Origin: Lentisphaeria bacterium
GTDB lineage: Bacteria > Verrucomicrobiota > Lentisphaeria > Victivallales > Victivallaceae
Reading direction: 5' to 3'
Assembly: GCA_017507125.1 (NCBI GenBank)
Contig: JAFWBQ010000058.1
Location: forward strand, 1 to 64,000
Length of the DNA stretch: 64,000 nucleotides
Below the pieces are notes generated by a model. That model was not told the origin of the DNA and did no database searches. It saw nothing but the letters and a program-made list of their open reading frames with translations. Of the stretch, positions 1 through 64,000 are shown in pieces. A program made the position numbers and the translations under genes. Position 1 is the first letter of the stretch, and each line of letters opens with the position of its first letter.

Positions 1-90
1 GATGGACACCCTTGGCTTTCGCTAACAGTTCCTACTGACAAGGTCTGTATCGGACTTTCACCGACGAGTCAATGCGCATGCCGCGCATAC
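1..90 (-). mobile_element. Group II intron, 5' end (partial, runs off left edge)
   Basis: Read on the minus strand, this stretch starts with GTATGCG and a short perfect hairpin (ATGCGC/GCGCAT). It then carries segments that I recognise from the domain I region of bacterial group II introns: GGTGAAAGTCC, GGAACTGTTAGC and AAGCCAAGGGTGTCC. It begins 1-2 bases after the T-run of the rpsA terminator. That is the known insertion preference of group IIC introns, which target terminator hairpins. The reverse transcriptase and the catalytic domain V would lie to the left of the window and cannot be seen. The assignment is from memory of intron sequences; the class is inferred from the position only. 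Confidence 0.55.
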
Positions 91-91
91 T

Positions 92-127
92 AAAAAAAAC
101 CGCCGCAACAATTCTGTTACAGCGGTT
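92..127 (-). terminator. Intrinsic terminator of rpsA
   Basis: On the minus strand there is an 11-bp stem beginning CCGCTGTAACA, with two G-U pairs and a 4-base loop GAAT. It is extended by an A3/T3 pair and followed by a run of eight T. It lies about 20 bases after the rpsA stop codon. Confidence 0.9.
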
Positions 128-146
128 TCTGATATCTTCAAAAGAC

Positions 147-1877
147 TCAGTCAAGCTTCAGCTCGTCCATGCCTTTCATCACATCGCCCATGTTCACGAT
201 GTCTTCGCCGGGCTTCCAGGCGGTGGTGTAGATCTCTTCAGCAGCCTTCAGATCAGCTTCAGAAAGAGTTTCGTTCACAGCCTTGATGGAAAGTCCAATG
301 CGGCGCTCAGCAGTGTCAACCTTGATGACACGGGCTTCAACTTCGTCGCCGACCTTCAGCACGTCTTTGACTTTGTCAACGTGGTCGCGGCTCAGCTGGC
401 TGATGTGGATCAGTCCGTCGATCTTGTTGGAAAGTTCAACGAATGCTCCGAAAGCTGTGATCTTGGTCACGTTGCCCTTCACAACATCGCCAACCTTGTA
501 GAGCTTGTCGATGTTCGCCCAGGGATCTTCCTCAGCCTGCTTCAGACCGAGACTGATACGCTGCTGCTCAGGATTGATCTCAAGAATCACAACTTCAACT
601 TCCTGTCCGGGTTTCAGAACTTCGTTGGGAGTGTTCACCTTGCGGGTCCAGCTCATGTCAGAAACGTGGATCATACCGTCAATGTCGTTCTCGATCTCAA
701 CAAAAGCACCATAGTTGGTCATGTTGCGGACTTTGCCGGTGATGTGCATTCCAACAGGATACTTCTCAGCGAGAACTTCCCACGGATTGCGCTCTTTCTG
801 ACGGAGTCCGAGAGAGATCTTGTGGCTGTCGATGTCGATCTCAAGCACAACTGCTTCGACTTCGTCGCCGACGTTCAGAACGTCAGAAGCCTTGGCAATG
901 CGCTTGGTCCAGCTCATTTCGGTCAGGTGGATCAGACCTTCCACGCCGTCTTCGATCTCAACGAAGGCACCGTAGGGCATCAGGTTGCGGACCTTACCGG
1001 TCACGCGGCTGCCTTTGGGATACTTCTCAGCAACACCGTCCCAGGGATTGGAGGTGCGCTGCTTCAGCCCCAGAGAAACACGCTCTTTGTCACGGTCGAT
1101 GCCGGTGACGACAACTTCCAGCTCCTGGCCCACATGGAGCACTTCGCTGGGATGCTGGATCCGCTTCCAGGAGATGTCGGTGATGTGGAGCAGACCGTCA
1201 ATGCCGCCCAGGTCAACGAAGGCACCGAAGTCAACGATGTTCTTCACCACACCGGTGCGGATGTCGTCAACGTTCATTTCGCTCAGCAGCTTGCTGCGCT
1301 GACCCTTCAGGGTCTCTTCAAGGAGTTCGCGGCGGGAGACGACGATGTTGTGACGGTCGAGGTTGATCTTGATGATCTTAAGATCAAACTCTTTGCCGAT
1401 GTAGTCTTCCATGTTGCGCACGGGACCCACATCAAGCTGGGAACCGGGCAGGAAGGCGGAGAAGCCTTCAACGTCAACCATGATACCGCCTTTGACGCGG
1501 TGACGCATGAAACCTTTGACGATGTAGCCTTCGCCGTATTCGGTGGTGATACGCTCCCAGGCGCGGGTGGCATGGGCCTTTTCAAGGCTCAGGGTGGGGG
1601 CGTTGTTGCGGTTTTCAAGCTCTTCGAGGTAGACTTCGATCTCATCGCCCACATTCACTTCGTCGTATTTCAGAAATTCAGAGGCGGGGATGATTCCGGG
1701 GGCCTTGTAACCGATTTCAACGGTAGCGGCGTCGGCGCGCTTTTCAATGATCTTACCCTTGACGATGGTTCCCTTGTTGAACTCTGAACTCTCACTCTTG
1801 GCGGCGAGAAGGTCACCGAAACTTTCCGGCATTCCGCTGAAATCCAGAAAATCGGTCTCGAATCTGTTTTCTTCCAT
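147..1877 (-). CDS. rpsA: 30S ribosomal protein S1
   Basis: Ribosomal protein S1 binds mRNA at the 30S platform and helps initiation on structured or weakly Shine-Dalgarno-led messages. The 576-residue product contains about six consecutive S1/OB repeats, recognisable by recurring G-x-V-x-x-[FY]-G-A-F-V-[DE] and DGL[IL]H[IV][ST] blocks, and ends in a short acidic tail. This is the usual length for a six-repeat S1. I place the start at the ATG at 1877, which has CAGGAAA upstream; an in-frame ATG at 1937 sits only about 20 bases from the predicted transcription start and lacks a convincing ribosome site. The gene is monocistronic, with its own consensus promoter (1963-1991) and a strong terminator (92-127). 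Confidence 0.97.
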   Translation of the reverse strand: MEENRFETDFLDFSGMPESFGDLLAAKSESSEFNKGTIVKGKIIEKRADAATVEIGYKAPGIIPASEFLKYDEVNVGDEIEVYLEELENRNNAPTLSLEKAHATRAWERITTEYGEGYIVKGFMRHRVKGGIMVDVEGFSAFLPGSQLDVGPVRNMEDYIGKEFDLKIIKINLDRHNIVVSRRELLEETLKGQRSKLLSEMNVDDIRTGVVKNIVDFGAFVDLGGIDGLLHITDISWKRIQHPSEVLHVGQELEVVVTGIDRDKERVSLGLKQRTSNPWDGVAEKYPKGSRVTGKVRNLMPYGAFVEIEDGVEGLIHLTEMSWTKRIAKASDVLNVGDEVEAVVLEIDIDSHKISLGLRQKERNPWEVLAEKYPVGMHITGKVRNMTNYGAFVEIENDIDGMIHVSDMSWTRKVNTPNEVLKPGQEVEVVILEINPEQQRISLGLKQAEEDPWANIDKLYKVGDVVKGNVTKITAFGAFVELSNKIDGLIHISQLSRDHVDKVKDVLKVGDEVEARVIKVDTAERRIGLSIKAVNETLSEADLKAAEEIYTTAWKPGEDIVNMGDVMKGMDELKLD

Positions 1878-1962
1878 TTGTTGTTGTTTTCCTGTTGTTA
1901 TTACTTGTAAATCCTCCGGCACAGATACCACATCCATGCCGGAACCGACTTATAATTCTTAT

Positions 1963-1991
1963 AATATACACCTTGCAAAGCTGTTTGTCAA
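1963..1991 (-). promoter_or_regulatory. Sigma70-type promoter of rpsA
   Basis: On the minus strand TTGACA (1991-1986) and TATATT (1968-1963) are separated by exactly 17 bases. This predicts a start near 1956 and a leader of about 80 nt for rpsA. Confidence 0.85.
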
Positions 1992-2034
1992 GAACTTTTT
2001 TCAACGGAAACAGCTTTATTTCAAGGATCTTCAA

Positions 2035-3183
2035 TTATTTTGCGGCAACTTCCGCGGCCGCTTTCACAAGGCATCCGTCAGCCGGAAGGCGGGTCAGATT
2101 CTTGTGGGCGGGGAGGAAATTCCAGGTGTCACCCGCAGCGATGATCCTGCCGCCTCTGTCCATAAAGGCTTTGAAAACGGAGATCCAATTGCCTTTGAGG
2201 AATCCGGCGCGCCAGTTGGCAGGAGCGTTGGGCAGGATCAGCAGGTCGGTGTAATCAAGCTGACCCTTGCCGAAGCTGGAGGAAAGCTGAAGTGCAGTGC
2301 AGCGCTCAAGAGCGACATATTCGGGGATCGCCTGGACGTGACCTTTGGCGGCGGCTCCGGCATAGTAGATGGTGCGCAGAGGACGGCAGGCGGGAACGGG
2401 GATCCGGGGAGTGATCCTGACACCGGTGGCGTAGTAGACCATGCCGACGAAAAGTTCATAAGTTTCAACCTTGTATTCAGGATGGAAACTTGAAGCGATG
2501 ACTTTGCCCTTGCCGTAGGTTCCGGCGATGAGGGCGGGAGTGTTGAAGAAGCTCTTGCCGGCTCTGCCCAGAGGAGAAATGCTGCTGGTGTAAAGAGCAT
2601 AGGTCTTGCAGCTGCCTTTTGCCCACTTTGCCTCTTTGGCAATGGGACCTCTGGAGTAGCGCACCATGCGTTTTCCGGGTTTGACGCCCAGAATTTTGGC
2701 GCCTTCTTTGGAAAGGTCGATCTGCACATCGCCTCTTGCACCCACCGCTTCACGGATATAGGTGTAAGGCACGAGCTGAGCTCTTTCGGGTCTGTTCAGC
2801 ATGATGTGGAATCCGGCGCAGATACCCACATAGGCACCGCCGTTGCGGATGAACTCCTGAAGAGCTTTCACACCGGCAGGTCCCATGGATTCCATTTCCA
2901 GCTGGCTGGAGCCGCCGGGCATGACGATCATATCGAAGTTTTTGAGAACGCCTTTGCGCAGATCTTCACCGTTGACCATGGTCATTTCGATCTGGGGGGA
3001 GAAGCTCAGAAGGCGTCCCAGATTGGTAACACCGCCGCCCCGGGCGCCTTTGTCGATGTAAAAGGCGGTTTTGAGCTTTTTACCGGTGTATTTCGGGGGA
3101 CACGCTTGCTGCGGTGCGGTGCTGCAGACGGCACATCCGGCGCAGATCAGCAGCACAGGGATGAATGCAAAAAATTTCTTCAT
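2035..3183 (-). CDS. BPL_N / class I glutamine-amidotransferase-like lipoprotein
   Basis: The 382-residue product has an N-terminal signal with a lipobox-like end (CAGC), so it is probably an envelope lipoprotein. The body resembles the BPL_N domain, a flavodoxin/GATase-like fold. It shows VMPGGSS, then the nucleophile elbow YVGICAGF (Cys122 from the chosen start), and a candidate histidine in SSFHPEY (His234). The last 110 residues look like a second, catalytically empty Rossmann-like lobe (LLILPNAP, GGRIIAAG). The substrate is unknown; the Cys and His suggest a hydrolase or amidase rather than pure binding. The ATG at 3183 is chosen because AAGGAA precedes it and it opens the signal sequence; an upstream in-frame start at 3234 would bury the signal. 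It lies 31 bases after the DUF4838 gene and is probably cotranscribed. Confidence 0.75.
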   Translation of the reverse strand: MKKFFAFIPVLLICAGCAVCSTAPQQACPPKYTGKKLKTAFYIDKGARGGGVTNLGRLLSFSPQIEMTMVNGEDLRKGVLKNFDMIVMPGGSSQLEMESMGPAGVKALQEFIRNGGAYVGICAGFHIMLNRPERAQLVPYTYIREAVGARGDVQIDLSKEGAKILGVKPGKRMVRYSRGPIAKEAKWAKGSCKTYALYTSSISPLGRAGKSFFNTPALIAGTYGKGKVIASSFHPEYKVETYELFVGMVYYATGVRITPRIPVPACRPLRTIYYAGAAAKGHVQAIPEYVALERCTALQLSSSFGKGQLDYTDLLILPNAPANWRAGFLKGNWISVFKAFMDRGGRIIAAGDTWNFLPAHKNLTRLPADGCLVKAAAEVAAK

Positions 3184-3214
3184 TTTCTTTTTCCTTATTT
3201 CTTTTGTCAGTATG

Positions 3215-6200
3215 TTATTTTGCGGGAATTTCAACTATTTCCACATTATCAACCCATGCGGTCCCGGTGGCGTTCCCGGAAATCTTGAACTCAATGTAGG
3301 CTCTTGCAATTGAGCAGGGATCCGCAGGGGCAGTGAATTCATATTCCAGACGCCGCCAGTCGGTGCTGCCCTGGAAAGCCTGTTTCGTGGGACGGAACCA
3401 AGAGGAGCCTTTGCCCCCGAAACGGATCTGAGTGGAAAATCCTGCGGCGGCATTTCCGGCTTTGCCCTTCACATCTTTCAGCTTCACGAAGTAGGAGAAA
3501 CGGTAGCGGGCGTTGGGCTTGATGGCGCCCTTGGGAATGAACTGACGCACCAGCTCGGAGCCTTTCACAGATTCAATGCGGACAGATTTTCCGCAGCTGC
3601 GGAAGACCTTTTCATCAATGAAGATCTTTTTGTTGGTGTACCAGGCTCCGGCAAAACGGTTGCCTCTGACCTTCACATCAAATTTGCCGTCACGGATCAC
3701 AGGCTTTACCGCAGGACGGGTGCCGATAATGGCGGTGCCGCAGTATTCAGATTGCTGTTTTTTGAAGATGCTCCAGGCGTAGTAGGGAACCTTGTAAGCC
3801 TTGGGATCGGTAAGGACGCGTCCGCGGGTGAAGTTGATCACAAAGTTGTTTCCTTTGATCTCAGGCATGGCTTTGCGGGGGATCTTCACCTCGGCGACCC
3901 ACATTTTTCCGGGAACGACGCCTGCTTTGTATTCCATGGCACAGTTCCATTTGGTGTCAAGATATCCGGGGGATTTACGCAGATCCACTATACCGCCCCG
4001 GCTGGAAAGCATGAACTGGTACATGATCTTGGAGGTGTGACTGTCTGAGATGAAGATCTCAACCAGATTGTCCCGCCACATGTTGATCTCATCCCGCTTG
4101 CGGGGGGCGCAGAGCATCTTGTCGGTAAAGGGTTCGTCGTTTTCAAAACCGAAGTAAAAGTAATCTTTGTCGCTGAGGAGCTTCACCCGGGTGTGGACTT
4201 CAGCCACATCGCCTTTGACGGGGATCATCCAGATGGTTTCCGCCTTTTTCCAGGCGGCTTCGCTGAGTTTGCCGTCGATGGTGACGGGAGAGGTGACAGG
4301 GTTGAGGTAAACGTTCCAGGCGGAGCGGTCGTTGTTCTGCTTGTGGAACTGCTTCATGCCCCGCAGGACAGGTCCCCACAGCTCTTTACGCATGAACTTC
4401 ACGCGTTTGTTGGCCATGGTATCTTTGGCGCTCACCTTTTCGGCGCGGTCAAAGAGAGCTTCAATGCGCTTGATCTCGGCGGGGCCGTAGATCTTGTTCC
4501 AGAGGTCAAACTGTGAAGGCAGCACCGCCTGGGGACCCACGGGGGTCTCTCTGATGTTTGCCATGATGTCTTTGACCCAGTGGCGCTCAATGGTGTTGTA
4601 GAACTCCTCCATCTCCTTTGCGGCGGGGCCGTACATGAGCTGGAAGTGCTCTTTCATGAGGGCATCGACGTCGGTATCGGTGTTCCAGAGGGTCTTGCCG
4701 AAAACGTAGAAGTTCATGGAGTTGAAGATCCAGAAATCCAGTTCCGCTTCAAGGAAGGCGCCGAAGCTGTAAGGCGCTGTCTTTTTGAAGAAGCTGCCCA
4801 CAGAACGGGGGGTGAAACAGGGGACATAGGGCAGACCGTTGCCGATCTTGGTGGTGTAAGTCCACAGATAGGTTTTGGCGTTGAGCTTTTTCTGCCATGC
4901 TTTCAGGAGTTCGATCCCCTTGGCCTGGGCGGGGTTGCACTCTTTCCAGGGACCGGTCATAGCCAGCATGACGACGATGTTGGAGCAGAGATCAAAGGAG
5001 GGAATGGGTTTGTGGCTGCTGTATGCCATCATGGTGCAGTAACCGGGGATGCCCTCTTTCTGAAGTCGGCGGGCGATGTCGGCTTTGAACTTCCAGATGT
5101 GGTCGCTGGTGGCCTGTTTTTTCTCTGCGGCGGTGGCTTTGGGATCTTTGTCACGGCGCACTTTCACGCACTTGGCGCAGCGGCAGGGGTAGAGGGCGTC
5201 GTTGGGCATGATGTTGAAAAAGGGACCGGAGAAGAAGTTTCTGCTCCACTGGCTGATGTTCCGGGTCGTCGCCGCCTTGCCGGTGAAGTAGGCTTTGGCG
5301 TCTTCATAGACGATCTCTTTGAGTTCGTCGTTGGTGAAACAGAGCTGTCCGTCGGCGTCATCTTTGCGGATGACCCGTGATCCGTCGTGGCGGGTGCCGT
5401 CGGCGCGCAGGGCGAAAAATTCAGGCTTGGTCTTTGCGTAGCGCTTCACAAGCTGAAGTCCTCGGAGTCCGTGGCAGTTGGGAATATGGAGCGTACTCTC
5501 TCTGATACGCATGGCAGCAAGACGCTTCAGATCAGCTTCCTTCATGTTGCCGGGAGTGATGAGCTTGTTGCTGACGCCCAGAGCTTTCACGTTGACGCAG
5601 TAGGTGCGGCGGTACTGGCTGTCAGGACGGTCGGCAATGTCGATGGAACCGGTCTTCCAGTCGGCTTTCCGGGGAACGACCGTTCCCATTTCGCCGGGGA
5701 AGTAGAAACGGACCCCGCCGAAACGCTCCAGAAATTCGTAGACGCCGTTGAGGGTTCCCCGCTCGTAGGTTTCCAGACGCTTTTCAGGACGCGCCTTGGG
5801 GTCATCGGTTCCGGCGATGATGATGTTTTTGCCGGCGCTTTTGATGATGAATCCGTCACGGTCGATGGTGTTCAGATCGAAGTTGATGCTCTTTGCACCG
5901 TAAGCACCCAGCAGAAAGGCGGTTCCTTTGCCGGTGGGGGCGGGAACCACAGGAATCTTGCTGCCGATGATCTTTTCAAGGAAGCTCTTCAGCTCGGCGG
6001 CAGCGAATTTCACCGCAGGAATGCTCTTGGCCGGCAGAACGATCTCGCACTGTGCCTTGCCCTTCTGAGCAAGAGTGTGGAGAGGCGTCTTCCCCACTTT
6101 GGCGTAACGGGGACTTACCGGTTTGGGGTTGAAGCGGGTCGCGCCCGCCTGGGGAGCGGCGGCAACTGTAAATGCCGCCAGCACCGCTGTCATGAGGACA

Positions 6201-6217
6201 AAAAATGTTTTTTTCAT
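3215..6217 (-). CDS. Secreted DUF4838 protein with CBM9-like domain (paralogue 1)
   Basis: This is a 1000-residue exported protein (signal about 1-24, AVLAAFTVAAA). Residues about 30-180 form the kind of N-terminal domain found in front of GH20/GH67 barrels, ending in the family block GVYEFLERFGGVRFYFPGE. The DUF4838 core spans about 230-520, with IPNCHGL near 246 and FNIMPND...CRCAKC at 334-350. About 645-840 is a DOMON/CBM9-like sandwich that opens with VTIDGKLSEAAWKKAE, and about 850-1000 is a jelly-roll-like module ending in TAWVDNVEIVE. DUF4838 proteins are thought to act on complex glycans, but no activity is assigned to this architecture. Start: AAAGGAAAATTTT before ATG. Own promoter at 6265-6293; the BPL_N lipoprotein gene follows. 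Confidence 0.85.
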   Translation of the reverse strand: MKKTFFVLMTAVLAAFTVAAAPQAGATRFNPKPVSPRYAKVGKTPLHTLAQKGKAQCEIVLPAKSIPAVKFAAAELKSFLEKIIGSKIPVVPAPTGKGTAFLLGAYGAKSINFDLNTIDRDGFIIKSAGKNIIIAGTDDPKARPEKRLETYERGTLNGVYEFLERFGGVRFYFPGEMGTVVPRKADWKTGSIDIADRPDSQYRRTYCVNVKALGVSNKLITPGNMKEADLKRLAAMRIRESTLHIPNCHGLRGLQLVKRYAKTKPEFFALRADGTRHDGSRVIRKDDADGQLCFTNDELKEIVYEDAKAYFTGKAATTRNISQWSRNFFSGPFFNIMPNDALYPCRCAKCVKVRRDKDPKATAAEKKQATSDHIWKFKADIARRLQKEGIPGYCTMMAYSSHKPIPSFDLCSNIVVMLAMTGPWKECNPAQAKGIELLKAWQKKLNAKTYLWTYTTKIGNGLPYVPCFTPRSVGSFFKKTAPYSFGAFLEAELDFWIFNSMNFYVFGKTLWNTDTDVDALMKEHFQLMYGPAAKEMEEFYNTIERHWVKDIMANIRETPVGPQAVLPSQFDLWNKIYGPAEIKRIEALFDRAEKVSAKDTMANKRVKFMRKELWGPVLRGMKQFHKQNNDRSAWNVYLNPVTSPVTIDGKLSEAAWKKAETIWMIPVKGDVAEVHTRVKLLSDKDYFYFGFENDEPFTDKMLCAPRKRDEINMWRDNLVEIFISDSHTSKIMYQFMLSSRGGIVDLRKSPGYLDTKWNCAMEYKAGVVPGKMWVAEVKIPRKAMPEIKGNNFVINFTRGRVLTDPKAYKVPYYAWSIFKKQQSEYCGTAIIGTRPAVKPVIRDGKFDVKVRGNRFAGAWYTNKKIFIDEKVFRSCGKSVRIESVKGSELVRQFIPKGAIKPNARYRFSYFVKLKDVKGKAGNAAAGFSTQIRFGGKGSSWFRPTKQAFQGSTDWRRLEYEFTAPADPCSIARAYIEFKISGNATGTAWVDNVEIVEIPAK

Positions 6218-6264
6218 AAAATTTTCCTTTTGGGTGTAAGTTTTGCCGGATAAGCACTTCTGTT

Positions 6265-6293
6265 AATATAGACGCGATTGAACGGATTTACAA
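6265..6293 (-). promoter_or_regulatory. Promoter of DUF4838 paralogue 1
   Basis: On the minus strand TTGTAA (6293-6288), a 17-base spacer and TATATT (6270-6265). The predicted start lies about 40 bases before the ATG at 6217. Confidence 0.7.
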
Positions 6294-6333
6294 GTGACGG
6301 TCTGTAAAATAAGTTTTTTTTTATAAGTGTTAC

Positions 6334-6361
6334 TTGCAAAAATAAAATTTAATGTTAGATT
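6334..6361 (+). promoter_or_regulatory. Possible promoter of SGNH hydrolase operon
   Basis: TTGCAA and TAGATT with a 16-base spacer, inside a very AT-rich stretch upstream of the hydrolase. It is divergent from the DUF4838 promoter at 6265-6293. The -10 is weaker than in the other promoters called here. Confidence 0.45.
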
Positions 6362-6405
6362 AAAAAGACACATCCATTTTTTCCAACAAAAAGAAAGGTC
6401 TGAAA

Positions 6406-7221
6406 ATGAAAATGTTGAAAATGTTGAAAATGTGTCTTTTCGCCGCTCTTCCGGGAGCTTTTGTTCTGAGCGCTGCTCCGGCGCAGATCAAAGTTGCTCT
6501 GGCGGGCAGTTCCGCCTGTCAGGGTTATCCCGGACTCCGCCCGAAAGAGATGGCAAAGGTCAAAGCTGATAAGAGCATGGAACACAAATTCATCTACGGC
6601 TGGGGAGAATTCATCGGGAACTATTTCACTTCAGATGTGAAGATCCTGAACTTCGCCATCAGCGGCAGAAGTACAAAGACTTTCATTGAAAAAGGGGACT
6701 GGGCGAAACTGCTGAAATCCAAACCGGATTACATCTTCATGACTCTGGGAGCCAATAACACCCCTCCCAAGAAGCAGTCCACAGATATCCCCACCTACAA
6801 AAAGGATCTGCGCCGTTTTGCTGCTGACGCAAAAGCCATCGGCGCAAAGATGATCTTTGTGACCCCCAACCAGGCTCTCGTCCGTTCCAAAAAGAACAAG
6901 GTCGTTTTCTTCAAGCACGGCCCCTTTGTCAAAGGCAGGGTCCCTTACTGTCAGGCCATGCGCGAAGTTGCCAAAGAGCTGGGTCTGCCCTGCCTTGAGC
7001 TGGCTGAGAATCAGCGCATGATCTATGAAGCCATGGGTGAAAAGGCGGCAGGTGAACTTTACTCTCTCAGGGGCACCGGCAAGATGGACGGCTCTCACAC
7101 CAACAAGGCAGGCGCCGAACTCATTGCCAAAATCATCATCACCGAACTGCGAAAGAGCAATTCTGATTTGAAAAAATATACTGTTGACCCCAAGTTCACC
7201 TATCCTGTGAAAAAGAAGTAA
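6406..7221 (+). CDS. Secreted SGNH/GDSL hydrolase (RGAE-like esterase)
   Basis: This is a 271-residue exported SGNH-fold hydrolase. After a signal peptide (about 1-24), block I reads ALAGSSACQG, block II is ISGRSTKTF, block III is TLGANN and block V is MDGSHTNKAG with Asp228 and His231. This order matches the rhamnogalacturonan acetylesterase-like branch (CE12 type), which removes acetyl groups from plant or host glycans. The usual GDS is GSS here, so the Asp before the nucleophile is Ser35 and the nucleophile would be Ser36. Start: AAAGG about 8 bases before ATG; two more in-frame ATGs follow within nine codons. It is divergent from a DUF4838 gene, which supports a glycan role. The substrate is inferred only. 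Confidence 0.8.
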   Translation: MKMLKMLKMCLFAALPGAFVLSAAPAQIKVALAGSSACQGYPGLRPKEMAKVKADKSMEHKFIYGWGEFIGNYFTSDVKILNFAISGRSTKTFIEKGDWAKLLKSKPDYIFMTLGANNTPPKKQSTDIPTYKKDLRRFAADAKAIGAKMIFVTPNQALVRSKKNKVVFFKHGPFVKGRVPYCQAMREVAKELGLPCLELAENQRMIYEAMGEKAAGELYSLRGTGKMDGSHTNKAGAELIAKIIITELRKSNSDLKKYTVDPKFTYPVKKK

Positions 7222-7290
7222 CAAGGCTTTTTCCCGGAAAACCACCGGAGTGGCCTCACAATAAAAAAACATAAGAAAGGTATTTGAAAA

Positions 7291-8160
7291 ATGGGACTTT
7301 TTGCAATTATTCCCCAGTCACACTGTGTCATTGTTGAGAGAATGGGTAAATTTTCCAGGATTCAGCACTCCGGATTGAGATTTATCCTGCCTTTTATTGA
7401 AAGCCGCAAGGTCTTCCACGGAAAAGAGTGGACCTACAACGGCGAAAACTGCGCCCACAAACGTTTCGGCTCTTTCAGCGCCCTTGAACTTTCTGACCAG
7501 AGACTCAACACCAACAGCCGCACCTATCACACCATGGATAACGTCAAGGTGGATATAGATGCCGTTATCTTCTGGCGCATCGTGGATCCCCAGCTGGCAG
7601 TCTACGCTGTGGACAATTTGATCCTCTCTCTGGTGGATATCGCCCTCAACGCCCTGCGTACCAATATCGGTTCCATGACTCTTGACCAGGTGCTCTCTGA
7701 ACGCGCCTCCCTGACTCAGAATGTGACCGCGGAACTTATTTCAACCTCTGCCAAGTGGGGTATCTCTCTGCAAAAGGTTGAGATCCAGGAGCTGAACGTG
7801 GATGACCAGACCCAGAACGCCATGCTCAAGCAGATGGATGCCGAAAGAGAACGCCGCGCCGTTATCAGTATCGCTGAAGGTGAAGCTGAAGCTAAAAAGA
7901 TTTCCGCTCAGGCTGAGAAAGAGGCCGCCATCATCCGCGCTGAAGGAACCGCCCGCGCCCAGGAACTCCTCGCCGCTTCAGATGCCCATTATCTGAATGC
8001 TCTCTGCGCTTCAGGCACTGTCTCCAGAGAAGAAGCGGCAAAGATCCTGCTGGCTCAGAAGTATATCGACGGTTTTTCAGTGATTTCCCAGAACGCCTCT
8101 GACAAGGTCTTTCTGCCCAACTCGGCAGCAGGACTCATGATCGATTCCGCCAACAAATAA
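7291..8160 (+). CDS. SPFH/band 7 (stomatin-like) protein
   Basis: The 289-residue product has an SPFH/PHB domain over about residues 8-185 (VERMGKFSRIQHSGLRF near the start, VDIDAVIFWRI, LNALRTNIG, WGISLQKVEIQEL). A charged alanine/glutamate-rich coiled coil follows (about 190-235, AEAKKISAQAEKEAAIIRAEG). SPFH proteins oligomerise at the inner membrane as scaffolds. There is no clear N-terminal transmembrane helix, so attachment may depend on its partner. An NfeD-like membrane protein starts 13 bases downstream, the classic slipin-NfeD pairing. RBS: AAGAAAGG upstream of ATG. It probably belongs to the same transcript as the preceding hydrolase. Confidence 0.88.
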   Translation: MGLFAIIPQSHCVIVERMGKFSRIQHSGLRFILPFIESRKVFHGKEWTYNGENCAHKRFGSFSALELSDQRLNTNSRTYHTMDNVKVDIDAVIFWRIVDPQLAVYAVDNLILSLVDIALNALRTNIGSMTLDQVLSERASLTQNVTAELISTSAKWGISLQKVEIQELNVDDQTQNAMLKQMDAERERRAVISIAEGEAEAKKISAQAEKEAAIIRAEGTARAQELLAASDAHYLNALCASGTVSREEAAKILLAQKYIDGFSVISQNASDKVFLPNSAAGLMIDSANK

Positions 8161-8173
8161 CAAGGAGTTTTTT

Positions 8174-8695
8174 ATGTTTCTGCTCGCTGCCGCTGCTGCG
8201 GAAAAAGGCTTTCTCCACTCCATCCTCGGGATGCCGTGGGAAATGGCTGTGCTGGTTTTGTGTGCGATTTTTCTGCTGGTTGATATCTTCTTTTTCGGCG
8301 GAGACTTTCTCACCTATCTGGTCCATGTGGCCATGACATTGCTCATACTCCATTGGCTTCCTGTGAATAACTGGATCTGGCTGACGCTTCTCGGTCTTCT
8401 GATCTACGGAGCGATTTTGGGATTACACTTTATCCTGTGGCGCGATATCCTTGCCTGGATCATCAACCATTGGATCGCCCCGGATAAGATGAAAACGGGC
8501 AATGAAGCTCTGACCGGACTGAAAGGCGAAGTGCGTTTCATCAACGGCAGCTGGGTCATTCATGTCAATGACGAATGGCTGCAATGTGAAGTCGTTCCCT
8601 CCGGAGCCGCAGCTGAGTCTGAAAATTTCACCGGTGTCATCGTCAAGGTGGCAAATGACAAAAAGCAGCTCTTCGTGGAGCGCGCTGAAAAGTAA
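8174..8695 (+). CDS. NfeD-like membrane protein with OB-fold tail
   Basis: The 173-residue protein has three or four hydrophobic helices in its first 110 residues (MAVLVLCAIFLLVDIFFF; VAMTLLILHWLPV; IWLTLLGLLIYGAILGLHF). A soluble C-terminal OB-like domain follows, with GLKGEVR and GSWVIHVNDEWLQCE, the NfeD1b signature. NfeD partners help stomatin-like proteins organise membrane microdomains. The start is well supported by AAGGAG seven bases before ATG. It is coupled to the SPFH gene (13-base gap) and is followed by a strong terminator. No serine-protease domain of the long NfeD form is present. Confidence 0.85.
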   Translation: MFLLAAAAAEKGFLHSILGMPWEMAVLVLCAIFLLVDIFFFGGDFLTYLVHVAMTLLILHWLPVNNWIWLTLLGLLIYGAILGLHFILWRDILAWIINHWIAPDKMKTGNEALTGLKGEVRFINGSWVIHVNDEWLQCEVVPSGAAAESENFTGVIVKVANDKKQLFVERAEK

Positions 8696-8734
8696 ATCAC
8701 TTCTTGCTGCCCCCTGTGCAGGGAAGCAAGCCTG

Positions 8735-8778
8735 AAAAAAGTGCCGCAAAGCATCATGGAACTTTGCGGCACTTTTTT
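8735..8778. terminator. Bidirectional terminator between convergent genes
   Basis: An uninterrupted 17-bp inverted repeat (GTGCCGCAAAG arm plus A6/T6 ends) with a 10-base loop. It gives a T-run on both strands and so serves the NfeD-like gene (plus) and the solute-binding protein gene (minus). Confidence 0.95.
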
Positions 8779-8790
8779 CACTTCTGTTTT

Positions 8791-10632
8791 TTACAGTCCG
8801 GAAACTTTGAGCTGTTTGTCAGCGGGAGTCCAAACCGTGTCGCCGGGGATCCCTTCGGGGAAGAGTTTCACGTTCCGGTAACGTCCCGAAAGAGCCGTCA
8901 GGGAGTTGCTGAAAAAGAGGAAGGTATAGGGCTGCTCCTCGTGAAGCAGACGGGCGATGCGGTGCCCTGTTTCAATGCGCTTTTTCATGTCAAAGGTCAC
9001 TTGCATCTCTTCCAGCATCTTATCCAGTTCAGGGTTTCTGTAACTGATGTGGTTGCTCCCCTCGTTGGCGATCTGGGAGGAGTGCCACACCTGATAGAGG
9101 TCGGGATCAAAAGAACTTGACCACCCCAGACAGCAGACATCGTAGTTCCGGGTTTTGAGATTCTGCACATAGACCGACCACTCCACATTGCGGATCTTCA
9201 TATCAATGCCGGCTTTGGCAAAGGACTCCTTGAGCATGGGCATCATGCGCTGCTGGATGGAGCTGCCGGCGATCTGCATCATGGCGAAAGAGAACTTGCG
9301 TCCATCCTTATCCAGAATGCCGTCGCCGTCCGTGTCGCGCCACCCCGCCTGACGGAGCAGTTCAGAAGCGCGCCGGGGATCAAAGGGTAAGGGTTTCAGG
9401 TCTGCGGGCAGAAAGGCGCTCCCCGGCATGAAGGGTGAAACAGCCGTTTCCGCAAGTCCCCGGTAGATCTCGTTCCGTATCTTTTCACGATCCACAAGCA
9501 TGGTCAGCGCCTGACGGACGCGCTTATCCTGAAAGAGAGGATTCTTCTGGTTCCAGCCGATATAGTTGTACTGGGGCAGCAGATAACGGAACTTTTTCAG
9601 TTTACCTGTTTTGAACTCTTCAGTGCCGGTGCGGTTGATATATTGATCCGGCAGCAGTCCCAGCCAGTCCAGTTTCCCCCCCAGCAGCGCCTGAAAGCGG
9701 GTATTGGGGTGCTTGATGACTTCAAAGACCAGATAGTCTATGGAAGGCGCCGCCTTGTATCTGATACCGAAATAAAGGGGGTTCCGTTTCAGGATCAGCC
9801 GCCTTCCCTTTTCCCATTTATGGAACATATAGGGGCCGCAACCCACGATCATCCGGTTGCGTTTGTGATCGTCGTTGAACTTTTTGCCGTCGAACTTTCC
9901 TTCAGGGGCATAGAAGTGACGGGGCAGCGGCGACATGCCTAAAGTGGCGGAAAGGGAGTTGTAATAGGCTTTGCTCCACTTGACGGTAAATTCATAATCG
10001 TTGTGTATTTCAATGGAGTCCAGATACTGATAGTAGACCCGCAGAGGGGCGCAGTTCACATCCTTGTTTTTCACCGCGTCCGCAAAAAACTTGAAGTCAT
10101 GTGCCGTCACTTCCACATTGGTGTACTTTTTCCCTGTGTCGGGATCCACCGTATCGTGCCACAGAATTCCCCGGCGCAGTTTGATGCGGTAGCTCTTGCG
10201 GTCGGGAGCGATCTGCCAGGACTCCGCCATCAGGGGCTCCCACTGCTCCGGATGGGCGTGGTTGCGGGTGCCGGGAGTTGAATTGCAGTAACCGTTGAAC
10301 GCCACCGCCATGGCTTCGTTGGAGGTCAGAGGATTCAGATTGCCCGCTTCAGCTTCAGTGGCGCGGATGATCCTGCCGCCTGTTTCTGCCGCGGGGTCAT
10401 AAAAGGCACGATTGGCGATGGTGGGAACTGAGAGCGGCGCCTCACTCTTTTTCTGCACCTGTGCAACGGGCAGAGAAGAGACAAAGGAGCTTTTTTTCAT
10501 CTCTTTCATGGTATCCGCCAGGTGGTAGTTTGACTCCCTGAGCCGGTCAAGGGCGGTGGTGATAAAGTATCCGGCACCGGCAATGACCAGTGTCAGAAGT
10601 GTCAGTATGAACTTTGTATATCCGCTTTGCAT
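8791..10632 (-). CDS. Extracellular solute-binding protein family 5 (oligopeptide type), membrane anchored
   Basis: The 613-residue product is an SBP_bac_5 protein, the periplasmic receptor class of oligopeptide/nickel ABC importers. Signature blocks include EAEAGNLNPLTSNEA, LMAESWQIAPD, YRIKLRRGILWHD, DRRVRQAL-type (DKRVRQALTMLVDREKIRNE) and GWRDTDGDGILDKDG. It begins with an uncleaved-looking helix (about 8-28, FILTLLTLVIAGAGYFITTAL), so it is probably tethered to the inner membrane. It is longer than the usual 530-550 residues, partly from the N-terminal linker. No permease or ATPase gene is nearby. RBS AAGGG precedes the ATG at 10632, 10 bases after the LptF/G gene. Confidence 0.88.
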   Translation of the reverse strand: MQSGYTKFILTLLTLVIAGAGYFITTALDRLRESNYHLADTMKEMKKSSFVSSLPVAQVQKKSEAPLSVPTIANRAFYDPAAETGGRIIRATEAEAGNLNPLTSNEAMAVAFNGYCNSTPGTRNHAHPEQWEPLMAESWQIAPDRKSYRIKLRRGILWHDTVDPDTGKKYTNVEVTAHDFKFFADAVKNKDVNCAPLRVYYQYLDSIEIHNDYEFTVKWSKAYYNSLSATLGMSPLPRHFYAPEGKFDGKKFNDDHKRNRMIVGCGPYMFHKWEKGRRLILKRNPLYFGIRYKAAPSIDYLVFEVIKHPNTRFQALLGGKLDWLGLLPDQYINRTGTEEFKTGKLKKFRYLLPQYNYIGWNQKNPLFQDKRVRQALTMLVDREKIRNEIYRGLAETAVSPFMPGSAFLPADLKPLPFDPRRASELLRQAGWRDTDGDGILDKDGRKFSFAMMQIAGSSIQQRMMPMLKESFAKAGIDMKIRNVEWSVYVQNLKTRNYDVCCLGWSSSFDPDLYQVWHSSQIANEGSNHISYRNPELDKMLEEMQVTFDMKKRIETGHRIARLLHEEQPYTFLFFSNSLTALSGRYRNVKLFPEGIPGDTVWTPADKQLKVSGL

Positions 10633-10642
10633 GAGAGGCCCT

Positions 10643-11737
10643 TCACTTTCTGGAAATCCTGCAGGTCATGTATGCCCCCACCGTCTGAAAAAGGATATTG
10701 GGCAGCCACAGAAGGTACTGGGGATAGATCTTCGGCAGATTGGTCAGCACTTCGCACATGACGATGGCCATAAAAAAGCTGCCCGCCAGAATGACACTCA
10801 GAAAGAGTCCCACCGATGTTTCCCGGCGGCTGGTGCGTATGGCAAGGGGGAGTCCCAGCAGCAGAAATGAGATGGGTGAAAGGGCAAATGCGATCCTCTG
10901 GTTCAGCTCGACTTCAAGCTCTGTGGTATCTTTGTTCAGCTCTTTTGTCATGCGGATCCTGCCCAGCAGATCAGAAAGTTTCATGTGCTTGGGTCTGACC
11001 CACACCCGCTGGGCGGTGCTGCTTTTGCCGAAATCGTAGGTAAACTCAAACTTTTTGGTAAAGAAACGGTTCACCGCTCCGGAGCTGCCCGACTGTTTGT
11101 TGCTCACCATGCAGTTGTGCATGATGAAGGTCAAAGTTTTCTGCTCCTGATTGACAGCGATCTCGCCGTACTCTGCGGAAACGTTCTGGGAGTAGGTGTT
11201 CTTGCCGGTCAGGACATAAAGATCTATGCCCCGGAGCCTTCCGGAAGGCTCTTTGTCATTGATGTAGATGAGGGTGTTCTGAAGATTGATCTGTCTGCCC
11301 GGTTCAAAAAGAGCCTGGGGCTGTTCCAGAACCGCATTTTTCAACAGTCCCTTCGCCTGCCCCTGCAGAGGGGGACCCAGCTCCACCTGAAGATAGAGGC
11401 AGACGCCGGTCAGAAGCACGGTGACCAGCATGACAGGCGCCACGATCTGCATGATGGAAACACCGCAGGCACGCATGGCGGTGATCTCGCTGTCGGCAGA
11501 AAGACGTCCGAAAACCTGCATGATGCCCACCATGACCGCCCAGGGAATGGTATAGGTCAGCATGATGGGCAGAATATAGAGAGCAAATTGACAGAATGCC
11601 CATGCAGATGCCCCCTCGGAAACCAGATCGAGTATCTTGATAAGGTTGGCTCCGGTCATGGCAAAGGTCAGAATGAAAATAGACATGAAAAAGGAGAGCA
11701 GAAATCCCCGTAAAACGTACCAGTTGAGAATACCCAT
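10643..11737 (-). CDS. LptF/LptG family LPS-export permease
   Basis: This is a 364-residue YjgP/YjgQ family protein. LptF and LptG form the transmembrane part of the LptB2FG transporter that extracts lipopolysaccharide from the inner membrane. Helices are seen at about 12-35, 55-80 and 100-120; a periplasmic beta-jellyroll region fills about 130-270 (INDKEPSGRLRGIDLYVL) and three C-terminal helices follow (ALSPISFLLLGLPLAIRTSRR). Only one of the pair is in this window, so whether it is LptF or LptG is unresolved. RBS AAGGAC lies upstream of the ATG. It is tightly packed between pdxB (28 bases) and the solute-binding protein gene (10 bases). Confidence 0.88.
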   Translation of the reverse strand: MGILNWYVLRGFLLSFFMSIFILTFAMTGANLIKILDLVSEGASAWAFCQFALYILPIMLTYTIPWAVMVGIMQVFGRLSADSEITAMRACGVSIMQIVAPVMLVTVLLTGVCLYLQVELGPPLQGQAKGLLKNAVLEQPQALFEPGRQINLQNTLIYINDKEPSGRLRGIDLYVLTGKNTYSQNVSAEYGEIAVNQEQKTLTFIMHNCMVSNKQSGSSGAVNRFFTKKFEFTYDFGKSSTAQRVWVRPKHMKLSDLLGRIRMTKELNKDTTELEVELNQRIAFALSPISFLLLGLPLAIRTSRRETSVGLFLSVILAGSFFMAIVMCEVLTNLPKIYPQYLLWLPNILFQTVGAYMTCRISRK

Positions 11738-11765
11738 ATATATCGTCCGTCCTTAGCTTGTAAAA

Positions 11766-12851
11766 TTATCCTATATTGAATCCCAGTTTTTCCAGGATCT
11801 TTCTCTCCTTTTCAGGAGCTCCCGTCACCGTAAAAGCGTGGAACTCCCGGCGCACGGGGTAAGCTCCCCTGAGCTCTTCAAAGGCACTTACATCCTTTTT
11901 GAGAAGTCCGCTGTCCCGCCGGGGGTCGTAGGTGTGGAGCAGTGTCTCACTGAGAGAGACAAAGGGGATGACTTTTTCTTCCGGGGGGTCGGGAAGCTGT
12001 GCCGGACGCCAGTTTTTCAGCTCACTGATCCCGAGCACCTCTGCCACGGCACGCACAGAAGCGGCGGTACCGTTGGCTTTGCCGTCGGTGGAGTATCCTG
12101 CGATGTGCATGGTGCCGATGTGTGCCATATCCAGCAGTTCCCTGTCGATGGCGGGTTCATCCTCCCACACATCAATGACGGCGGCGCTGACGCGGCTGCT
12201 CCTGAGAGCCTCTTTGAGAGCGGCGCTTTCCATAGCTTCGCCCCGGGCGGCGTTGAAGAAAAATGCCCCCTTCCGCATGGCTGAAAAAAAGCGTTTGTCC
12301 GCCATGTGGAACGTGGGATATCTGCCCTGGTGTTCCAGAGGAACGTGGAGCGTTACGATATCAGAGGACTCCAGCACCTCTTCCAGAGAAACGAATCCCT
12401 CTTCCCCCTTTTCCTGCCGCGGGGGATCGTTCCGCAGCACCTTCATTCCCAGAGCCTCGCCGCAGCGGCTGACGATGGATCCCACATGGCCCACGCCGAT
12501 AACGCCCAGAGTCTTCCCCTCAAGTTCCATGCCCAGAGTCTGCAAGGCGCATGAAACATACTGTCCCACGCTGTTGGCGTTGCATCCCGGAGCATTGTTC
12601 CAGGTGATGCCCAGGGACTCCACTTCGCTGACATTGATATGGTCAAAGCCGATGGTGGCTGTGGCGATGTGCCTGACGGAACTCCCCTCAAGAAGCGCTT
12701 TAGTGCACTTTGTCCGGGTACGGGTAATGAGCGCCGACGCATCTCTGAGAGCGTCACTGCCGATGGCTTTGCCGGGAAGATACTCCACACAGGCATAAGG
12801 TTCAAACACACCCTTGAGAAAAGGGATCTTGTTATCTGCAACGATTTTCAT
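11766..12851 (-). CDS. pdxB: 4-phosphoerythronate dehydrogenase
   Basis: The 361-residue product is a D-isomer 2-hydroxyacid dehydrogenase of the PdxB type. PdxB oxidises 4-phospho-D-erythronate in the DXP-dependent vitamin B6 pathway. The N-terminal half starts MKIVADNKIPF, with TRTRTKC and TATIGFDH; the NAD domain shows GVIGVGHVGS, and the helix NAARGEAMES carries the usual substrate-side residues. The C-terminal extension (about 290-361) is the PdxB dimerisation part that separates it from SerA-like enzymes. The ATG at 12851 is preferred (GGTGAG six bases upstream), four bases past the stop of the glycosyltransferase gene. Confidence 0.9.
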   Translation of the reverse strand: MKIVADNKIPFLKGVFEPYACVEYLPGKAIGSDALRDASALITRTRTKCTKALLEGSSVRHIATATIGFDHINVSEVESLGITWNNAPGCNANSVGQYVSCALQTLGMELEGKTLGVIGVGHVGSIVSRCGEALGMKVLRNDPPRQEKGEEGFVSLEEVLESSDIVTLHVPLEHQGRYPTFHMADKRFFSAMRKGAFFFNAARGEAMESAALKEALRSSRVSAAVIDVWEDEPAIDRELLDMAHIGTMHIAGYSTDGKANGTAASVRAVAEVLGISELKNWRPAQLPDPPEEKVIPFVSLSETLLHTYDPRRDSGLLKKDVSAFEELRGAYPVRREFHAFTVTGAPEKERKILEKLGFNIG

Positions 12852-12855
12852 GATC

Positions 12856-14619
12856 TCACCGTAATTTTTTTGATGGCATATCAACTGAATAAGAGACGAA
12901 TTTGTCGTTCCGGACGGCGGAAGGGGTCCATCGCACGTTTTTTTCGCTCAGCAGCGCTTTTCCCGCTACGATGTTGTATTTCCGGCACTCCCGGTCGAAT
13001 TGATCCAGAAGTTCTTTGCGGTTTTTCATAAGGAGTATGATCCTCTCACCGGGGTATTTTTTCACCAGTTCCCCCACATCAGAGATCCGCTCCACAGGCG
13101 CAGAGATATTGTTGTAAAAAAGATATCCCGCCGGAACAGTGGTACGGTAGGTCATGATCCGCAGAGGCATGCCGGCGGGGAGACTTTCCAGCGCTTTCTG
13201 CCGGAACTCCGGAAAAAAACGTTTCCCGGTGTTGCATTCACTGAAGTAAGCCGGCAGTACAACGGTCAGAAAACAGCCGGAAAGGATCGTACCTGAAAAG
13301 AGCACACTGCAGAAAAAGTGGGGAAAACCCATGAGCCGTGAAAAAGAACTGTTGTCAGTGTGATCCATAAAAAGCGCCCACCAGCAGATGACTCCCGCTG
13401 CCACGGGGCCGAAAACCAGAGCGGCAGGGGGCACATAATCCGCCACCTTGTCCCAGAGGGGATAGGTGATGATGGAGCAAAGTGCCAGAGACGCAAGAAC
13501 GATGCAGAGATACCACGCCGCCGTGAAAAAGAGTCTGTTCCAATCTTTCGTCACACGGCTGCTGAAGCCTGCGGCACAGAAAAGCAGTATAAAAGGCACC
13601 AGGGGAAACATATCGGCAGGGGATCCGCTGAAAATGAAGAGATAAAGCACAAAAGTGCAGCAGACGGCGGCGAAGATCCGGCTGTTTCTCTGAGAAAACT
13701 CCCGGCGGCTCTTCAGGAATCCGGTGATGCCCACAGGCAGAAAGAAGATCCACGGCAGCAGCCAGATCACCATTTCTCTGAGACCTTTGTACCAATTTTC
13801 CTTCAAATTAAAGAGCTGCCGGTACCAGATCACAGCTTCTTCCCTGACGCCCCGGGCGAAAAGGCTCTCTGTCCCCTCTGCAGAAAGAGTGCCGCCGGAA
13901 AGAATGGGTATGAGATAGAGAGTGGCGAGATAGAGGCACACACCGGTAAAAAATGCCGCCAGATGGTTCCATCTCAAATGATCCTTCCACTTTTTTTCCG
14001 AGAAGATGACGGGGAGCAGGATCAGCAGCACCATGAACGGGGCACTGAAGCCTTTGATAAAGGAACTCCCGAAACAGAGGAGATAAAAGAAAAGATAAAA
14101 AGCAAATGTTCTGTGGTGTTCCAGTTTCAGAAACCATGTGACCGCCAGCAGAACGGTCATGGTGCCCGCCATTTCCGCTGAAGCGGAGCGCCCCCAGATC
14201 AGAAAGCCGGCGGACCCCAGCAACATCCAGCAGGCAATGGCAGCACTCTTTTCATCGAAAAGAGTTCTGCCAAGGCTCCTGAACACATAGAGCGTCCCCA
14301 GAGCTGCCAGCACGCTTGGAACACGCACAGCCATTTCAGTGTTCCCGAAAAGTTTTATAAAAAGGGCACAGCCCCACATTCCGGGGAAGTGGGGGGGGGC
14401 ATAGGTGACAGCAAAATTGAAGACTCTGTGAAAATAACCGCCCCGGGCGGCCATTTCACGGGCGCTTTCGGCAAAGAGCAGTTCACTGCTCTGCAGCGAA
14501 GGACTCCAGAGGTAGACCAGCAGAAGCGCTGCGGTCACTGCCCAGAAAAGGAACTTCTGCCTGAAAAGCATGCTGCCGTTGAATCCGGAATTTATGGAGC
14601 GTATATCGTCGGGGGCCAT
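12856..14619 (-). CDS. GT39/ArnT-like membrane glycosyltransferase
   Basis: This is a 587-residue polytopic protein with about 11-12 hydrophobic helices and the PMT/ArnT layout: a short N-terminal tail, a first helix (FWAVTAALLLVYLW), then a periplasmic loop with SSELLFAESAREMAARG carrying the acidic residues used as catalytic base in GT-C enzymes. A soluble C-terminal part follows (about 470-587). Such enzymes move sugars from polyprenyl-phosphate donors onto lipid A, proteins or other envelope acceptors; the acceptor here is not known. The coding strand contains nine consecutive C (14391-14399), read as part of APPHF. RBS GGAG lies about 10 bases before ATG. Confidence 0.8.
   Translation of the reverse strand: MAPDDIRSINSGFNGSMLFRQKFLFWAVTAALLLVYLWSPSLQSSELLFAESAREMAARGGYFHRVFNFAVTYAPPHFPGMWGCALFIKLFGNTEMAVRVPSVLAALGTLYVFRSLGRTLFDEKSAAIACWMLLGSAGFLIWGRSASAEMAGTMTVLLAVTWFLKLEHHRTFAFYLFFYLLCFGSSFIKGFSAPFMVLLILLPVIFSEKKWKDHLRWNHLAAFFTGVCLYLATLYLIPILSGGTLSAEGTESLFARGVREEAVIWYRQLFNLKENWYKGLREMVIWLLPWIFFLPVGITGFLKSRREFSQRNSRIFAAVCCTFVLYLFIFSGSPADMFPLVPFILLFCAAGFSSRVTKDWNRLFFTAAWYLCIVLASLALCSIITYPLWDKVADYVPPAALVFGPVAAGVICWWALFMDHTDNSSFSRLMGFPHFFCSVLFSGTILSGCFLTVVLPAYFSECNTGKRFFPEFRQKALESLPAGMPLRIMTYRTTVPAGYLFYNNISAPVERISDVGELVKKYPGERIILLMKNRKELLDQFDRECRKYNIVAGKALLSEKNVRWTPSAVRNDKFVSYSVDMPSKKLR
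14391..14399 (-). repeat. Homopolymer tract (C9 on coding strand) inside glycosyltransferase gene
   Basis: Nine G on the plus strand, hence nine C in the coding strand, lie about 75 codons into the GT39-like gene. Gain or loss of one base would frameshift almost the whole protein. Confidence 0.9.
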
Positions 14620-14690
14620 TTCTCACTTCTCCGGATCAACGGTTCTGCTGACAGTCTGGAGCTGCGAAGAAGGGTGTGATCCTCTTTTCA

Positions 14691-15497
14691 TTATGCCCGG
14701 TGCCCCTTTGCCAGTGCCATTTTGGCGCGCTGCCAGCAGGACTCCAACTCTTCATTGGAAACATTTTCAAAACTCTTCCCCTCCCGGGCAAGTTCCTGTT
14801 CCAGAAAGCGGAAACGGTTCTCAAACTTCAGCGAAGCCTTCCGGAGCAGCTCTTCAGAGTTGGCTCTCTTGCGGAACCGGATCAGATTGACCACAGAAAA
14901 GAGCAGATCTCCCAATTCCTCGTCGATCTTTTCCTCGTCTCCTTCCCGGAGCGCGGCAGCGGTCTCACATGTTTCCTCCCGGATCTTGTCAAGGACATCG
15001 CTCTGTTTTTCCCAGTCAAAACCGCATTTGGCAGCTCTGGACTGAAGTTTTTCCGCCCGGTTCAGGGGTGAAAGGGAGTGCTTCACACCGTCAAGGACAG
15101 AAAGGGGCTTTTCCTCTTTGTGTTCCAGTTTTTTCATCTCCTGCCAGAGAGCAGCCACCTCTTCAGGGGTGTCGGCTTTTCTGTCGCCGAAGATGTGGGC
15201 GTGACGGCGGACCATTTTACTGTTGATGGTGCGCCACACATCTTCAAGAGTAAAGGCGCCCTGCTCCTCGGCAAGGACGACCTGAAAGAAGACATTCATA
15301 AGCACATCGCCGCACTCTTCGCAGATATCGGCGGGCACCTTGCGGTCGATGGCATCCAGCAGTTCGCCTGCTTCCCCGGCGAAACAGGCGCCGAAACTTC
15401 CGGCGGTCTGAGCCTTATCCCAGGGACATCCTTCAGGGGAACGCAATTTATGAAGTATTTCCATCAACGCTTCAGCAGTGGGGGGATATTCTTTCAT
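14691..15497 (-). CDS. mazG: Nucleoside triphosphate pyrophosphohydrolase MazG
   Basis: The 268-residue protein carries two MazG all-alpha NTP pyrophosphohydrolase units. The first has the metal-binding pattern GEAGELLDAID...EECGDVLMNV (about 45-80), the second EELGDLLFSVVNL (about 190-205). MazG hydrolyses (d)NTPs to NMP and pyrophosphate and can clear aberrant nucleotides. The start CPWDKAQT block near residue 20 is typical of the family, and GGAG eight bases upstream supports the ATG at 15497. It sits 34 bases downstream of bamA and 71 bases before the GT39 gene. Confidence 0.93.
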   Translation of the reverse strand: MKEYPPTAEALMEILHKLRSPEGCPWDKAQTAGSFGACFAGEAGELLDAIDRKVPADICEECGDVLMNVFFQVVLAEEQGAFTLEDVWRTINSKMVRRHAHIFGDRKADTPEEVAALWQEMKKLEHKEEKPLSVLDGVKHSLSPLNRAEKLQSRAAKCGFDWEKQSDVLDKIREETCETAAALREGDEEKIDEELGDLLFSVVNLIRFRKRANSEELLRKASLKFENRFRFLEQELAREGKSFENVSNEELESCWQRAKMALAKGHRA

Positions 15498-15531
15498 AAG
15501 GATAACTCCTTTTCAAACAGACAAAAGTGGA

Positions 15532-17865
15532 TCAAATGGAAAACCCGGCACCGACATTGAAGTGGAGCCTGACCTTGTTTGACACGCCCCTCTGATTGTT
15601 CAGGAAGGGATAGGCAATGTCAAGACGGATGGGCACATTGAGATAGGGCACCTTGACCCGGAACCCGTATCCGGCACCGATGTTGAATTTGCTGAAGTCG
15701 ATCTCATAAGCGTGATCCCAGGCACCGCCGGCATCGCAGAATACAGCGCCCCGGATGGGGCCCCAGATGGCATGTGACACTTCAGCTGTCAGCAGCAGCA
15801 TGGAGAGTCCCCCCACCGTTTCCCTGTTGTATTCGGGGCCCACGGTACGGTAGTCAAAACCGCGGATGGAGTTGCTGCCGCCCGGAAAATAGCGTTCAAA
15901 AAGAGGTACTTCATCGCTGCCGCCGAAAGTGGAAACAGTTCCGATCTTCGCCCCCACCGATGCAATGAGGAACTTGTCAAAGAAGCTCTTGTAATAGCTG
16001 CCTTTGAGTTCCATACGGTAGTAGGTGGCACTGGAGCCCAGCACTTCAGGAGTGATGGAGCTGAAAAAGTTGATATTGTATCCCTGAGTCGGCTCAAGAA
16101 GACTGTCCCGGGTATCCCTGCCGATCATCAGCGAGGGCTGACTGACCAGGAAGGTGCCGTTGAGATCATGGGCTCTCACATAGGGCTTCACCTTGGAGTG
16201 AACATCCTCAACACGCACCACGTCATACTTGTATCCCAGTGCGACAGTGGTAAAATCATCGAAGATCTTGCGCTGGAACGAAACACGTGCTCCCACGCGC
16301 CATTCATCCCAGTTGTCATACTCCGTGGTGTTCATATACGCCGAGGTCTCAAAGCGGATGGGTCGGTCAAGGAACCAGGGCTCCACAAAGTCCACATTGA
16401 ATCCGGCGTTCTCGACGCCGAGGATACCCTGCAGGCGCATCCTCTGGCCGCCGCCGTAGAACCATCCTTTGGGGTTGGCGATATCAAAGTTGTCCACCGA
16501 TGCTTCGACCATACCGAAAAAGCTGTTGATATCCGACACTCCCGCCGCCAGACGGAAGTTGTAACGCCGGGTCTTTTCTTCGACCTTGAAGCGCACCACC
16601 TTTTCATCGGCGCCCTCAGCGTTGACAGTATCTGCTTCAACCTTGGAAAAATATCCCATGCCCAGCAGACGGCGGCGGCTGATTTCCACCCGGTTCCGGT
16701 CAACGGGATCCCCCGGCTGGATCACCAGTTCCCGGCGGATCACCTTGTCTCTGGTGGCGGTGTTGCCTGAAATAAGCACATCCCGCACCATGAATTTGCC
16801 CCCTTCAACGATTTCAAAGCAGATATCGACCGTATGCTTTTCAGGATCGGGCAGCCGCATGGCACGACAGCGGACCTCGGCGTGACCGATGGTCTCATAA
16901 AGGCGTGTCACGGCGTTGGTCGTCTCAGTTTCAAGAGCCAGAGAGAAGGGCTGTTTTTCTTTGAGTTTCACATATTTTTCCAGAACCTCCTTCTTGAAAA
17001 CAGCGTTTCCTGTGAAGGAGATTTTACCCACGGTGTAGGGTTTCCCCTCTTCCACCTTGAAAAGCAGATCCACATATTCGGGATCTTTGGGGTCAGGTCT
17101 CTGTTCAAGAGCGGTGATCCTGAAGTCAAGATACCCTTTGTCGTGATATTTTTCCCGGAGTCTTGCCCGGTCAGCGGCAAGTTCGTGGCGGTCAAAGAGT
17201 CCGAAGTTGAGGTAGTCGTTGAGGAAGGGGATGTAATTGAGAGAGCTGAAAGAGTTGACGATAGAGTTTTTCAGTTCAAACTGAGAAAAGAGCGTCGCCC
17301 CCTCAAAAGAGACCTTTCCCACCTTGAGACGGAGCTTCTCATCTATCTGGAACACCACCACCGTATCATTGCCCTGAGGCACAAAAAGAGGTGTCACAGT
17401 GGCATCTTTGTATCCCCTGTCGTGGTAGAATTTACGCAATGCTGCGGCGCTTTTGCGGAGTTCGGCAGAGTTGAGCAGTCCGCCCTGTGGAATGGTGATG
17501 AGCTTTCCCAGATCGCCAGTGGAAAACTTTTTGTTGCCGCGGATCTCGATTTTAGCGACCCGTTCTTTGAGTTTGAGGTAAAAAGTTATATTGACATGCT
17601 GTCTGTCAGGATAATCTGTAACAGCCTGCACGTCGGCAAAGTTACCGGTACGGTAAAGAGAGCGGATATCCCCGTCAAGGATCTCTCTTGTATATGGGGC
17701 GCCCGGTCTGAGGCGGATATTGTGTTTCAGCAGCTCTTCAGCCAGAGGGGCGGAGCCCTTTTGTTCAAACTTCACACTTCCCACCGTGGCGCCGGATAAA
17801 AGAAGGGCACCAAAAAGTACAAGAAGCAGAAAAGCGGCTTTCATCTCATTCAAAAGGCTTCTCAT
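15532..17865 (-). CDS. bamA: Outer membrane protein assembly factor BamA
   Basis: The 777-residue Omp85-family protein is the core of the BAM machine, which inserts beta-barrels into the outer membrane. A signal peptide (FLLLVLFGALLLSG) is followed by five POTRA-like repeats (about 30-430; GNKKFSTGDL, EGATLFSQFEL, GNAVFKKEVLE, GNTATRDKVIRREL mark their starts). A 16-strand barrel region then holds SIRGFDYRTVG, the loop 6 [VI]RGF motif, and the chain ends in a phenylalanine-bearing beta signal (HFNVGAGFSI). An alternative in-frame start at 17844 also keeps the signal peptide. It heads a probable bamA-mazG-GT39-pdxB-lptF/G run. Confidence 0.95.
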   Translation of the reverse strand: MRSLLNEMKAAFLLLVLFGALLLSGATVGSVKFEQKGSAPLAEELLKHNIRLRPGAPYTREILDGDIRSLYRTGNFADVQAVTDYPDRQHVNITFYLKLKERVAKIEIRGNKKFSTGDLGKLITIPQGGLLNSAELRKSAAALRKFYHDRGYKDATVTPLFVPQGNDTVVVFQIDEKLRLKVGKVSFEGATLFSQFELKNSIVNSFSSLNYIPFLNDYLNFGLFDRHELAADRARLREKYHDKGYLDFRITALEQRPDPKDPEYVDLLFKVEEGKPYTVGKISFTGNAVFKKEVLEKYVKLKEKQPFSLALETETTNAVTRLYETIGHAEVRCRAMRLPDPEKHTVDICFEIVEGGKFMVRDVLISGNTATRDKVIRRELVIQPGDPVDRNRVEISRRRLLGMGYFSKVEADTVNAEGADEKVVRFKVEEKTRRYNFRLAAGVSDINSFFGMVEASVDNFDIANPKGWFYGGGQRMRLQGILGVENAGFNVDFVEPWFLDRPIRFETSAYMNTTEYDNWDEWRVGARVSFQRKIFDDFTTVALGYKYDVVRVEDVHSKVKPYVRAHDLNGTFLVSQPSLMIGRDTRDSLLEPTQGYNINFFSSITPEVLGSSATYYRMELKGSYYKSFFDKFLIASVGAKIGTVSTFGGSDEVPLFERYFPGGSNSIRGFDYRTVGPEYNRETVGGLSMLLLTAEVSHAIWGPIRGAVFCDAGGAWDHAYEIDFSKFNIGAGYGFRVKVPYLNVPIRLDIAYPFLNNQRGVSNKVRLHFNVGAGFSI

Positions 17866-17968
17866 GGCTTATTTCATCCTCACATTTGATGAGCTGTCAC
17901 CTTACGGCCGCAGCTCAGATATATTGTCGATCCCTCCCCGTCAAAGAGAGCAGAAAAGGCCCGTTCCA

Positions 17969-19411
17969 TCAAGCGCCGCTGTTCTGAGGGGCGGGACCGT
18001 AACTCTGATCCACCCTGGGGGCAAGCTGGAACTCCATACGGGAGGGAATAAAGTTCAATTTCACATCACCGGTGCGGCCGTTACGGTTCTTTTCAATGAT
18101 CCACCAGGCTTCGGCACTGGGAACATCGCCCTTGCTTTTTTCCCGGTCGCGGTGAAGAAATGTCACCACGTCGGCGTCCTGCTCGATGGAGCCGGAGTCA
18201 CGCAAGTTGGCAAGTTTCGGTTTGGCGTTGGGGCTGGAGTTTTTATCCACCTCCCGGTTGAGCTGAGCAAGAACCAGGAAAGGAATTTGAAGCTCCTTGG
18301 CAAGTTTTTTGATGGCTCCGGAAATCTGCTGGATCTCAGCCTGACGGTTCTCGGAACGCTGCCCCGTGGTCATGAGACCGATATAGTCGATGACCACCAG
18401 CTGTATCTTGTGGATCATCTTCATGCGCCGTGCCTTGGCACGGAGTTCAGCAATAGAAAGACCGCCTGTGGGGTCGATCAGGATCTGTGATTCCTTAAGG
18501 ATCGAAGCGGCGCCGGTAAGCTGCTGAATATTTTTGGGATCGAACTGCCGGTTCCAGAATGTGGCTTCAGGAACGCCCGCCTGGGTACATAAAAGACGGC
18601 GGACGATCTGTCCTTCGGTCATTTCCAGACTGAAGAAAGCGACAGGTACACGGTTGGGACCGGTAGCGACATTCCGGATAATATTCAGAGCAAGAGATGT
18701 CTTACCGATAGAGGGACGTGCAGCAAGAATAAACATTTCACCGGGTTTGAGTCCGCCGGTGTACTGGTCAACGATATCAAAACCGGTTTTAAGACCGACT
18801 TCGACCTCGCCGGAGTTGATCTTCATCAACTCTTTGAACTCCTGCTGGAGCAGATCTGAAACAGGATATATGGTGGCGCCCATATCGGCGCTGCGGATGT
18901 CAAAGACCTTTTTTTCCACATCATCCAGGACAGTATCAGCATCCTGATCGGCATCGTAGCATTTGGTCAGAGATTCGGAGCAGACCCCGATCATCTGGCG
19001 CAGGTTGTCATATTTGACCAGCTGTTTGCACCACGTTTCGATATTGACGGTGGTGGAGATGGTCATTTCAAGTTCGGCGAGATAGATTTCCCCGCCGACA
19101 GCCTCCAGCTTGCCCTTTTCTCTGAGGCGCTGGGCGACAGAGAGGAGATCCACCTGTTTGGCATCGGCGGAGCCCAGTTCAACGATGGTGTTGTAAATCT
19201 CTCTGTGGCTGGGTGTATAAAAGACCGCGGTACGGTCCTTGAAAAAACTTTTTGCAGTATCAAAGCATCCGGAGGCATCCCGGATCAAGGCAGCCAAAAC
19301 CGCACGCTCGATTTTCTCGGCGTGCGGTTGAGGACGGTCGGGAAGAAGAACAGCAGGAGCTTCATCATCACGCTGCCGTCTTCTTCTTGAAACAGTCTGT
19401 TCCTCCGGCAT
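17969..19411 (-). CDS. dnaB: Replicative DNA helicase DnaB
   Basis: The 480-residue protein is the hexameric replicative helicase. The N-terminal domain (about 30-140: AEKIERAVLAALIRD, TPSHREIYNTI, YLAELEMTISTT) binds primase. The RecA-like motor has a Walker A at about 231-239 (ARPSIGKTS), SLEMTEGQIVRRLL, Walker B LVVIDYIGLM and the late motif GSIEQDADVVTFLHRD. No intein interrupts it. The arginine-rich tail after the initiator (SRRRRQRDD) is unusual but compatible. It starts 11 bases after rplI, with GAAGG just before the ATG, as the last gene of the rpsF-ssb-rpsR-rplI-dnaB cluster. Confidence 0.96.
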   Translation of the reverse strand: MPEEQTVSRRRRQRDDEAPAVLLPDRPQPHAEKIERAVLAALIRDASGCFDTAKSFFKDRTAVFYTPSHREIYNTIVELGSADAKQVDLLSVAQRLREKGKLEAVGGEIYLAELEMTISTTVNIETWCKQLVKYDNLRQMIGVCSESLTKCYDADQDADTVLDDVEKKVFDIRSADMGATIYPVSDLLQQEFKELMKINSGEVEVGLKTGFDIVDQYTGGLKPGEMFILAARPSIGKTSLALNIIRNVATGPNRVPVAFFSLEMTEGQIVRRLLCTQAGVPEATFWNRQFDPKNIQQLTGAASILKESQILIDPTGGLSIAELRAKARRMKMIHKIQLVVIDYIGLMTTGQRSENRQAEIQQISGAIKKLAKELQIPFLVLAQLNREVDKNSSPNAKPKLANLRDSGSIEQDADVVTFLHRDREKSKGDVPSAEAWWIIEKNRNGRTGDVKLNFIPSRMEFQLAPRVDQSYGPAPQNSGA

Positions 19412-19422
19412 TGGCTTTACCT

Positions 19423-19875
19423 TCAGCCGCGGACGACCCAGACTTTGACGCTGGCGCTGACTTCAGCGTGGAGACGGACTTCCACGTCGTAGCTGCCCAG
19501 GGCCTTGATGGGATCGACCTTGACCTGGTTGTGCTCCACAGCGTAGCCCTGTTTGGCAAGTTCGTCAGCGATCATGCGGGCGGTGACGGAACCGAAAAGC
19601 TGATCGTCATCAGTTGCCTGCATGGAAATGGAAATCTCGACCTGAGCGATCTTTTCGGCAACAGCCTTGGCATCGGCGAGTTCTTTGGCGCGGCGTTCAG
19701 CGATGAGAGCCTTGCGGGACTCAACGAGGCGCATGATCCCGGGAGTGGCCTTGGCGGCGAGCCCCTGGGGGATCAGGTAGTTGCGGGCATAACCGGCTTT
19801 AACAACAACTTCATCACCGGCAAGACCGAGCTTGGCGACGTCGTCGAGCAGAATCAGAGTGACTTGATTAGCCAT
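19423..19875 (-). CDS. rplI: 50S ribosomal protein L9
   Basis: The 150-residue protein has the L9 N-terminal signature (ILLDDVAKLGLAGDEVVVKAGYARNYL). A long connecting helix follows (about 42-78, VESRKALIAERRAKELADAKAV) and then the C-terminal rRNA-binding domain. It binds 23S rRNA near the L1 stalk and helps frame maintenance. The length matches the family. It lies 30 bases after rpsR and 11 bases before dnaB, in the conserved order of this cluster. Confidence 0.97.
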   Translation of the reverse strand: MANQVTLILLDDVAKLGLAGDEVVVKAGYARNYLIPQGLAAKATPGIMRLVESRKALIAERRAKELADAKAVAEKIAQVEISISMQATDDDQLFGSVTARMIADELAKQGYAVEHNQVKVDPIKALGSYDVEVRLHAEVSASVKVWVVRG

Positions 19876-19905
19876 GTGTAAAAATCTCCTCTTGAACGTA
19901 TTGGA

Positions 19906-20142
19906 TTAGTAGACCAGAGCGATGATGCGGGCGCGCTTGATAGCGGTGGCGAGCATCTTCTGGTGGTCGGGACAGGTTCCGGTGATCCGGCGGGGCATGA
20001 TTTTACCCTTTTCGGTCTGGAACTTGGAAAGAGTCTCAGCATCCTTGAAGTCAATGTAGTTGACTTTGGCTTCGCAGAAGCGGCAGATCTTGGGTTTGAC
20101 CTGGGTGCGGCGACGCACTCCGGCGGCTTTTCTCTGTTGCAT
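19906..20142 (-). CDS. rpsR: 30S ribosomal protein S18
   Basis: The 78-residue protein has the S18 core (CRFCEAKVNYIDFKD, PRRITGTCPDHQKML, AIKRARIIALV). It pairs with S6 in the 30S platform. Cys20, Cys23, Cys57 and His60 form a CxxC...CxxH set, so this is the zinc-ribbon (C+) version of S18; many bacteria have lost these ligands. Its partner S6 is encoded two genes upstream, with ssb between them. Confidence 0.97.
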   Translation of the reverse strand: MQQRKAAGVRRRTQVKPKICRFCEAKVNYIDFKDAETLSKFQTEKGKIMPRRITGTCPDHQKMLATAIKRARIIALVY

Positions 20143-20190
20143 GGAATTAATCCTTTCTGTTTACTTTATGATCAAGATACTTTTATGCAA

Positions 20191-20847
20191 TTAAAAGGGG
20201 ATATCGTCAACCATTCCGTTGCTGTCGCCCTCAGCTCCCTGCGGAGGCATGGGGGGCATAGACTCCTCCATTGGGGGAGGATTGACAGAACGGCTGAAAG
20301 AGTCATATCCGCTTTCCGGACGACCGTATGAACCGCCGTTGTCACGGGGCGCATAACCGTTGTCGCGGGGGGCATAGGAGTTGTCACGGGAACCGTAGTT
20401 CTCCCTGACCGGATATCCGTTGTCACGGGGCCCGTAGCTATTCTGCGGAGCGCCGTAACCTTCCTGAGGGGTGTAACCACCTTCGCGGGGAGGATAACCA
20501 TTGCCGCCGTCGGGTGAACGCCGGGTCATGAACTGAACCTGTTCAGCCACCACGCGCAGCTTGGAACGCTGTCCGCCGCCGTTTCTGTCCTCCCACTGGT
20601 CAAGCTGCAGTCTTCCTTCGACCATGATCTGAGATCCTTTGGTCAGGAACTGCTTGCAGTTATTGGCACTTTTGCCCCAGACCACCACATCCACAAAGCA
20701 TGTCTCGTCGACCTCTTTGCCGTTGCTGATGTAGCGGCGGGTGATAGCCATACGCATTTCGCATACGCTCTGACCGCTGGGGAGTCCCCTGAGATCGGGA
20801 TCCCGGGTCAGATTTCCCAGCAGAAAAACTTTATTCAGAGTAGGCAT
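20191..20847 (-). CDS. ssb: Single-stranded DNA-binding protein
   Basis: The 218-residue SSB has an OB-fold over about residues 1-110 (LNKVFLLGNLTRDPDLR, FVDVVVWGKSANNC, KGSQIMVEGRLQLDQWED). A disordered Gly/Tyr/Asn/Arg-rich linker follows, and the acidic tip DDIPF recruits repair and replication proteins. The linker is built from repeated units close to Y-x-P-R-D-N-[GS] (about 115-195), encoded by near-repeats at about 20330-20480. Between rpsF and rpsR it has its usual neighbours. A 10-bp stem-loop lies between rpsF and this gene. Confidence 0.96.
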   Translation of the reverse strand: MPTLNKVFLLGNLTRDPDLRGLPSGQSVCEMRMAITRRYISNGKEVDETCFVDVVVWGKSANNCKQFLTKGSQIMVEGRLQLDQWEDRNGGGQRSKLRVVAEQVQFMTRRSPDGGNGYPPREGGYTPQEGYGAPQNSYGPRDNGYPVRENYGSRDNSYAPRDNGYAPRDNGGSYGRPESGYDSFSRSVNPPPMEESMPPMPPQGAEGDSNGMVDDIPF

Positions 20848-20893
20848 CCGTTGCTCCTTTCCGGTATGATTTGCAAAACTGAGATCCTTCAGA

Positions 20894-20921
20894 ACTCCTG
20901 AAAAGAAGTAGTTTCAGGAGT
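20894..20921 (-). other. Stem-loop between rpsF and ssb
   Basis: A perfect 10-bp inverted repeat (ACTCCTGAAA arms) with an 8-base loop fills the rpsF-ssb gap. No T-run follows on the minus strand, so it is not a standard terminator. It may be an RNA processing or stabilising element, or a regulatory site for the S6/S18 operon. Confidence 0.7.
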
Positions 20922-20931
20922 CCGGGAGATC

Positions 20932-21258
20932 TTACTCCATGTTGAGCTTGATATTGGTGGTGGGAGACTCAGGACGCTCATCCAGAATGATCAGATTGCG
21001 AAGGACGCGGGGATCAAGTTTGAATTTATCTTTGATCTCGATGACTTTGAGAGGATCAAGTTCAAAGAAGAAATCCAGATAGAGTCCGGCCTTGCGGCGG
21101 TCGATCTCGTAGGTGAACTGTTTGCGTCCCATGGGCACGGTCTCGCCCATAACGCCGCCGAAAGAGGCGATCAGTTCAGCGAACTCGGTGCTGAAGCTGG
21201 TGCCGTCATCATCCGCCTTGCGGATGTCCAGAATGAAAACTGCTTCGTATTTTTTCAA
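20932..21258 (-). CDS. rpsF: 30S ribosomal protein S6
   Basis: The 108-residue protein has the S6 ferredoxin-like fold: KYEAVFILDIRK at the start, then GRKQFTYEIDRRKAGLYLDFFFELDP and DPRVLRNLIILDE. S6 binds 16S rRNA together with S18. Length and order match the family. The 24-base gap to pth leaves no room for a separate leader, so expression must come from upstream. Confidence 0.96.
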   Translation of the reverse strand: MKKYEAVFILDIRKADDDGTSFSTEFAELIASFGGVMGETVPMGRKQFTYEIDRRKAGLYLDFFFELDPLKVIEIKDKFKLDPRVLRNLIILDERPESPTTNIKLNME

Positions 21259-21282
21259 AATAAACTCGCTTTCTTTATGGAA

Positions 21283-21939
21283 TTAATTGTTTTTTGTTTC
21301 ATTGTCTGCCGGTGCGGAAACTTCTGAAGGAGTGTTTTCAGATTTTTCCTTTTCTGCACGCGGTCGTGTATTGTAGTGGTTCATTGCCCGGGCAAGTCCG
21401 GCCTTGAGGATCTCAGTCACAGCATCAGCGCCGCTTTTCACAGCCTCGTCCCAGACGGGCTGTTCATCGGCAGTGAAGGCGCTCAGGACATGATCTATGA
21501 CCCTGCCGTCTCTGCCGATACCGATGCGGAGTCTCCTGAATTCGGCGCTCTGCAGTTCGGCGATGATGGACTTCAAGCCGTTGTGTCCGCCGTCGGAACC
21601 GTTTTTGCGGATCCGCAGCTGGCCGAGTGGGAGGTCAAGATCATCAGAAATGACCAGTATCTCAGAAGGGGCAATGTTGAGCCTGCGGCTCAGGGCGCCC
21701 ACGGCACGACCGCTGTCATTCATGTATGTCAGAGGCATCTGCAGCATGAGGCTGCGGCCCCTGAATCTTCCGGAAAACACACGGCTGTCGGCAGTGTGCG
21801 ACTCCTCAAAGCTCTTGAAGGGACCTTCAAGGAGCTTTTCAATGACCATGAAACCGGCATTGTGACGGGTATTGCGGTATTCCGCGCCCGGATTGCCCAG
21901 TCCCACGATGAGTCTGTAATTTTCCAGAATTTCAGCCAT
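21283..21939 (-). CDS. pth: Peptidyl-tRNA hydrolase
   Basis: This 218-residue enzyme recycles peptidyl-tRNA that drops off the ribosome. The motifs are IVGLGNPGAEY, TRHNAGF with the catalytic His26, LMLQMPLTYMNDSG, VISDDLDLPLGQLRIR and SDGGHNGLKSI. A charged, probably disordered tail of about 25 residues (RPRAEKEKSENTPSEVSAP) extends past the normal end near residue 190. It lies between rplY (25-base gap) and rpsF, a frequent rplY-pth pairing. Confidence 0.96.
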   Translation of the reverse strand: MAEILENYRLIVGLGNPGAEYRNTRHNAGFMVIEKLLEGPFKSFEESHTADSRVFSGRFRGRSLMLQMPLTYMNDSGRAVGALSRRLNIAPSEILVISDDLDLPLGQLRIRKNGSDGGHNGLKSIIAELQSAEFRRLRIGIGRDGRVIDHVLSAFTADEQPVWDEAVKSGADAVTEILKAGLARAMNHYNTRPRAEKEKSENTPSEVSAPADNETKNN

Positions 21940-21963
21940 GAAGAGTTGTTCCCGGTTATAAAC

Positions 21964-22608
21964 TTACTTTTTGGCTTCCTTTGCGGCAGCGCGGGCTTCA
22001 GCCTTCTTTTCGTTGATGGCTTCGGGCTCATTTGCGCCTTCTTCACCTTCAGCAGCGGCCTTTTCCTGGGGGAAGGCAACGGCAAAGATGATGGTATCGG
22101 CAGGAACAGCAGCCTTGACGCCTTCGGGGAGAACCAGATCGGCGGCGGTGATGGTCTGTTCGATCTTGCTCACGTCGACCTTGATGATCTCGGGGAGGCA
22201 GTCGGGACGGCAGGTAACAGCCAGTTCGTGAACGGCCTGTTCAAGAACACCGCCATGAAGAGAAGCGTCAGCGGCGTTGATGGCGTGGACGGGGACGTTG
22301 GCTTCGATTTCAGCGGTGAGGTCAACTTCCATGAAGTCGATGTGAACCACATAATCCTTCAGGTGGTTGATCTGGACCTCTTTCACCAGCACGGGAACCT
22401 CTTTGCCGTTCTCAATGAGAGTGATCATGTTGACGCCGTGACCGGCGATAACTTTCCACTCGTCAGCGCTGAGGCTGATGGCGCGGGCTTCTTTGCCTTT
22501 GCTGTAGACCACAGCCGGGATCCGGCTGGCACGGCGCAGACGGCGGGAGGGATTATCCCCGAACTCAGTCCGAGCTTCGACTGCAATAACGTGTTTTGCG
22601 TTGCTCAT
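21964..22608 (-). CDS. rplY: 50S ribosomal protein L25 (CTC/TL5 type)
   Basis: The 214-residue protein is the long form of L25. It has the N-terminal 5S-rRNA-binding barrel (EARTEFGDNPSRRLRRASRIPAVVY spans its start; VHIDFMEV), the C-terminal TL5 domain (VPVHAINAADASLHGGVLEQ, LEIIKVDVS-like PEIIKVDVSKIE) and an alanine/lysine/glutamate-rich tail. It stabilises 5S rRNA in the large subunit. It is 49 bases downstream of prs, the usual prs-rplY-pth order. Confidence 0.95.
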   Translation of the reverse strand: MSNAKHVIAVEARTEFGDNPSRRLRRASRIPAVVYSKGKEARAISLSADEWKVIAGHGVNMITLIENGKEVPVLVKEVQINHLKDYVVHIDFMEVDLTAEIEANVPVHAINAADASLHGGVLEQAVHELAVTCRPDCLPEIIKVDVSKIEQTITAADLVLPEGVKAAVPADTIIFAVAFPQEKAAAEGEEGANEPEAINEKKAEARAAAKEAKK

Positions 22609-22657
22609 GTCTTTCCTTTCTTTTTGGTTTATAGGAATTGCTTTTATGGTTCAAATG

Positions 22658-23608
22658 TTATTTCACATAGAAAAGTGAAGAGATGGATTTTCCATCGTGG
22701 ATACGGCGGATGGCTTCACCGAAGAGGGGAGCCACGCTCACCACTTTGATCTTGCCGCCCAGGGTATCGGGGATCGGGACAGCGTCGGTGGTGATGAGCT
22801 GTTCGATCTCGGGGCATCCCAGAAGGGTTTCCTTGCCCTTTTCGTTGAGGAGGCAGTGGCTGACGGCGGCGTAAACTTTGGCGGCGCCGTGAGCTTTGAG
22901 GATGCGGGCTGCGGCGCAGAGTGTGCCGCAGGTACTGGTCAGGTCATCTGTGATGACGCAGATACGATCCTTCACATCGCCCACCAGGTGGCTGGAGGCG
23001 ACGGTAGTGGCGTTGATGCGGCGTTTGGTGACCACAGCGAAGCCTGCGCCCAGCATATCGCCGTACTGCATGGCCATTTTGGTGCTGCCTGAGTCGGGAG
23101 CGACCACCACGCCATCATCGCCGACGAGGGCCTTCAGATGGGGAACGAGGACGGGGCGGGCATAGAGGTGATCCACGGGGATATCGAAGAATCCCTGGAT
23201 CTGCTGAGCATGGAGATCCATGGTCAGGACGCGGTCAGCGCCGGCACAGGTGATAAGGTTTGCCACGAGTTTTGCGGTGATGGGAACTCTGGGTTTGTCT
23301 TTGCGATCCTGACGGGCGTAGCCGAAGTAGGGCAGCACAGCGGTGATGCGTGCTGCACTGGCGCGGCGGGCGGCGTCGATCATGATGAGGAGTTCCATCA
23401 GATTGTCGTTGGGCGCATTGCAGGTGGGCTGGATGAGAAAGGCGTCGGCGCGACGGACATTTTCCTCAAACTGAGCAAAGATCTCTCCGTCGGGGAAATG
23501 GGTGATGTGAACCTTGCCAAGGTTGATATGCAGATAATTGGCAACTTGCTGAGACAGCTCAGGATAGGCGCTGCCTGAGTATACGCAGATGTGTTTGGCT
23601 TCTTCCAT
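22658..23608 (-). CDS. prs: Ribose-phosphate pyrophosphokinase
   Basis: The 316-residue enzyme makes PRPP from ribose 5-phosphate and ATP. The motifs are THFPDGEIFAQFEENVR, PYFGYARQDRKDKPRVPITAKL, TMDLHAQQIQGFFDIPVDHLY and the PRPP loop VITDDLTSTCGTL. The ATG at 23608 matches the normal N-terminus; a second possible initiator lies four codons earlier, with GGGGAT upstream. It is the first gene of the long housekeeping run. The predicted leader is about 390 nt and includes the tandem repeats at 23742-23859. Confidence 0.96.
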   Translation of the reverse strand: MEEAKHICVYSGSAYPELSQQVANYLHINLGKVHITHFPDGEIFAQFEENVRRADAFLIQPTCNAPNDNLMELLIMIDAARRASAARITAVLPYFGYARQDRKDKPRVPITAKLVANLITCAGADRVLTMDLHAQQIQGFFDIPVDHLYARPVLVPHLKALVGDDGVVVAPDSGSTKMAMQYGDMLGAGFAVVTKRRINATTVASSHLVGDVKDRICVITDDLTSTCGTLCAAARILKAHGAAKVYAAVSHCLLNEKGKETLLGCPEIEQLITTDAVPIPDTLGGKIKVVSVAPLFGEAIRRIHDGKSISSLFYVK

Positions 23609-23741
23609 GGTGATCCCCATTTGTTTTATTTGAAGGAGCTCCCCGCAGAGAAGTGACACTTTTTGAGAATCGTCCTTTTGACTGCAAGCAGAGTGTTTTC
23701 ACAGCTGCCGGAACTGCAGACACCGTAAGTTACACCTCAAA

Positions 23742-23859
23742 CGGACTTTCGCCCACTTTGACCAACGGACTTTCGCCCACTTGACCAACGGACTTTCGCC
23801 CACTTGACCAACGGACTTTCGCCCACTTTGACCAACGGACTTTCGCCCACTTTGACCAA
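23742..23859. repeat. Five tandem 23/24-bp repeats in the prs leader
   Basis: Five head-to-tail copies occur at 23742-23765, 23766-23788, 23789-23811, 23812-23835 and 23836-23859. Each copy starts CGGACTTTCGCCCACTT and ends GACCAA. Copies 1, 4 and 5 have TTTG (24 bp) where copies 2 and 3 have TTG (23 bp); otherwise they are identical. There are no spacers, so it is not a CRISPR array. The array is inside the predicted prs transcript leader, about 130-250 bases before the start codon. Confidence 0.97.
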
Positions 23860-24005
23860 TGGAGACTCGAAAATCTCTTTTCAGATGCAACCCCGGCGGA
23901 CTGTAAAAGTGCCGAACCCGCGGACATGTGCGGAAAGAAATTCGCCTCTCCGCAGCAGCGATCCTCTGACTCAAAGGATCGGAGTTCCATACATTGATTT
24001 GACAT

Positions 24006-24034
24006 AATATAGCACATGTAAGAGGTTTTGTCAA
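24006..24034 (-). promoter_or_regulatory. Strong sigma70-type promoter of the prs operon
   Basis: On the minus strand TTGACA (24034-24029), 17 bases, then TATATT (24011-24006). The predicted start is near 23999, giving a leader of about 390 nt for prs. Confidence 0.88.
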
Positions 24035-24175
24035 GTTTTTTTGTGCGGATCAAATGTAATAAATACTTAATTTTGAAGTTTTTCCCTCAATAAAGAGTTC
24101 TATTCCGGATGATGCAGATTTCATATTTTCCGGAACCTTGAAGCAAAATATCCAGACTTTGCACTCAAAGAGCTG

Positions 24176-24204
24176 TTGATATCTCTGAAGTCCGGTGTTA
24201 TATT
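24176..24204 (+). promoter_or_regulatory. Promoter of the DUF4838 paralogue 2/3 operon
   Basis: TTGATA (24176-24181), 17 bases, TATATT (24199-24204). The predicted start is about 40 bases before the ATG at 24250. Confidence 0.8.
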
Positions 24205-24249
24205 ATCATGCAGTACGGTTTTAAACATTATTTTTAAAGGATGAGAGAG

Positions 24250-27168
24250 ATGAAAATTATTCTTTTGCTGCTCTGTGCCGCACCGCTGTTTCTGAGCGCT
24301 GCGGCGGATTTCCGCCCGAAGGCTCACTCTGTCCGTCAGATCAACATCGGGAAAAAACCATTCCACCGCCTTGAAGGGGGAAACTTTGAGATCGTCTGCC
24401 GTGACAGCAAGTGCAGCGTCACGCGCTTTGCCGCAGAGGAGCTGGCAGAGTTCCTGGGCAGGACTTTGAAGTGCAAACTCAAAGTACTTTTCCGTCCCAC
24501 AGGAAAAAATGCGGTGATCTATGTGGGGAGCACCGACAAGAGCGAAGTGAAAAAACTGGACCGGGACGGATTCTATATCCGTTCAAAGGGGAAGGATATT
24601 GAGATCGCCGGACACGATGAAAAGGGTAACCCCAAAGTGCGTTCCTCCGCTTACGCCAAGGGAACGCTTTTCGGGGTCTACGACTTTCTGGAGCGTTTCG
24701 CAGGGGTTCGTTTTTACTTTCCCGGCAAATACGGCGTGGTGGTGACGCCCCGGAAATCCCTTGAAGTTCCTGAACTTGATATCGTCGACCGTCCTGACAT
24801 GCAGTTCCGTTCATTGTATCTGAATCCCGATCCGCCCCAGATGGAGGGACAGAAGTTCATCTATGAGGGGATCACAGAACGGGAAATGCGTCTTTACATT
24901 TCTCTGCGTTCCCGTGCCGACACCATGTTTCTGCCCAACTGCCACGGTCTTGCTTATCTGGGCTACGTGCAGCGTTTCGGCAGGAGCAATCCTGAATATT
25001 TCGCTCTCAAAGCCAACGGGAGCCGTTTCAACACGCCCGACGCCATGACCCACAACGCCAACGGCCAGCTCTGCTTTTCAGAGCCGGGACTCCGGGAAAA
25101 TGTTTATCAGGATGCCGTTGCCGTTCTGACGAAACAGCCCGCCTCTTCCAGAAAGATCATCATGCCCAACGGGAAATGCTACTGGGCGGGAATGTTCCGG
25201 GCCCCTTATTTCAACATCATGCCCAATGACTCTCTGGCGCCCTGCCACTGCAAAAGGTGTCTGCCCAATCTGACAAAAGGGGATGAAAAACGCTCCGCCT
25301 TTTACTGGGATTTTTTCATTGACACAGCCGAAAGACTTCAGAGGAACAACATCCCCGGATTCGTCACCACCATGGCTTACCACCCCTACCACCTGATCCC
25401 GGAACGCAAGATCCCCTCAAACATGATCGTCATGCTGGCTCTTCCGGGTGCGTGGCAGGAGGCGACCCCTCTTCAGCAGGCGAAAAACGATGAACGTGTC
25501 AAAGCGTGGGTGAAAAAACTCAAAGCCAAAACCTATCTCTGGACCTACGCCAACAAGCAGTACATGCCCTGGATCCCCAACTTCGCCCCCCGCGCCGTAG
25601 GGAAATACTACGCCCGGCAGGCACCTTACATCTTCGGAACCTTTTTTGAGGGCGAAAATGATATCTGGCTCTACTCTTATCTGAACTACTATGTTCTGAG
25701 CCGGGTATTGTGGGACTCCCGAGCCGATGTGGACGCCATCGTAGAGGAGCACTATCAGAAGATGTTCGGCCCCGGCGCAGCCGAGATGAAAGAGTTTTTT
25801 GACACTCTTGAAAAGAAATGGCTCCACAAGGTAGTGGGGAACATCGTGGAAACCTCTCTCGGTCCCATCGTGGTGCGTCCCCCTGAATACAAACTCTGGC
25901 AGGAGATCTACTCCCCAACTTTCATGTCAAGGGCGCGGCAGCTTTTTGACACGGCCGCAAAAAAGTGTGCCAAAGCCCCCGATGCCAGGGAAAGAATTGA
26001 ATTTTTCCGCAGAAATTACCTTGCCAACATGGAAGAAGGTGCCCGCAGGTTCGCCGCCAAATGCGATGAAAGAGACGCCTGGGATGCCGTGATACCTGAG
26101 ATCAGCAGCTCTGAAAAGCCCGTCATCGACGGCAAAGTGGATGAAAAGGCGTGGAAAAAGAGCTCCCCCCTCTGGCTGGTGCCCCGGAAAAATGAAAAAA
26201 ATGAGGTAAAAACCCTTGTTTACCGCTGCCGGGACAAAGAAAATCTCTACTTTGCCTTTGTCTGCGAAGAACCCTTTACCTCAGCCATGGCGACCGCGCC
26301 CCGCAAGGCGGATGATCCGAAACTCTGGATGGACAACACCATTGAAGTGCTCCTTGACACTGCCGGGAAACGGAATTTCCACCAGCAGTTCATTATCAAC
26401 TCCGACGGCGTTGTCACCGATCTTGTCATGAAACACAACAAAGCCGACTACAAGTGGAACGCCCCCCACAGGGCGAAGGTGTCAGTGATCCCCGGCAAGC
26501 AATGGAGCGCCGAGATCTGCATTCCCCTCAAGGGTCTTGCCCCCATGGAAAAAAGTGACCGCATCCACGCCAACTTCACCCGCATCAGGATCCTTAAAAA
26601 CCGGAACGCCAAAACCGTTCTCTACAACTGGTGCCGCATGATCGGCGGACACCGCGCCGATGAGTTCGGAGTGCTGCACTTCAAGGATCTGGGACGTAAA
26701 AACCTTCTTTCCGACGGGGACTTTGAAAAGAAAACCACCCGCAACGACACCCGTCTTGGACAGTGGAGCAACAGTGAAGGACTCAATCGGGAGAGCACTC
26801 TCTACCGAACCTCCGGCGCCTCGCTGCGCTTTGAGGGCAAAAGAAAGGGTGCAAGACAGTGGTTCAAGGGTCTCAAGCCCGGCACAGAATATGAGCTGAG
26901 CTTCTATGTGCGGATGGAAAATGTCACCGCCGCAGGTCCCCGGGGCGGACTTTATGCCCGTATCAATGATTCAGGCAAAGCTGCCCACTATCTGCCGAAG
27001 ATCCCCCTGACAGGTACCATGAACTGGACACGCCATGTGTACCGTTTCAAGACCTCCCCCAAAAGTGTGACCACAGCCAACACCATTGACTTCAACTTCT
27101 ATCGTGCCAACGGCAGAGCGTGGATCGACCATGTTGGTATCTATGAAGTGAAAGGAAAAAGTCAATAA
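24250..27168 (+). CDS. Secreted DUF4838 protein with CBM9-like domain (paralogue 2)
   Basis: This 972-residue exported protein (signal MKIILLLLCAAPLFLSAAA) has the same domain order as the copy at 3215-6217: N-terminal GH-type domain with GVYDFLERFAGVRFYFPGK, DUF4838 core with LPNCHGLAYLGYVQRF and FNIMPND...CHCKRC, then a CBM9-like sandwich (PVIDGKVDEKAWKKS to about residue 830) and a C-terminal jelly-roll-like module ending RAWIDHVGIYEV. AAAGGA lies about 8 bases before the ATG at 24250 but abuts the in-frame ATG at 24241, so 24250 is chosen. It is followed by paralogue 3 after a single base, so they are translated from one mRNA. The substrate is unknown. Confidence 0.85.
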   Translation: MKIILLLLCAAPLFLSAAADFRPKAHSVRQINIGKKPFHRLEGGNFEIVCRDSKCSVTRFAAEELAEFLGRTLKCKLKVLFRPTGKNAVIYVGSTDKSEVKKLDRDGFYIRSKGKDIEIAGHDEKGNPKVRSSAYAKGTLFGVYDFLERFAGVRFYFPGKYGVVVTPRKSLEVPELDIVDRPDMQFRSLYLNPDPPQMEGQKFIYEGITEREMRLYISLRSRADTMFLPNCHGLAYLGYVQRFGRSNPEYFALKANGSRFNTPDAMTHNANGQLCFSEPGLRENVYQDAVAVLTKQPASSRKIIMPNGKCYWAGMFRAPYFNIMPNDSLAPCHCKRCLPNLTKGDEKRSAFYWDFFIDTAERLQRNNIPGFVTTMAYHPYHLIPERKIPSNMIVMLALPGAWQEATPLQQAKNDERVKAWVKKLKAKTYLWTYANKQYMPWIPNFAPRAVGKYYARQAPYIFGTFFEGENDIWLYSYLNYYVLSRVLWDSRADVDAIVEEHYQKMFGPGAAEMKEFFDTLEKKWLHKVVGNIVETSLGPIVVRPPEYKLWQEIYSPTFMSRARQLFDTAAKKCAKAPDARERIEFFRRNYLANMEEGARRFAAKCDERDAWDAVIPEISSSEKPVIDGKVDEKAWKKSSPLWLVPRKNEKNEVKTLVYRCRDKENLYFAFVCEEPFTSAMATAPRKADDPKLWMDNTIEVLLDTAGKRNFHQQFIINSDGVVTDLVMKHNKADYKWNAPHRAKVSVIPGKQWSAEICIPLKGLAPMEKSDRIHANFTRIRILKNRNAKTVLYNWCRMIGGHRADEFGVLHFKDLGRKNLLSDGDFEKKTTRNDTRLGQWSNSEGLNRESTLYRTSGASLRFEGKRKGARQWFKGLKPGTEYELSFYVRMENVTAAGPRGGLYARINDSGKAAHYLPKIPLTGTMNWTRHVYRFKTSPKSVTTANTIDFNFYRANGRAWIDHVGIYEVKGKSQ

Positions 27169-27169
27169 A

Positions 27170-30094
27170 ATGAAAAAAGCTCTTTTTTTGCTTCTGGGGT
27201 GTGTGATTTTTTCGCTTGGTGGTGCTCCGGCGGGATTTTCCCCCTCTCCTGTTTCTTTGCGGAAACTGCAGCTGTCAAAGACAAGCACCACATTTCTGAT
27301 CCGCAAGGGCAAAGTCCAAATGGGCGTTTATGCTCCCGGTGATGCCCCGCAAAAGACAAATCAGGCGGCTGCTGAATTTGCTTCGTTCCTGAGCCGGATC
27401 TCAGGGAAGGAAAAAAGTGTTCCCCTGTTCACCAAAGTTCCTTCCGACTTTCAGGGAACTCTTTTCTGTGTGGGGGACAAACGCCTTGCCTCCCGACTCA
27501 AGGTTGACCTCAAAAGCCTTGACCGTGACGGTTTCGTCATTCAAAGCGCCGGGAACAAGATCCTCATTGCCGGCGGCGACGCTCTTGATTCAGAGGGCGA
27601 CGGCACTTTGTGGGGATGCTACGAGTTTCTGGAACGCTTCGGGGGCGTGCGTTTCTACTTCCCCGGCGAAATGGGAACCATCGTCCCCGTAAAGAGGGAG
27701 TGGGCTCTTCCTCAAATCACCCTTTATGACCGTCCTGACTCCATTTACCGGCGCATCTACTGGCCGGGGATCCATGGCGTGAAACCTGTCTGGCACGATC
27801 CCGCCACGGAGAGGGAATGGCGGAAGGCTTTGAGCCTTCACGAAAAGCGTATGCGCCAGTCCACGCTCTTTCTCCCCAACTGCCACGGACTTGCCCATCT
27901 GGGCTATGTCAAACGCTTCGCCAAGAGTCATCCTGAGTACTTCGCTCTCAAAGCTGACGGCAAACGCTGTGACGGCTCCGTGGTCAAGGTCTCTTACGAT
28001 GCTCCCGGACAGCTCTGTTTCAGTTCCAATATCATGGAAGAGATCTATCAGGATGCCAAAGCCATTCTGACAGGAGACAAAGCCATTGCCCAAAGGAAAA
28101 TGACAGGTTACTCCAAATGGGCACATGCCAAGCCCTTTTTCAACCTTATGCCCAACGATGCCATGGAGCGCTGCCGCTGTCCCCGCTGCGCCCCCCATTT
28201 CAAAGAGCTTATTGAAGGAAAAAGGTACAGCCGGAAGGGGGCGGATTTTCTCTGGAGCAAACTCCTGACCATCCCCAAAAGACTGCAGAAAGAAAAGGTT
28301 CCGGGCTTCGTCACCATGATGGCCTACGATCTCTGCAAAGAGCCCCCGAAAGAAAAAATCCCCGCCAACGTCATCATCCAGGTGGCGGTGAACGGTCCCT
28401 GGAGCAAGGGACGCCCAGGAGAAAAAGAGGAACTTGATCTGATCAAAAGGTGGATCAAAGCCTACGGCAGCGCCAAGATCTATATGTGGAACTATCCCAC
28501 CAAGTGCGCCGTAAAAGAATTGCCGCTCATCCCCAACCACACGCCGGAGTGCATCGGGGAATATTACAAAAAGATGTACCCTTACAGCTTTGGAACCATG
28601 CTCAATGCCACCTCAGACCACTGGTTTTTCGGACATTTGAACTTCTACGTCTTTTCCAAAGTGATGTGGGATCACAAAACGGATGTCAATGCCCTTTTGA
28701 AGGAGTATTTTTCACTCATGTTCGGCAAAGGCGGCAGCACCATGGAAAAGATTTCCAGACGCCTTGAAGAGCTCTGGCTCAAGAAGATCTGCGGCAACAC
28801 CGTAGAAACTTCTTACGGTCCTGTTTCATTTCCGCCTGATGAAATCAAACTCTGGAACGAAATTTTCAGCGCTCAAGAGGTCGCTTTCATCGAAACTCTC
28901 TTTGACAATGCCATCAAAGAAGCCTGTAATGACAAAAGCGCCGTTTCAAGGATCCGCCACTGGAAAAAGTATATGTGGTCCCCCACGGCTGAGGGCCGAG
29001 CGCGCTATTTCAACAACCGGGGCGCCATCGACCGTTTTGCGGTCCCCGTGATCCCTGTCAGAGGGCAGGAACCTCTTTGGGGGAAAGAGATCCCCCGGGT
29101 CGCCCTTGTGCCCCTTAAAGGGGATGCAGCTGAAGTACAGACCTTTGTGCAGATGCGCTGCGATAAAGAGAACTTCTATTTCCGCTTTGAGTGCGAAGAA
29201 CCTCAAACAGCCCGCATGGCGGCCCGGGTGCGTCCTTTTGAAGACAGAAAGATCTGGCAGGATAACGGCGTTGAGATCCATATCGACACCGAAGGCAAAC
29301 GGCACTCCGGCTATCAGCTCATTGTCAACAGCTGCGGCTCCGTAGGTGATTTAAGTATCACCCCTGCCAAATTCGGGGAAAACTGGAGCTGGAACTCAGG
29401 CGCAAAAGCAAAGGTCACGGTGAATAAAAACAAAAACTGGATCGCAGAGATCACGCTCCCCCGTAAAAATATGGTTCAGGTGAAAAAGGAGAGATTCCAC
29501 ATCAATTTCAGCCGCCACAGAAACCTTGAAGCTAAAGGGGGCGTTTTGTTGTACACCTGGAGTCCCTTTGTCAAAAGTTTCGCCGATCTGAACAACTTTG
29601 GAACTGCCATCATTGCTCCGGCGCCTTCCAAAAACCTTTTCAGTGATCCTGACTTTGTTTACACTGGTATTCCCCGCTCCAAAGAACACAAATGGTACGG
29701 AGCTCTGCCGGTACGGGATACAAAAGTGTTCCGCACAGCGGGGGTTTCCATGAGGTTTGAGGGCAAAAGGAATGCTCTTGTCCACAAGGTCCCCCTGAAG
29801 CCGGAAACAAGATACAGACTCAGCTTCTTTCTTAAAATGGATAATGTGAAACTTCTCCCCGGATTCCGTGTCACCAACGGCGGTTTCTATCTGCGGATAG
29901 ATGAGGGGGGCAAAGCACATTATTTCCCCAAACAGCCCTGTTACGGATCAACTCAGTGGATCTATATGGAGCACATCTGGCGCACAGGAAAAAGTGTCGG
30001 CGCCGCTTACGCCCCCTATATCCACTTCACCCTGCGGAATGTTACCGGCAAAGCATGGGTGGATCACGTTGAACTTACACCACTTGATGAATAA
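27170..30094 (+). CDS. Secreted DUF4838 protein with CBM9-like domain (paralogue 3)
   Basis: This 974-residue exported paralogue begins with the signal MKKALFLLLGCVIFSLGGAPAG. The N domain ends in GCYEFLERFGGVRFYFPGE, the core has LPNCHGLAHLGYVKRF and FNLMPND...CRCPRC, the DOMON/CBM9-like region shows FYFRFECEEPQTARMA, and the C-terminal module ends in GKAWVDHVELTP. It starts one base after the stop of paralogue 2, with AAGGAA inside the preceding gene as ribosome site. The tandem arrangement points to duplication followed by divergence. The two copies are clearly different along their length, so the duplication is not recent. Confidence 0.85.
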   Translation: MKKALFLLLGCVIFSLGGAPAGFSPSPVSLRKLQLSKTSTTFLIRKGKVQMGVYAPGDAPQKTNQAAAEFASFLSRISGKEKSVPLFTKVPSDFQGTLFCVGDKRLASRLKVDLKSLDRDGFVIQSAGNKILIAGGDALDSEGDGTLWGCYEFLERFGGVRFYFPGEMGTIVPVKREWALPQITLYDRPDSIYRRIYWPGIHGVKPVWHDPATEREWRKALSLHEKRMRQSTLFLPNCHGLAHLGYVKRFAKSHPEYFALKADGKRCDGSVVKVSYDAPGQLCFSSNIMEEIYQDAKAILTGDKAIAQRKMTGYSKWAHAKPFFNLMPNDAMERCRCPRCAPHFKELIEGKRYSRKGADFLWSKLLTIPKRLQKEKVPGFVTMMAYDLCKEPPKEKIPANVIIQVAVNGPWSKGRPGEKEELDLIKRWIKAYGSAKIYMWNYPTKCAVKELPLIPNHTPECIGEYYKKMYPYSFGTMLNATSDHWFFGHLNFYVFSKVMWDHKTDVNALLKEYFSLMFGKGGSTMEKISRRLEELWLKKICGNTVETSYGPVSFPPDEIKLWNEIFSAQEVAFIETLFDNAIKEACNDKSAVSRIRHWKKYMWSPTAEGRARYFNNRGAIDRFAVPVIPVRGQEPLWGKEIPRVALVPLKGDAAEVQTFVQMRCDKENFYFRFECEEPQTARMAARVRPFEDRKIWQDNGVEIHIDTEGKRHSGYQLIVNSCGSVGDLSITPAKFGENWSWNSGAKAKVTVNKNKNWIAEITLPRKNMVQVKKERFHINFSRHRNLEAKGGVLLYTWSPFVKSFADLNNFGTAIIAPAPSKNLFSDPDFVYTGIPRSKEHKWYGALPVRDTKVFRTAGVSMRFEGKRNALVHKVPLKPETRYRLSFFLKMDNVKLLPGFRVTNGGFYLRIDEGGKAHYFPKQPCYGSTQWIYMEHIWRTGKSVGAAYAPYIHFTLRNVTGKAWVDHVELTPLDE

Positions 30095-30116
30095 TAATAA
30101 AGAGCCCAGGATTTTT

Positions 30117-32213
30117 ATGAAAAAAGAACAAAAGTATGATTTCCGTACAAGAATGCACGAACATCATTTGAAGTTCTGCCGCAGAAGTGATCTTTCCCCC
30201 GGAGCAGAAGAAGTTGAGATCACATCCCAATGGCAGATCCTTTTTACAGGCAGCCACTTTCTTGAAGAGCGCGCCGCTTTTGACCTGAAACGCTTTCTTT
30301 CTTCCGCCATGGGAGTTTCTCCTGAAGGGCAGGGGGGGCGGAAGATCATCCTTTCCTCCGGGGACGCTGCTGACGCCCGTCCGGGTTGTTCTTTCAGAGT
30401 CACTTCTGATACCATTGAGATCCGGGGCGTCAACCCCAGAGGGACCCTTTACGGCGTCATCCACCTTGAAGATATCATGGGTTTCCGTGAAGCGCCCTTT
30501 CTGCCGTCCGGCAGTTTTGAATACACGCCCCTCACCCGTATGCGGAGCACCCATTCCGGCTCCGGTCTGGATGACTTTTCCGATCCGCAGCTTGACGCCA
30601 TACTCCACGCGGGCTTCACCGCCATCGACCTGTTTGTCAGCGGCATAGATGAGACCACTCAGGGGCATACGGATATCGCCGGTCTCATCGACCGGGCGGA
30701 GCAGTACGGTCTTGATGTGGTGCTCTACAACTATCAGAGTTGTTATGTCCACCCCGATGACGAAGGAGCGGAAAAGGCTTTTGACCGGGTTTTCGGTGAA
30801 CTCTTCCGCCGTTATCCCAAGGCGGCGGCGATCCATTTGTGCGGCGAATCCCTTGAATTTCCCAGCAAAGACGCCACCACCATCAAAAAGTCCGAAGTGG
30901 AAATTGGCAGCGAAGGTTTGCAGTCCACGCTCCAGCCCACAGGCTACTACCCCAACAGTGACTATCCCGCCTATCTTGCCAAAGTGAGTGAAGCCATCCA
31001 CAAAGCCGCCCCCGGCGCGGAAGTCATCTTCAACACCTACAACTGGGGCTGGGCGCCCCTTGCCCCCCGGAAAAAGTTCCTTGAGGAGATGCCCAAAAGT
31101 GTCAGTTTGCAAGTCACCTATGACATTTTCAAGAAAAATGACAGTCACGGACTCAAACGCCCCCTCATGGATTACTCCATCTTCGCCGTGGAGCCGGGGG
31201 AGTACTTTGACAGCGAAGTGAAAGCCGCCGCTGCCGCCGGGATCAAAAATATCCGTGTCACCAGTAATCTTGCGGGAACCACATGGGACTTCGGCTGTGT
31301 TCCCTACGCCCCCGTGCCCTTCCGCTGGGCGAAAAGAATGGAAATACTCAGGGAATATCTGCTCAAATATGATGTGAACAGCTTCTACGACTCCCACCAC
31401 TTCGGCTGGTTCCCCAATGTGTGCAACGATCTTGCCAAAGCCTATTTTTCCGACACGCCGCCTGCAGACGCCGCAGAGTTTCTCCGCCGCGCCGCCGTCA
31501 GGGATTACGGAGAAAATGCTGCGGACACCGTGGTTGAAGTGTGGAAGATCTGGAGCGATGCCATGGATCACTATGTTGGCTCCAACGAGGATCAGTACGG
31601 TCCCTGGCGGGTGGGGCCCGCCTATCCCTTTGTCTTCCACGCCGCCATCACCCGCACCATGGATGACAAGATCGTAAAGTTCCCTTTTACGGAAAAAGCC
31701 TATAAGTCGGAGTGCATGGTGAAACCCATGTACACCCCTTTTGAAAATGATGCCCAGTCCCCCGGTCCACTGCGCTTCAAAGTTGAGAGTGCAGAGCTGG
31801 AAAAAATGGAAAAGATGTGGCAAAAAGGTGTGTCACTCCTTGAAACGGCACTCCCCCGGGCCGATGCGGCCAAAGAGGAGCCGCTCCGTTTTCTTCTGGG
31901 CATCGGCAGATTCTGTTTGAACTCCATCCGCACCACACTGGGCATCAAGCGCTGGCGCATGGCGAACTTGCGTCTGCAGTGCTGCTGCGAAAGAGAAAGG
32001 ATGGAACGATATCTTGACGAATTGACAGAAATCCTTGAAAATGAGCGTCAGAATGTTCTTGAAACGCTCCCTCTCGTGGAAGAGGACTCCCGTCTGGGCT
32101 GGGAGCCCCGCATGGATTATGTGTGCGACGCCCCGCACCTCAACTGGAAACTCCGCCAACTCGCCATTGCCGAAGCAGAAATAAATGCTTACCGGGCAAT
32201 GGTCCGGCTCTGA
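30117..32213 (+). CDS. Cytoplasmic GH20-like (hexosaminidase-type) protein
   Basis: The 698-residue protein has no signal peptide. Residues about 25-125 resemble the N-terminal domain of GH20/GH67-type enzymes (FDLKRFLSSAMGV, RGVNPRGTLYGVIHLEDIMGF). A TIM-barrel-like part follows (about 145-480, GFTAIDLFVSGID, YGLDVVLYNYQS, AIHLCGESLEF, NTYNWGW), then a helical C-terminal region. The acidic residues in CGESLEF are candidates for catalysis, but I cannot fix the family. ATG 30117 is preferred because CAGGA lies six bases upstream; another ATG at 30087 overlaps the end of the preceding gene. It probably processes inside the cell what the secreted DUF4838 proteins release. That role is inferred from position. 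Confidence 0.65.
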   Translation: MKKEQKYDFRTRMHEHHLKFCRRSDLSPGAEEVEITSQWQILFTGSHFLEERAAFDLKRFLSSAMGVSPEGQGGRKIILSSGDAADARPGCSFRVTSDTIEIRGVNPRGTLYGVIHLEDIMGFREAPFLPSGSFEYTPLTRMRSTHSGSGLDDFSDPQLDAILHAGFTAIDLFVSGIDETTQGHTDIAGLIDRAEQYGLDVVLYNYQSCYVHPDDEGAEKAFDRVFGELFRRYPKAAAIHLCGESLEFPSKDATTIKKSEVEIGSEGLQSTLQPTGYYPNSDYPAYLAKVSEAIHKAAPGAEVIFNTYNWGWAPLAPRKKFLEEMPKSVSLQVTYDIFKKNDSHGLKRPLMDYSIFAVEPGEYFDSEVKAAAAAGIKNIRVTSNLAGTTWDFGCVPYAPVPFRWAKRMEILREYLLKYDVNSFYDSHHFGWFPNVCNDLAKAYFSDTPPADAAEFLRRAAVRDYGENAADTVVEVWKIWSDAMDHYVGSNEDQYGPWRVGPAYPFVFHAAITRTMDDKIVKFPFTEKAYKSECMVKPMYTPFENDAQSPGPLRFKVESAELEKMEKMWQKGVSLLETALPRADAAKEEPLRFLLGIGRFCLNSIRTTLGIKRWRMANLRLQCCCERERMERYLDELTEILENERQNVLETLPLVEEDSRLGWEPRMDYVCDAPHLNWKLRQLAIAEAEINAYRAMVRL

Positions 32214-32237
32214 AAATACATTTATTGAGGAACGATT

Positions 32238-33428
32238 ATGAAAAATCTTGAAATCACCACCGGGCTTTTCGGTGCCATGCCGCCTTCTGAAACTCTGGGT
32301 TCCCTTGTTAAAAGCATAGAACTGCAGAAACAGGGCATAGAGGTCTTCATGCTCTCAGTGGGGGAACCCGATTTCGACACGCCCCGGTTCATCAAAGAGG
32401 CCTGTGCCGAAGCCATGATGCGGGGCGAAACCAAATACACCGTTCCGGCAGGGATCGGGGAACTGCGGGAAGCCTGTGCCGCCAAGTTCCTTGCCGACGG
32501 CATCAAAACCACCCCCGGTCAGATCATCGTCACTCCCGGAGGAAAATTTGCCTGCGGCGCCGCCATCGCCGCCGCCTGCGGCCCCGGAGATGAAGTCCTT
32601 CTGCCCGTTCCCTACTGGGTGAGTCATCTTCATCTCATCAATGCCTCAGGAGCCAAGGCGGTGCTTGTCCCCACCTTCCCTGAGAATAACTTTGAAGTGA
32701 CGGAGTCCGACCTTGAGCGTTATGTGACGGAACGCACCCGCATGGTGGTGCTGTGTTCGCCTTCCAACCCCACCGGCGCCGTCTACCGCCGCGAAGCACT
32801 TGAAATGCTGGGCAGATGGGCGGTGGAAAAGAATTTTCTCATCATGTCAGACGAAGTTTACGAAAAACTTGCCTTTGATGCCGACCGGCCCCATATCAGC
32901 ATCGGTTCTCTTTCTGAGGAGATCAACGATCATGTGATCACCATTGACTCCTTCAGCAAGAGCTACGCCATGACCGGGTGGCGGGTGGGATTCCTCACTG
33001 CGCCGGGGTGGCTTTCAGCCAAGATCGACGCGCTCCAGACCCATCTTGTTGCCAATGTGACCACCTTTGCCCAGTTCGGCGCCCTGAAGGCGCTTCAGGA
33101 GGGTGACGCTGTCTGCAATATGATGAAGGAGTCTTTTGCCCAAAGACGGGATCTCTTCTGCGGACTTTTATCACAGATCCCCCAGGTGAAATTCATCCCT
33201 CCTTCAGGAGCCTTCTACGTCTTTGCCGATATCTCTTTTGCCGGCATGGGGAGCATGACATTCTGCGACCGCCTTATGGAAGAAGCTCATATTGCCGCCG
33301 CTCCCGGATGCGGTTTCGGAGCTGACAACTTCGTCCGCTTTTCCTATGCCTGTTCAGAAGATGTTCTCAAACGCTCCATGGAGCGCTTCGGCAGCTTTTG
33401 CACGGAACTGGAAAAGAAAAAGAGATAA
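32238..33428 (+). CDS. Pyridoxal-phosphate aminotransferase, class I/II
   Basis: This is a 396-residue fold-type I PLP enzyme of the aspartate aminotransferase group. It shows VGEPDFDTPRFIKEA, the Gly-rich NPTGAVYRR (Asn177), SDEVYEKLAF (Asp205, Tyr208) and the Schiff-base lysine in SFSKSYAMTGWRVGF (Lys241), with a C-terminal arginine in FVRFSYAC. Aspartate or a related amino acid is the likely substrate; the exact one cannot be read. GAGGA precedes the ATG, 24 bases after the GH20-like gene, so it belongs to the same operon. An amino-sugar connection is possible but unproven. Confidence 0.9.
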   Translation: MKNLEITTGLFGAMPPSETLGSLVKSIELQKQGIEVFMLSVGEPDFDTPRFIKEACAEAMMRGETKYTVPAGIGELREACAAKFLADGIKTTPGQIIVTPGGKFACGAAIAAACGPGDEVLLPVPYWVSHLHLINASGAKAVLVPTFPENNFEVTESDLERYVTERTRMVVLCSPSNPTGAVYRREALEMLGRWAVEKNFLIMSDEVYEKLAFDADRPHISIGSLSEEINDHVITIDSFSKSYAMTGWRVGFLTAPGWLSAKIDALQTHLVANVTTFAQFGALKALQEGDAVCNMMKESFAQRRDLFCGLLSQIPQVKFIPPSGAFYVFADISFAGMGSMTFCDRLMEEAHIAAAPGCGFGADNFVRFSYACSEDVLKRSMERFGSFCTELEKKKR

Positions 33429-33468
33429 GATTCTGTTTGATTTTTTTCAACTGTTTAAAAAAAACTTC

Positions 33469-33497
33469 TTGACAATGCAAAGTTGACGGATTATCTT
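33469..33497 (+). promoter_or_regulatory. Promoter of the pseudopilin gene
   Basis: TTGACA (33469-33474), 17 bases, TATCTT (33492-33497), about 45 bases before the pseudopilin ATG. It suggests that the last two genes of the cluster can be expressed separately. Confidence 0.7.
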
Positions 33498-33546
33498 AAC
33501 AGAAGATCTCTGTTTTACAGCAACTGCTTCAAAAGGGAAAATAAAA

Positions 33547-34326
33547 ATGAAGTTGTCACGATCCTTTCCGGAAAAGTTCAAACAGCCGTCAGCCCTCAAC
33601 ACCGCCTCTGCCCCCCTCTTCAGCCGGGTGAAGTTCCGGAGTTTCACGCTGATCGAACTGCTGGTCGTTATTGCCATCATCGCCATTCTTGCCGGAATGC
33701 TGCTTCCGGCTTTGAATCAGGCGCGGAGACGGGCGAAACTCACTTCATGCCTCAACAATGCAAACTCCATCGGCAAAGCCATATTGCTTTATGCCGATGA
33801 CAACGCAGGTTGTCTGCTTCCCAAAACCAACACCTTGAGCAACAGCAATTTTACGGGACACTGGATGAATGAACGCAGCGGTTATCCCCGGGATACGACC
33901 CAGTACGTCGGATTGCTTGCAGGTTATCTGGATCTTAACGGCAGCCGTGACCGTCCCTTGGGCGGATACTACAACAAACAGTACAACCGTTATGTTTGTC
34001 CGGAGCGTGATGCCCGGGAAAAGGTTGATTTCAAAGTAACCAATCAGGTGTATTTTCTGGGCAGAAACTACTCTATCGGCAACCAGTGCAAACTGAACTT
34101 TGTCAAACAACCCTCCCGCCTGATGACCATTATGGAAAAAACCTATAACTGCACCACCGATCTGGGAGTCGGTACTGTTGCGACCCAGCTCAAAGCGATC
34201 CATCCCGGCGCCACTATGACCGTGATCTTTGCCGGAGGCAATGTCAGCAGCATGGCATGCAACCAGATCCCCACTGTCGTCTGCGGGTTCTGGTATTGGA
34301 ATCCTCTTTACAATCATCCCTGGTAA
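33547..34326 (+). CDS. Type II secretion-like pseudopilin with degenerate H-X9-DG motif
   Basis: The 259-residue protein has a long leader ending in the prepilin motif [18 protein letters not shown] around residues 36-52, hence processing by a GspO/PilD-type peptidase. Beyond the helix lies the globular domain common in PVC bacteria ([29 protein letters not shown]). Its late H-X9-DG box reads [13 protein letters not shown], so the aspartate is alanine. Such proteins occur in large numbers in Lentisphaerae and Planctomycetes, usually near secreted glycan enzymes, with no settled function. No type II secretion genes are near it. It precedes a DUF4838 gene by 15 bases and is probably cotranscribed. 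Confidence 0.85.
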
Positions 34327-34341
34327 TAAAAGGAAAAGAAT

Positions 34342-37300
34342 ATGTTGAAAAAATCGCTTTTTTTGTGCCTGCTTGCAGCAGGAGCCGTCACTCTGAGCGC
34401 CGCCGCACCCGCCGGACGCTTTGAGCCCCGTCCCCAGGCCCCCCGCTACTGCAAGGTGGACAAAAAGAAAAGCCAGGTCCTCTTTGAAAACGGCAAAGCC
34501 AATTTCCGGATCGTCTACGGCAAATCCCGCTGGGCAATGCTGGGGGCTGTGGAACTTGCCAACACCCTGACCCGTTCACTGGGGGTGAAGGTGTGGGCTT
34601 CAGCAAAGAAAAAGCCCGGTGTGCCCTCCATTATCGTGGGGGATGTTGAGGCTGCAAAAAAAGCGGGATTCGACCCTGAAAAGATGGAGTGGGGCGCATT
34701 CCGCATCAAGAGCGTGGGCAATGACATCATCATTGCCGGAAGAGATGACGGCGTCTACTCCGAAGGGACTCTTTACGGCGTTTATGACTTTCTTGAACGC
34801 TTTGCCGGGGTGCGCTTCTATTTCCCCGGAGAGATCGGCACCATCACCCCGAAAATCAAAAAGTGGGTGGTTCCTGCCATAGATATTTCTGACCGTCCTG
34901 ATATGCAGACCCGCACCATGTACAGTGTGGATCCCTTCCCCTCCAACTTCCACGGCGGCGGTCCTGTGCGCTGGTATGACACCGCCACTAAAAAGGATGG
35001 TGTCGCTTCTGCCCACAGATACTACCGCATCCAGCGCCGTTCCCCCTTCCAGTCCTGTCACGGACTGGCGCACCTGGCGCTCACTGAAAGGTTTGCCAAA
35101 ACCAATCCCGATTACTTTGCCATGAACCAGCGGGGCACCCGGGAAATCGGACTCCACCCCGCCAACTCCGGCAAGTTCGGACACGTCTGTTTCAGCTCCG
35201 AAGGGCTTAAAAAAGAGCTGATCCTTGACGCCAAAGCCATCCAGATCGGCAAAGACGGACGCTCCCGCAACGCCTTCCGCAACGGACGCCCCGCATGGCC
35301 CAACGGCGACCAGACCTACGGTTTTTTCAATGTCATGCCCAACGACTCCGCCCACTACTGCCAGTGCAGCAAATGCAAGCCCGCATTCGCTGAACTCAAG
35401 TGGAACAAAAAGAACTCCCTCGCCGCCTCCAATCTCACCTGGAAGTTCATGACCGATATCGCAAACGCCCTTAAAAAAGATAAGGTCCCCGGCTATGTGC
35501 TGACCATGTCTTATGCCCATTACGCCCCTGTTCCCGAAGTGGAGATCCCCGACAACATGCTGGTGATGCTGGCGCTGACCGGCCCCTGGAGCGACCTGAC
35601 TCCCCACGCCAAAAAGGAACAGATGACCCGCCTCAAGGCATGGCGCAAAAAACTGGGCGCCCGTCCCTATGTGTGGAACTACGCCACCAAGTTTTCCGCC
35701 CGGATCCAGTTGGTTCCCAACTGCACCCCCCGGGCTTTCGGACGCTACTACAAAGAGGTGGGCGACGATATCTTCGGCGCCTTCCTTGAGTGTGAAACCG
35801 ACTACTGGATCTTCGGATTCATGAACTACTACATCTTCGGCAGAATGATGTGGGATAAAAAAGCTGACGCTGACGCCATCCTTGCCGAACACTACAAACT
35901 CATGTACGGCGCCGGTGCCCCCGAAATGACCCGCTTCTTCGATCTTCTTGAGGATAAGTGGATGCGTCACATCGTGGGCAAAGTCATCGAAACCGATGTA
36001 GGACCTGTTTCCAGCCGTCCCTCTGAGTTCATGCTCTGGAACGAGATCTACTCCCCCGCCCTCAGAAAAGAGCTTGACGGACTCCTGAAAAAAGCCGCCG
36101 CCAAGTGCGCCAAAGATCCCGATTCCCTGAAGCGTATCGCCTTCATGCGCCGGGAGTTTTATGACCGTCTGCAGCAGGGCGCTGAAAATTACCGTAAAAC
36201 CACCGCCGATGTGGAGGCATGGAAAGGTTACATGCCCCAACTCAAAGCCGGGGAAAAGATCACCATCGACGGCAAAGACACCGAAAAGGCATGGAGCGCC
36301 GCCCCTGCCCACTACCTGCTGCCCAACAGCAGTGTGAAGTCCGAAGCGGTGGAGGTGCGTACCTTCTTCAAGGCGCTCCGGGACAAGGAGAACTTCTATT
36401 TCTACGTTGAGTGCGAAGAGCCTGAAACGGCAAAGATGACCGCCCTCAAACGCAAGTTTGATGAGTTCAACATCTGGGAGGACAACACCATTGAGATCTT
36501 CCTCAATCCCTCCGGCGACCGGAAGACCGGATATCAGATGCTTTTCAACTCCCTGAACTCCCTTTCCGACAACCGCTTCAAACTCAAGGCCATGGATTGG
36601 AAATGGAACTCAAAGGCAGAACACAAAGTCAGCATCACTCCCGGCAAAAAGTGGGCGCTTGAAGTGCGGATCCCCCGAAACACCATGGAAGAGTGCAAAA
36701 AGCGCCTTATTGCCAACGTGATGCGTTCACGGGTCATCGCTGAAAAACGCTCACCCTTTGACACCTGGAGCCCCAAAATCAACAACTCCCAGTATGTTGA
36801 CAACTACGGCATCCTTGAATTTGAACCCCGGAAAGAGGTTTCTGTTCTTCCCGGAGGTGATTTTACCGAAGCCATCCACTCCAAACGTTTTCTGGGCTTC
36901 CACCGTCCCATCCAGTGGTACAACATGAAGTTCCTCAAGAAAGATACGAAGATCTTCCGTACCGGGGGCGTCTCTCTGAGAATGGATAAAGAGACCGAAG
37001 GTTTTTCCTTCTACGATCTTAAAAACATCCTGAAGCCTGATACACGCTACCGGTTGACCTTCTATATCAAAACTCAGGATATCGTCAGTCTTTTCACCTG
37101 GGGCGGCGGCGTCTACTTCATTCTCGACTGCGGCATGAAGCCCCGCAAAACCATCGGATTCCCCAAAAACAACGGTAAATTCGTGGGAACCATGCCCTGG
37201 ACGCGCCAGAGCTTTGAGTTCACCACCCCCAAAGAGCTGGGACGCGACGGCAGGATCTACCTTTCCTTCAGCCGTATCAACCGCTTCAACGATCCCAAGG

Positions 37301-37350
37301 GCATCGCCTGGATCGATCAGGTGGAAATAGTCGAGATCCCCAAAAAATAA
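34342..37350 (+). CDS. Secreted DUF4838 protein with CBM9-like domain (paralogue 4)
   Basis: This 1002-residue exported paralogue starts with the signal MLKKSLFLCLLAAGAVTLSAAA. It shows the same blocks: GVYDFLERFAGVRFYFPGE, CHGLAHLALTERFAKTNPDYF, FNVMPND...CQCSKC, a CBM9-like sandwich (KITIDGKDTEKAW onward) and a C-terminal module ending IAWIDQVEIVE. RBS AAAGGAAAAG before ATG. It is the last gene of the plus-strand cluster and ends at a strong terminator. The lack of sulfatases, transporters or a SusC/D pair nearby separates this cluster from classical Bacteroidetes polysaccharide loci. Confidence 0.85.
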   Translation: MLKKSLFLCLLAAGAVTLSAAAPAGRFEPRPQAPRYCKVDKKKSQVLFENGKANFRIVYGKSRWAMLGAVELANTLTRSLGVKVWASAKKKPGVPSIIVGDVEAAKKAGFDPEKMEWGAFRIKSVGNDIIIAGRDDGVYSEGTLYGVYDFLERFAGVRFYFPGEIGTITPKIKKWVVPAIDISDRPDMQTRTMYSVDPFPSNFHGGGPVRWYDTATKKDGVASAHRYYRIQRRSPFQSCHGLAHLALTERFAKTNPDYFAMNQRGTREIGLHPANSGKFGHVCFSSEGLKKELILDAKAIQIGKDGRSRNAFRNGRPAWPNGDQTYGFFNVMPNDSAHYCQCSKCKPAFAELKWNKKNSLAASNLTWKFMTDIANALKKDKVPGYVLTMSYAHYAPVPEVEIPDNMLVMLALTGPWSDLTPHAKKEQMTRLKAWRKKLGARPYVWNYATKFSARIQLVPNCTPRAFGRYYKEVGDDIFGAFLECETDYWIFGFMNYYIFGRMMWDKKADADAILAEHYKLMYGAGAPEMTRFFDLLEDKWMRHIVGKVIETDVGPVSSRPSEFMLWNEIYSPALRKELDGLLKKAAAKCAKDPDSLKRIAFMRREFYDRLQQGAENYRKTTADVEAWKGYMPQLKAGEKITIDGKDTEKAWSAAPAHYLLPNSSVKSEAVEVRTFFKALRDKENFYFYVECEEPETAKMTALKRKFDEFNIWEDNTIEIFLNPSGDRKTGYQMLFNSLNSLSDNRFKLKAMDWKWNSKAEHKVSITPGKKWALEVRIPRNTMEECKKRLIANVMRSRVIAEKRSPFDTWSPKINNSQYVDNYGILEFEPRKEVSVLPGGDFTEAIHSKRFLGFHRPIQWYNMKFLKKDTKIFRTGGVSLRMDKETEGFSFYDLKNILKPDTRYRLTFYIKTQDIVSLFTWGGGVYFILDCGMKPRKTIGFPKNNGKFVGTMPWTRQSFEFTTPKELGRDGRIYLSFSRINRFNDPKGIAWIDQVEIVEIPKK

Positions 37351-37366
37351 GTAAAATCACGGCATG

Positions 37367-37417
37367 AAAAGGGGCTGTTGCAAAACTTCAGACAAGGTTT
37401 TGCAGCAGCCCCTCTTT
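37367..37417. terminator. Bidirectional terminator between convergent clusters
   Basis: A 16-bp stem (GGGGCTGTTGCAAAAC arm, one G-U pair) with a 10-base loop, flanked by A-rich and CTTT sequence. It ends the DUF4838 cluster on the plus strand and the Tad/kinase cluster on the minus strand. Confidence 0.88.
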
Positions 37418-37427
37418 GCAGGAACTT

Positions 37428-38246
37428 TTACGGAAAACTCCGGGTCCCGGCAGAGCCGTATGTTAAATTATTTTCACCACCTGCTCTGCCTTTATTCTTT
37501 TTTTCCGTCTCACTTTCCACAACAGGAGTCCGGATATTCGTTTCGGTCACTATCTTCTGCAGCAGATCCTCAGCCCATCTGTTTCCTGACCGGCTCGACC
37601 GGCTCAGCCAGAGAAGCGCTTCGTCAATATCTCTTTTCTTGCCGGAGCCTTCATAAAAAGCCTTGCCCAGCAGATACTGCGCCTGTGGATCACCCTCTTT
37701 GGCGGCTCTCTCAACAACTGACAGATCAGCAGGCATTTCCGGTTCCGCCGCGGGACATCCTCTGAGCGCCAGTAAGATAAACAGTGTCGTAAAAAGAAGC
37801 AGAAGTCCACTGCAGAAAAGCAGTGCCGTCATCCGGCGCCGGGAGTTCCAGAAAAGCAGTTCCCTGTACCAGTCTTTCTCAGCGTCGGCATTCACAGTCA
37901 AAGCGATCTCCCACATCCTGAAACGGTCTGCCTTGAGTTTTTTGCGCCACTTTTCAGGCACTCTGCTCAAAGCAAGAAATATGAAGCGGCACACCTTCCT
38001 TGCCGGTTGGCGGAAATAAGCCGTCAGATACTCTCTGACAGAGACTTCGTCGCTTTCCATTTCCGATTCCTCATCATCTGCCCCGACACCGGTATTTTGA
38101 ATACGCAGCACCTCGCTGCAGGTATAGTGGAGCTGCTGAGCCTCAAGATCTTCAGGCTCCTTTTCAAGGATCTCTTCAAGTTGTTCCAGCGCCGGAGGAA
38201 ATTCACCTCTGGTGATCAGATCGCGGATATTTTGATATTTCTCCAT
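37428..38246 (-). CDS. TPR/Sel1-repeat membrane protein
   Basis: The 272-residue protein has a short N-terminal TPR-like stretch (about 1-50, GEFPPALEQLEEILEKEPEDLEAQQL), an acidic segment (DDEESEMESDE), one transmembrane helix (about 138-160, LLFCSGLLLLFTTLFILLAL) and a C-terminal Sel1 repeat (AAKEGDPQAQYLLGKAFYEGSG...DIDEALLWLSRSS). The same Sel1 type occurs in two kinases of the cluster. The last gene of the minus-strand run, it lies beside the shared terminator. It is probably an adaptor of the kinase/pilus system; no enzymatic motif is seen. Confidence 0.7.
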   Translation of the reverse strand: MEKYQNIRDLITRGEFPPALEQLEEILEKEPEDLEAQQLHYTCSEVLRIQNTGVGADDEESEMESDEVSVREYLTAYFRQPARKVCRFIFLALSRVPEKWRKKLKADRFRMWEIALTVNADAEKDWYRELLFWNSRRRMTALLFCSGLLLLFTTLFILLALRGCPAAEPEMPADLSVVERAAKEGDPQAQYLLGKAFYEGSGKKRDIDEALLWLSRSSRSGNRWAEDLLQKIVTETNIRTPVVESETEKKNKGRAGGENNLTYGSAGTRSFP

Positions 38247-38273
38247 ATTTTCACAGCGTCACAGTTCCAACTT

Positions 38274-38314
38274 CTCCCGGCTGCGCGCTCTTCTGTAACG
38301 GGCCACGCCGGGAG
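38274..38314 (-). other. Stem-loop between lipoprotein and Sel1 genes
   Basis: Inverted repeat CTCCCGGC/GCCGGGAG (8 bp) enclosing 25 bases, just after the lipoprotein stop codon. No T-run follows, so it is more likely an mRNA-processing or partial attenuation element than a full terminator. Confidence 0.5.
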
Positions 38315-38325
38315 GAGTATTTTCC

Positions 38326-39234
38326 TTACCTGCGGGTCGAAGCAGCTTTGAAATCTGCCTGGAACTTTTTATCCTTCGCCATCCGGGCAAGCTCGGATTC
38401 TTCAAGCATGTAGCCCAGCTGTTCAAAACCGTTTTTCTCAAGGTAGATGACCGTATCAAAAAGGCTCTGCCCCGTGGGATTCATCTTGTAGGCATTGATC
38501 CTGGTTCTCGCCCAGGTCAGCTTGGAAAGATAATCGCGGGTCAGGATCAGGCGCTTGAGCTCAGTATTTTTATCATCCTCAAGAACGAAAGAGACTTTTC
38601 TTGCCATGGGGAAGAAGGTGTCTTTGTCATTCAGAGCCAGAAAATTCAGTCCTACTCCACCGAAGTCATCGGTCTTCAGCACCTTGGAGCGCTCACCGGA
38701 ACGGACAACGATATTGGTTTTGGCAAGGGGAACCCTGATATTTTCTACAGCATTGCTCAGCATCTTCCGGTCAAGAGAGACCAGATTCTCTTCACTCCGG
38801 GAGGCATTTTCCCAGTTCAGGGCAGGGTTCATGCCGGTAAACGAAAGTTCGTTGATGGACCGGGGAACATCATACGGCAGAATACCGAAAGTGAAAAGGA
38901 AAAGCAGATGTGACCCCAGGGAAACCGGCAGCAGACAGAATCCGGCGGGAACTTCGTAAAACTCGCGCCACCACTGATAGGGGGTGGCAATCGTCTTCAC
39001 GGTGCGGACCTCGAATTTTTTGACCTCGGCGGACTCAAGTTTCTGGATCTCCACATGATATGAAGAATCTTTGATCGTCTCAGGGGTCATTTTCAGTTCG
39101 TACTTGGTGCTGAGGATCTTTCTGTCGTTTTCCTGTGTCACAACGTCGATGTTGTGCAGATGGTTGGCACAGCCGCTGCCGAAGAACAGAGAACTTCCCG
39201 CGCAGAGAGCAATCATAAAATTGGTGATTTTCAT
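38326..39234 (-). CDS. Lipoprotein of unknown function
   Basis: The 302-residue product has a lipoprotein signal (FMIALCAGSSLFFGSGC, Cys22 as the likely lipidated residue). The mature part has one hydrophobic stretch (about 100-125, PAGFCLLPVSLGSHLLFLFTF) and no domain that I recognise; it is rich in beta-forming and charged segments (LDRKMLSNAVENIRVPLAKTNIVV). Being inside the Tad/kinase run, it may serve as an outer-membrane pilotin-like or anchoring factor, but that is a guess. AAGGAA precedes the ATG. It is separated from the kinase gene by 30 bases. Confidence 0.6.
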   Translation of the reverse strand: MKITNFMIALCAGSSLFFGSGCANHLHNIDVVTQENDRKILSTKYELKMTPETIKDSSYHVEIQKLESAEVKKFEVRTVKTIATPYQWWREFYEVPAGFCLLPVSLGSHLLFLFTFGILPYDVPRSINELSFTGMNPALNWENASRSEENLVSLDRKMLSNAVENIRVPLAKTNIVVRSGERSKVLKTDDFGGVGLNFLALNDKDTFFPMARKVSFVLEDDKNTELKRLILTRDYLSKLTWARTRINAYKMNPTGQSLFDTVIYLEKNGFEQLGYMLEESELARMAKDKKFQADFKAASTRR

Positions 39235-39264
39235 AGTTGGTCTTTCCTTGTATATTTGAAATTG

Positions 39265-42200
39265 TTACTGTTGGATCTGTTCAAGGTATCTCCGGGCATG
39301 GTCATGCCCCTTCTGAGCAGCCTTTTTGAGCCAGTAAAAAGCCTTCTTGCTGTTGAAGGGCACTCCCTGTCCCTTCTCATGGCGGATCCCCAGATCATAC
39401 ATGGCCTCGGCAAATTCAAGGTCGGCGGCTTTCTGCAGATATTTCAGGGCGAGAGCATCATCCGCCTTCATCTCTTTGAAGCCGTTTTTGTACAAATTGG
39501 AAATCTTGTAGGCCAGCTCTCCGTTTTCATTTTCGAGCGCCAGCAGATAATATTTCATCATATCAGCGGCACTGCCTTTGTGATCTTCGCGGCGTATGGC
39601 TTCAGCGACCTTGAGGGCAGCGGCAGGGTTCCCCTGTTCGGCGGCTTCCTGATACCACTTGTAAGCGCTGCTGCTGTCAGAGAACCACATACCGATCCCC
39701 TTCCCGTAGATCTCCGCCACCTGAAGTATGGCTTCAGGATGTTTTGCCCGGGCGGCAGGCAGAAGAGTTTCCAGCGCCTTTTTATACTCTTTCTTCCTGA
39801 AAAGCGCCATTCCTTTTTCGTACTGCTGCTGCATGGGATGAACAATACGTTCAAACCGGAAATCGACCTGCTTCAGCTCCCCGGGAACGGAGCTGCGGAT
39901 CTTTCTTTTCAACACCTGTTTGCCGGATCTTGCCTCTGCCAGATATTCCCGGAAAGGCTCAATGGTAATTTTTTCACCCGCTTTGCAGACATTGCCGTCA
40001 AGAGTAAAGAGCGTATTGAACCTGTTGGAACCGAACATCACTGCTGCAGAAAGCGGTTTGACTTCAAGCAGGAAGTCAGCCGTGCGTTCCGGAGTGACAG
40101 TGACCGTCAGACCGCTCTGGGGAACAACGCCCCTGCCGCGGAAGCTGATATTTGTTTCCCCCTCTGCCAGATGCCGGATGAAGGGAAATGTTTTGACAGT
40201 TATCCATTCGTCGCCGCCGATCTTTACTTCAAGGCCGCTCTTCTGGATGAATGTCAGAAACTCCTGAGGCGCAGCGGTGGTAACATAAATATTCAAGGTG
40301 CCCATACGTTTCATGGGAGCTGATACCTGAGAAGCTGATACCGGCGTTTCAGGCTCTCTGGCTTCCACAGCCGCAAGATTGATCTGCAATGAAGTATTCT
40401 CGCGGACCGTCAACTCACGTCTTGCAGCAATATATCCCTTGCGGTTGAAGCTGAAAACATATTTTCCCTGATCCAGATTCTCCACCGTGAAATAGCCTGA
40501 AGCGGGGATCTCGAACTCCCGGATCTTCTTCCAGTTGGCGAAAAGCTCCCCTTTTGTGCCGGTGGCGGCATAAACGGTCACTGAATAACGCTGACGCTGA
40601 AGAGGAATGGTTGCGGAAGCATCCTTTTCAAGATTCAACACAGAGGTGTGGGGCGCGTGATACAAGGCGGTGATCTTCAATTCATAGACCCCTTTTATGA
40701 CCTTCGGGAAGAGGCATTTCCCCTCAACGTCGCTCTTTCCGGAGTATTTGACCTGAGAGTTCTGCAAAAGCTCTACCCGACTTCCGGGCAGAGTCATCAA
40801 TGTGAATTTCTTGAAGATCTTTTCCATTGAAAGCCGGAGCTTCAGATCTCCGTCAAGAGTCAGCTCTTTTTCCACCGGGAAACAGTCGCTGAGTGAAGCC
40901 TTGAGGGAATATCTCCCCTTTTTCAAATCTCTGATCTCCAATTTTCCGGACTCCGGAATGGAAAAGGTCATCTCTCTGCCTTCAGGGGTGTTGAGTGTGA
41001 CGGATGTGCCGGCTTCCCCGGTCAGAGAGATTTTTTTCACATCCTTTTTCAGAAGCAGAGTCAGACTCACATTGTCCTCAATGCTGCACCTCTTTTTGAG
41101 CGTCACATGATCAGGACATGAGATCTCCACTTCATAGGTTCCTTTTTCCACCCCCGGAAGAGTGAATCTGCCGCTGCTGTTGACAGCATAAGTAAAAATC
41201 TGTCCGCCGGCAGAGATAAGGCGGAGCGTCGCTTCAGGAGTGGTCACGATCGTAAGAGAATATCTCTCTTTGTTTTCAGCTGCCGGTGCCACGGGAAGAG
41301 ATTTTCCCGATCCCTCCGTCACCTTCTCCTTCCCGCCGCCGGAACCGGCGGCAAAAATGGCACCCACGCCGATGCACACTGCCAGAAAAACGGCTGCGCC
41401 CCCTGCCGCCAGCAGGATCTTTTTACGCTTTTCCTGTTTCCGCATGTCGTACAATGTGCCGGTCAGCACAGAGTTGCTGCTGACCTGTCCGACACCGGTA
41501 TCGTTCCTGGAAGCGATAATACTGTTCACCACCAGTTTGATGTCCGTATCAGAAAGGGCAGGGATCAACTTGCCCAGGGCGTCAAGGAGCTGCGCCGGGG
41601 TCTGGAAACGTTTTTCCGGCTCCTTGGCAAGCATTTTCATGATGATGGCGGCGATTTCAGCGGGGATTTCCGGATTGATCGACCTGGGATCAGGAACCGG
41701 AGAGGAAAAGATCTTCCGCAGAATGTCGTAAGAGGTCTTGCCGGGATAGGGGATCTGCCCGGTCACCATCTCGTAGAATGTGGCACCCAGACTGTATATG
41801 TCACTGCGGATATCCACCGCTTTGGGATTTTCCACCTGCTCCGGGGAAAGGTAGGCGGGAGTTCCCATCATCACATTGGTCTTGGTGAGATTGTCTTCCT
41901 CATCATCCTTTTTGGCGATACCCAGATCCGCCAGTTTGACGCCGCCCTCTTTGGTGAACATGATATTGTCGGGCTTGATATCCCGGTGGACGATCTTGCG
42001 TTCCGCAGCCATATTCAGCGCGGCAGCCACTGCCTGTATGGTCACGATCGCCTGTTCAAGATTGAGTTTGTACTGCGCCCGGAGCACTTGACGCAAACTT
42101 CCGCCGTCAACATATTCCATAACGATGTACGAAACATTGAGCTGCGGATCGGTTTCAACGTCCATGACTTCGACCACGTTGGGGTGACGGATCTGGGAGG

Positions 42201-42543
42201 CGATCCGCGCCTCCCGGATGAACCTTTCGACAAAGGCGCCCTCCCCGCCTGAATTGTCCCGGGCAAGTACCTTCAGCGCGCGCAAAGTATCGAGCTGCGT
42301 ATGGCGGGCAAGATAAATGACGCCCATGCCCCCTTTGCCGATCTTCCGGAGTATCTCATATTTGCCGATGATCTGTCCTTTGCTCCAGGAAAAACAATCA
42401 TTTATTCCGGCAAAAGCGGATTCCCCCTCCTGAACGACTTTCTGTATTTCGTCGATATTTCCTGATTTCAACAGTTCTCTGATGTTGTCGCCTGCGACAA
42501 CAGTCATGGCTGTTTCCATTTCATTATTCTGATTACTGGTCAT
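39265..42543 (-). CDS. Transmembrane Ser/Thr kinase with PEGA and Sel1 repeats
   Basis: The 1092-residue protein is a Hanks-type kinase (about 55-320): GKGGMGVIYLARH glycine loop, ALKVL lysine, HRDIKPDNIMF catalytic loop, ADLGIAK (DLG for DFG) and GTPAYLSPEQ activation end. After one membrane helix (about 374-398) come several PEGA-type beta domains (about 425-770, for example VEKGTYEVEISCPDH, LKKGRYSLKASLSDC, IKGVYELKITA) and C-terminal Sel1 repeats (about 940-1090). The sensor half is extracytoplasmic and could read the state of the envelope or pilus. All catalytic residues are present. Start at 42543 with GGAGA upstream; 20 bases follow the FHA-kinase gene. Confidence 0.88.
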   Translation of the reverse strand: MTSNQNNEMETAMTVVAGDNIRELLKSGNIDEIQKVVQEGESAFAGINDCFSWSKGQIIGKYEILRKIGKGGMGVIYLARHTQLDTLRALKVLARDNSGGEGAFVERFIREARIASQIRHPNVVEVMDVETDPQLNVSYIVMEYVDGGSLRQVLRAQYKLNLEQAIVTIQAVAAALNMAAERKIVHRDIKPDNIMFTKEGGVKLADLGIAKKDDEEDNLTKTNVMMGTPAYLSPEQVENPKAVDIRSDIYSLGATFYEMVTGQIPYPGKTSYDILRKIFSSPVPDPRSINPEIPAEIAAIIMKMLAKEPEKRFQTPAQLLDALGKLIPALSDTDIKLVVNSIIASRNDTGVGQVSSNSVLTGTLYDMRKQEKRKKILLAAGGAAVFLAVCIGVGAIFAAGSGGGKEKVTEGSGKSLPVAPAAENKERYSLTIVTTPEATLRLISAGGQIFTYAVNSSGRFTLPGVEKGTYEVEISCPDHVTLKKRCSIEDNVSLTLLLKKDVKKISLTGEAGTSVTLNTPEGREMTFSIPESGKLEIRDLKKGRYSLKASLSDCFPVEKELTLDGDLKLRLSMEKIFKKFTLMTLPGSRVELLQNSQVKYSGKSDVEGKCLFPKVIKGVYELKITALYHAPHTSVLNLEKDASATIPLQRQRYSVTVYAATGTKGELFANWKKIREFEIPASGYFTVENLDQGKYVFSFNRKGYIAARRELTVRENTSLQINLAAVEAREPETPVSASQVSAPMKRMGTLNIYVTTAAPQEFLTFIQKSGLEVKIGGDEWITVKTFPFIRHLAEGETNISFRGRGVVPQSGLTVTVTPERTADFLLEVKPLSAAVMFGSNRFNTLFTLDGNVCKAGEKITIEPFREYLAEARSGKQVLKRKIRSSVPGELKQVDFRFERIVHPMQQQYEKGMALFRKKEYKKALETLLPAARAKHPEAILQVAEIYGKGIGMWFSDSSSAYKWYQEAAEQGNPAAALKVAEAIRREDHKGSAADMMKYYLLALENENGELAYKISNLYKNGFKEMKADDALALKYLQKAADLEFAEAMYDLGIRHEKGQGVPFNSKKAFYWLKKAAQKGHDHARRYLEQIQQ

Positions 42544-42563
42544 GATTCTCCATATCACATATT

Positions 42564-44318
42564 TTATGAATCCTTTCCGCGACGGGAACGGATCCGGTAT
42601 TCTCCCGGAACAAGCCCTTTGATGCCGAGTCTGCCTTCTGCGGAAACTTCCGCCTCAATGCTCCTTCCGTTTGAAGAAGTTATTTCCCATGCCGTCCCCG
42701 GAGCCGCCTGGATGGTAAAATCAACAGTGTCTCCGGCAGCAAGAGCGGGATCTATATGAAAAGTAAAATGTTTTTCAGAGATTGCCTTCTTTTTCTTTTC
42801 ACCTTTTTTTCTGCCGGTTTCAAAGGGTGAAAAAAAAGCAGCGACATTCTGCCGGAAATTGAAGAGAGTGAATCCCAAAAGGCTCCCGGCTCCGGATGAA
42901 ACTGTTTTTTTCACGCCGAAAGGCAATTCTGTCCCCAGGACGGCAGACCTGATGATGTTCTGAGCCACCGAAAGGGAATAACGGTTCAGCAGCCGGTCCA
43001 GTGCCGCCAGAAGCGCCTGGGGAGACTGATAACGCTTTGCCGGATTCTTGTGCAGCATCTTCATAACGATCTTCGCTGTCACAGCCGACACCTGAGGGTT
43101 CTTTTTGCGGGGATCGACCACTGCTTCAGAGATCATTTTCTGCAAAATGTCCCAAGTGCTTTTTCCGGCAAAAGGGGTCGTTCCCGTCAGCATCTCATAA
43201 AGAGTGACACCCAGACTGTAAATATCGGATCTTATATCCACATCTTTGGGTTTTTCGATCTGTTCCAGCGAAAGGTAGGCCGGGGTTCCGATCATAATAT
43301 TGTTCCGGGTCAGATTGAGATCTTCTTCCTGATTTTTGGCGATACCCAGATCCGCCAGTTTCACTTCGCCGTAGCGTGTGAACATGATATTATCGGGCTT
43401 GATATCCCGGTGGACGATCTTATGGGCGGCAATGACCTTCAGAGCCTCTGCCACGCTTTTCACGATGAGCAGCGCCTGGATCTCAGGAAGGGTCTTCTGA
43501 TTTTTCAGGATCCGGCGAAGCGATCCGCCGTCTACAAACTCCATAACGATATAAGAGACCTGCTTTTCAAAATCATTTTCCACATCCATAACGCCGACGA
43601 TATTGGGATGGCGGAACTCTGCGGCGATCCGTGCCTCGCGCATGAAACGTTCAAAGAAGTCGTTGTTTTCCTCTTTCACAGAGTGGGGCATTACCTTCAC
43701 GGCGCGGAAGGTATTCATCACCTTATGCTTGGCAAGAAAGACGACGCCCATGCCCCCTTTCCCGATTTTCTTGATGATTTTATAGGTGCCGAGATCCTGC
43801 AGTGTTTCAAGAGAGAGCTCTGACTTCAGAAGAGGCTCTTTCATGATGGGGATTGCTTTTCTGAGCCTTTCAGCCTCTTTTCCGGCAATGGCATCTCTCA
43901 CCTCTTTCGGGGCGATCATGGTCACAGCAGTGGGCACATTTTCTCCGGAGTCATCATCAAGGAGCGGCTTATATTCATCCACGACAAAAAGAGAACTGTC
44001 CTGCCGCCTGGCGGAAATGGTCCAGCTGTCATTATCTTTTTCAAACCGGAAAAGGATCATTCCCAGAAGCACCGTGTCGCCGCCTCGAAGTTCAGCTTTT
44101 TCTGTAAGGAGTTTACGGTTGAGGTATGTGCCGTTCAGACTTTGCATATCTTCCACAAACAGTTTGTTTTCAAAGGCAGAAAGACGCATGTGAAAGGCTG
44201 AAATACCGATCTCGTCAAGCACGATAAGATTTGCCTCATCATATCCGATGGTAACGCCCTGACCGGTGATCTCCAGCTCTGAAAAGCTGTTTTTAAGGTC
44301 GCAATATGTGATCAGCAT
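42564..44318 (-). CDS. FHA-domain Ser/Thr protein kinase, soluble
   Basis: The 584-residue protein joins an N-terminal FHA domain (about 1-95) to a Hanks-type kinase (about 178-450: GKGGMGVVFLAKH, AVKVM, HRDIKPDNIMF, ADLGIAK, GTPAYLSLEQ) and a small C-terminal PEGA-like domain. There is no membrane helix. In the FHA domain the usual Gly-Arg is Gly25-Tyr26, while SAFH and NGTYLN are kept, so phosphothreonine binding may be weakened or altered. The ATG at 44318 is favoured (GGGGGGTG upstream) and overlaps the end of the preceding kinase-like gene by seven bases, implying translational coupling. Confidence 0.88.
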   Translation of the reverse strand: MLITYCDLKNSFSELEITGQGVTIGYDEANLIVLDEIGISAFHMRLSAFENKLFVEDMQSLNGTYLNRKLLTEKAELRGGDTVLLGMILFRFEKDNDSWTISARRQDSSLFVVDEYKPLLDDDSGENVPTAVTMIAPKEVRDAIAGKEAERLRKAIPIMKEPLLKSELSLETLQDLGTYKIIKKIGKGGMGVVFLAKHKVMNTFRAVKVMPHSVKEENNDFFERFMREARIAAEFRHPNIVGVMDVENDFEKQVSYIVMEFVDGGSLRRILKNQKTLPEIQALLIVKSVAEALKVIAAHKIVHRDIKPDNIMFTRYGEVKLADLGIAKNQEEDLNLTRNNIMIGTPAYLSLEQIEKPKDVDIRSDIYSLGVTLYEMLTGTTPFAGKSTWDILQKMISEAVVDPRKKNPQVSAVTAKIVMKMLHKNPAKRYQSPQALLAALDRLLNRYSLSVAQNIIRSAVLGTELPFGVKKTVSSGAGSLLGFTLFNFRQNVAAFFSPFETGRKKGEKKKKAISEKHFTFHIDPALAAGDTVDFTIQAAPGTAWEITSSNGRSIEAEVSAEGRLGIKGLVPGEYRIRSRRGKDS

Positions 44319-45076
44319 GAACACCCCCCGCAATGGACAGTACCTGCACACTCCTTAAAGGCGGGTGACCGCAGAACATTTTTCAACATCTTGATTTCCG
44401 AAATTTTTTCTTCTTCACTGAGGGCGGCGCGGGCATTGCCGAAGTCAAAGATCTTGCTGCGGTTCTGAAGATCCCGTCCCAGGTTTTTCACTCTGATATC
44501 GCCGTGGAGGATCCCTTGGCTGTGACAATGCTCCAGCGCCCGGATATATGAACTTTCATCCCCCGGCTCAGGAGTCAGAAGCTCCATGACCATGGCGGCA
44601 AATCCGTTTCCCGTTATGAAATCAAAACATCTGACGATATTCTCGTGCCGGATCTGTTTCAGGAGCCTGTATTCCCGCTCCAGCTTGTTTTTCCCGGAAT
44701 CCCCTGTGATCTTGAGAGCGAATCCTCCGGCGGTTTTAAATACACAGCCGTCAGATCCGATATCCAGACGCGAAACCAGCACATGTCCCCCCAGAACGCA
44801 AGGGACTTCCGCCTTCTCTGCCAGGGGCGCAAAAAGCCCTGCCAGTTCCTTATGGGGACCGGCAAGTTCAGCAATGAAGAAGTTCTTCAAAAACTGCTTC
44901 CACATCAGAGGAGTCACACTTTTCCGGCAGAGCAGAGCCCGGTCATTCTTCAAAAGAACGGCCATGCCGGGATTGCTTCTGAAAACCTCTTCCGGAGTCT
45001 GCTGTTCCATACAGCGGATCCCGGTTCTGAGTGCCTCTATGGGAAGCTCACGGTTTTTTGAAAAGTTCAGCCGCAC
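44312..45076 (-). CDS. Divergent protein-kinase-like protein (HGD type)
   Basis: The 254-residue product looks like a small kinase of the lipopolysaccharide-kinase/RIO-like side of the superfamily. It has FALKITG (Lys122), EREYRLL, ILHGDIRVKNLG with HGD instead of HRD (Asp193, Asn198), and KIFDFGNA (Asp211). The fold is shortened after the DFG region and ends in a cysteine-rich tail (CAGTVHCGGCSC). The glycine-rich loop is poor. The GTG at 45076 has AGAGGT at good distance and overlaps the phosphatase gene by 29 bases; an ATG at 45010 is the alternative. It may phosphorylate a protein or a small molecule in the same pathway. Confidence 0.7.
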   Translation of the reverse strand: MRLNFSKNRELPIEALRTGIRCMEQQTPEEVFRSNPGMAVLLKNDRALLCRKSVTPLMWKQFLKNFFIAELAGPHKELAGLFAPLAEKAEVPCVLGGHVLVSRLDIGSDGCVFKTAGGFALKITGDSGKNKLEREYRLLKQIRHENIVRCFDFITGNGFAAMVMELLTPEPGDESSYIRALEHCHSQGILHGDIRVKNLGRDLQNRSKIFDFGNARAALSEEEKISEIKMLKNVLRSPAFKECAGTVHCGGCSC

Positions 45077-45917
45077 TTATGACCTCTGTCGGAGGAGTAT
45101 CACTCAGATCCATCAGATTTCTGACCTGAGCTTCTGCTTCAAGTTTTGCTTCTTCATCTGACGGCTGATATTCTCTGCCTGATTTTACTATCTTTGCCAC
45201 GATGACGGAAACATTATCACGGCCCCCGTCAGCCAGTGCCGCATTGATAAGTTCACGGCACACTGTTTCGGCTGATTCGCGGCGCAAAGTGTTGCAGATG
45301 TAAAGAATATTCTGATCAGTAACCATTCGGGACAATCCGTCGGAACAGATGATGTAGGTATCTTCTTCCTGAACATCTACGCTGTTCCTTTCAAGAAAGA
45401 ACTCCGATCCGGTACCGAGAGCATTGGTCAGCACGCCGCGGAACATGGGTGCCAGCTTGTTTTCATCCACCTTTGAGGCGGCGGCGACGGTATGATCTTC
45501 GGTAAGCTGTTCGATTTCCCCCTCCCGGATCCGGTAGACCCGGCTGTCACCGGCGTGAAAAACAGTCGCCATGGAAGGATGCCAGGGATCCATGAGAAGG
45601 CAGACAAATGTTGCCCCCATTGAGGCGTATTCATGATCGTCCGCATAATCCCGGATCAGTTCGTTGACTTTATAGGCGCTTCTTATGACAAGGCCCTCCC
45701 GCTCAGCGGGAATGGCGGAGGAAGCGGCAAAGACATTTTCGATTTCTCTGACCATCATGGCACTGGCGACTTCGCCTGCCTTGCCACCCCCCATGCCGTC
45801 GGAAACGACATAACATTGTGTCCGGGGAAGCAGAAGGAGCGCATCCTCGTTGTTTTTTCTTACTTTGCCCACATCGGTCAGGGCAAAGGCATCAATTTTT
45901 GAAAGACAATCCAGCAT
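45048..45917 (-). CDS. PP2C-family Ser/Thr protein phosphatase
   Basis: The 289-residue protein is a complete PPM/PP2C phosphatase: TDVGKVRKNNEDALL (Glu24, Asp25), VVSDGMGGGKAGE (Asp40), FHAGDSRVYRI, IICSDGLSRMV (Asp193) and GGRDNVSVIV (Asp234). These residues bind the two metal ions. It would reverse threonine phosphorylation by the kinases encoded next to it, as PppA does in type VI secretion clusters. The true start is the ATG at 45917, with GGAGAG upstream; it shares a base with the stop codon of the dual-FHA gene (TAATG). Confidence 0.93.
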   Translation of the reverse strand: MLDCLSKIDAFALTDVGKVRKNNEDALLLLPRTQCYVVSDGMGGGKAGEVASAMMVREIENVFAASSAIPAEREGLVIRSAYKVNELIRDYADDHEYASMGATFVCLLMDPWHPSMATVFHAGDSRVYRIREGEIEQLTEDHTVAAASKVDENKLAPMFRGVLTNALGTGSEFFLERNSVDVQEEDTYIICSDGLSRMVTDQNILYICNTLRRESAETVCRELINAALADGGRDNVSVIVAKIVKSGREYQPSDEEAKLEAEAQVRNLMDLSDTPPTEVISAAELFKKP

Positions 45918-48241
45918 TACAAATCTCTCCAACCGGATGCGGGCCGCTGCTGCCACATCTTTTTAACAATAGAATCACCGGGCAAACCGGTTTTTATGAT
46001 CCGGGCTCTGATTTTCAGAGCCTCCTCAGGCATGGCGATGTTGAACTCCCTGTTCAACTTCAGAATATTTCTTTTGAAAGCGGAGTAAGCAAGCTCCACT
46101 TCGCCTGCCAGTTTTTTCTGCTGTTCCCCGTCGGGCAGCAGAAAGGCGGCTATACCTCTGGAAACGATGAACTCCCTGCTTCCGGCGGCTGCCGGACGAT
46201 TCACCTGCTCTGTCACGATCTTATTCCGCAGAGCGAGGATCTTCCGGCAGTGTTCCATGTATTGAGCGAATTTCCCTCTGTTGAACCACTGGTTTTCATC
46301 CTTGTTGGCAAAACGGAAAAATTTTTCGATCTCAAGAATGACCTCACGCGCTTCATACAACCGGGGCTTGAAGGGCAGTTCGTCCACGTTCACAGTGGTG
46401 AAGTGGGCATGGATATTGCTCACATAGTCATAGAAGAACTCGATCCCCAGCAACTCGTCATACCGTCCTGCGGGCTCCTTCCGGGAGTTTCTGGGCAGAG
46501 GCATATTCAGACAGTCAAAACTGTAAAGGGCTTTCATATTTGCCTCATCCAGAAAGCACTCCAGAACGGGAATGTTTTTCCCGGTGATAACACCCTTTTT
46601 TTCAAGATTTTTGTGGCTGAGGGACAGCTGCAGAGAGGCATCTTTGAACCTTTCCACAGTCTCTATGAGGCTGCGTCTGAGAGAACCGATATTTTTTTCA
46701 GTCGCCCAGTCGATAGCTTCGGGCAGGTCAAGAGTAAAGCTGTTGACTGCCTCGAAATCCATTTCGCTCACCTTGTCCACCATCACCAGCACGCGCCGGG
46801 TCTCCCGGTTCAAAGTCATGATCGCGGGCAGTACCTTGTTCGCCTTTGACTTGACCGGTCCCCGGGAACTCTTGCCGATTCCCTGAAGGCGGCTGATAAT
46901 GGCCTGATAGTCAGGCTGACGGCTGCTCAGCAAACCCAAAGCTGTCTGCAATTCGTTGTCATCGCTCAAGGTCCGTTCCACATTTTTCAAAAGTCCTTCA
47001 GCTTCGCGGACTGAAGACTTGAGAAATGCCATGTCGGGCTGAGAGGCTTCTGAGATGGCACGGTTGAGTCCATCCCTGCACAACTTCACTTCATTGAGGG
47101 TGGCGCTTTCATTTTCCAGAGTTGAAAGGGTGGAAAAGATGGCATCCAGCAGGATCTTGGCTGTATTGGCTCTTTTCTTTGCCAGCACGCCGCCCGGCCA
47201 TGACCAGCCGGTCACATCTCCCAGATCCATGCTGCCGAGTCTCTGAAGCGCTTGGCTGTGTTCTTTTCTTTCGATATCCTTCCGGACTCTTTCCCACATT
47301 ATCATGGTACTTTTCCACAGCTGCATGGTTTTTCTCAGCTGATTACGTATGTGTTCATTTTTTTCCGCGCCCATTGCCGTCTCTGAAGCAACCAGCAGTT
47401 TTTCAGCTTTTACGAGGTCGCCTTTTTTCATCTCGATCCGTGCCAGTTCAATGATCTTCTCTGAGGAGGGGAAGATATGCAGATAAGCGATATATCCCGC
47501 CATGATGATCAGCGCGGTGATTGCCAGAGTTTTGATGGCGGGCCAGAGTTTTGCGTCATGATGTTCCACGGCAGCATCAAGAAAGCGTATTTCAAGGTAG
47601 GCGATGGTAATGACGTCGTTATCCTGAAGCATCCGCTCGCCGTCCATCATAAGTTCCATGCCGTTGACGCTGGTACCGTTCCGGCTGTTGAGATCCCTGA
47701 TCCAGCAGCTGCCGTCGCTCCGCAGCATCAGTTCTGCGTGCCGTGAAGAAATCAGCTGGTTCTGGAAAATAATGTCGCAGTCGGGAGCTGAACCTATGAG
47801 CATCTGCGGTTTGTTGATATCCACAGTTGTCCGGTATCCTTTGGCATCCATATACTCCAAACGGTGAAACTGAGAGGCTTTTTTATTTTTCTCTTCAAAT
47901 TTTTCAACGATAATGGTGCACTCGCCCAGACTGATCCGGTCACCTGCAGCCAGTTTCCGTTCCTTGATCCTTTTGTTCTGGAAAAAGATACCGTTCCGGC
48001 TGCCCAGATCAGTTATGTAGAAATTGTTTTTGCGTTTTGAGATAACAGCATGTCTCGTACTTGCTGAAGAGTCGACGCCATCCAGTGTCCAGGTGCATTC
48101 CATACCGCGGCCGATGATGATTTCGCGGGTGTATTCATTGGTATTCAACTCATACAGAAGTGTACCGGCGTGTTCAAGGAGGATCTTCAACGCGGCGGTC
48201 TGAGAACTTTTTTTATCTTTGTTTTTACCGAAAAGGCCCAT
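45917..48241 (-). CDS. Dual-FHA membrane protein
   Basis: The 774-residue protein has two FHA domains (about 25-115 and 135-220), one membrane helix (about 236-257, LAITALIIMAGYIAYLHIF) and a long, mainly helical extracytoplasmic region (about 260-774) without a domain I know. FHA1 has the full binding set (Gly44-Arg45, Ser61...His64, Asn83-Gly84). FHA2 keeps SSRH and RNGT but reads Gly150-Ser151 in place of Gly-Arg. It could bridge phosphorylated cytosolic partners to envelope components of the pilus. GGGAG seven bases before ATG; four bases after the next FHA gene. Confidence 0.82.
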   Translation of the reverse strand: MGLFGKNKDKKSSQTAALKILLEHAGTLLYELNTNEYTREIIIGRGMECTWTLDGVDSSASTRHAVISKRKNNFYITDLGSRNGIFFQNKRIKERKLAAGDRISLGECTIIVEKFEEKNKKASQFHRLEYMDAKGYRTTVDINKPQMLIGSAPDCDIIFQNQLISSRHAELMLRSDGSCWIRDLNSRNGTSVNGMELMMDGERMLQDNDVITIAYLEIRFLDAAVEHHDAKLWPAIKTLAITALIIMAGYIAYLHIFPSSEKIIELARIEMKKGDLVKAEKLLVASETAMGAEKNEHIRNQLRKTMQLWKSTMIMWERVRKDIERKEHSQALQRLGSMDLGDVTGWSWPGGVLAKKRANTAKILLDAIFSTLSTLENESATLNEVKLCRDGLNRAISEASQPDMAFLKSSVREAEGLLKNVERTLSDDNELQTALGLLSSRQPDYQAIISRLQGIGKSSRGPVKSKANKVLPAIMTLNRETRRVLVMVDKVSEMDFEAVNSFTLDLPEAIDWATEKNIGSLRRSLIETVERFKDASLQLSLSHKNLEKKGVITGKNIPVLECFLDEANMKALYSFDCLNMPLPRNSRKEPAGRYDELLGIEFFYDYVSNIHAHFTTVNVDELPFKPRLYEAREVILEIEKFFRFANKDENQWFNRGKFAQYMEHCRKILALRNKIVTEQVNRPAAAGSREFIVSRGIAAFLLPDGEQQKKLAGEVELAYSAFKRNILKLNREFNIAMPEEALKIRARIIKTGLPGDSIVKKMWQQRPASGWRDL

Positions 48242-48245
48242 TATT

Positions 48246-50210
48246 TTACTCCCATTTATCTCTCAGAATGTCGTAGCGCCGTCTGTCGCCTGAAATAGAA
48301 AAGACAGCTTCGCAGTCGTTTCTGATCTTGCGTTTTTCAAAGGCATTTCCTTCCTTGGCGGCAGAGATCCAGCGGATCTTCTGGCCATTATACCAGTGCT
48401 GCTGCCTTACGCGCAGCAGACGGAGCAGAGACTCCGCCTCTTTATAAACGCTCTGATTCTTCTCATACAGCGCCTGAGCAAGAATGCTCTTGATCGCCCG
48501 CTCCAAGCGGGGGTACTGCATGGGGGAGTTGCGCTGGAGCTCATCTTTGATCCCGACAATGTTCCGGGCAATATCCCCTTTGGTGTATTCATCACTGCCT
48601 TCCCAATGTTTCTGCTGCATGCCATAGCTCATCAAAAAGAAGTCTTCAGTGACAAGAGCGGCCATTGCACGCATTTTTTCTTCAGCCGGCACCTCGGCGC
48701 GGATGATATAATTGGTTCCTTTGTTTCTGAAAAAGCGCAGAATACCGAAATAAGAGTTCCCCTTTTCATTTTCTCTCTGGTATGTCAGTCTGTGGATCAG
48801 CAAACCGTTTTCATTCTGTCCGTCGGGATGGCAGAAATAGGAAGTGGGGGAGCTTTCAAAGTTGAACTGTTCATCCTTTTTTTCTGAAAGCCGTCTCAAA
48901 GCGTTCTGCAGAGCGGTGAGGCGGTTCTCATAGACAAATTCATCCGAGACTTCGCGCTGTATCATAAGGAGCAGCGGCACATCCCGTTTGGCCCCCAGAA
49001 AGGAACGTATCTCAACGGTATCCTTGTTTACCTGAACCATTTCAGCATTGGGCAGATCGGGATAGTATATATTGAATCCGCCCTTCTCCATTCCCTGTCC
49101 GAAGACCGGCTTATTTGCGATCAGCAATCTGTTTTTGTCTGCGGGCCAGGAAAGATTCTTTTCCTGACCGGGGGCTCTCAACATCCAGATCATTCCCAAA
49201 AGGACGACAAAGAGACTGAAGATGAGAAATTTGAGAAAGAGTCTGTTCTGCTGCTGCTTCTTTATCTGATTTTTGATAAAGTTGATCTCATCCATGCTTG
49301 CCATACGGGTCTGAACGACCTGGGTTTCGTTGGCATTGGTTTTCTCTGAGTCATCGAGTTCTTCATCTTCAAAGAACATGCCCTGTTCTTCAAGAGTATC
49401 TTTGCTGATGGAACCGGTGTTGAAAGTGCCTGTTTCCTGAGGAGGAGCACTGAAAAAGGCCTCTTTGCCGTTTTTGAGTTCCGTGGCATTGTCGGGTCTT
49501 GTTTCATCCAGCTGAGTGATGCCGGTAAGGTTCTTCGTTTCAAAAGCGGCAGTTTCGGAAACCTCTGTTCTGTCATTGCCGGCCGAGGTTTTCTCCGCCC
49601 CGGAGGCGCTGCCGGAATCTTTTTCCACAGAAGCATACAATGTATCTGAAAAGCGTGTCACTGAGGTTTCTTCAGAAAGCTCCCTCACTTCCGTCCCGGA
49701 CCCATCGTCATTGAATTTGGTGATGGAGGTGAGTTCGATTTCCCCGGTGATGCTGTTCATATTCTCCTGCGCAGCATCATCGGCAAACCTTGTAGCCTGT
49801 GTCTCTTCAGAAAAGTCCGTTCCGGCTCCGGGGGCAGTGTCCGTAAGATCACCGACATAGCGTGTGGCTTCGGTCAATTCGCCGTCGTTGTTATCGGCTG
49901 TATTCGCGTTTTCCGCTCCGGTGACTTCAAAGAGGAATTTCAGGGTCTTGCCTGCCTCGATGACCTGACCGGAACGCAGTTCCAGACTCTGGTGGACAAG
50001 TATACCGTCCACACGGGTACCGTATCCGCTGATATTCTGCAGCGTGGCGATGCCGTTTTCAACATCTATGGAAAAATGTTTCCCTGACACATCCTCATTG
50101 AAAACACGGACGTCGGAGGATCTGGAACGGCCGATCATATTCTTGCCGTCATGCAGAGTAAATTCATTCCCCGCATCTTTTCCGGCGGTTATTTTAAGAA
50201 GAAAGCTCAT
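48246..50210 (-). CDS. FHA membrane protein with threonine-rich repeat linker
   Basis: The 654-residue protein has an N-terminal FHA domain (about 1-95; Gly-Arg in MIGRSRSSD, SGKH, GYGT). A disordered acidic linker (about 96-320) follows with recurring T-x-x-T-[RK]-[FY] motifs: LTEATRYVGD, ETQATRFADD, LTSITKFNDD, ETSVTRFSDT. Then come one membrane helix (about 324-344) and a 310-residue extracytoplasmic part with no known domain. The linker threonines are plausible kinase targets and FHA ligands, so the protein may assemble phospho-dependent complexes. AGAGG precedes ATG; it is the first FHA gene after tadC (18 bases). Confidence 0.82.
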   Translation of the reverse strand: MSFLLKITAGKDAGNEFTLHDGKNMIGRSRSSDVRVFNEDVSGKHFSIDVENGIATLQNISGYGTRVDGILVHQSLELRSGQVIEAGKTLKFLFEVTGAENANTADNNDGELTEATRYVGDLTDTAPGAGTDFSEETQATRFADDAAQENMNSITGEIELTSITKFNDDGSGTEVRELSEETSVTRFSDTLYASVEKDSGSASGAEKTSAGNDRTEVSETAAFETKNLTGITQLDETRPDNATELKNGKEAFFSAPPQETGTFNTGSISKDTLEEQGMFFEDEELDDSEKTNANETQVVQTRMASMDEINFIKNQIKKQQQNRLFLKFLIFSLFVVLLGMIWMLRAPGQEKNLSWPADKNRLLIANKPVFGQGMEKGGFNIYYPDLPNAEMVQVNKDTVEIRSFLGAKRDVPLLLMIQREVSDEFVYENRLTALQNALRRLSEKKDEQFNFESSPTSYFCHPDGQNENGLLIHRLTYQRENEKGNSYFGILRFFRNKGTNYIIRAEVPAEEKMRAMAALVTEDFFLMSYGMQQKHWEGSDEYTKGDIARNIVGIKDELQRNSPMQYPRLERAIKSILAQALYEKNQSVYKEAESLLRLLRVRQQHWYNGQKIRWISAAKEGNAFEKRKIRNDCEAVFSISGDRRRYDILRDKWE

Positions 50211-50227
50211 TAAAAGACACCTCTGAT

Positions 50228-51127
50228 TTACTTACCTATCATTGACAATACTCCGGAATCCTTGATCCGCAGAAATATAGGAACCAAAATCATAATAAAC
50301 ATGGACGGAAAGACAAACAACCCCATGGGGATGATCATTTTCACCGGAGCCCTTGCGGCCTGCTGTTCCGCCCTGGCGAACTTCACCCGGCGCATCTCTT
50401 CGGCCTGGATCCGCATGACATCAATAATGGATGAACCGCTTTCCATACCGTAAGCGATGGCGGAAATAAAGCGGCTGAACTCGGTGACATTGATCCTTTT
50501 TTCCATATCCCGGAGTGCCTCACTTCTGTTTTTACCCAGCTCGATCTCTTGCAGAAAGACGGCGAACTCCCGGCGCAAAACATCGTTTTCACCGGTGGAA
50601 AGCAGATATCTGACCGCAGCACCGAAGTCAAGTCCCGCCTTCATGGAGGAGGAAATAAGGTCGATGGCAAAGGGGAGATGACGCATGATTTCACTCTCGC
50701 GCTCTTCTGCCGCCTTGTCTATGTACATCAGAGGGAAAAGCACTCCCACTGTTCCGAATACCGGAACGATAAGGAGCTGTACCGCCGGAGGAACAGGCAG
50801 ACTCAACATGACAGCGCCCCCCACGATACCGCCTGCCAGAAAGCAAAAGATCTGCGCGCCGTAAATGTCTTTCACTTCAAGGGGAAGATCCCCTCTGCGG
50901 AGTGACTCTTCGATCCTTTTTGAGTTATCGGGAAACATTCCCTCCATTATGCGGCCCGCTTCAGCGGCAAAAAAGAAGATGCCGAAGCCGAAGATCCTGA
51001 AAAAAGCGGGCAATCTGTCAGAAAGCTCCTGCTCACTTTTATCGGGAAGCATATTTTTGATACCGAGGACCAGACAGAGCACTGCTCCGAAAACCAGACC
51101 GTAAACGATCATACTTTGCGTATCCAT
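50228..51127 (-). CDS. tadC: Tad inner-membrane platform protein TadC
   Basis: The 299-residue T2SSF-domain protein has an N-terminal helix, two central helices (about 90-130) and a C-terminal helix pair. The F-domain core is PFAIDLISSSMKAGLDFGAAVRYL, and VKMIIPMGLFVFPSMFIMILVP lies near the end, typical of TadC. With TadB it forms the platform that the TadA ATPase turns to extrude the pilus. AGGAG seven bases before ATG; 13 bases after tadB. Confidence 0.92.
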   Translation of the reverse strand: MDTQSMIVYGLVFGAVLCLVLGIKNMLPDKSEQELSDRLPAFFRIFGFGIFFFAAEAGRIMEGMFPDNSKRIEESLRRGDLPLEVKDIYGAQIFCFLAGGIVGGAVMLSLPVPPAVQLLIVPVFGTVGVLFPLMYIDKAAEERESEIMRHLPFAIDLISSSMKAGLDFGAAVRYLLSTGENDVLRREFAVFLQEIELGKNRSEALRDMEKRINVTEFSRFISAIAYGMESGSSIIDVMRIQAEEMRRVKFARAEQQAARAPVKMIIPMGLFVFPSMFIMILVPIFLRIKDSGVLSMIGK

Positions 51128-51140
51128 AACATTACTCCTG

Positions 51141-52010
51141 TCAGAAATCCACCGCGGTGACTTTTTTCAATATAATAAAACCTCCCGCTTCAAGCAGCAC
51201 GATAACACCGATGGCGAGCCAGCCGAGCCCCGTCGTCAGCATGGGGAGCATCAGAGACTTGTCAATGAGAAAGAGAATCAGGAATGCCGCCAGAGGCGAA
51301 AGAGAGATCAGTAATGCCTCGAATTGGGATTGAGAGACCATCGTTTTAAGTTTTTCGTAAAAGGCTGAACGCTGTCTGATGGTCTCGATAACATGATCCA
51401 GCACATCTGCCATACTGCCGCCGGTACGCATGGTGACACAGATGGTGGCGGAAAAAAGCTGCAGATTTTCGCATTTGACGCGTTTGTTCAGTCTTTCGAT
51501 GGATTCGACCAGATCGACCCCCAGCTGGTGTTCACGCAAAACCATTGAGAACTCCTCATTGATAGGTCCCTTTGTTGTCTGCATGGCCATTTCTATGGCA
51601 CTGGGCAGGGCGATACCCGCCCGGAGCGTATTGGCGACAAGGATGGTAAAATCAAGCATTCCGGCTTCAAATTCATCATTGCGTTTTTTTATTTTCATTT
51701 CGATGTGCCACGCTGGGACCTGATATGCCAGAAGGGCAAAGACAAGGGCAAGAGGAGTTGCCCAGTAAAAGTTGGAAACGATAATGAGTGCCAGGGCCGT
51801 TCCCCCTACGATCACACCTGCGGAAAGACGCATTTTCCGCAAATTTTCCGGTTCTATGAATCTGCGTACCGGATCATCGATGATCTTCTGAAGATTTTCC
51901 GGAGAATTTTCGGGTTTCCGCACGAAAAATATGGGCAGAAAAACGGTGACACAGACCAGTACGGCGATGAAAACGGAGACCAAAGTGATGATTTCGTCGA
52001 AGTTCTGCAT
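51141..52010 (-). CDS. tadB: Tad inner-membrane platform protein TadB
   Basis: The 289-residue T2SSF-domain protein has the TadB pattern: an N-terminal helix (LVSVFIAVLVCVTVFLPIFF), a helix pair near residues 85-125, the F domain (LDFTILVANTLRAGIALPSAIEMAM, GGSMADVLDHVIETIRQR) and a C-terminal helix. The ATG at 52010, with GGAGT upstream and directly behind the tadA stop, gives the normal N-terminus; a longer frame upstream overlaps tadA and is not used. Confidence 0.92.
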   Translation of the reverse strand: MQNFDEIITLVSVFIAVLVCVTVFLPIFFVRKPENSPENLQKIIDDPVRRFIEPENLRKMRLSAGVIVGGTALALIIVSNFYWATPLALVFALLAYQVPAWHIEMKIKKRNDEFEAGMLDFTILVANTLRAGIALPSAIEMAMQTTKGPINEEFSMVLREHQLGVDLVESIERLNKRVKCENLQLFSATICVTMRTGGSMADVLDHVIETIRQRSAFYEKLKTMVSQSQFEALLISLSPLAAFLILFLIDKSLMLPMLTTGLGWLAIGVIVLLEAGGFIILKKVTAVDF

Positions 52011-52011
52011 A

Positions 52012-53733
52012 TTATTTGACTCCTGCGGGGATCCGGTTGTTTTTGGCAAATATGGACAAATCAACGGAAAGGCGTCCCCGTTGTCTGAGAACATCAACAA
52101 AGTGGGGGATATTGCCGGTTGCGACGAAATGTCCGGTGACTCTGCCATCTGAGTCCATACCTTCCTGCTGGAAGACAAAAATATCCTGCATCGTGATCAC
52201 ATTGCCTTGTCTTCCGACGACTTCGGAAACCTGAGTGATCTTTCTTGTACCGTCGATGAGACGGTTCTGCTGGATTATCAGATTGACAGCTGACGAGACC
52301 TGCTCTCTGATGGCACTGACAGGGAGTTCAAAGCCTGCCATCAGCACCATATTTTCAAGGCGGCTGAGAGCATCACGGGGACTGTTGGCGTGCACCGTGG
52401 TCAGAGAGCCGTCATGACCGGTATTCATAGCCTGAAGCATATCCAGAGCTTCGCCGGAACGGCACTCACCGATAATGATCCTGTCGGGACGCATACGCAG
52501 GGAGTTGACCAGCAGATCCCGGATGGCGATCCTGCCCCGGCCCTCGATATTGGCGGGTCTGGATTCCAGGCGCACAAGGTTGCGGTGACTCAGTTTGAGT
52601 TCTGCGGAGTCCTCGATGGTGACCAGGCGCTCCTCCAGAGGGATGAACTGGCTCAGAACATTGAGCAAGGTGGTCTTACCGGAGCCGGTACCGCCGGAAA
52701 TGACGATATTCTGTCTGGCCTTGACAGCTTCAGCCATAAAGTCGGCCATATTCTGCGTCAGGCTGCCGAATCTCACCAGATCCTCAGTGGTCAGTTTTCG
52801 CGAAGCGAATTTCCGGATCGTCATGGATGCCCCATCCAGCGCCAGAGGCGGGATGATGGCATTGACACGGGATCCGTCGGGCAGACGGGCGTCCACCATG
52901 GGACTTGCTTCATCCACGTGCCGTCCCAGAGGCTCCACGATCCTCTGGATGATGGAAATCAGATGGCGCTCATTGAAGAAACGGATCCCTGTTTCATAAA
53001 GTTTGCCCTGTTTTTCAACAAAGATCAGATTGGGACCGTTGACCATGATTTCATCAATATCCGCGGCCCGGAGCAAAGAGGATATGGGGCCGTAGTTGAT
53101 AAGTTCATCGACCAGAGCCTCTTTGAAGATCTCAGCGGGGATGTTCCGCGGAAGTTCGTGCCACAGCTCCCGCAGAACCTTGTTCAATGCGCGATCAAGG
53201 TTTCTGCGGGATTCTGTTTTCTGCATTTCATTGACATTGATCTTCATGTCCACCAGATGCATTTCGGCGAGAACCCGTTCATGGATACGGCGTTTCAGAG
53301 CCATCATCTCATCTGTATAAAGCAGATTGGCGTTTTTGTATTCGTGCAGGAGTTTTCCCGGCATCATGGAAACAGCAGCAGAAGAGGCGTCGATATGAGT
53401 ATAATTGGTCTGTTCACACTCCTCGACGTCTCCGGTCACTTCTTCCCGTGAAAGACAGAGCTCATAGCTCCCGATGCGGATCCGGTGACCGGCGGAAATA
53501 CTTTCCCGGTCATTGATCTGAACGTTACCGATACAAGTGCCCAATGCGCTGCCGCAGTCCTCAATAAAGAACTGATTGTCTTCAAAAATAAGTCTGGCAT
53601 GACGCCTTGATACTTGAGAAGAGCTCAACACGACATCGCATGATGACTCTCTGCCGATAAGCCAGGTATTTTTGCCCGCTTCAAGTTTTACACTTCTGAC
53701 GGGTTCAGTCCGCCCTTTGATAACCAGATACAT
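52012..53733 (-). CDS. tadA: FHA-fused Tad pilus ATPase TadA/CpaF
   Basis: The 573-residue protein joins an FHA domain (about 1-97; LIGRESSCD, SRRH, GTCIGN) to a complete CpaF-type secretion ATPase. The motor has Walker A GGTGSGKTT (about 347-355), the Asp box IEDSAEL, Walker B RPDRIIIGECRSGEA and the His box GHDGSLTTVHANS. TadA powers pilin extrusion from the cytosolic face of TadB/TadC. The FHA domain keeps its Gly-Arg and Ser...His residues, so the motor itself can probably dock on phosphothreonine. AGGAG lies before ATG. No TadZ localisation factor is encoded here. Confidence 0.93.
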   Translation of the reverse strand: MYLVIKGRTEPVRSVKLEAGKNTWLIGRESSCDVVLSSSQVSRRHARLIFEDNQFFIEDCGSALGTCIGNVQINDRESISAGHRIRIGSYELCLSREEVTGDVEECEQTNYTHIDASSAAVSMMPGKLLHEYKNANLLYTDEMMALKRRIHERVLAEMHLVDMKINVNEMQKTESRRNLDRALNKVLRELWHELPRNIPAEIFKEALVDELINYGPISSLLRAADIDEIMVNGPNLIFVEKQGKLYETGIRFFNERHLISIIQRIVEPLGRHVDEASPMVDARLPDGSRVNAIIPPLALDGASMTIRKFASRKLTTEDLVRFGSLTQNMADFMAEAVKARQNIVISGGTGSGKTTLLNVLSQFIPLEERLVTIEDSAELKLSHRNLVRLESRPANIEGRGRIAIRDLLVNSLRMRPDRIIIGECRSGEALDMLQAMNTGHDGSLTTVHANSPRDALSRLENMVLMAGFELPVSAIREQVSSAVNLIIQQNRLIDGTRKITQVSEVVGRQGNVITMQDIFVFQQEGMDSDGRVTGHFVATGNIPHFVDVLRQRGRLSVDLSIFAKNNRIPAGVK

Positions 53734-53768
53734 AAAAGAAAACTCCTGTCTGTGGAATGGGTGTCAGA

Positions 53769-55340
53769 TCACCATCTCCAGAACTCGTACCACTTGCCGT
53801 CGTTCTTATGCTCTTTTTCAGTGATTTCTTTGAGCTCTCTGTCTTCTCTGGCCTTCATTTTAGCAAGTTCAGCTGCGACGGAGTCGAATTCGCCGGCTTT
53901 CGCCATCTTGCGGACGCAGACGATGGTCAGGATCTCTTCTTCGTTGAAGGTGTCAGATTCACTGGCAATGAGCCACTTCAGAACGGGCACGTTGCGGAGA
54001 TAGGGGATGGAGTCAGAAGCAGTATTCACCCGGGTCCACTCTTTCAGACCGCCCAGAGCGATGGGTTCGCCCAGCTTGGCGACGAAAGAGGAAGTGGTTT
54101 TGAATTTCTTCAGGTCAAGTTTGGCATCGCGGACATTGGAGCTGATGGGACCGGGATAGCTGAGTTCCTGATTGATCTCGATGGAAACTTTGTCGGCACC
54201 GGTAAGACCGCCCTTGACTTCAAGGATCAGACCGTACTCAACATCTTTGAGCTGAGAGGTGGAACCGGCAACAGCGTCGGAAGAGATGTAAAGAGTACCG
54301 CCGTTGTGCAGTCTGCGGAACTGGGGAGTGTCATTGCTCTTGAAAGTGAGGAATCCGGCACGTCTGGCTCTGGTGATGCCGTTGTTGCCGCAAAAAGCAA
54401 GCAGTGCAGTGAGGGGGCCCATAGTGCCGGCACCGAAGGCAGCCTGAGCGCTGCGGTCAGTGGACTGACCCATGATCTTGTTGACGGACCACATCAGATT
54501 GGATCCCAGTCCGATACCGCCGTTGACAAAGGCGCTCCAGTCAATACCCACTTTTTTGGCCTGGGTCTTGTTGACGGCCAGGTGGATGACGTCGATCTGA
54601 AGCATGACGGGCAGCACCTGAATATTGACATAAGCCTGAACTTTGCCTTCGGATTTGACGGCGTTGTTGGCGTTGATGGTGAGCCAGGGCTGTGCAGAAA
54701 GGATACTGTTGATCTTTTTCAGATCTTCGGGACCGTAAACGGAACCGGTGATGGTAAGCATTTCGCCCACCTGGGTGATGGAAATTTCACCGGGTTTGTT
54801 CTCCTTGCCGGTACGGACAACCTTGAATCCGGCTTTTTCAAAGTTCTTGTGCAGACCGACCATCACTTCAGGAGCGGGACGGAAGGTGGTCAAATCGAGA
54901 ATGACACTTCCGTAGGCCTTGACGACCTTGTTCTTCAGTTCCCAGTTGGCGATGTTTGAAAGTTCGCCCTTGAGAACCAGTCGGCTGTTGTTCATGGTGA
55001 TGGAAATTTCAGGCACCGCATCAAGGTCGCGTTTGAGAGAGACCAGAAGGGGAGCCAGGTTGTCGAAAACGTCGACTTTGAAGACCTGGGACATACCGCC
55101 GCCGAGGATCTGAACGTCAGTCATACCCACTTTCAGTCCGCTGATACGAACCATGCGGCCATTTTCAGAGATGACTTCGACTTTGACCACATCCGGACTG
55201 CTGACGCTGATGCTGCCGATCTTGAAAGCGACCTCTTCCAGGATCATAGCGTCTTTGGCAACGCGCAGGGCTTTAGCTTCTGCGCCCGCCAGGCTGAACA
55301 TCATTCCGATGACAGCAAGGAACAAAACCATTTTCTTCAT
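53769..55340 (-). CDS. cpaC: Tad secretin (RcpA/CpaC family)
   Basis: The 523-residue protein has a signal peptide (MKKMVLFLAVIGMMFSLAGAEA). The N-terminal pilus-assembly domain follows (about 23-105, SVSSPDVVKVEVISE, VGMTDVQILGG), then a BON-like middle (ELSNIANWELKNKVVKAYG) and a secretin channel domain (about 225-470, VNIQVLPVMLQIDVIHL, LNKGTLYI-type GGTLYISSDAV, VPVLKWLIASES). It forms the outer-membrane pore for the pilus. The C-terminus has a charged, coiled 45-residue extension ending WYEFWRW. AAAGGAAAAG before ATG; 35 bases separate it from tadA and 19 from cpaB. Confidence 0.92.
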   Translation of the reverse strand: MKKMVLFLAVIGMMFSLAGAEAKALRVAKDAMILEEVAFKIGSISVSSPDVVKVEVISENGRMVRISGLKVGMTDVQILGGGMSQVFKVDVFDNLAPLLVSLKRDLDAVPEISITMNNSRLVLKGELSNIANWELKNKVVKAYGSVILDLTTFRPAPEVMVGLHKNFEKAGFKVVRTGKENKPGEISITQVGEMLTITGSVYGPEDLKKINSILSAQPWLTINANNAVKSEGKVQAYVNIQVLPVMLQIDVIHLAVNKTQAKKVGIDWSAFVNGGIGLGSNLMWSVNKIMGQSTDRSAQAAFGAGTMGPLTALLAFCGNNGITRARRAGFLTFKSNDTPQFRRLHNGGTLYISSDAVAGSTSQLKDVEYGLILEVKGGLTGADKVSIEINQELSYPGPISSNVRDAKLDLKKFKTTSSFVAKLGEPIALGGLKEWTRVNTASDSIPYLRNVPVLKWLIASESDTFNEEEILTIVCVRKMAKAGEFDSVAAELAKMKAREDRELKEITEKEHKNDGKWYEFWRW

Positions 55341-55358
55341 TTTTGCTTTTCCTTTTTG

Positions 55359-56138
55359 TTATTTTTTTGTGGGAACTGCCGGGATGTTGGTTCTTTCCAC
55401 CCCGTTGGCTAAATCATAAAACGTTTTCATATCAACCAGACCTGTGGTGGTACGGTTGAGATTGCCTTCATCATTGGGCCGGCGCAGTGCCGGTGCAAGT
55501 TCGATCCCCTGAGCCTGAGCTGCCAGGAGCATCTGAGCCTGCTGAGGAGGCAGAGAGAGAACGAATTCATCTCCTCCCTGCTGTTTACCGCCGTCAAGGG
55601 CAATGATCCTCACCTGAGGCAGGATCACAGTGGTGATCCTGCGGCTGGACTCCTTGCCGTCCTGACCGAGAACAGCGGATTTTTTCTCTTCTTTAAGGGT
55701 GAAGGTGCCGATGATGGCGATTTCATCGCCGGGACGGAGCCGATTGGTGATCGCTCCGCCGTTGAGGCTGATGGAAACAGCCCATTCACCGTCGCCCACC
55801 ATATCGCTGAGGCCGCGGCCAACGCCGATGTCATCAAGAACGATGTAATCCCCCTGTGAAACGGGTACTTTCATCTTCTGATTCATGATCATATCCACCT
55901 GGCTCCAGCTGATGGCTTTCATAGGAGCCGCTGATTTGGGGATCCGTTTGCGGGTCACTGCGCCGTCCAGGATCATTTCACCGGCAGTAAGGGAGCGGGT
56001 CGCCACAACGACGTCGATCATTTCCTCGCCTGCCATGAAACTTCTCTGACTGATCAGGCGGTTGACTGCAAAAACTGCAGCCAGGGCCAGGATCACTGCC
56101 AGAACCAAAGGTATCATGTTATTTTTGCTGCCTGCCAT
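55359..56138 (-). CDS. cpaB: Flp pilus assembly protein CpaB/RcpC
   Basis: The 259-residue protein has an N-terminal membrane helix (MIPLVLAVILALAAVFAVNRL), an SAF/RcpC domain (VVVATRSLTAGEMILDGAVTRKRIPKSA spans its start; SQGDYIVLDDI) and the conserved RPGDEIAIIGTF block. CpaB-type proteins sit in the periplasm and contact the secretin. The ATG at 56138, with AAGGAAAAAAG upstream, is preferred over an in-frame start 21 bases earlier. The 140-base gap before it, after the kinase gene, holds nothing that I can name. Confidence 0.9.
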   Translation of the reverse strand: MAGSKNNMIPLVLAVILALAAVFAVNRLISQRSFMAGEEMIDVVVATRSLTAGEMILDGAVTRKRIPKSAAPMKAISWSQVDMIMNQKMKVPVSQGDYIVLDDIGVGRGLSDMVGDGEWAVSISLNGGAITNRLRPGDEIAIIGTFTLKEEKKSAVLGQDGKESSRRITTVILPQVRIIALDGGKQQGGDEFVLSLPPQQAQMLLAAQAQGIELAPALRRPNDEGNLNRTTTGLVDMKTFYDLANGVERTNIPAVPTKK

Positions 56139-56278
56139 TCTTTTTTCCTTATTTTTCAAATTTTAATGGGGCACGTCAATACTGCTTCCATCCCGCCTGG
56201 GATGCCGTCATTTTCGTTTCCGGTACAGGGTATTCATGACTTCTCCCGAACCCCTGACACATCACTGTTTTCTCCTGT

Positions 56279-58708
56279 TCACAGCTCGCGGAGTCTTGAA
56301 ATCGCCTCCCCGTAATTCTGACGGGCTGCGGCTTCATAGAAACGCTTTGCCAATTTTCTGTATTCATCACGTTTGTTCTGTGTTGTTTCAAGTCTCATTT
56401 TATTTTCATATATCCTGGCGGCACGGAACTGTGAACAGGCGTCGCCTTTGAGTGCGCTCTGCAGATAGAGTTTGAGAGCCATCTCCTGATCCCGTTCCAA
56501 TCCGCCCTTGCCTTCTTCGTAGAAAGCAGCTCTTTTGAGCTGGCAGGGCAGGTGGTTCACAGCGGCGCCCCGGATATACCATTTAAGAGCGTTTTCGTTA
56601 GAAGTTCTGACACCGCCCATGCCATTTTCATAAAATTCACCCACTTTGAACATGGCTTCGGCCATATCCCTTTCGGCAGCCATGCGGTAATACCTGAACG
56701 CCTTGGCTTTATCTGCGAACCACATGCTTTGAACCAGTCTCTCTTCATAGATCACCCCCAGCCGGAACATGGCGAGAGCATTTCCGTTTTCAGCCTCTGC
56801 CTGATACAATTTCAAAGCCGTGGCATATTTTTTCCCATTAAAAGCCTCGTTTGCCAGCTGCATATTTTTACCGACGGAGCGGTCTGGAGGCAAAGGCTCA
56901 AAGCGGAGATCCAGAGTACGGGTCTCACCGGGGTTGAGCTTCACCGGAATAAAGACCCGTTTGTATCCTTCAGCTCTGAAGCCCAGTTCCACATTACGCA
57001 GAGAAGAGACTTTCAGCGTCTCAGCTTCCTGCCAGGAGTTGTTCCACCAGACCTGGAATTTGCTCACGCTGCTCTTGAATTTCACGGTGGCATCAATGGG
57101 CACAAGAGTGACCTCGACGGGATGGAACGCGTTACGTCCCAGCATCACTGTCACAGGAGAAACCGGCTGACATTCGGGCATACTCATTTTGAGGGTATAT
57201 TCCCTGGAAGGAAGTTTTGTGATCTCCCCGCCGGGTGGAGCGATTTTCACATCTGAAATATGCTTGTCCGCATCAACCTTCAGTTTATACCCCTTTTCCA
57301 TCAGGTAATTTTCCAGTTCGGGAGTCGCTGAGATCAAGATTTTAAGCGTTCCGTTTTCCGGCAGCGGCGGCGGAGGCGGCGGAGGAGGAGGAGAAGGAGG
57401 TTTAGACGGAGAATGACTGTCTATCCACGCCTGCTTCACTTCGTCAGAAGAAAAGATCAGATAGAGAGGGAGTCCTTTGATCTTGCCTTTTTCACACTGT
57501 GTACGGTATTGTTCCCCGATCAGCAGCAAAGTGACACTACTTTCCAGCTGCGTCACTTTTCCGGGAGTCAGAAAAACGCTGAAAAGCACGAAACACAAGG
57601 CACATCCGATCAGAACAAAAGAGAGTTTTCCGGCAATTTTTTTGATCTTTTTCTTATCAATGAAGGATCTTCCCTCATCGTTATCCAGCACGACTTTTCT
57701 GTTGCGTCCGGGGAAAAGCTCATCCAGCTCTTCAATGGAGGTGATCTGTGTATCAGCGGCGCTTTCGGGGGTTTCCTCTTTGATCAGTTTTGCAACTTCC
57801 CGGCAGAAGACGTTCCAGTTCCGGGGGCGGTGTTCTTTTTCTTTTGCCATCATCCGGAACACCAGATCCGAGACCCGTTTGCTCACATTTCTGTTTTTCT
57901 GCCGCACTTCAGGGATGGGAGCTTCAAAAAGCTGCTGCAAAATCTCAAGGGTGCTCTGTCCCTTGTAGGGTTTTTCGCCGGTGAGCATTTCATACATGGA
58001 AACGCCCAGCGAATAGATATCCGCTCTGCTGTCCACGTTCTGTGCATCTCTTGCCTGTTCGGGTGAAACATAAGCGGGGGTGCCGATGAGTACTTCAGCC
58101 GAAGTCATATCGCTGTCGCCCCCTTCCAGAGCATCTTTGGCGATACCCAGATCGGCGAGTTTGACCACATTGTCTCTGGTCAGCATGATGTTGTCAGGTT
58201 TGATATCCCGGTGGACGATACGTTTGGCTTCTCCTGCGGCGAGAGCCTCACCGACTCTGAGGACGATCTTCAGCACCTCCAGCTCATCCATGGGGCCGTT
58301 TTTGCGGATCAGATTGCGGACGGTACCGCCGTCGATATACTCCATGACGATATAGTAGACAGAAAGTCTCTTATCCTCCTTGGCATCCATCACGTTGATG
58401 ATATTGGGATGTTGGAGTTTGATCGCCAGCCGTGCCTCCTGCATGAAGCGTTTGGCAAAGACAGGATTTTTCACGGCGATTTTCGGGAGCAGGATCTTGA
58501 TGGCGCGGTAGATATCCAGCTGCATGTGATAAGCCAGATAGACTTCGCCCATGCCGCCGTGTCCGAGAGGTTTCTCGATGCGGTATGTACCGTCAATGAC
58601 GCATCCTTTGGGCAGCATATAGCGTACCCGCTTCTTATTGCCTTGAAGCGAGCTGTCCATGCTTGTTACCGGAGAGTAATTTTTGCTTGTATTCGATTCA
58701 GAAGTCAT
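56279..58708 (-). CDS. Transmembrane Ser/Thr kinase with Pro-rich stalk, PEGA-like and Sel1 repeats
   Basis: The 809-residue Hanks-type kinase (about 42-310) shows GHGGMGEVYLAYH, AIKIL, HRDIKPDNIML, ADLGIAK and GTPAYVSPEQ. Then come a membrane helix (about 362-382), a proline stretch (about 436-450), PEGA-like beta domains (about 455-630) and Sel1 repeats (about 640-800). The architecture mirrors the kinase at 39265-42543, and the two flank the Tad/FHA genes, so they look like an ancient duplication with separate sensing. The ATG at 58708 overlaps the preceding small gene by 11 bases; its ribosome site is weak. Confidence 0.87.
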   Translation of the reverse strand: MTSESNTSKNYSPVTSMDSSLQGNKKRVRYMLPKGCVIDGTYRIEKPLGHGGMGEVYLAYHMQLDIYRAIKILLPKIAVKNPVFAKRFMQEARLAIKLQHPNIINVMDAKEDKRLSVYYIVMEYIDGGTVRNLIRKNGPMDELEVLKIVLRVGEALAAGEAKRIVHRDIKPDNIMLTRDNVVKLADLGIAKDALEGGDSDMTSAEVLIGTPAYVSPEQARDAQNVDSRADIYSLGVSMYEMLTGEKPYKGQSTLEILQQLFEAPIPEVRQKNRNVSKRVSDLVFRMMAKEKEHRPRNWNVFCREVAKLIKEETPESAADTQITSIEELDELFPGRNRKVVLDNDEGRSFIDKKKIKKIAGKLSFVLIGCALCFVLFSVFLTPGKVTQLESSVTLLLIGEQYRTQCEKGKIKGLPLYLIFSSDEVKQAWIDSHSPSKPPSPPPPPPPPPLPENGTLKILISATPELENYLMEKGYKLKVDADKHISDVKIAPPGGEITKLPSREYTLKMSMPECQPVSPVTVMLGRNAFHPVEVTLVPIDATVKFKSSVSKFQVWWNNSWQEAETLKVSSLRNVELGFRAEGYKRVFIPVKLNPGETRTLDLRFEPLPPDRSVGKNMQLANEAFNGKKYATALKLYQAEAENGNALAMFRLGVIYEERLVQSMWFADKAKAFRYYRMAAERDMAEAMFKVGEFYENGMGGVRTSNENALKWYIRGAAVNHLPCQLKRAAFYEEGKGGLERDQEMALKLYLQSALKGDACSQFRAARIYENKMRLETTQNKRDEYRKLAKRFYEAAARQNYGEAISRLREL

Positions 58709-59027
58709 TGTTCTGTTTATTCTTTCTGCCGTCGGTGATCTCACCTTTGGCGAAGCCGGTCCTTCCGGAGTCGATCCGCCAGATCATCAGCTGCATTTTT
58801 CTGCTGCCTTTGTGCCAGACGCTGTGTTCCTGTTCTCTTTTAACACCGGCGGTGAAGCCGTTTTTACAGATCCAACCCTCCTTACGCATCTGATATCCGA
58901 TATAGTTCCGGGCGTAGGCGTAGCTGTAAGGGAGCACAACGGCAGAGTTCCATCTGCCGGGAACTTTTTCCGCTGCTCCGCAGAGGAAGGTAAAAGAAAG
59001 TAAAAGTATATAAAGAGCTCTTTTCAT
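58698..59027 (-). CDS. Small secreted protein of unknown function
   Basis: The 109-residue product starts with a clear signal peptide (MKRALYILLLSFTFLCGAAE). The mature part of about 90 residues is basic and aromatic (YSYAYARNYIGYQMRKEGWICKNG), with one cysteine left, and I recognise no family. It lies between a TadE-like gene (one base away) and the kinase gene (11-base overlap), so it is clearly part of the operon. It could be an accessory secreted factor of the pilus. Confidence 0.65.
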   Translation of the reverse strand: MKRALYILLLSFTFLCGAAEKVPGRWNSAVVLPYSYAYARNYIGYQMRKEGWICKNGFTAGVKREQEHSVWHKGSRKMQLMIWRIDSGRTGFAKGEITDGRKNKQNNDF

Positions 59028-59028
59028 A

Positions 59029-59694
59029 TCACAGTGACCACTGATTATAGTTTGCGTTGCGTGAACCGCCGTTGTAAAGTCTCACGATGCGCGGAGTGTC
59101 TTCCATCGCAGGCGGTTCGATGACGCTCCCGTCCCCCAGTTCCCACCGGGTGCCGTACTCATTCAGCCAGAGGTTTCCGCTGTCGGTTCCGGCGGTATAG
59201 ATCCGGTATCTTCCGGAGTAATTGCTTCTTTTAAGTATCTGTCTGTCGCTGCTGGAGATCTCCTGATTCCGGCCGGGCATTCCCTCTTCCACGCCCATGG
59301 CAGCGAGGGCGGTCCTGTTGACCTGCCACGACCAGTCGGAGCGGCGGGTCATCATGGTGCTTTTACCGGTGATTTTTCTGCCCCATGCCGTTGTCTGCGA
59401 CGGAGCGGATTTCTCGAAAACGAACAGACTGCCGGTGGTGCTGATCCTGCCGTCAGAAGCAAGGAAGGGGAAGAGAGTCTTTTCCTGAACAGGCGAGCTG
59501 ACGTGTCTGCTATCCTCTTCCCACAGCCTCAGATTTTCGCCTGAGGTGAAGGAGAGTTTTGCCAGACAAACTTCCCCGAGCCAGAAAAGACCGGCAAGAA
59601 GTATGAGGTACAGGGGCAGGGCGATGACTGTTTCCATCAGCACCACGCCCTCTTCACCGGAACAGAAAGTTGAATCAAAAAACTTTTTCTTCAT
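59029..59694 (-). CDS. TadE-like pseudopilin (1)
   Basis: The 221-residue protein has the leader and helix typical of TadE-type minor pilins: EEG|VVLMETVIALPLYLILLAGLFWLG (split here as leader and about 20-residue helix), with the glutamate at +5 after the presumed glycine cleavage site. The globular part carries several tryptophans (RRSDWSWQVNRTALAA, LWLNEYGTRWELGDG). It would be cleaved by the A24 peptidase encoded at 61790-62323 and act as initiating or capping subunit. ATG 59694, with GAGG upstream, is chosen over a longer frame; it overlaps the TadG-like stop codon region. Confidence 0.8.
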   Translation of the reverse strand: MKKKFFDSTFCSGEEGVVLMETVIALPLYLILLAGLFWLGEVCLAKLSFTSGENLRLWEEDSRHVSSPVQEKTLFPFLASDGRISTTGSLFVFEKSAPSQTTAWGRKITGKSTMMTRRSDWSWQVNRTALAAMGVEEGMPGRNQEISSSDRQILKRSNYSGRYRIYTAGTDSGNLWLNEYGTRWELGDGSVIEPPAMEDTPRIVRLYNGGSRNANYNQWSL

Positions 59695-59696
59695 CT

Positions 59697-61193
59697 TCAG
59701 TGCCTCATAAAGTTTCCGATGCCGTTCTGATATACCGTATCGGGTGCGAGATGGCTTTTGACAGATGCCAGAATGCTTTCGGCAGAGGGAGTTCCCACCC
59801 ATTCACCCTGACTTGCATCGTGCCATGCTCTGTTGACGGGGATCATAACGGCGTCCCAGTCATCTTCGCACAAATTCCAGGTGCCATTGCCTAAGCTGTA
59901 CTTGGCTTTACTGCTGCGATCCCCCGGAAAAAGTATGCGGTAGGCGCCTTCTTCATCGCTTCCAGCGGCGCCCGCCCCGAGTCTGACCCCTGCGCGGGCG
60001 GTGGAAAGAGCCCACATATCCCTGCCGGTGCCGTTGAATGCGCTGAAGACTCCGTTGGCGGCATCCGCTCCCAGCCACGCGGACAGGGGATTACCGGTTT
60101 TGCATTTTGCCGCCACGAGAACAGTTCCGGAGGCGCCGAAGAAACCGGGATCAAGCACTGCCGGTCTGGCGGGTGTCGATGAAAAAAGCACCCTGCCCGA
60201 CTCATGGAATTCCCAGGTCAAGGTGGTACCGCAGATGTGTGAGGAACCGAATGTGCTGTAAGTATGTATGTGACGTTTCGCTCTTGCTTCGCCCCTGGCT
60301 CTCAATTCGCCTCCGGAGTAATTGCGGGCAAATCCGCCGCTGCCCCAGCCGCTCACAGTGGAAACCAGGTTCCACCACACATTATTGCCTCTGTCCAACT
60401 CTCTTTGGCTTGTTGTTCCGGCATAGTTGATAAAACGTTCCTCATTTCTCTGGGGGAGGATATATGAGGGGGGGGCCGTGTTCCCCCACTTGCCGTCCAG
60501 GTGGCATCCGAAAAGGACTCCGGAACCGCTTTTCGCGGTCATCCGGCGCATGGTTCTGTCGACGGCGGCATTGATAAAGGGGTTGATGGAGTTTCTGATA
60601 TTGTTGATGGCATCATTGAGAATTGCGATGTTTTCATAACCGTTGAGGATGTTGTCTGACTCTACCGGATAAGCCCTGCCCATGGCGATCCTGATATGAT
60701 CGACGGAGACATTTTGTCCATTGAGGGCCACATATCCGGGGGTGTTCCCTATTCCTGCAAACCAGCATACGCCTCTCTGTCCAATGGGACAGACACAGAA
60801 GTCACCGTTTCTTACTCCAAATCCGCAGTTGCCGCTGGCGTTGACCGCTCTTGCTTCCACTTCGAGCCTTTCGTACCGGGGAACGACGCGCTGGAGCCAA
60901 TCATCCACGGTGGCGTCCATCTGACGCTTGTTGGTTTCGATATATGTCCAGCTCAGGGCGCGGTTGAGCACAGCCAGACGGCTGAGCATATCCGCCTGCA
61001 CCACGGCGCCGGAGTAGGCGGCAGCGTCACAGGCGTTCTGCAGCTCCATTTTCTGCCGGATATTCTCACTCATGGCGTAAGCCGAAACGCAGAGCATGAA
61101 GATAAAAAGAGATGTCAAAACGGTGTACGCCATAGCGACACCGCTGTCATCATAAAGGAGGCTCTTCAATTTTATTCCGGCTTGTTTCCACAT
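59697..61193 (-). CDS. TadG-like pilus-associated protein
   Basis: The 498-residue protein starts with the Tad/TadG N-terminal unit: SG|VAMAYTVLTSLFIFMLCVSAYA (helix) followed by QNACDAAAYSGAVVQADMLSRL. This unit is common to TadG-like proteins. The large outer part is rich in Asn, Gly and aromatics with a few cysteines, and no von Willebrand domain is evident. ATG 61193 (GAGGTG six bases upstream) is preferred to a GTG nine bases earlier. The coding strand has a run of eight C near 60469-60476. Confidence 0.8.
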   Translation of the reverse strand: MWKQAGIKLKSLLYDDSGVAMAYTVLTSLFIFMLCVSAYAMSENIRQKMELQNACDAAAYSGAVVQADMLSRLAVLNRALSWTYIETNKRQMDATVDDWLQRVVPRYERLEVEARAVNASGNCGFGVRNGDFCVCPIGQRGVCWFAGIGNTPGYVALNGQNVSVDHIRIAMGRAYPVESDNILNGYENIAILNDAINNIRNSINPFINAAVDRTMRRMTAKSGSGVLFGCHLDGKWGNTAPPSYILPQRNEERFINYAGTTSQRELDRGNNVWWNLVSTVSGWGSGGFARNYSGGELRARGEARAKRHIHTYSTFGSSHICGTTLTWEFHESGRVLFSSTPARPAVLDPGFFGASGTVLVAAKCKTGNPLSAWLGADAANGVFSAFNGTGRDMWALSTARAGVRLGAGAAGSDEEGAYRILFPGDRSSKAKYSLGNGTWNLCEDDWDAVMIPVNRAWHDASQGEWVGTPSAESILASVKSHLAPDTVYQNGIGNFMRH

Positions 61194-61203
61194 ACTCTGC
61201 ACC

Positions 61204-61779
61204 TCACGGTTTCTGCCACGTACTTAAAAATGGCTTGGGCATGAAGACCTTTTCTGTGAAAACGATCCTCGGGAAGTCATTATTTGCAGCGATCCGGATC
61301 GCTCCGCCGGGGCCTTTGCCCGCACCGGGGGAGTAACTGTTGCCGCTGAAAAGCTCCATGGACTGTCCGATGACCGGTCCGGCGACGGGGAAGAGCAGCG
61401 GGACGCCGAACTCCACTTCCGCCATAACATAATGAGGGGATTCTTCAGTAACTTTGACATCCAGTATATTTTGGCTCTCCACTTTGAGAGCGCCTGAACC
61501 GGGCACGGCACCGATCCCCGGCAGCTCCATATCCCTGCCGCCGGCAGAGCCGGAAAAGGCAATGGGGGCGCAGACTGTTTCCGCCGCCTGACGTGCCTGT
61601 GTTCCGGCGTCACCTGCCGGAGCGGTCACGGCGGCTCTTGCGGCGCAGAAAGCGGCATAATGAACGATGGTGCGGCAGTACCAGACATGAGCGTACTGAG
61701 CCACCCCCAGAGACAAAAGCAGAAGAAGGGGCAGACAGATGACAGACTCCATCAGCACCGACCCTTTGTCGCTTTTCAT
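61204..61779 (-). CDS. TadE-like pseudopilin (2)
   Basis: A product of about 191 residues with KG|SVLMESVICLPLLLLLSLGV, the cleavage-plus-helix motif of TadE-like proteins, followed by CAARAAVTAPAG and a small globular domain (VAEVEFGVPLLFPVAGPVIGQSM-like region). The start is uncertain: ATG 61779 gives a short leader but has a poor ribosome site, while ATG 61809 gives ten more residues and overlaps the peptidase gene by 20 bases. It is the partner of TadE-like (1) and the TadG-like protein in the pseudopilin trio. Confidence 0.8.
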   Translation of the reverse strand: MKSDKGSVLMESVICLPLLLLLSLGVAQYAHVWYCRTIVHYAAFCAARAAVTAPAGDAGTQARQAAETVCAPIAFSGSAGGRDMELPGIGAVPGSGALKVESQNILDVKVTEESPHYVMAEVEFGVPLLFPVAGPVIGQSMELFSGNSYSPGAGKGPGGAIRIAANNDFPRIVFTEKVFMPKPFLSTWQKP

Positions 61780-61789
61780 ATTTATTTTT

Positions 61790-62323
61790 TCAACCGCGTG
61801 CAATCGCATTGTAAAGTAACCCGCACCAGGTGGCAGCGGCGATAGCGACTCCGAAGGGGAGTCTCACCGCTTCACTGTTTTTGGGAGGAAGATTTTTTCT
61901 TCCCTCCTCCCGGTCATAATGGATACAGCAGCAGCATTTGAAAAAGTGTTTCAAACGGCTGCCGTCAAGTTTTCCCTTAATGATCATGGCTGCACCGAGG
62001 AGCAGACCGAAAAGCGTAGCCATGATCATTATGGGAAACACTGCAAATTTGCCGGCGAGACATCCCACGGCAAAGAACATTTTCACATCTCCGGCGCCTG
62101 CGCCGCGCATCAGAAAGGGCAAAAGCAGAAAAGCGCCGCCGATGACTCCTCCTGCGAGGCCGTCCAGAAGCGCTCCTGTGCCGTAGAGTGCCCAGCGCAA
62201 AACCAGAAACACCGCCGCCCCGCTCAATGTCAGATAATTGGGCAGGCGGCGGTAGCAGCAGTCATACCAGCCAAGCACAGTCAGCCACACAGTGATCAGA
62301 CTGAATGCAAGGTAGTAGTACAT
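61790..62323 (-). CDS. tadV: Prepilin peptidase, A24 family (TadV/CpaA)
   Basis: The 177-residue polytopic protein has the two catalytic aspartates of A24 peptidases, in GWYDCCYRRLPN (Asp21) and GAGAGDVKMFF (Asp79). As usual for TadV/CpaA, the N-methylase domain is missing. It would process the five prepilin-like proteins of this operon, all of which have a glycine before a hydrophobic [AVS]xMME or similar. It starts eight bases after the flp stop codon. Confidence 0.92.
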   Translation of the reverse strand: MYYYLAFSLITVWLTVLGWYDCCYRRLPNYLTLSGAAVFLVLRWALYGTGALLDGLAGGVIGGAFLLLPFLMRGAGAGDVKMFFAVGCLAGKFAVFPIMIMATLFGLLLGAAMIIKGKLDGSRLKHFFKCCCCIHYDREEGRKNLPPKNSEAVRLPFGVAIAAATWCGLLYNAIARG

Positions 62324-62330
62324 GGATCAC

Positions 62331-62681
62331 TTAATTTCCGGCTTCGCTCCACTCATTAACTGCAATGCCGGACTTCTTTGAATGGGCGGTGGAGACATAA
62401 GTATCTGAAGCTGTGGCACCGGCTTTCATACTTGCCTGAGCCTTGTTCTGCACTTCAGTTGCAGTCGCATGGTCACCGGTAACAGAAGCCCCCAGAGAGG
62501 CAAACATCTGAGTGATGGTCTGACCGAAAGCGGAAATGGCGATAACGGCGGCGGCGGCGATCAGCAGACCGACCACGATATACTCCATCATCACGGCACC
62601 GTTTTCCTCACCGCAAAGACGGCGCAGGAGACGTCCTGCAAAAGAGTTCGCAGCCTTCTTCAAAAAATTTCTCTTCTTCAT
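62331..62681 (-). CDS. flp: Flp-type major pilin
   Basis: The 116-residue prepilin has a basic leader (KKRNFLKKAANSFAGRLLRR), the cleavage site NG|AVMMEY with the conserved Glu-Tyr of Flp pilins, a hydrophobic helix (IVVGLLIAAAAVIAISAFG) and a polar tail rich in Ala, Thr and Ser. The Flp family usually has 50-80 residues, so leader and tail are both long. It is the probable main filament subunit. AAAGG eight bases upstream of ATG. Confidence 0.9.
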   Translation of the reverse strand: MKKRNFLKKAANSFAGRLLRRLCGEENGAVMMEYIVVGLLIAAAAVIAISAFGQTITQMFASLGASVTGDHATATEVQNKAQASMKAGATASDTYVSTAHSKKSGIAVNEWSEAGN

Positions 62682-62764
62682 TTTTCAACCTTTCTTTAAT
62701 TGTTTTTGGAACACTTTTTTTCCGGCGGCGCTCCATGCCGACCGGCTGTGATTTTATTCTGACT

Positions 62765-62983
62765 TTACGGATAAGGCATTGAGACGATATCCAGAACCAG
62801 ATTGTAGTGCTGTACGAAAGCGTCTCCCAGATTCACCTCACCGGAGTGCCCCGGGGTGAAAAAGCGGACGCTTCCTGCCAGCGCTGCAAAAAGGAGCAGA
62901 TTCAGGATCAGATACTCCATCATCACGCTGCCTTTTTCTGATTCACTTCTTTTTCTTTTTTTCATCATCTCAAGCACTCTCAT
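62765..62983 (-). CDS. Flp-like minor pilin
   Basis: The 72-residue prepilin-like protein has a lysine/arginine-rich leader (MKKRKRSESEKG), the cleavage motif KG|SVMMEY and the helix LILNLLLFAALAGSVRFF, then a short outer part (HSGEVNLGDAFVQHY). The start at 62983 has AAGGA close upstream; another ATG pair follows five codons later. It is the first gene of the Tad run, about 190 nt after the predicted promoter start. It may be a second pilin or a minor subunit. Confidence 0.8.
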   Translation of the reverse strand: MRVLEMMKKRKRSESEKGSVMMEYLILNLLLFAALAGSVRFFTPGHSGEVNLGDAFVQHYNLVLDIVSMPYP

Positions 62984-63061
62984 CAAGTCCTTCTGCCTAT
63001 TAAGACGTTCTGTTAAGAACAATCTTACATCTCTTCTTGAAAAAAAGCAGAAAAAAGTTTC

Positions 63062-63112
63062 CTGCCGGAAATAGCACTGTCAGATCTTCTGACATCCGGC
63101 AGCCCCCCCCCC
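63062..63112 (-). promoter_or_regulatory. G10 tract plus two-tier hairpin in the Tad operon leader
   Basis: On the minus strand ten G (63112-63103) are followed directly by a hairpin. The outer arms are CTGCCGGA/TCCGGCAG and the inner arms TGTCAG/CTGACA, with a 5-base loop. A run of seven A precedes the G tract. It lies roughly 60-110 bases into the predicted transcript. Confidence 0.7.
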
Positions 63113-63151
63113 TTTTTTTCCGACTCTTCTCTTTCCGGGATTGGCCGCAAG

Positions 63152-63159
63152 CCCCCCCC
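63152..63159 (-). repeat. G8 tract in the Tad operon leader
   Basis: Eight G on the minus strand (eight C on plus), about 15-22 bases after the predicted start of the Tad transcript. It is the second G tract in the same leader. Confidence 0.85.
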
Positions 63160-63180
63160 GGACACAAACTCACGATATAA

Positions 63181-63209
63181 AATATACCACATAACAACGC
63201 GATTTGCAA
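63181..63209 (-). promoter_or_regulatory. Promoter of the Tad/FHA/kinase operon
   Basis: On the minus strand TTGCAA (63209-63204), 17 bases, TATATT (63186-63181). The predicted start is near 63174. No other promoter-like sequence this good was noticed down to 37.4 kb. Confidence 0.75.
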
Positions 63210-63277
63210 GAAAAAATAAGAATATTTTTTACTTTTCAACATATCGGCTGTAAAAAAAATTCTGAAAGATCACCTCT

Positions 63278-64000
63278 CTACTGTAACGCCGCAAAAGAAG
63301 TGTTCCATTCATTTCCGACAGAACCGAAGTAGTGCCATTTGACATTGTCTTCGCCCATCACAGCCAAAATGCCGAGGTCGCCTCCCGCAGTCCGCAAACG
63401 AATGTCATCAATACCATCACCGGTAAAATCGGCGATCTGTTCTACGGTCCCCTTGCCGGTTCCAAGTCCGATCCACGAAACGGCGCTGCCGTCCCGGACC
63501 TCCCAGGAGCCGAAGTAGTCCCCGCTTCGCAGAAGGATATCATCTGTACCATCGCCGTTAAAATCACCGGCGCCAACGATACTGAAACCGTTGGAAAGTG
63601 TGTCAAGACTGCTCCACTCCACGCTGCCATTTTCCTGAGTCAGCCAGCAGCCGGCAAAACCTGCGGCGTGGGACATGACCACATCAGCAACGCTGTCACC
63701 GTTGAAATCACCAACTGCAGAAAGGCGCCACTCCTTTCCGAGGCTTTGAAAATAGTTCCAGACGCATTCTCCTTCAAGAACAAATCCGCATCCCACGGCA
63801 CCATTGGTATTTTGCAGCAGAAGATCTGTAATGCCGTCACCGTTGAAATCACCGAGACCGGCAACAGAAGTCCGGGAGTTGAATGTCTCAATTGTCTGCC
63901 ATTCTTCCACCTTGCCGGCGCTGTCAGTACGCCAGAAACCGACAGTATTTTTCCCGGTATCGAGCACATAAACATCGGCACTTTCCTTAAAGGGGAGTGA
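63278..64000 (-). CDS. FG-GAP/VCBS repeat protein, C-terminal part (runs off right edge)
   Basis: The reading frame is open to the window edge, so only the last 240 residues are seen. They contain about five FG-GAP/VCBS units with calcium-binding loops: GLGDFNGDGITDLLLQN, VGDFNGDSVADVVMS, GAGDFNGDGTDDILLRS and IADFTGDGIDDIRLRT, each followed by a Trp-rich strand pair. Such repeats form beta-propellers in large secreted or surface proteins, often adhesins. Its closeness to the pilus operon, on the same strand but upstream of its promoter, is suggestive only. No strong hairpin terminator follows; a run of eight T lies about 25 bases past the stop. Confidence 0.85.
   Translation of the reverse strand, partial: SLPFKESADVYVLDTGKNTVGFWRTDSAGKVEEWQTIETFNSRTSVAGLGDFNGDGITDLLLQNTNGAVGCGFVLEGECVWNYFQSLGKEWRLSAVGDFNGDSVADVVMSHAAGFAGCWLTQENGSVEWSSLDTLSNGFSIVGAGDFNGDGTDDILLRSGDYFGSWEVRDGSAVSWIGLGTGKGTVEQIADFTGDGIDDIRLRTAGGDLGILAVMGEDNVKWHYFGSVGNEWNTSFAALQ

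Follow-up and report, generated by a model that had tools for sequence, protein, structure and literature searches.

Among the closest described systems is Rv1747 of Mycobacterium tuberculosis, whose FHA/disordered-linker region condenses on phosphorylation by PknF, a change that PstP reverses (PMC9312465). GarA carries an ETTS motif beside its FHA domain (PMC5448819), and in the Bdellovibrio protein DgcB the FHA domain is bound by the protein's own pT14 tail (PMC6733907). In the PpkA-Fha-PppA pathway of the T6SS, Fha binds pThr14 of TssL (PMC3953482). Two further reports concern Tad machines: Myxococcus Kil is an FHA-rich, Tad-like killing apparatus (PMC8460266) and class III CpaF carries an FHA (PMC12019362). 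Tad motors and Tad-like killing machines are thus already known to carry FHA domains; the signal that these read is not identified in the literature covered.

The operon described here lies on the minus strand of the window, a stretch of 64,000 nucleotides from a Lentisphaeria genome. It encodes FHA-TadA, TadB, TadC, CpaB, a secretin, three Hanks-type kinases, one of them fused to an FHA, as well as a kinase-like protein and a PP2C phosphatase. Its main features are as follows:

39265-42558, minus strand: Ser/Thr kinase with the N-terminal motif ETAMTVVAGD (42490-42513)
42564-44351, minus strand: FHA-kinase fusion (FHA-STPK), with the linker motif PTAVTMIAPKEV at 43899-43931
45048-45956, minus strand: PP2C phosphatase with the conserved C-terminal Thr motif TPPTEVISA (45072-45098)
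45917-48241, minus strand: 2xFHA-TM protein, its first FHA with Arg, Ser, and Asn, its second without the Arg
48246-50210, minus strand: 654-aa protein with an FHA domain, a disordered Thr-motif linker, a TM helix, a PsbP-like extracytoplasmic domain, and C-terminal helices
50228-52178, minus strand: TadC and TadB inner-membrane platform proteins
52012-53733, minus strand: FHA-TadA (CpaF) motor ATPase, its FHA keeping Arg and Ser
53769-56159, minus strand: CpaC secretin and CpaB/RcpC
56279-58744, minus strand: the operon's third Ser/Thr kinase, encoded upstream of CpaB

The presence of CpaB, a secretin, FHA-CpaF/TadA, TadB, TadC, and a TadE/G-like protein identifies a Tad/T4cP locus, which with its FHA-TadA belongs to a known family, that of class III CpaF (PMC12019362). 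The gene for the 654-aa protein sits between tadC and the gene for the 2xFHA membrane protein, and the order kinase-CpaB-CpaC-FHA.TadA-TadB-TadC-654-aa protein-2xFHA-PP2C is kept across two families of the order. Homologues of the 654-aa protein are spread through the order and occupy the same slot in this conserved gene order. Like the T6SS pathway, the operon encodes a kinase, a PP2C phosphatase, and an FHA protein together with an envelope machine, but it neighbours Tad genes, includes several kinases and FHA proteins, and carries motif arrays. With Kil and class III CpaF it shares, by description, a Tad-like machine, an N-terminal FHA on the motor ATPase, many FHA proteins, and a suggested signalling role; a Thr-motif array is not described in the passages covered (PMC8460266, PMC12019362).

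Two observations concern other genes of the window. The kinase-like protein (254 aa, 44312-45076, minus strand) contains HGDIRxxNLG and a poor glycine loop, is found in the same place in several loci, and is possibly a pseudokinase. Four proteins of ~1000 aa contain DUF4838 (3215-6217, 24241-27168, 27170-30094, and 34342-37350), three of them with carbohydrate-binding modules.

The 654-aa protein divides into the following segments:

49920-50207, minus strand: FHA domain, residues ~2-97 (PF00498, alignment, and Foldseek matches to GarA, FhaA, and OdhI)
49308-49913, minus strand: disordered acidic linker, residues 100-301 (pLDDT <50)
49272-49346, minus strand: juxtamembrane island EKTNANETQVVQT(301)RMASMDEINFIK, T-R-x-A-[ST]-x-x-E-[ILM], running into the TM-forming helix
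49179-49241, minus strand: transmembrane helix, residues ~324-344 (predicted helix 306-345, hydrophobic sequence)
48606-49127, minus strand: extracytoplasmic PsbP-like domain, residues ~362-535 (fold search)

The N-terminal domain is a member of the known FHA family. It scores 37.5 bits against PF00498 (cut-off 20.7), and a Foldseek search with its model returned GarA, FhaA, and OdhI with TM-scores of 0.8-0.9 on the target, consistent with an FHA beta-sandwich. The phosphate-binding Arg28 and Ser42 are kept and are invariant across proteins of its type, while the usual Asn of N-G-T, in the loop that binds the peptide, is a Tyr (SGYGT) that becomes His or Phe in relatives, a departure that speaks against peptide reading by this domain. 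Three FHA domains of the operon keep the phosphate-binding Arg and Ser: that of the 654-aa protein, the first of the 2xFHA protein, and that of FHA-TadA. Matches of the domain to ubiquitin in a PDB search were rejected as chance, being weak repeats summed.

The domain scores higher still against PF16697 (Yop-YscD_cpl; 41.9 bits, cut-off 33.2), and Foldseek also matches it to YscD and PscD. Together with the same order of cytosolic FHA-like domain, TM helix, and extracytoplasmic domain, this could mark the protein as a YscD/PrgH-like component of the Tad basal body whose FHA-like domain is purely structural. We consider this highly improbable, given the retained Arg28 and Ser42 and an extracytoplasmic part that by fold search resembles PsbP (closest solved fold, 2xb3, Foldseek E 6e-6, 12% identity) and not ring-building modules. 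Moreover, PF16697 does not discriminate here because the plainly FHA-type domains of TadA and the 2xFHA protein match it too.

The linker is of low complexity: T, E, A, and D are abundant, with 29 T, 28 E, and 18 D among its 203 residues. Both pLDDT and PF00498 bear out a preliminary description of this DNA, which had placed four repeated Thr motifs in a low-complexity cytosolic linker that joins an FHA domain to a membrane helix and had put kinases in the same operon; Ser/Thr kinases, the PP2C phosphatase, and FHA-TadA are all found alongside. The four copies are real, span 49644-49874 on the minus strand, and are joined by a looser fifth copy that the description had missed:

49848-49874, minus strand: copy 1, TEATRYVGD, residues 113-121
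49779-49802, minus strand: copy 2, TQATRFAD, residues 137-144
49707-49730, minus strand: copy 3, TSITKFND, residues 161-168
49644-49667, minus strand: copy 4, TSVTRFSD, residues 182-189
49503-49526, minus strand: looser copy 5, TGITQLDE, residues 229-236

When the linker composition was shuffled 200,000 times, four occurrences of T[RK][FY] were never reached (0/200,000; mean 0.12), nor were four of T-x-x-T-[RK]-[FY] (0/200,000; mean 0.017). The loose pattern T-x-[VAILM]-T-x-[FYIVLM] occurs five times in the 654-aa protein compared with 40 matches in 177,395 aa of this genome's other proteins (Poisson P = 5e-7, a value that, like the shuffling results, is flattered by patterns written after the motifs had been seen), and none of the 466 genes in the background set, a ~560-kb sample of the genome, contains it three or more times. 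Because the patterns were defined post hoc, independent support is needed, and this is supplied by the orthologues and the kinases discussed below. The copies in this genome (G000) differ in codons and have spacers that cannot be aligned, so they do not stem from recent tandem duplication. The form T-x-x-T-[RK]-[FY] given in the preliminary description is present, but its second Thr does not hold as the anchor, since the common core is T-x-x-T followed by any residue and a hydrophobic one (TxxTxΦ). The [RK]-[FY] part is specific to this protein type, and T-x-x-T-x-hydrophobic is what other proteins have in common with it.

GarA and OdhI have the closest FHA folds to the model, and in them, as here, a Thr-pair motif occurs in a disordered segment beside the FHA. 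However, they are small soluble metabolic regulators with one motif N-terminal to the FHA, whereas the 654-aa membrane protein has several C-terminal to it. The stretch ETSVTRFSD around copy 4 presumably resembles the GarA/OdhI ETTS plus its following residues. As in DgcB, a candidate self-ligand lies beside the FHA in one chain; DgcB has a single site and a diguanylate cyclase output. Docking in cis was not seen in the AlphaFold model of the 654-aa protein, which is blind to phosphate. On balance, we think it probable that the linker is a multi-site phosphothreonine docking platform of a kinase/PP2C-controlled system that gates or clusters the Tad machine.

The element that is kept throughout lies outside the stretch marked in the preliminary description. 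T-R-x-[AT]-[ST]-x-x-E-[ILM], here QTRMASMDEI around Thr301 (ETQVVQTRMASMDE), is kept in all but one of the ~50 homologues that cover the region. It is the most conserved part of the linker, an island within an otherwise unalignable sequence, at the boundary between disorder and the predicted helix that begins at residue 306. In one clade (support 100) the FHA Ser is gone, the linkers measure 29-53 residues, and the array is absent; the clade nonetheless keeps the juxtamembrane motif, and its FHA-TadA keeps Arg and Ser (GRSDGAG...VSRRH). If the Thr301-type motif is a pThr site, its reader in this clade must therefore be another protein, for which FHA-TadA is the best candidate. Thr301 resembles pThr14 of TssL, a cytosolic pThr of an inner-membrane protein that recruits Fha. 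Separately, a second Tad locus of G013 (L030, contig C69) encodes an intact-FHA homologue that has neither the array nor the juxtamembrane TRxAS.

Binding could also proceed without phosphorylation, T-R-x-A-S-x-x-E starting the juxtamembrane helix as an S-x-x-E capping box or docking on TadC/TadB, and the repeats serving as unmodified docking peptides, e.g., for kinase or secretion partners. The predicted helix does begin right after T-R-M-A-S, the motif persists in the clade whose own FHA is degenerate, and the gene always adjoins that for TadC. A helix cap would account for S-x-x-E but not for the near-invariant T-R that precedes it, and the operon is full of kinases, FHA domains, and a phosphatase. 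As the Thr pair is, in addition, the most constant part of the arrays in two different proteins, we judge phosphorylation-free binding improbable.

Relatives are Lentisphaeria MAGs, mostly from the ruminant gut. By alignment and tree, the closest type comprises seven genomes, with five copies of the motif in G000, two in G027, three in G093, five to six in G013, ~8-9 in each of G126 and G112, and ten in G072; short-read MAGs may misrepresent such numbers through misassembly of the repeats, and the G112 gene is split over two contigs inside the array. The expectation that orthologues would keep the motif while its number varied thus holds for G093, G013, G126/G112, and G072 but fails in G027, the nearest homologue (51-54% identity), which has just two degenerate copies, TQVTEL and TAVTSF. 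The motif is carried by an in-frame DNA tandem repeat in G072 (45 nt x 8.6) and is spread in in-frame 72-nt tandem units in G126 and G013. In G093, as in G000, the copies are dispersed, with different codons and unlike spacers, and TxxT[RK][FY] is kept.

Nor is the array general among homologues. Other intact-FHA homologues have shorter linkers, most with different Thr repeats, [KR]TVIP, DPDKTxIP, DPEMTIIG, or GETRTDP. Unrelated in-frame Thr repeats were noted in three of the homologues (L004, 2638-2822, GETRTDPGEMKTCP; L026, 1189-1393, GKTVIPDG; and L112, 1-294, DPEMTIIGAPAPEVKPA). An association of intact FHA domains with arrays was discarded as repeated evidence because the tree shows one change, so it counts only once. 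No viral occurrence was found.

This variation bears on the alternative that only Thr301 matters and that the repeats are near-neutral, fast-evolving, low-complexity spacer spread by in-frame tandem duplication. The juxtamembrane motif is near-invariant, whereas the arrays may be present or absent and differ in copy number and type; in-frame DNA tandem repeats are frequent here, and the nearest homologue is almost array-free. The linker has also been homogenised recently between G112 and G126, and there no stronger constraint on the motif core than on the spacers could be measured: nonsynonymous changes fall at 0/78 sites of the core and 13/805 of the spacers, with ~1.3 expected in the core, an underpowered comparison that we dropped as a test of selection. 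On the other side stand the dispersed copies of G000 and G093, in which codons and spacers differ and the motif is retained, and the occurrence of the core beyond this protein, described next. Two homologues from different genera (L108 and L114) have a pS of 0.010 in the linker and 0.283 in the C-terminal domain, a difference pointing to a repeat region that was recently homogenised or exchanged.

The motif also occurs outside the FHA-protein linker: operon kinases carry the same core and are therefore themselves candidate docking partners. The linker between FHA and kinase in FHA-STPK contains TxxTxΦ in 7/7 orthologues (PTAVTMIAPKEV, DPTAVTVIAPRE, STAVTVIASPEI, STAITIIPA, or STAMTVMADAGV) within a variable flanking linker, and full-length FHA-STPK orthologues occur in 7/7 genomes with this type of linker in the 654-aa protein versus 0/16 others. 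The core is also present at kinase N-termini in 3/3 TRF-type loci examined, the first kinase reading ETAMTVVAGD, DTAMTVVADE, or DTAITVFADD. Loci with the other linker type have no fusion, and there an operon kinase bears an N-terminal array of its own: kinases of G057, G045, G052, and G077 have three to four TEVTMVDAP-type copies (YPTEVTMVDAP, IETELTMVDAP, HQTDVTML, and similar; shuffling P <= 5e-5), in part as tandem DNA repeats. Since it was the FHA-protein linker that served to define the core, these arrays are an out-of-sample recurrence. Other operon kinases have single copies, each of them weak by itself (P 0.01-0.1), and those in this genome's kinases taken alone are not significant for the loose pattern (P = 0.15). 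Maintenance of the core outside repeats in all seven FHA-STPK linkers and its independent expansion in the kinase N-termini of another lineage leave the possibility that Thr301 alone matters doubtful.

Several related matches have a different standing. In FHA-STPK and its orthologues L130-L135 the FHA lacks the phosphate-binding Arg in 7/7 (GY, GC, GH, or GS). The PP2C tail TPPTE is a related but different Thr pair from the TxxTxΦ core; (D)TPPTE is found in the PP2C tails of L034, L035, L037, L038, L045, L046, L123, and L125 and at the very C-terminus of PP2C in KTVIP-type loci. The juxtamembrane-like motif of the third kinase (DTQITSIEELDEL) was rejected as chance, being absent from the orthologues examined and matching a loose pattern that is common. 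The idea of a genome-wide FHA/kinase signature was likewise set aside, as the other FHA proteins and off-operon kinases examined here have isolated single matches at most.

If the linker is a docking platform, the 654-aa protein would be an accessory component in the inner membrane that bears an FHA domain and serves a Tad machine under kinase control. The Hanks-type kinases of the operon would phosphorylate a common motif, T-x-[VAIM]-T-x-hydrophobic, which mostly has acidic neighbours. It occurs in their own tails and linker, in the FHA-protein array, and, as a variant, at juxtamembrane Thr301. Once phosphorylated, these sites could be bound by the FHA of the 654-aa protein itself, either in cis or across copies, by that of the TadA motor, and by the first of the two FHA domains in the 2xFHA protein. 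Thr301 would act as the core switch linking the membrane complex to a reader in trans, for which FHA-TadA is the leading candidate. The array would raise valency and thereby gather the complex and the kinases around the motor, until PP2C reverses the phosphorylation. We infer the phosphorylation of these threonines, the identity of the kinases, the pairing of FHA domains with sites, and the effect on the pilus; the pattern suggests phosphorylation-dependent 'Velcro' clustering or switching of the machine. TxxTx-hydrophobic does not plainly fit the textbook FHA rule pTxx[ILV/DE] (quoted in PMC8786283), since counting from the second Thr puts the hydrophobic residue at +2, and the +3 position of the first is itself Thr. 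Acidic residues do precede the Thr, which is reminiscent of the mycobacterial kinase motif cited in PMC6888350.

Rv1747 offers the nearest parallel to such clustering. It too is a membrane protein with a cytosolic FHA, a disordered linker with candidate pThr sites, and a kinase gene in its operon, and in both cases reversible phosphorylation is the proposed input to multivalent clustering. Rv1747 has two FHA domains and an ABC exporter, whereas the 654-aa protein combines a single FHA with a PsbP-like domain and belongs to a Tad operon, and here, unlike in Rv1747, the motif is repeated, expanded by lineage, and also present in kinases. By analogy, clustering would work as in Rv1747, although the 654-aa protein is not a member of its family. 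More tentatively, the motif may be a module-wide phosphothreonine code in which TxxTx-hydrophobic is written by the operon kinases and read by the FHAs, valency having evolved by tandem expansion in a scaffold partner, either kinase tail or FHA-protein linker, with phosphorylation clustering the Tad machine.

A Thr motif that kinases have in common with an FHA protein and that has been expanded in one or the other depending on the lineage appears to be new; our literature search, mainly of papers open without subscription, found no description of one. Comparative sequence gives exact candidate sites, namely the near-invariant juxtamembrane Thr and the motif of the kinases and FHA protein, so that short phosphopeptides would allow a direct test of what is read by an FHA-TadA. 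If repeat number does tune valency, these linkers, with 0 to 10 copies, would form a natural series for bacterial multivalent phospho-clustering.
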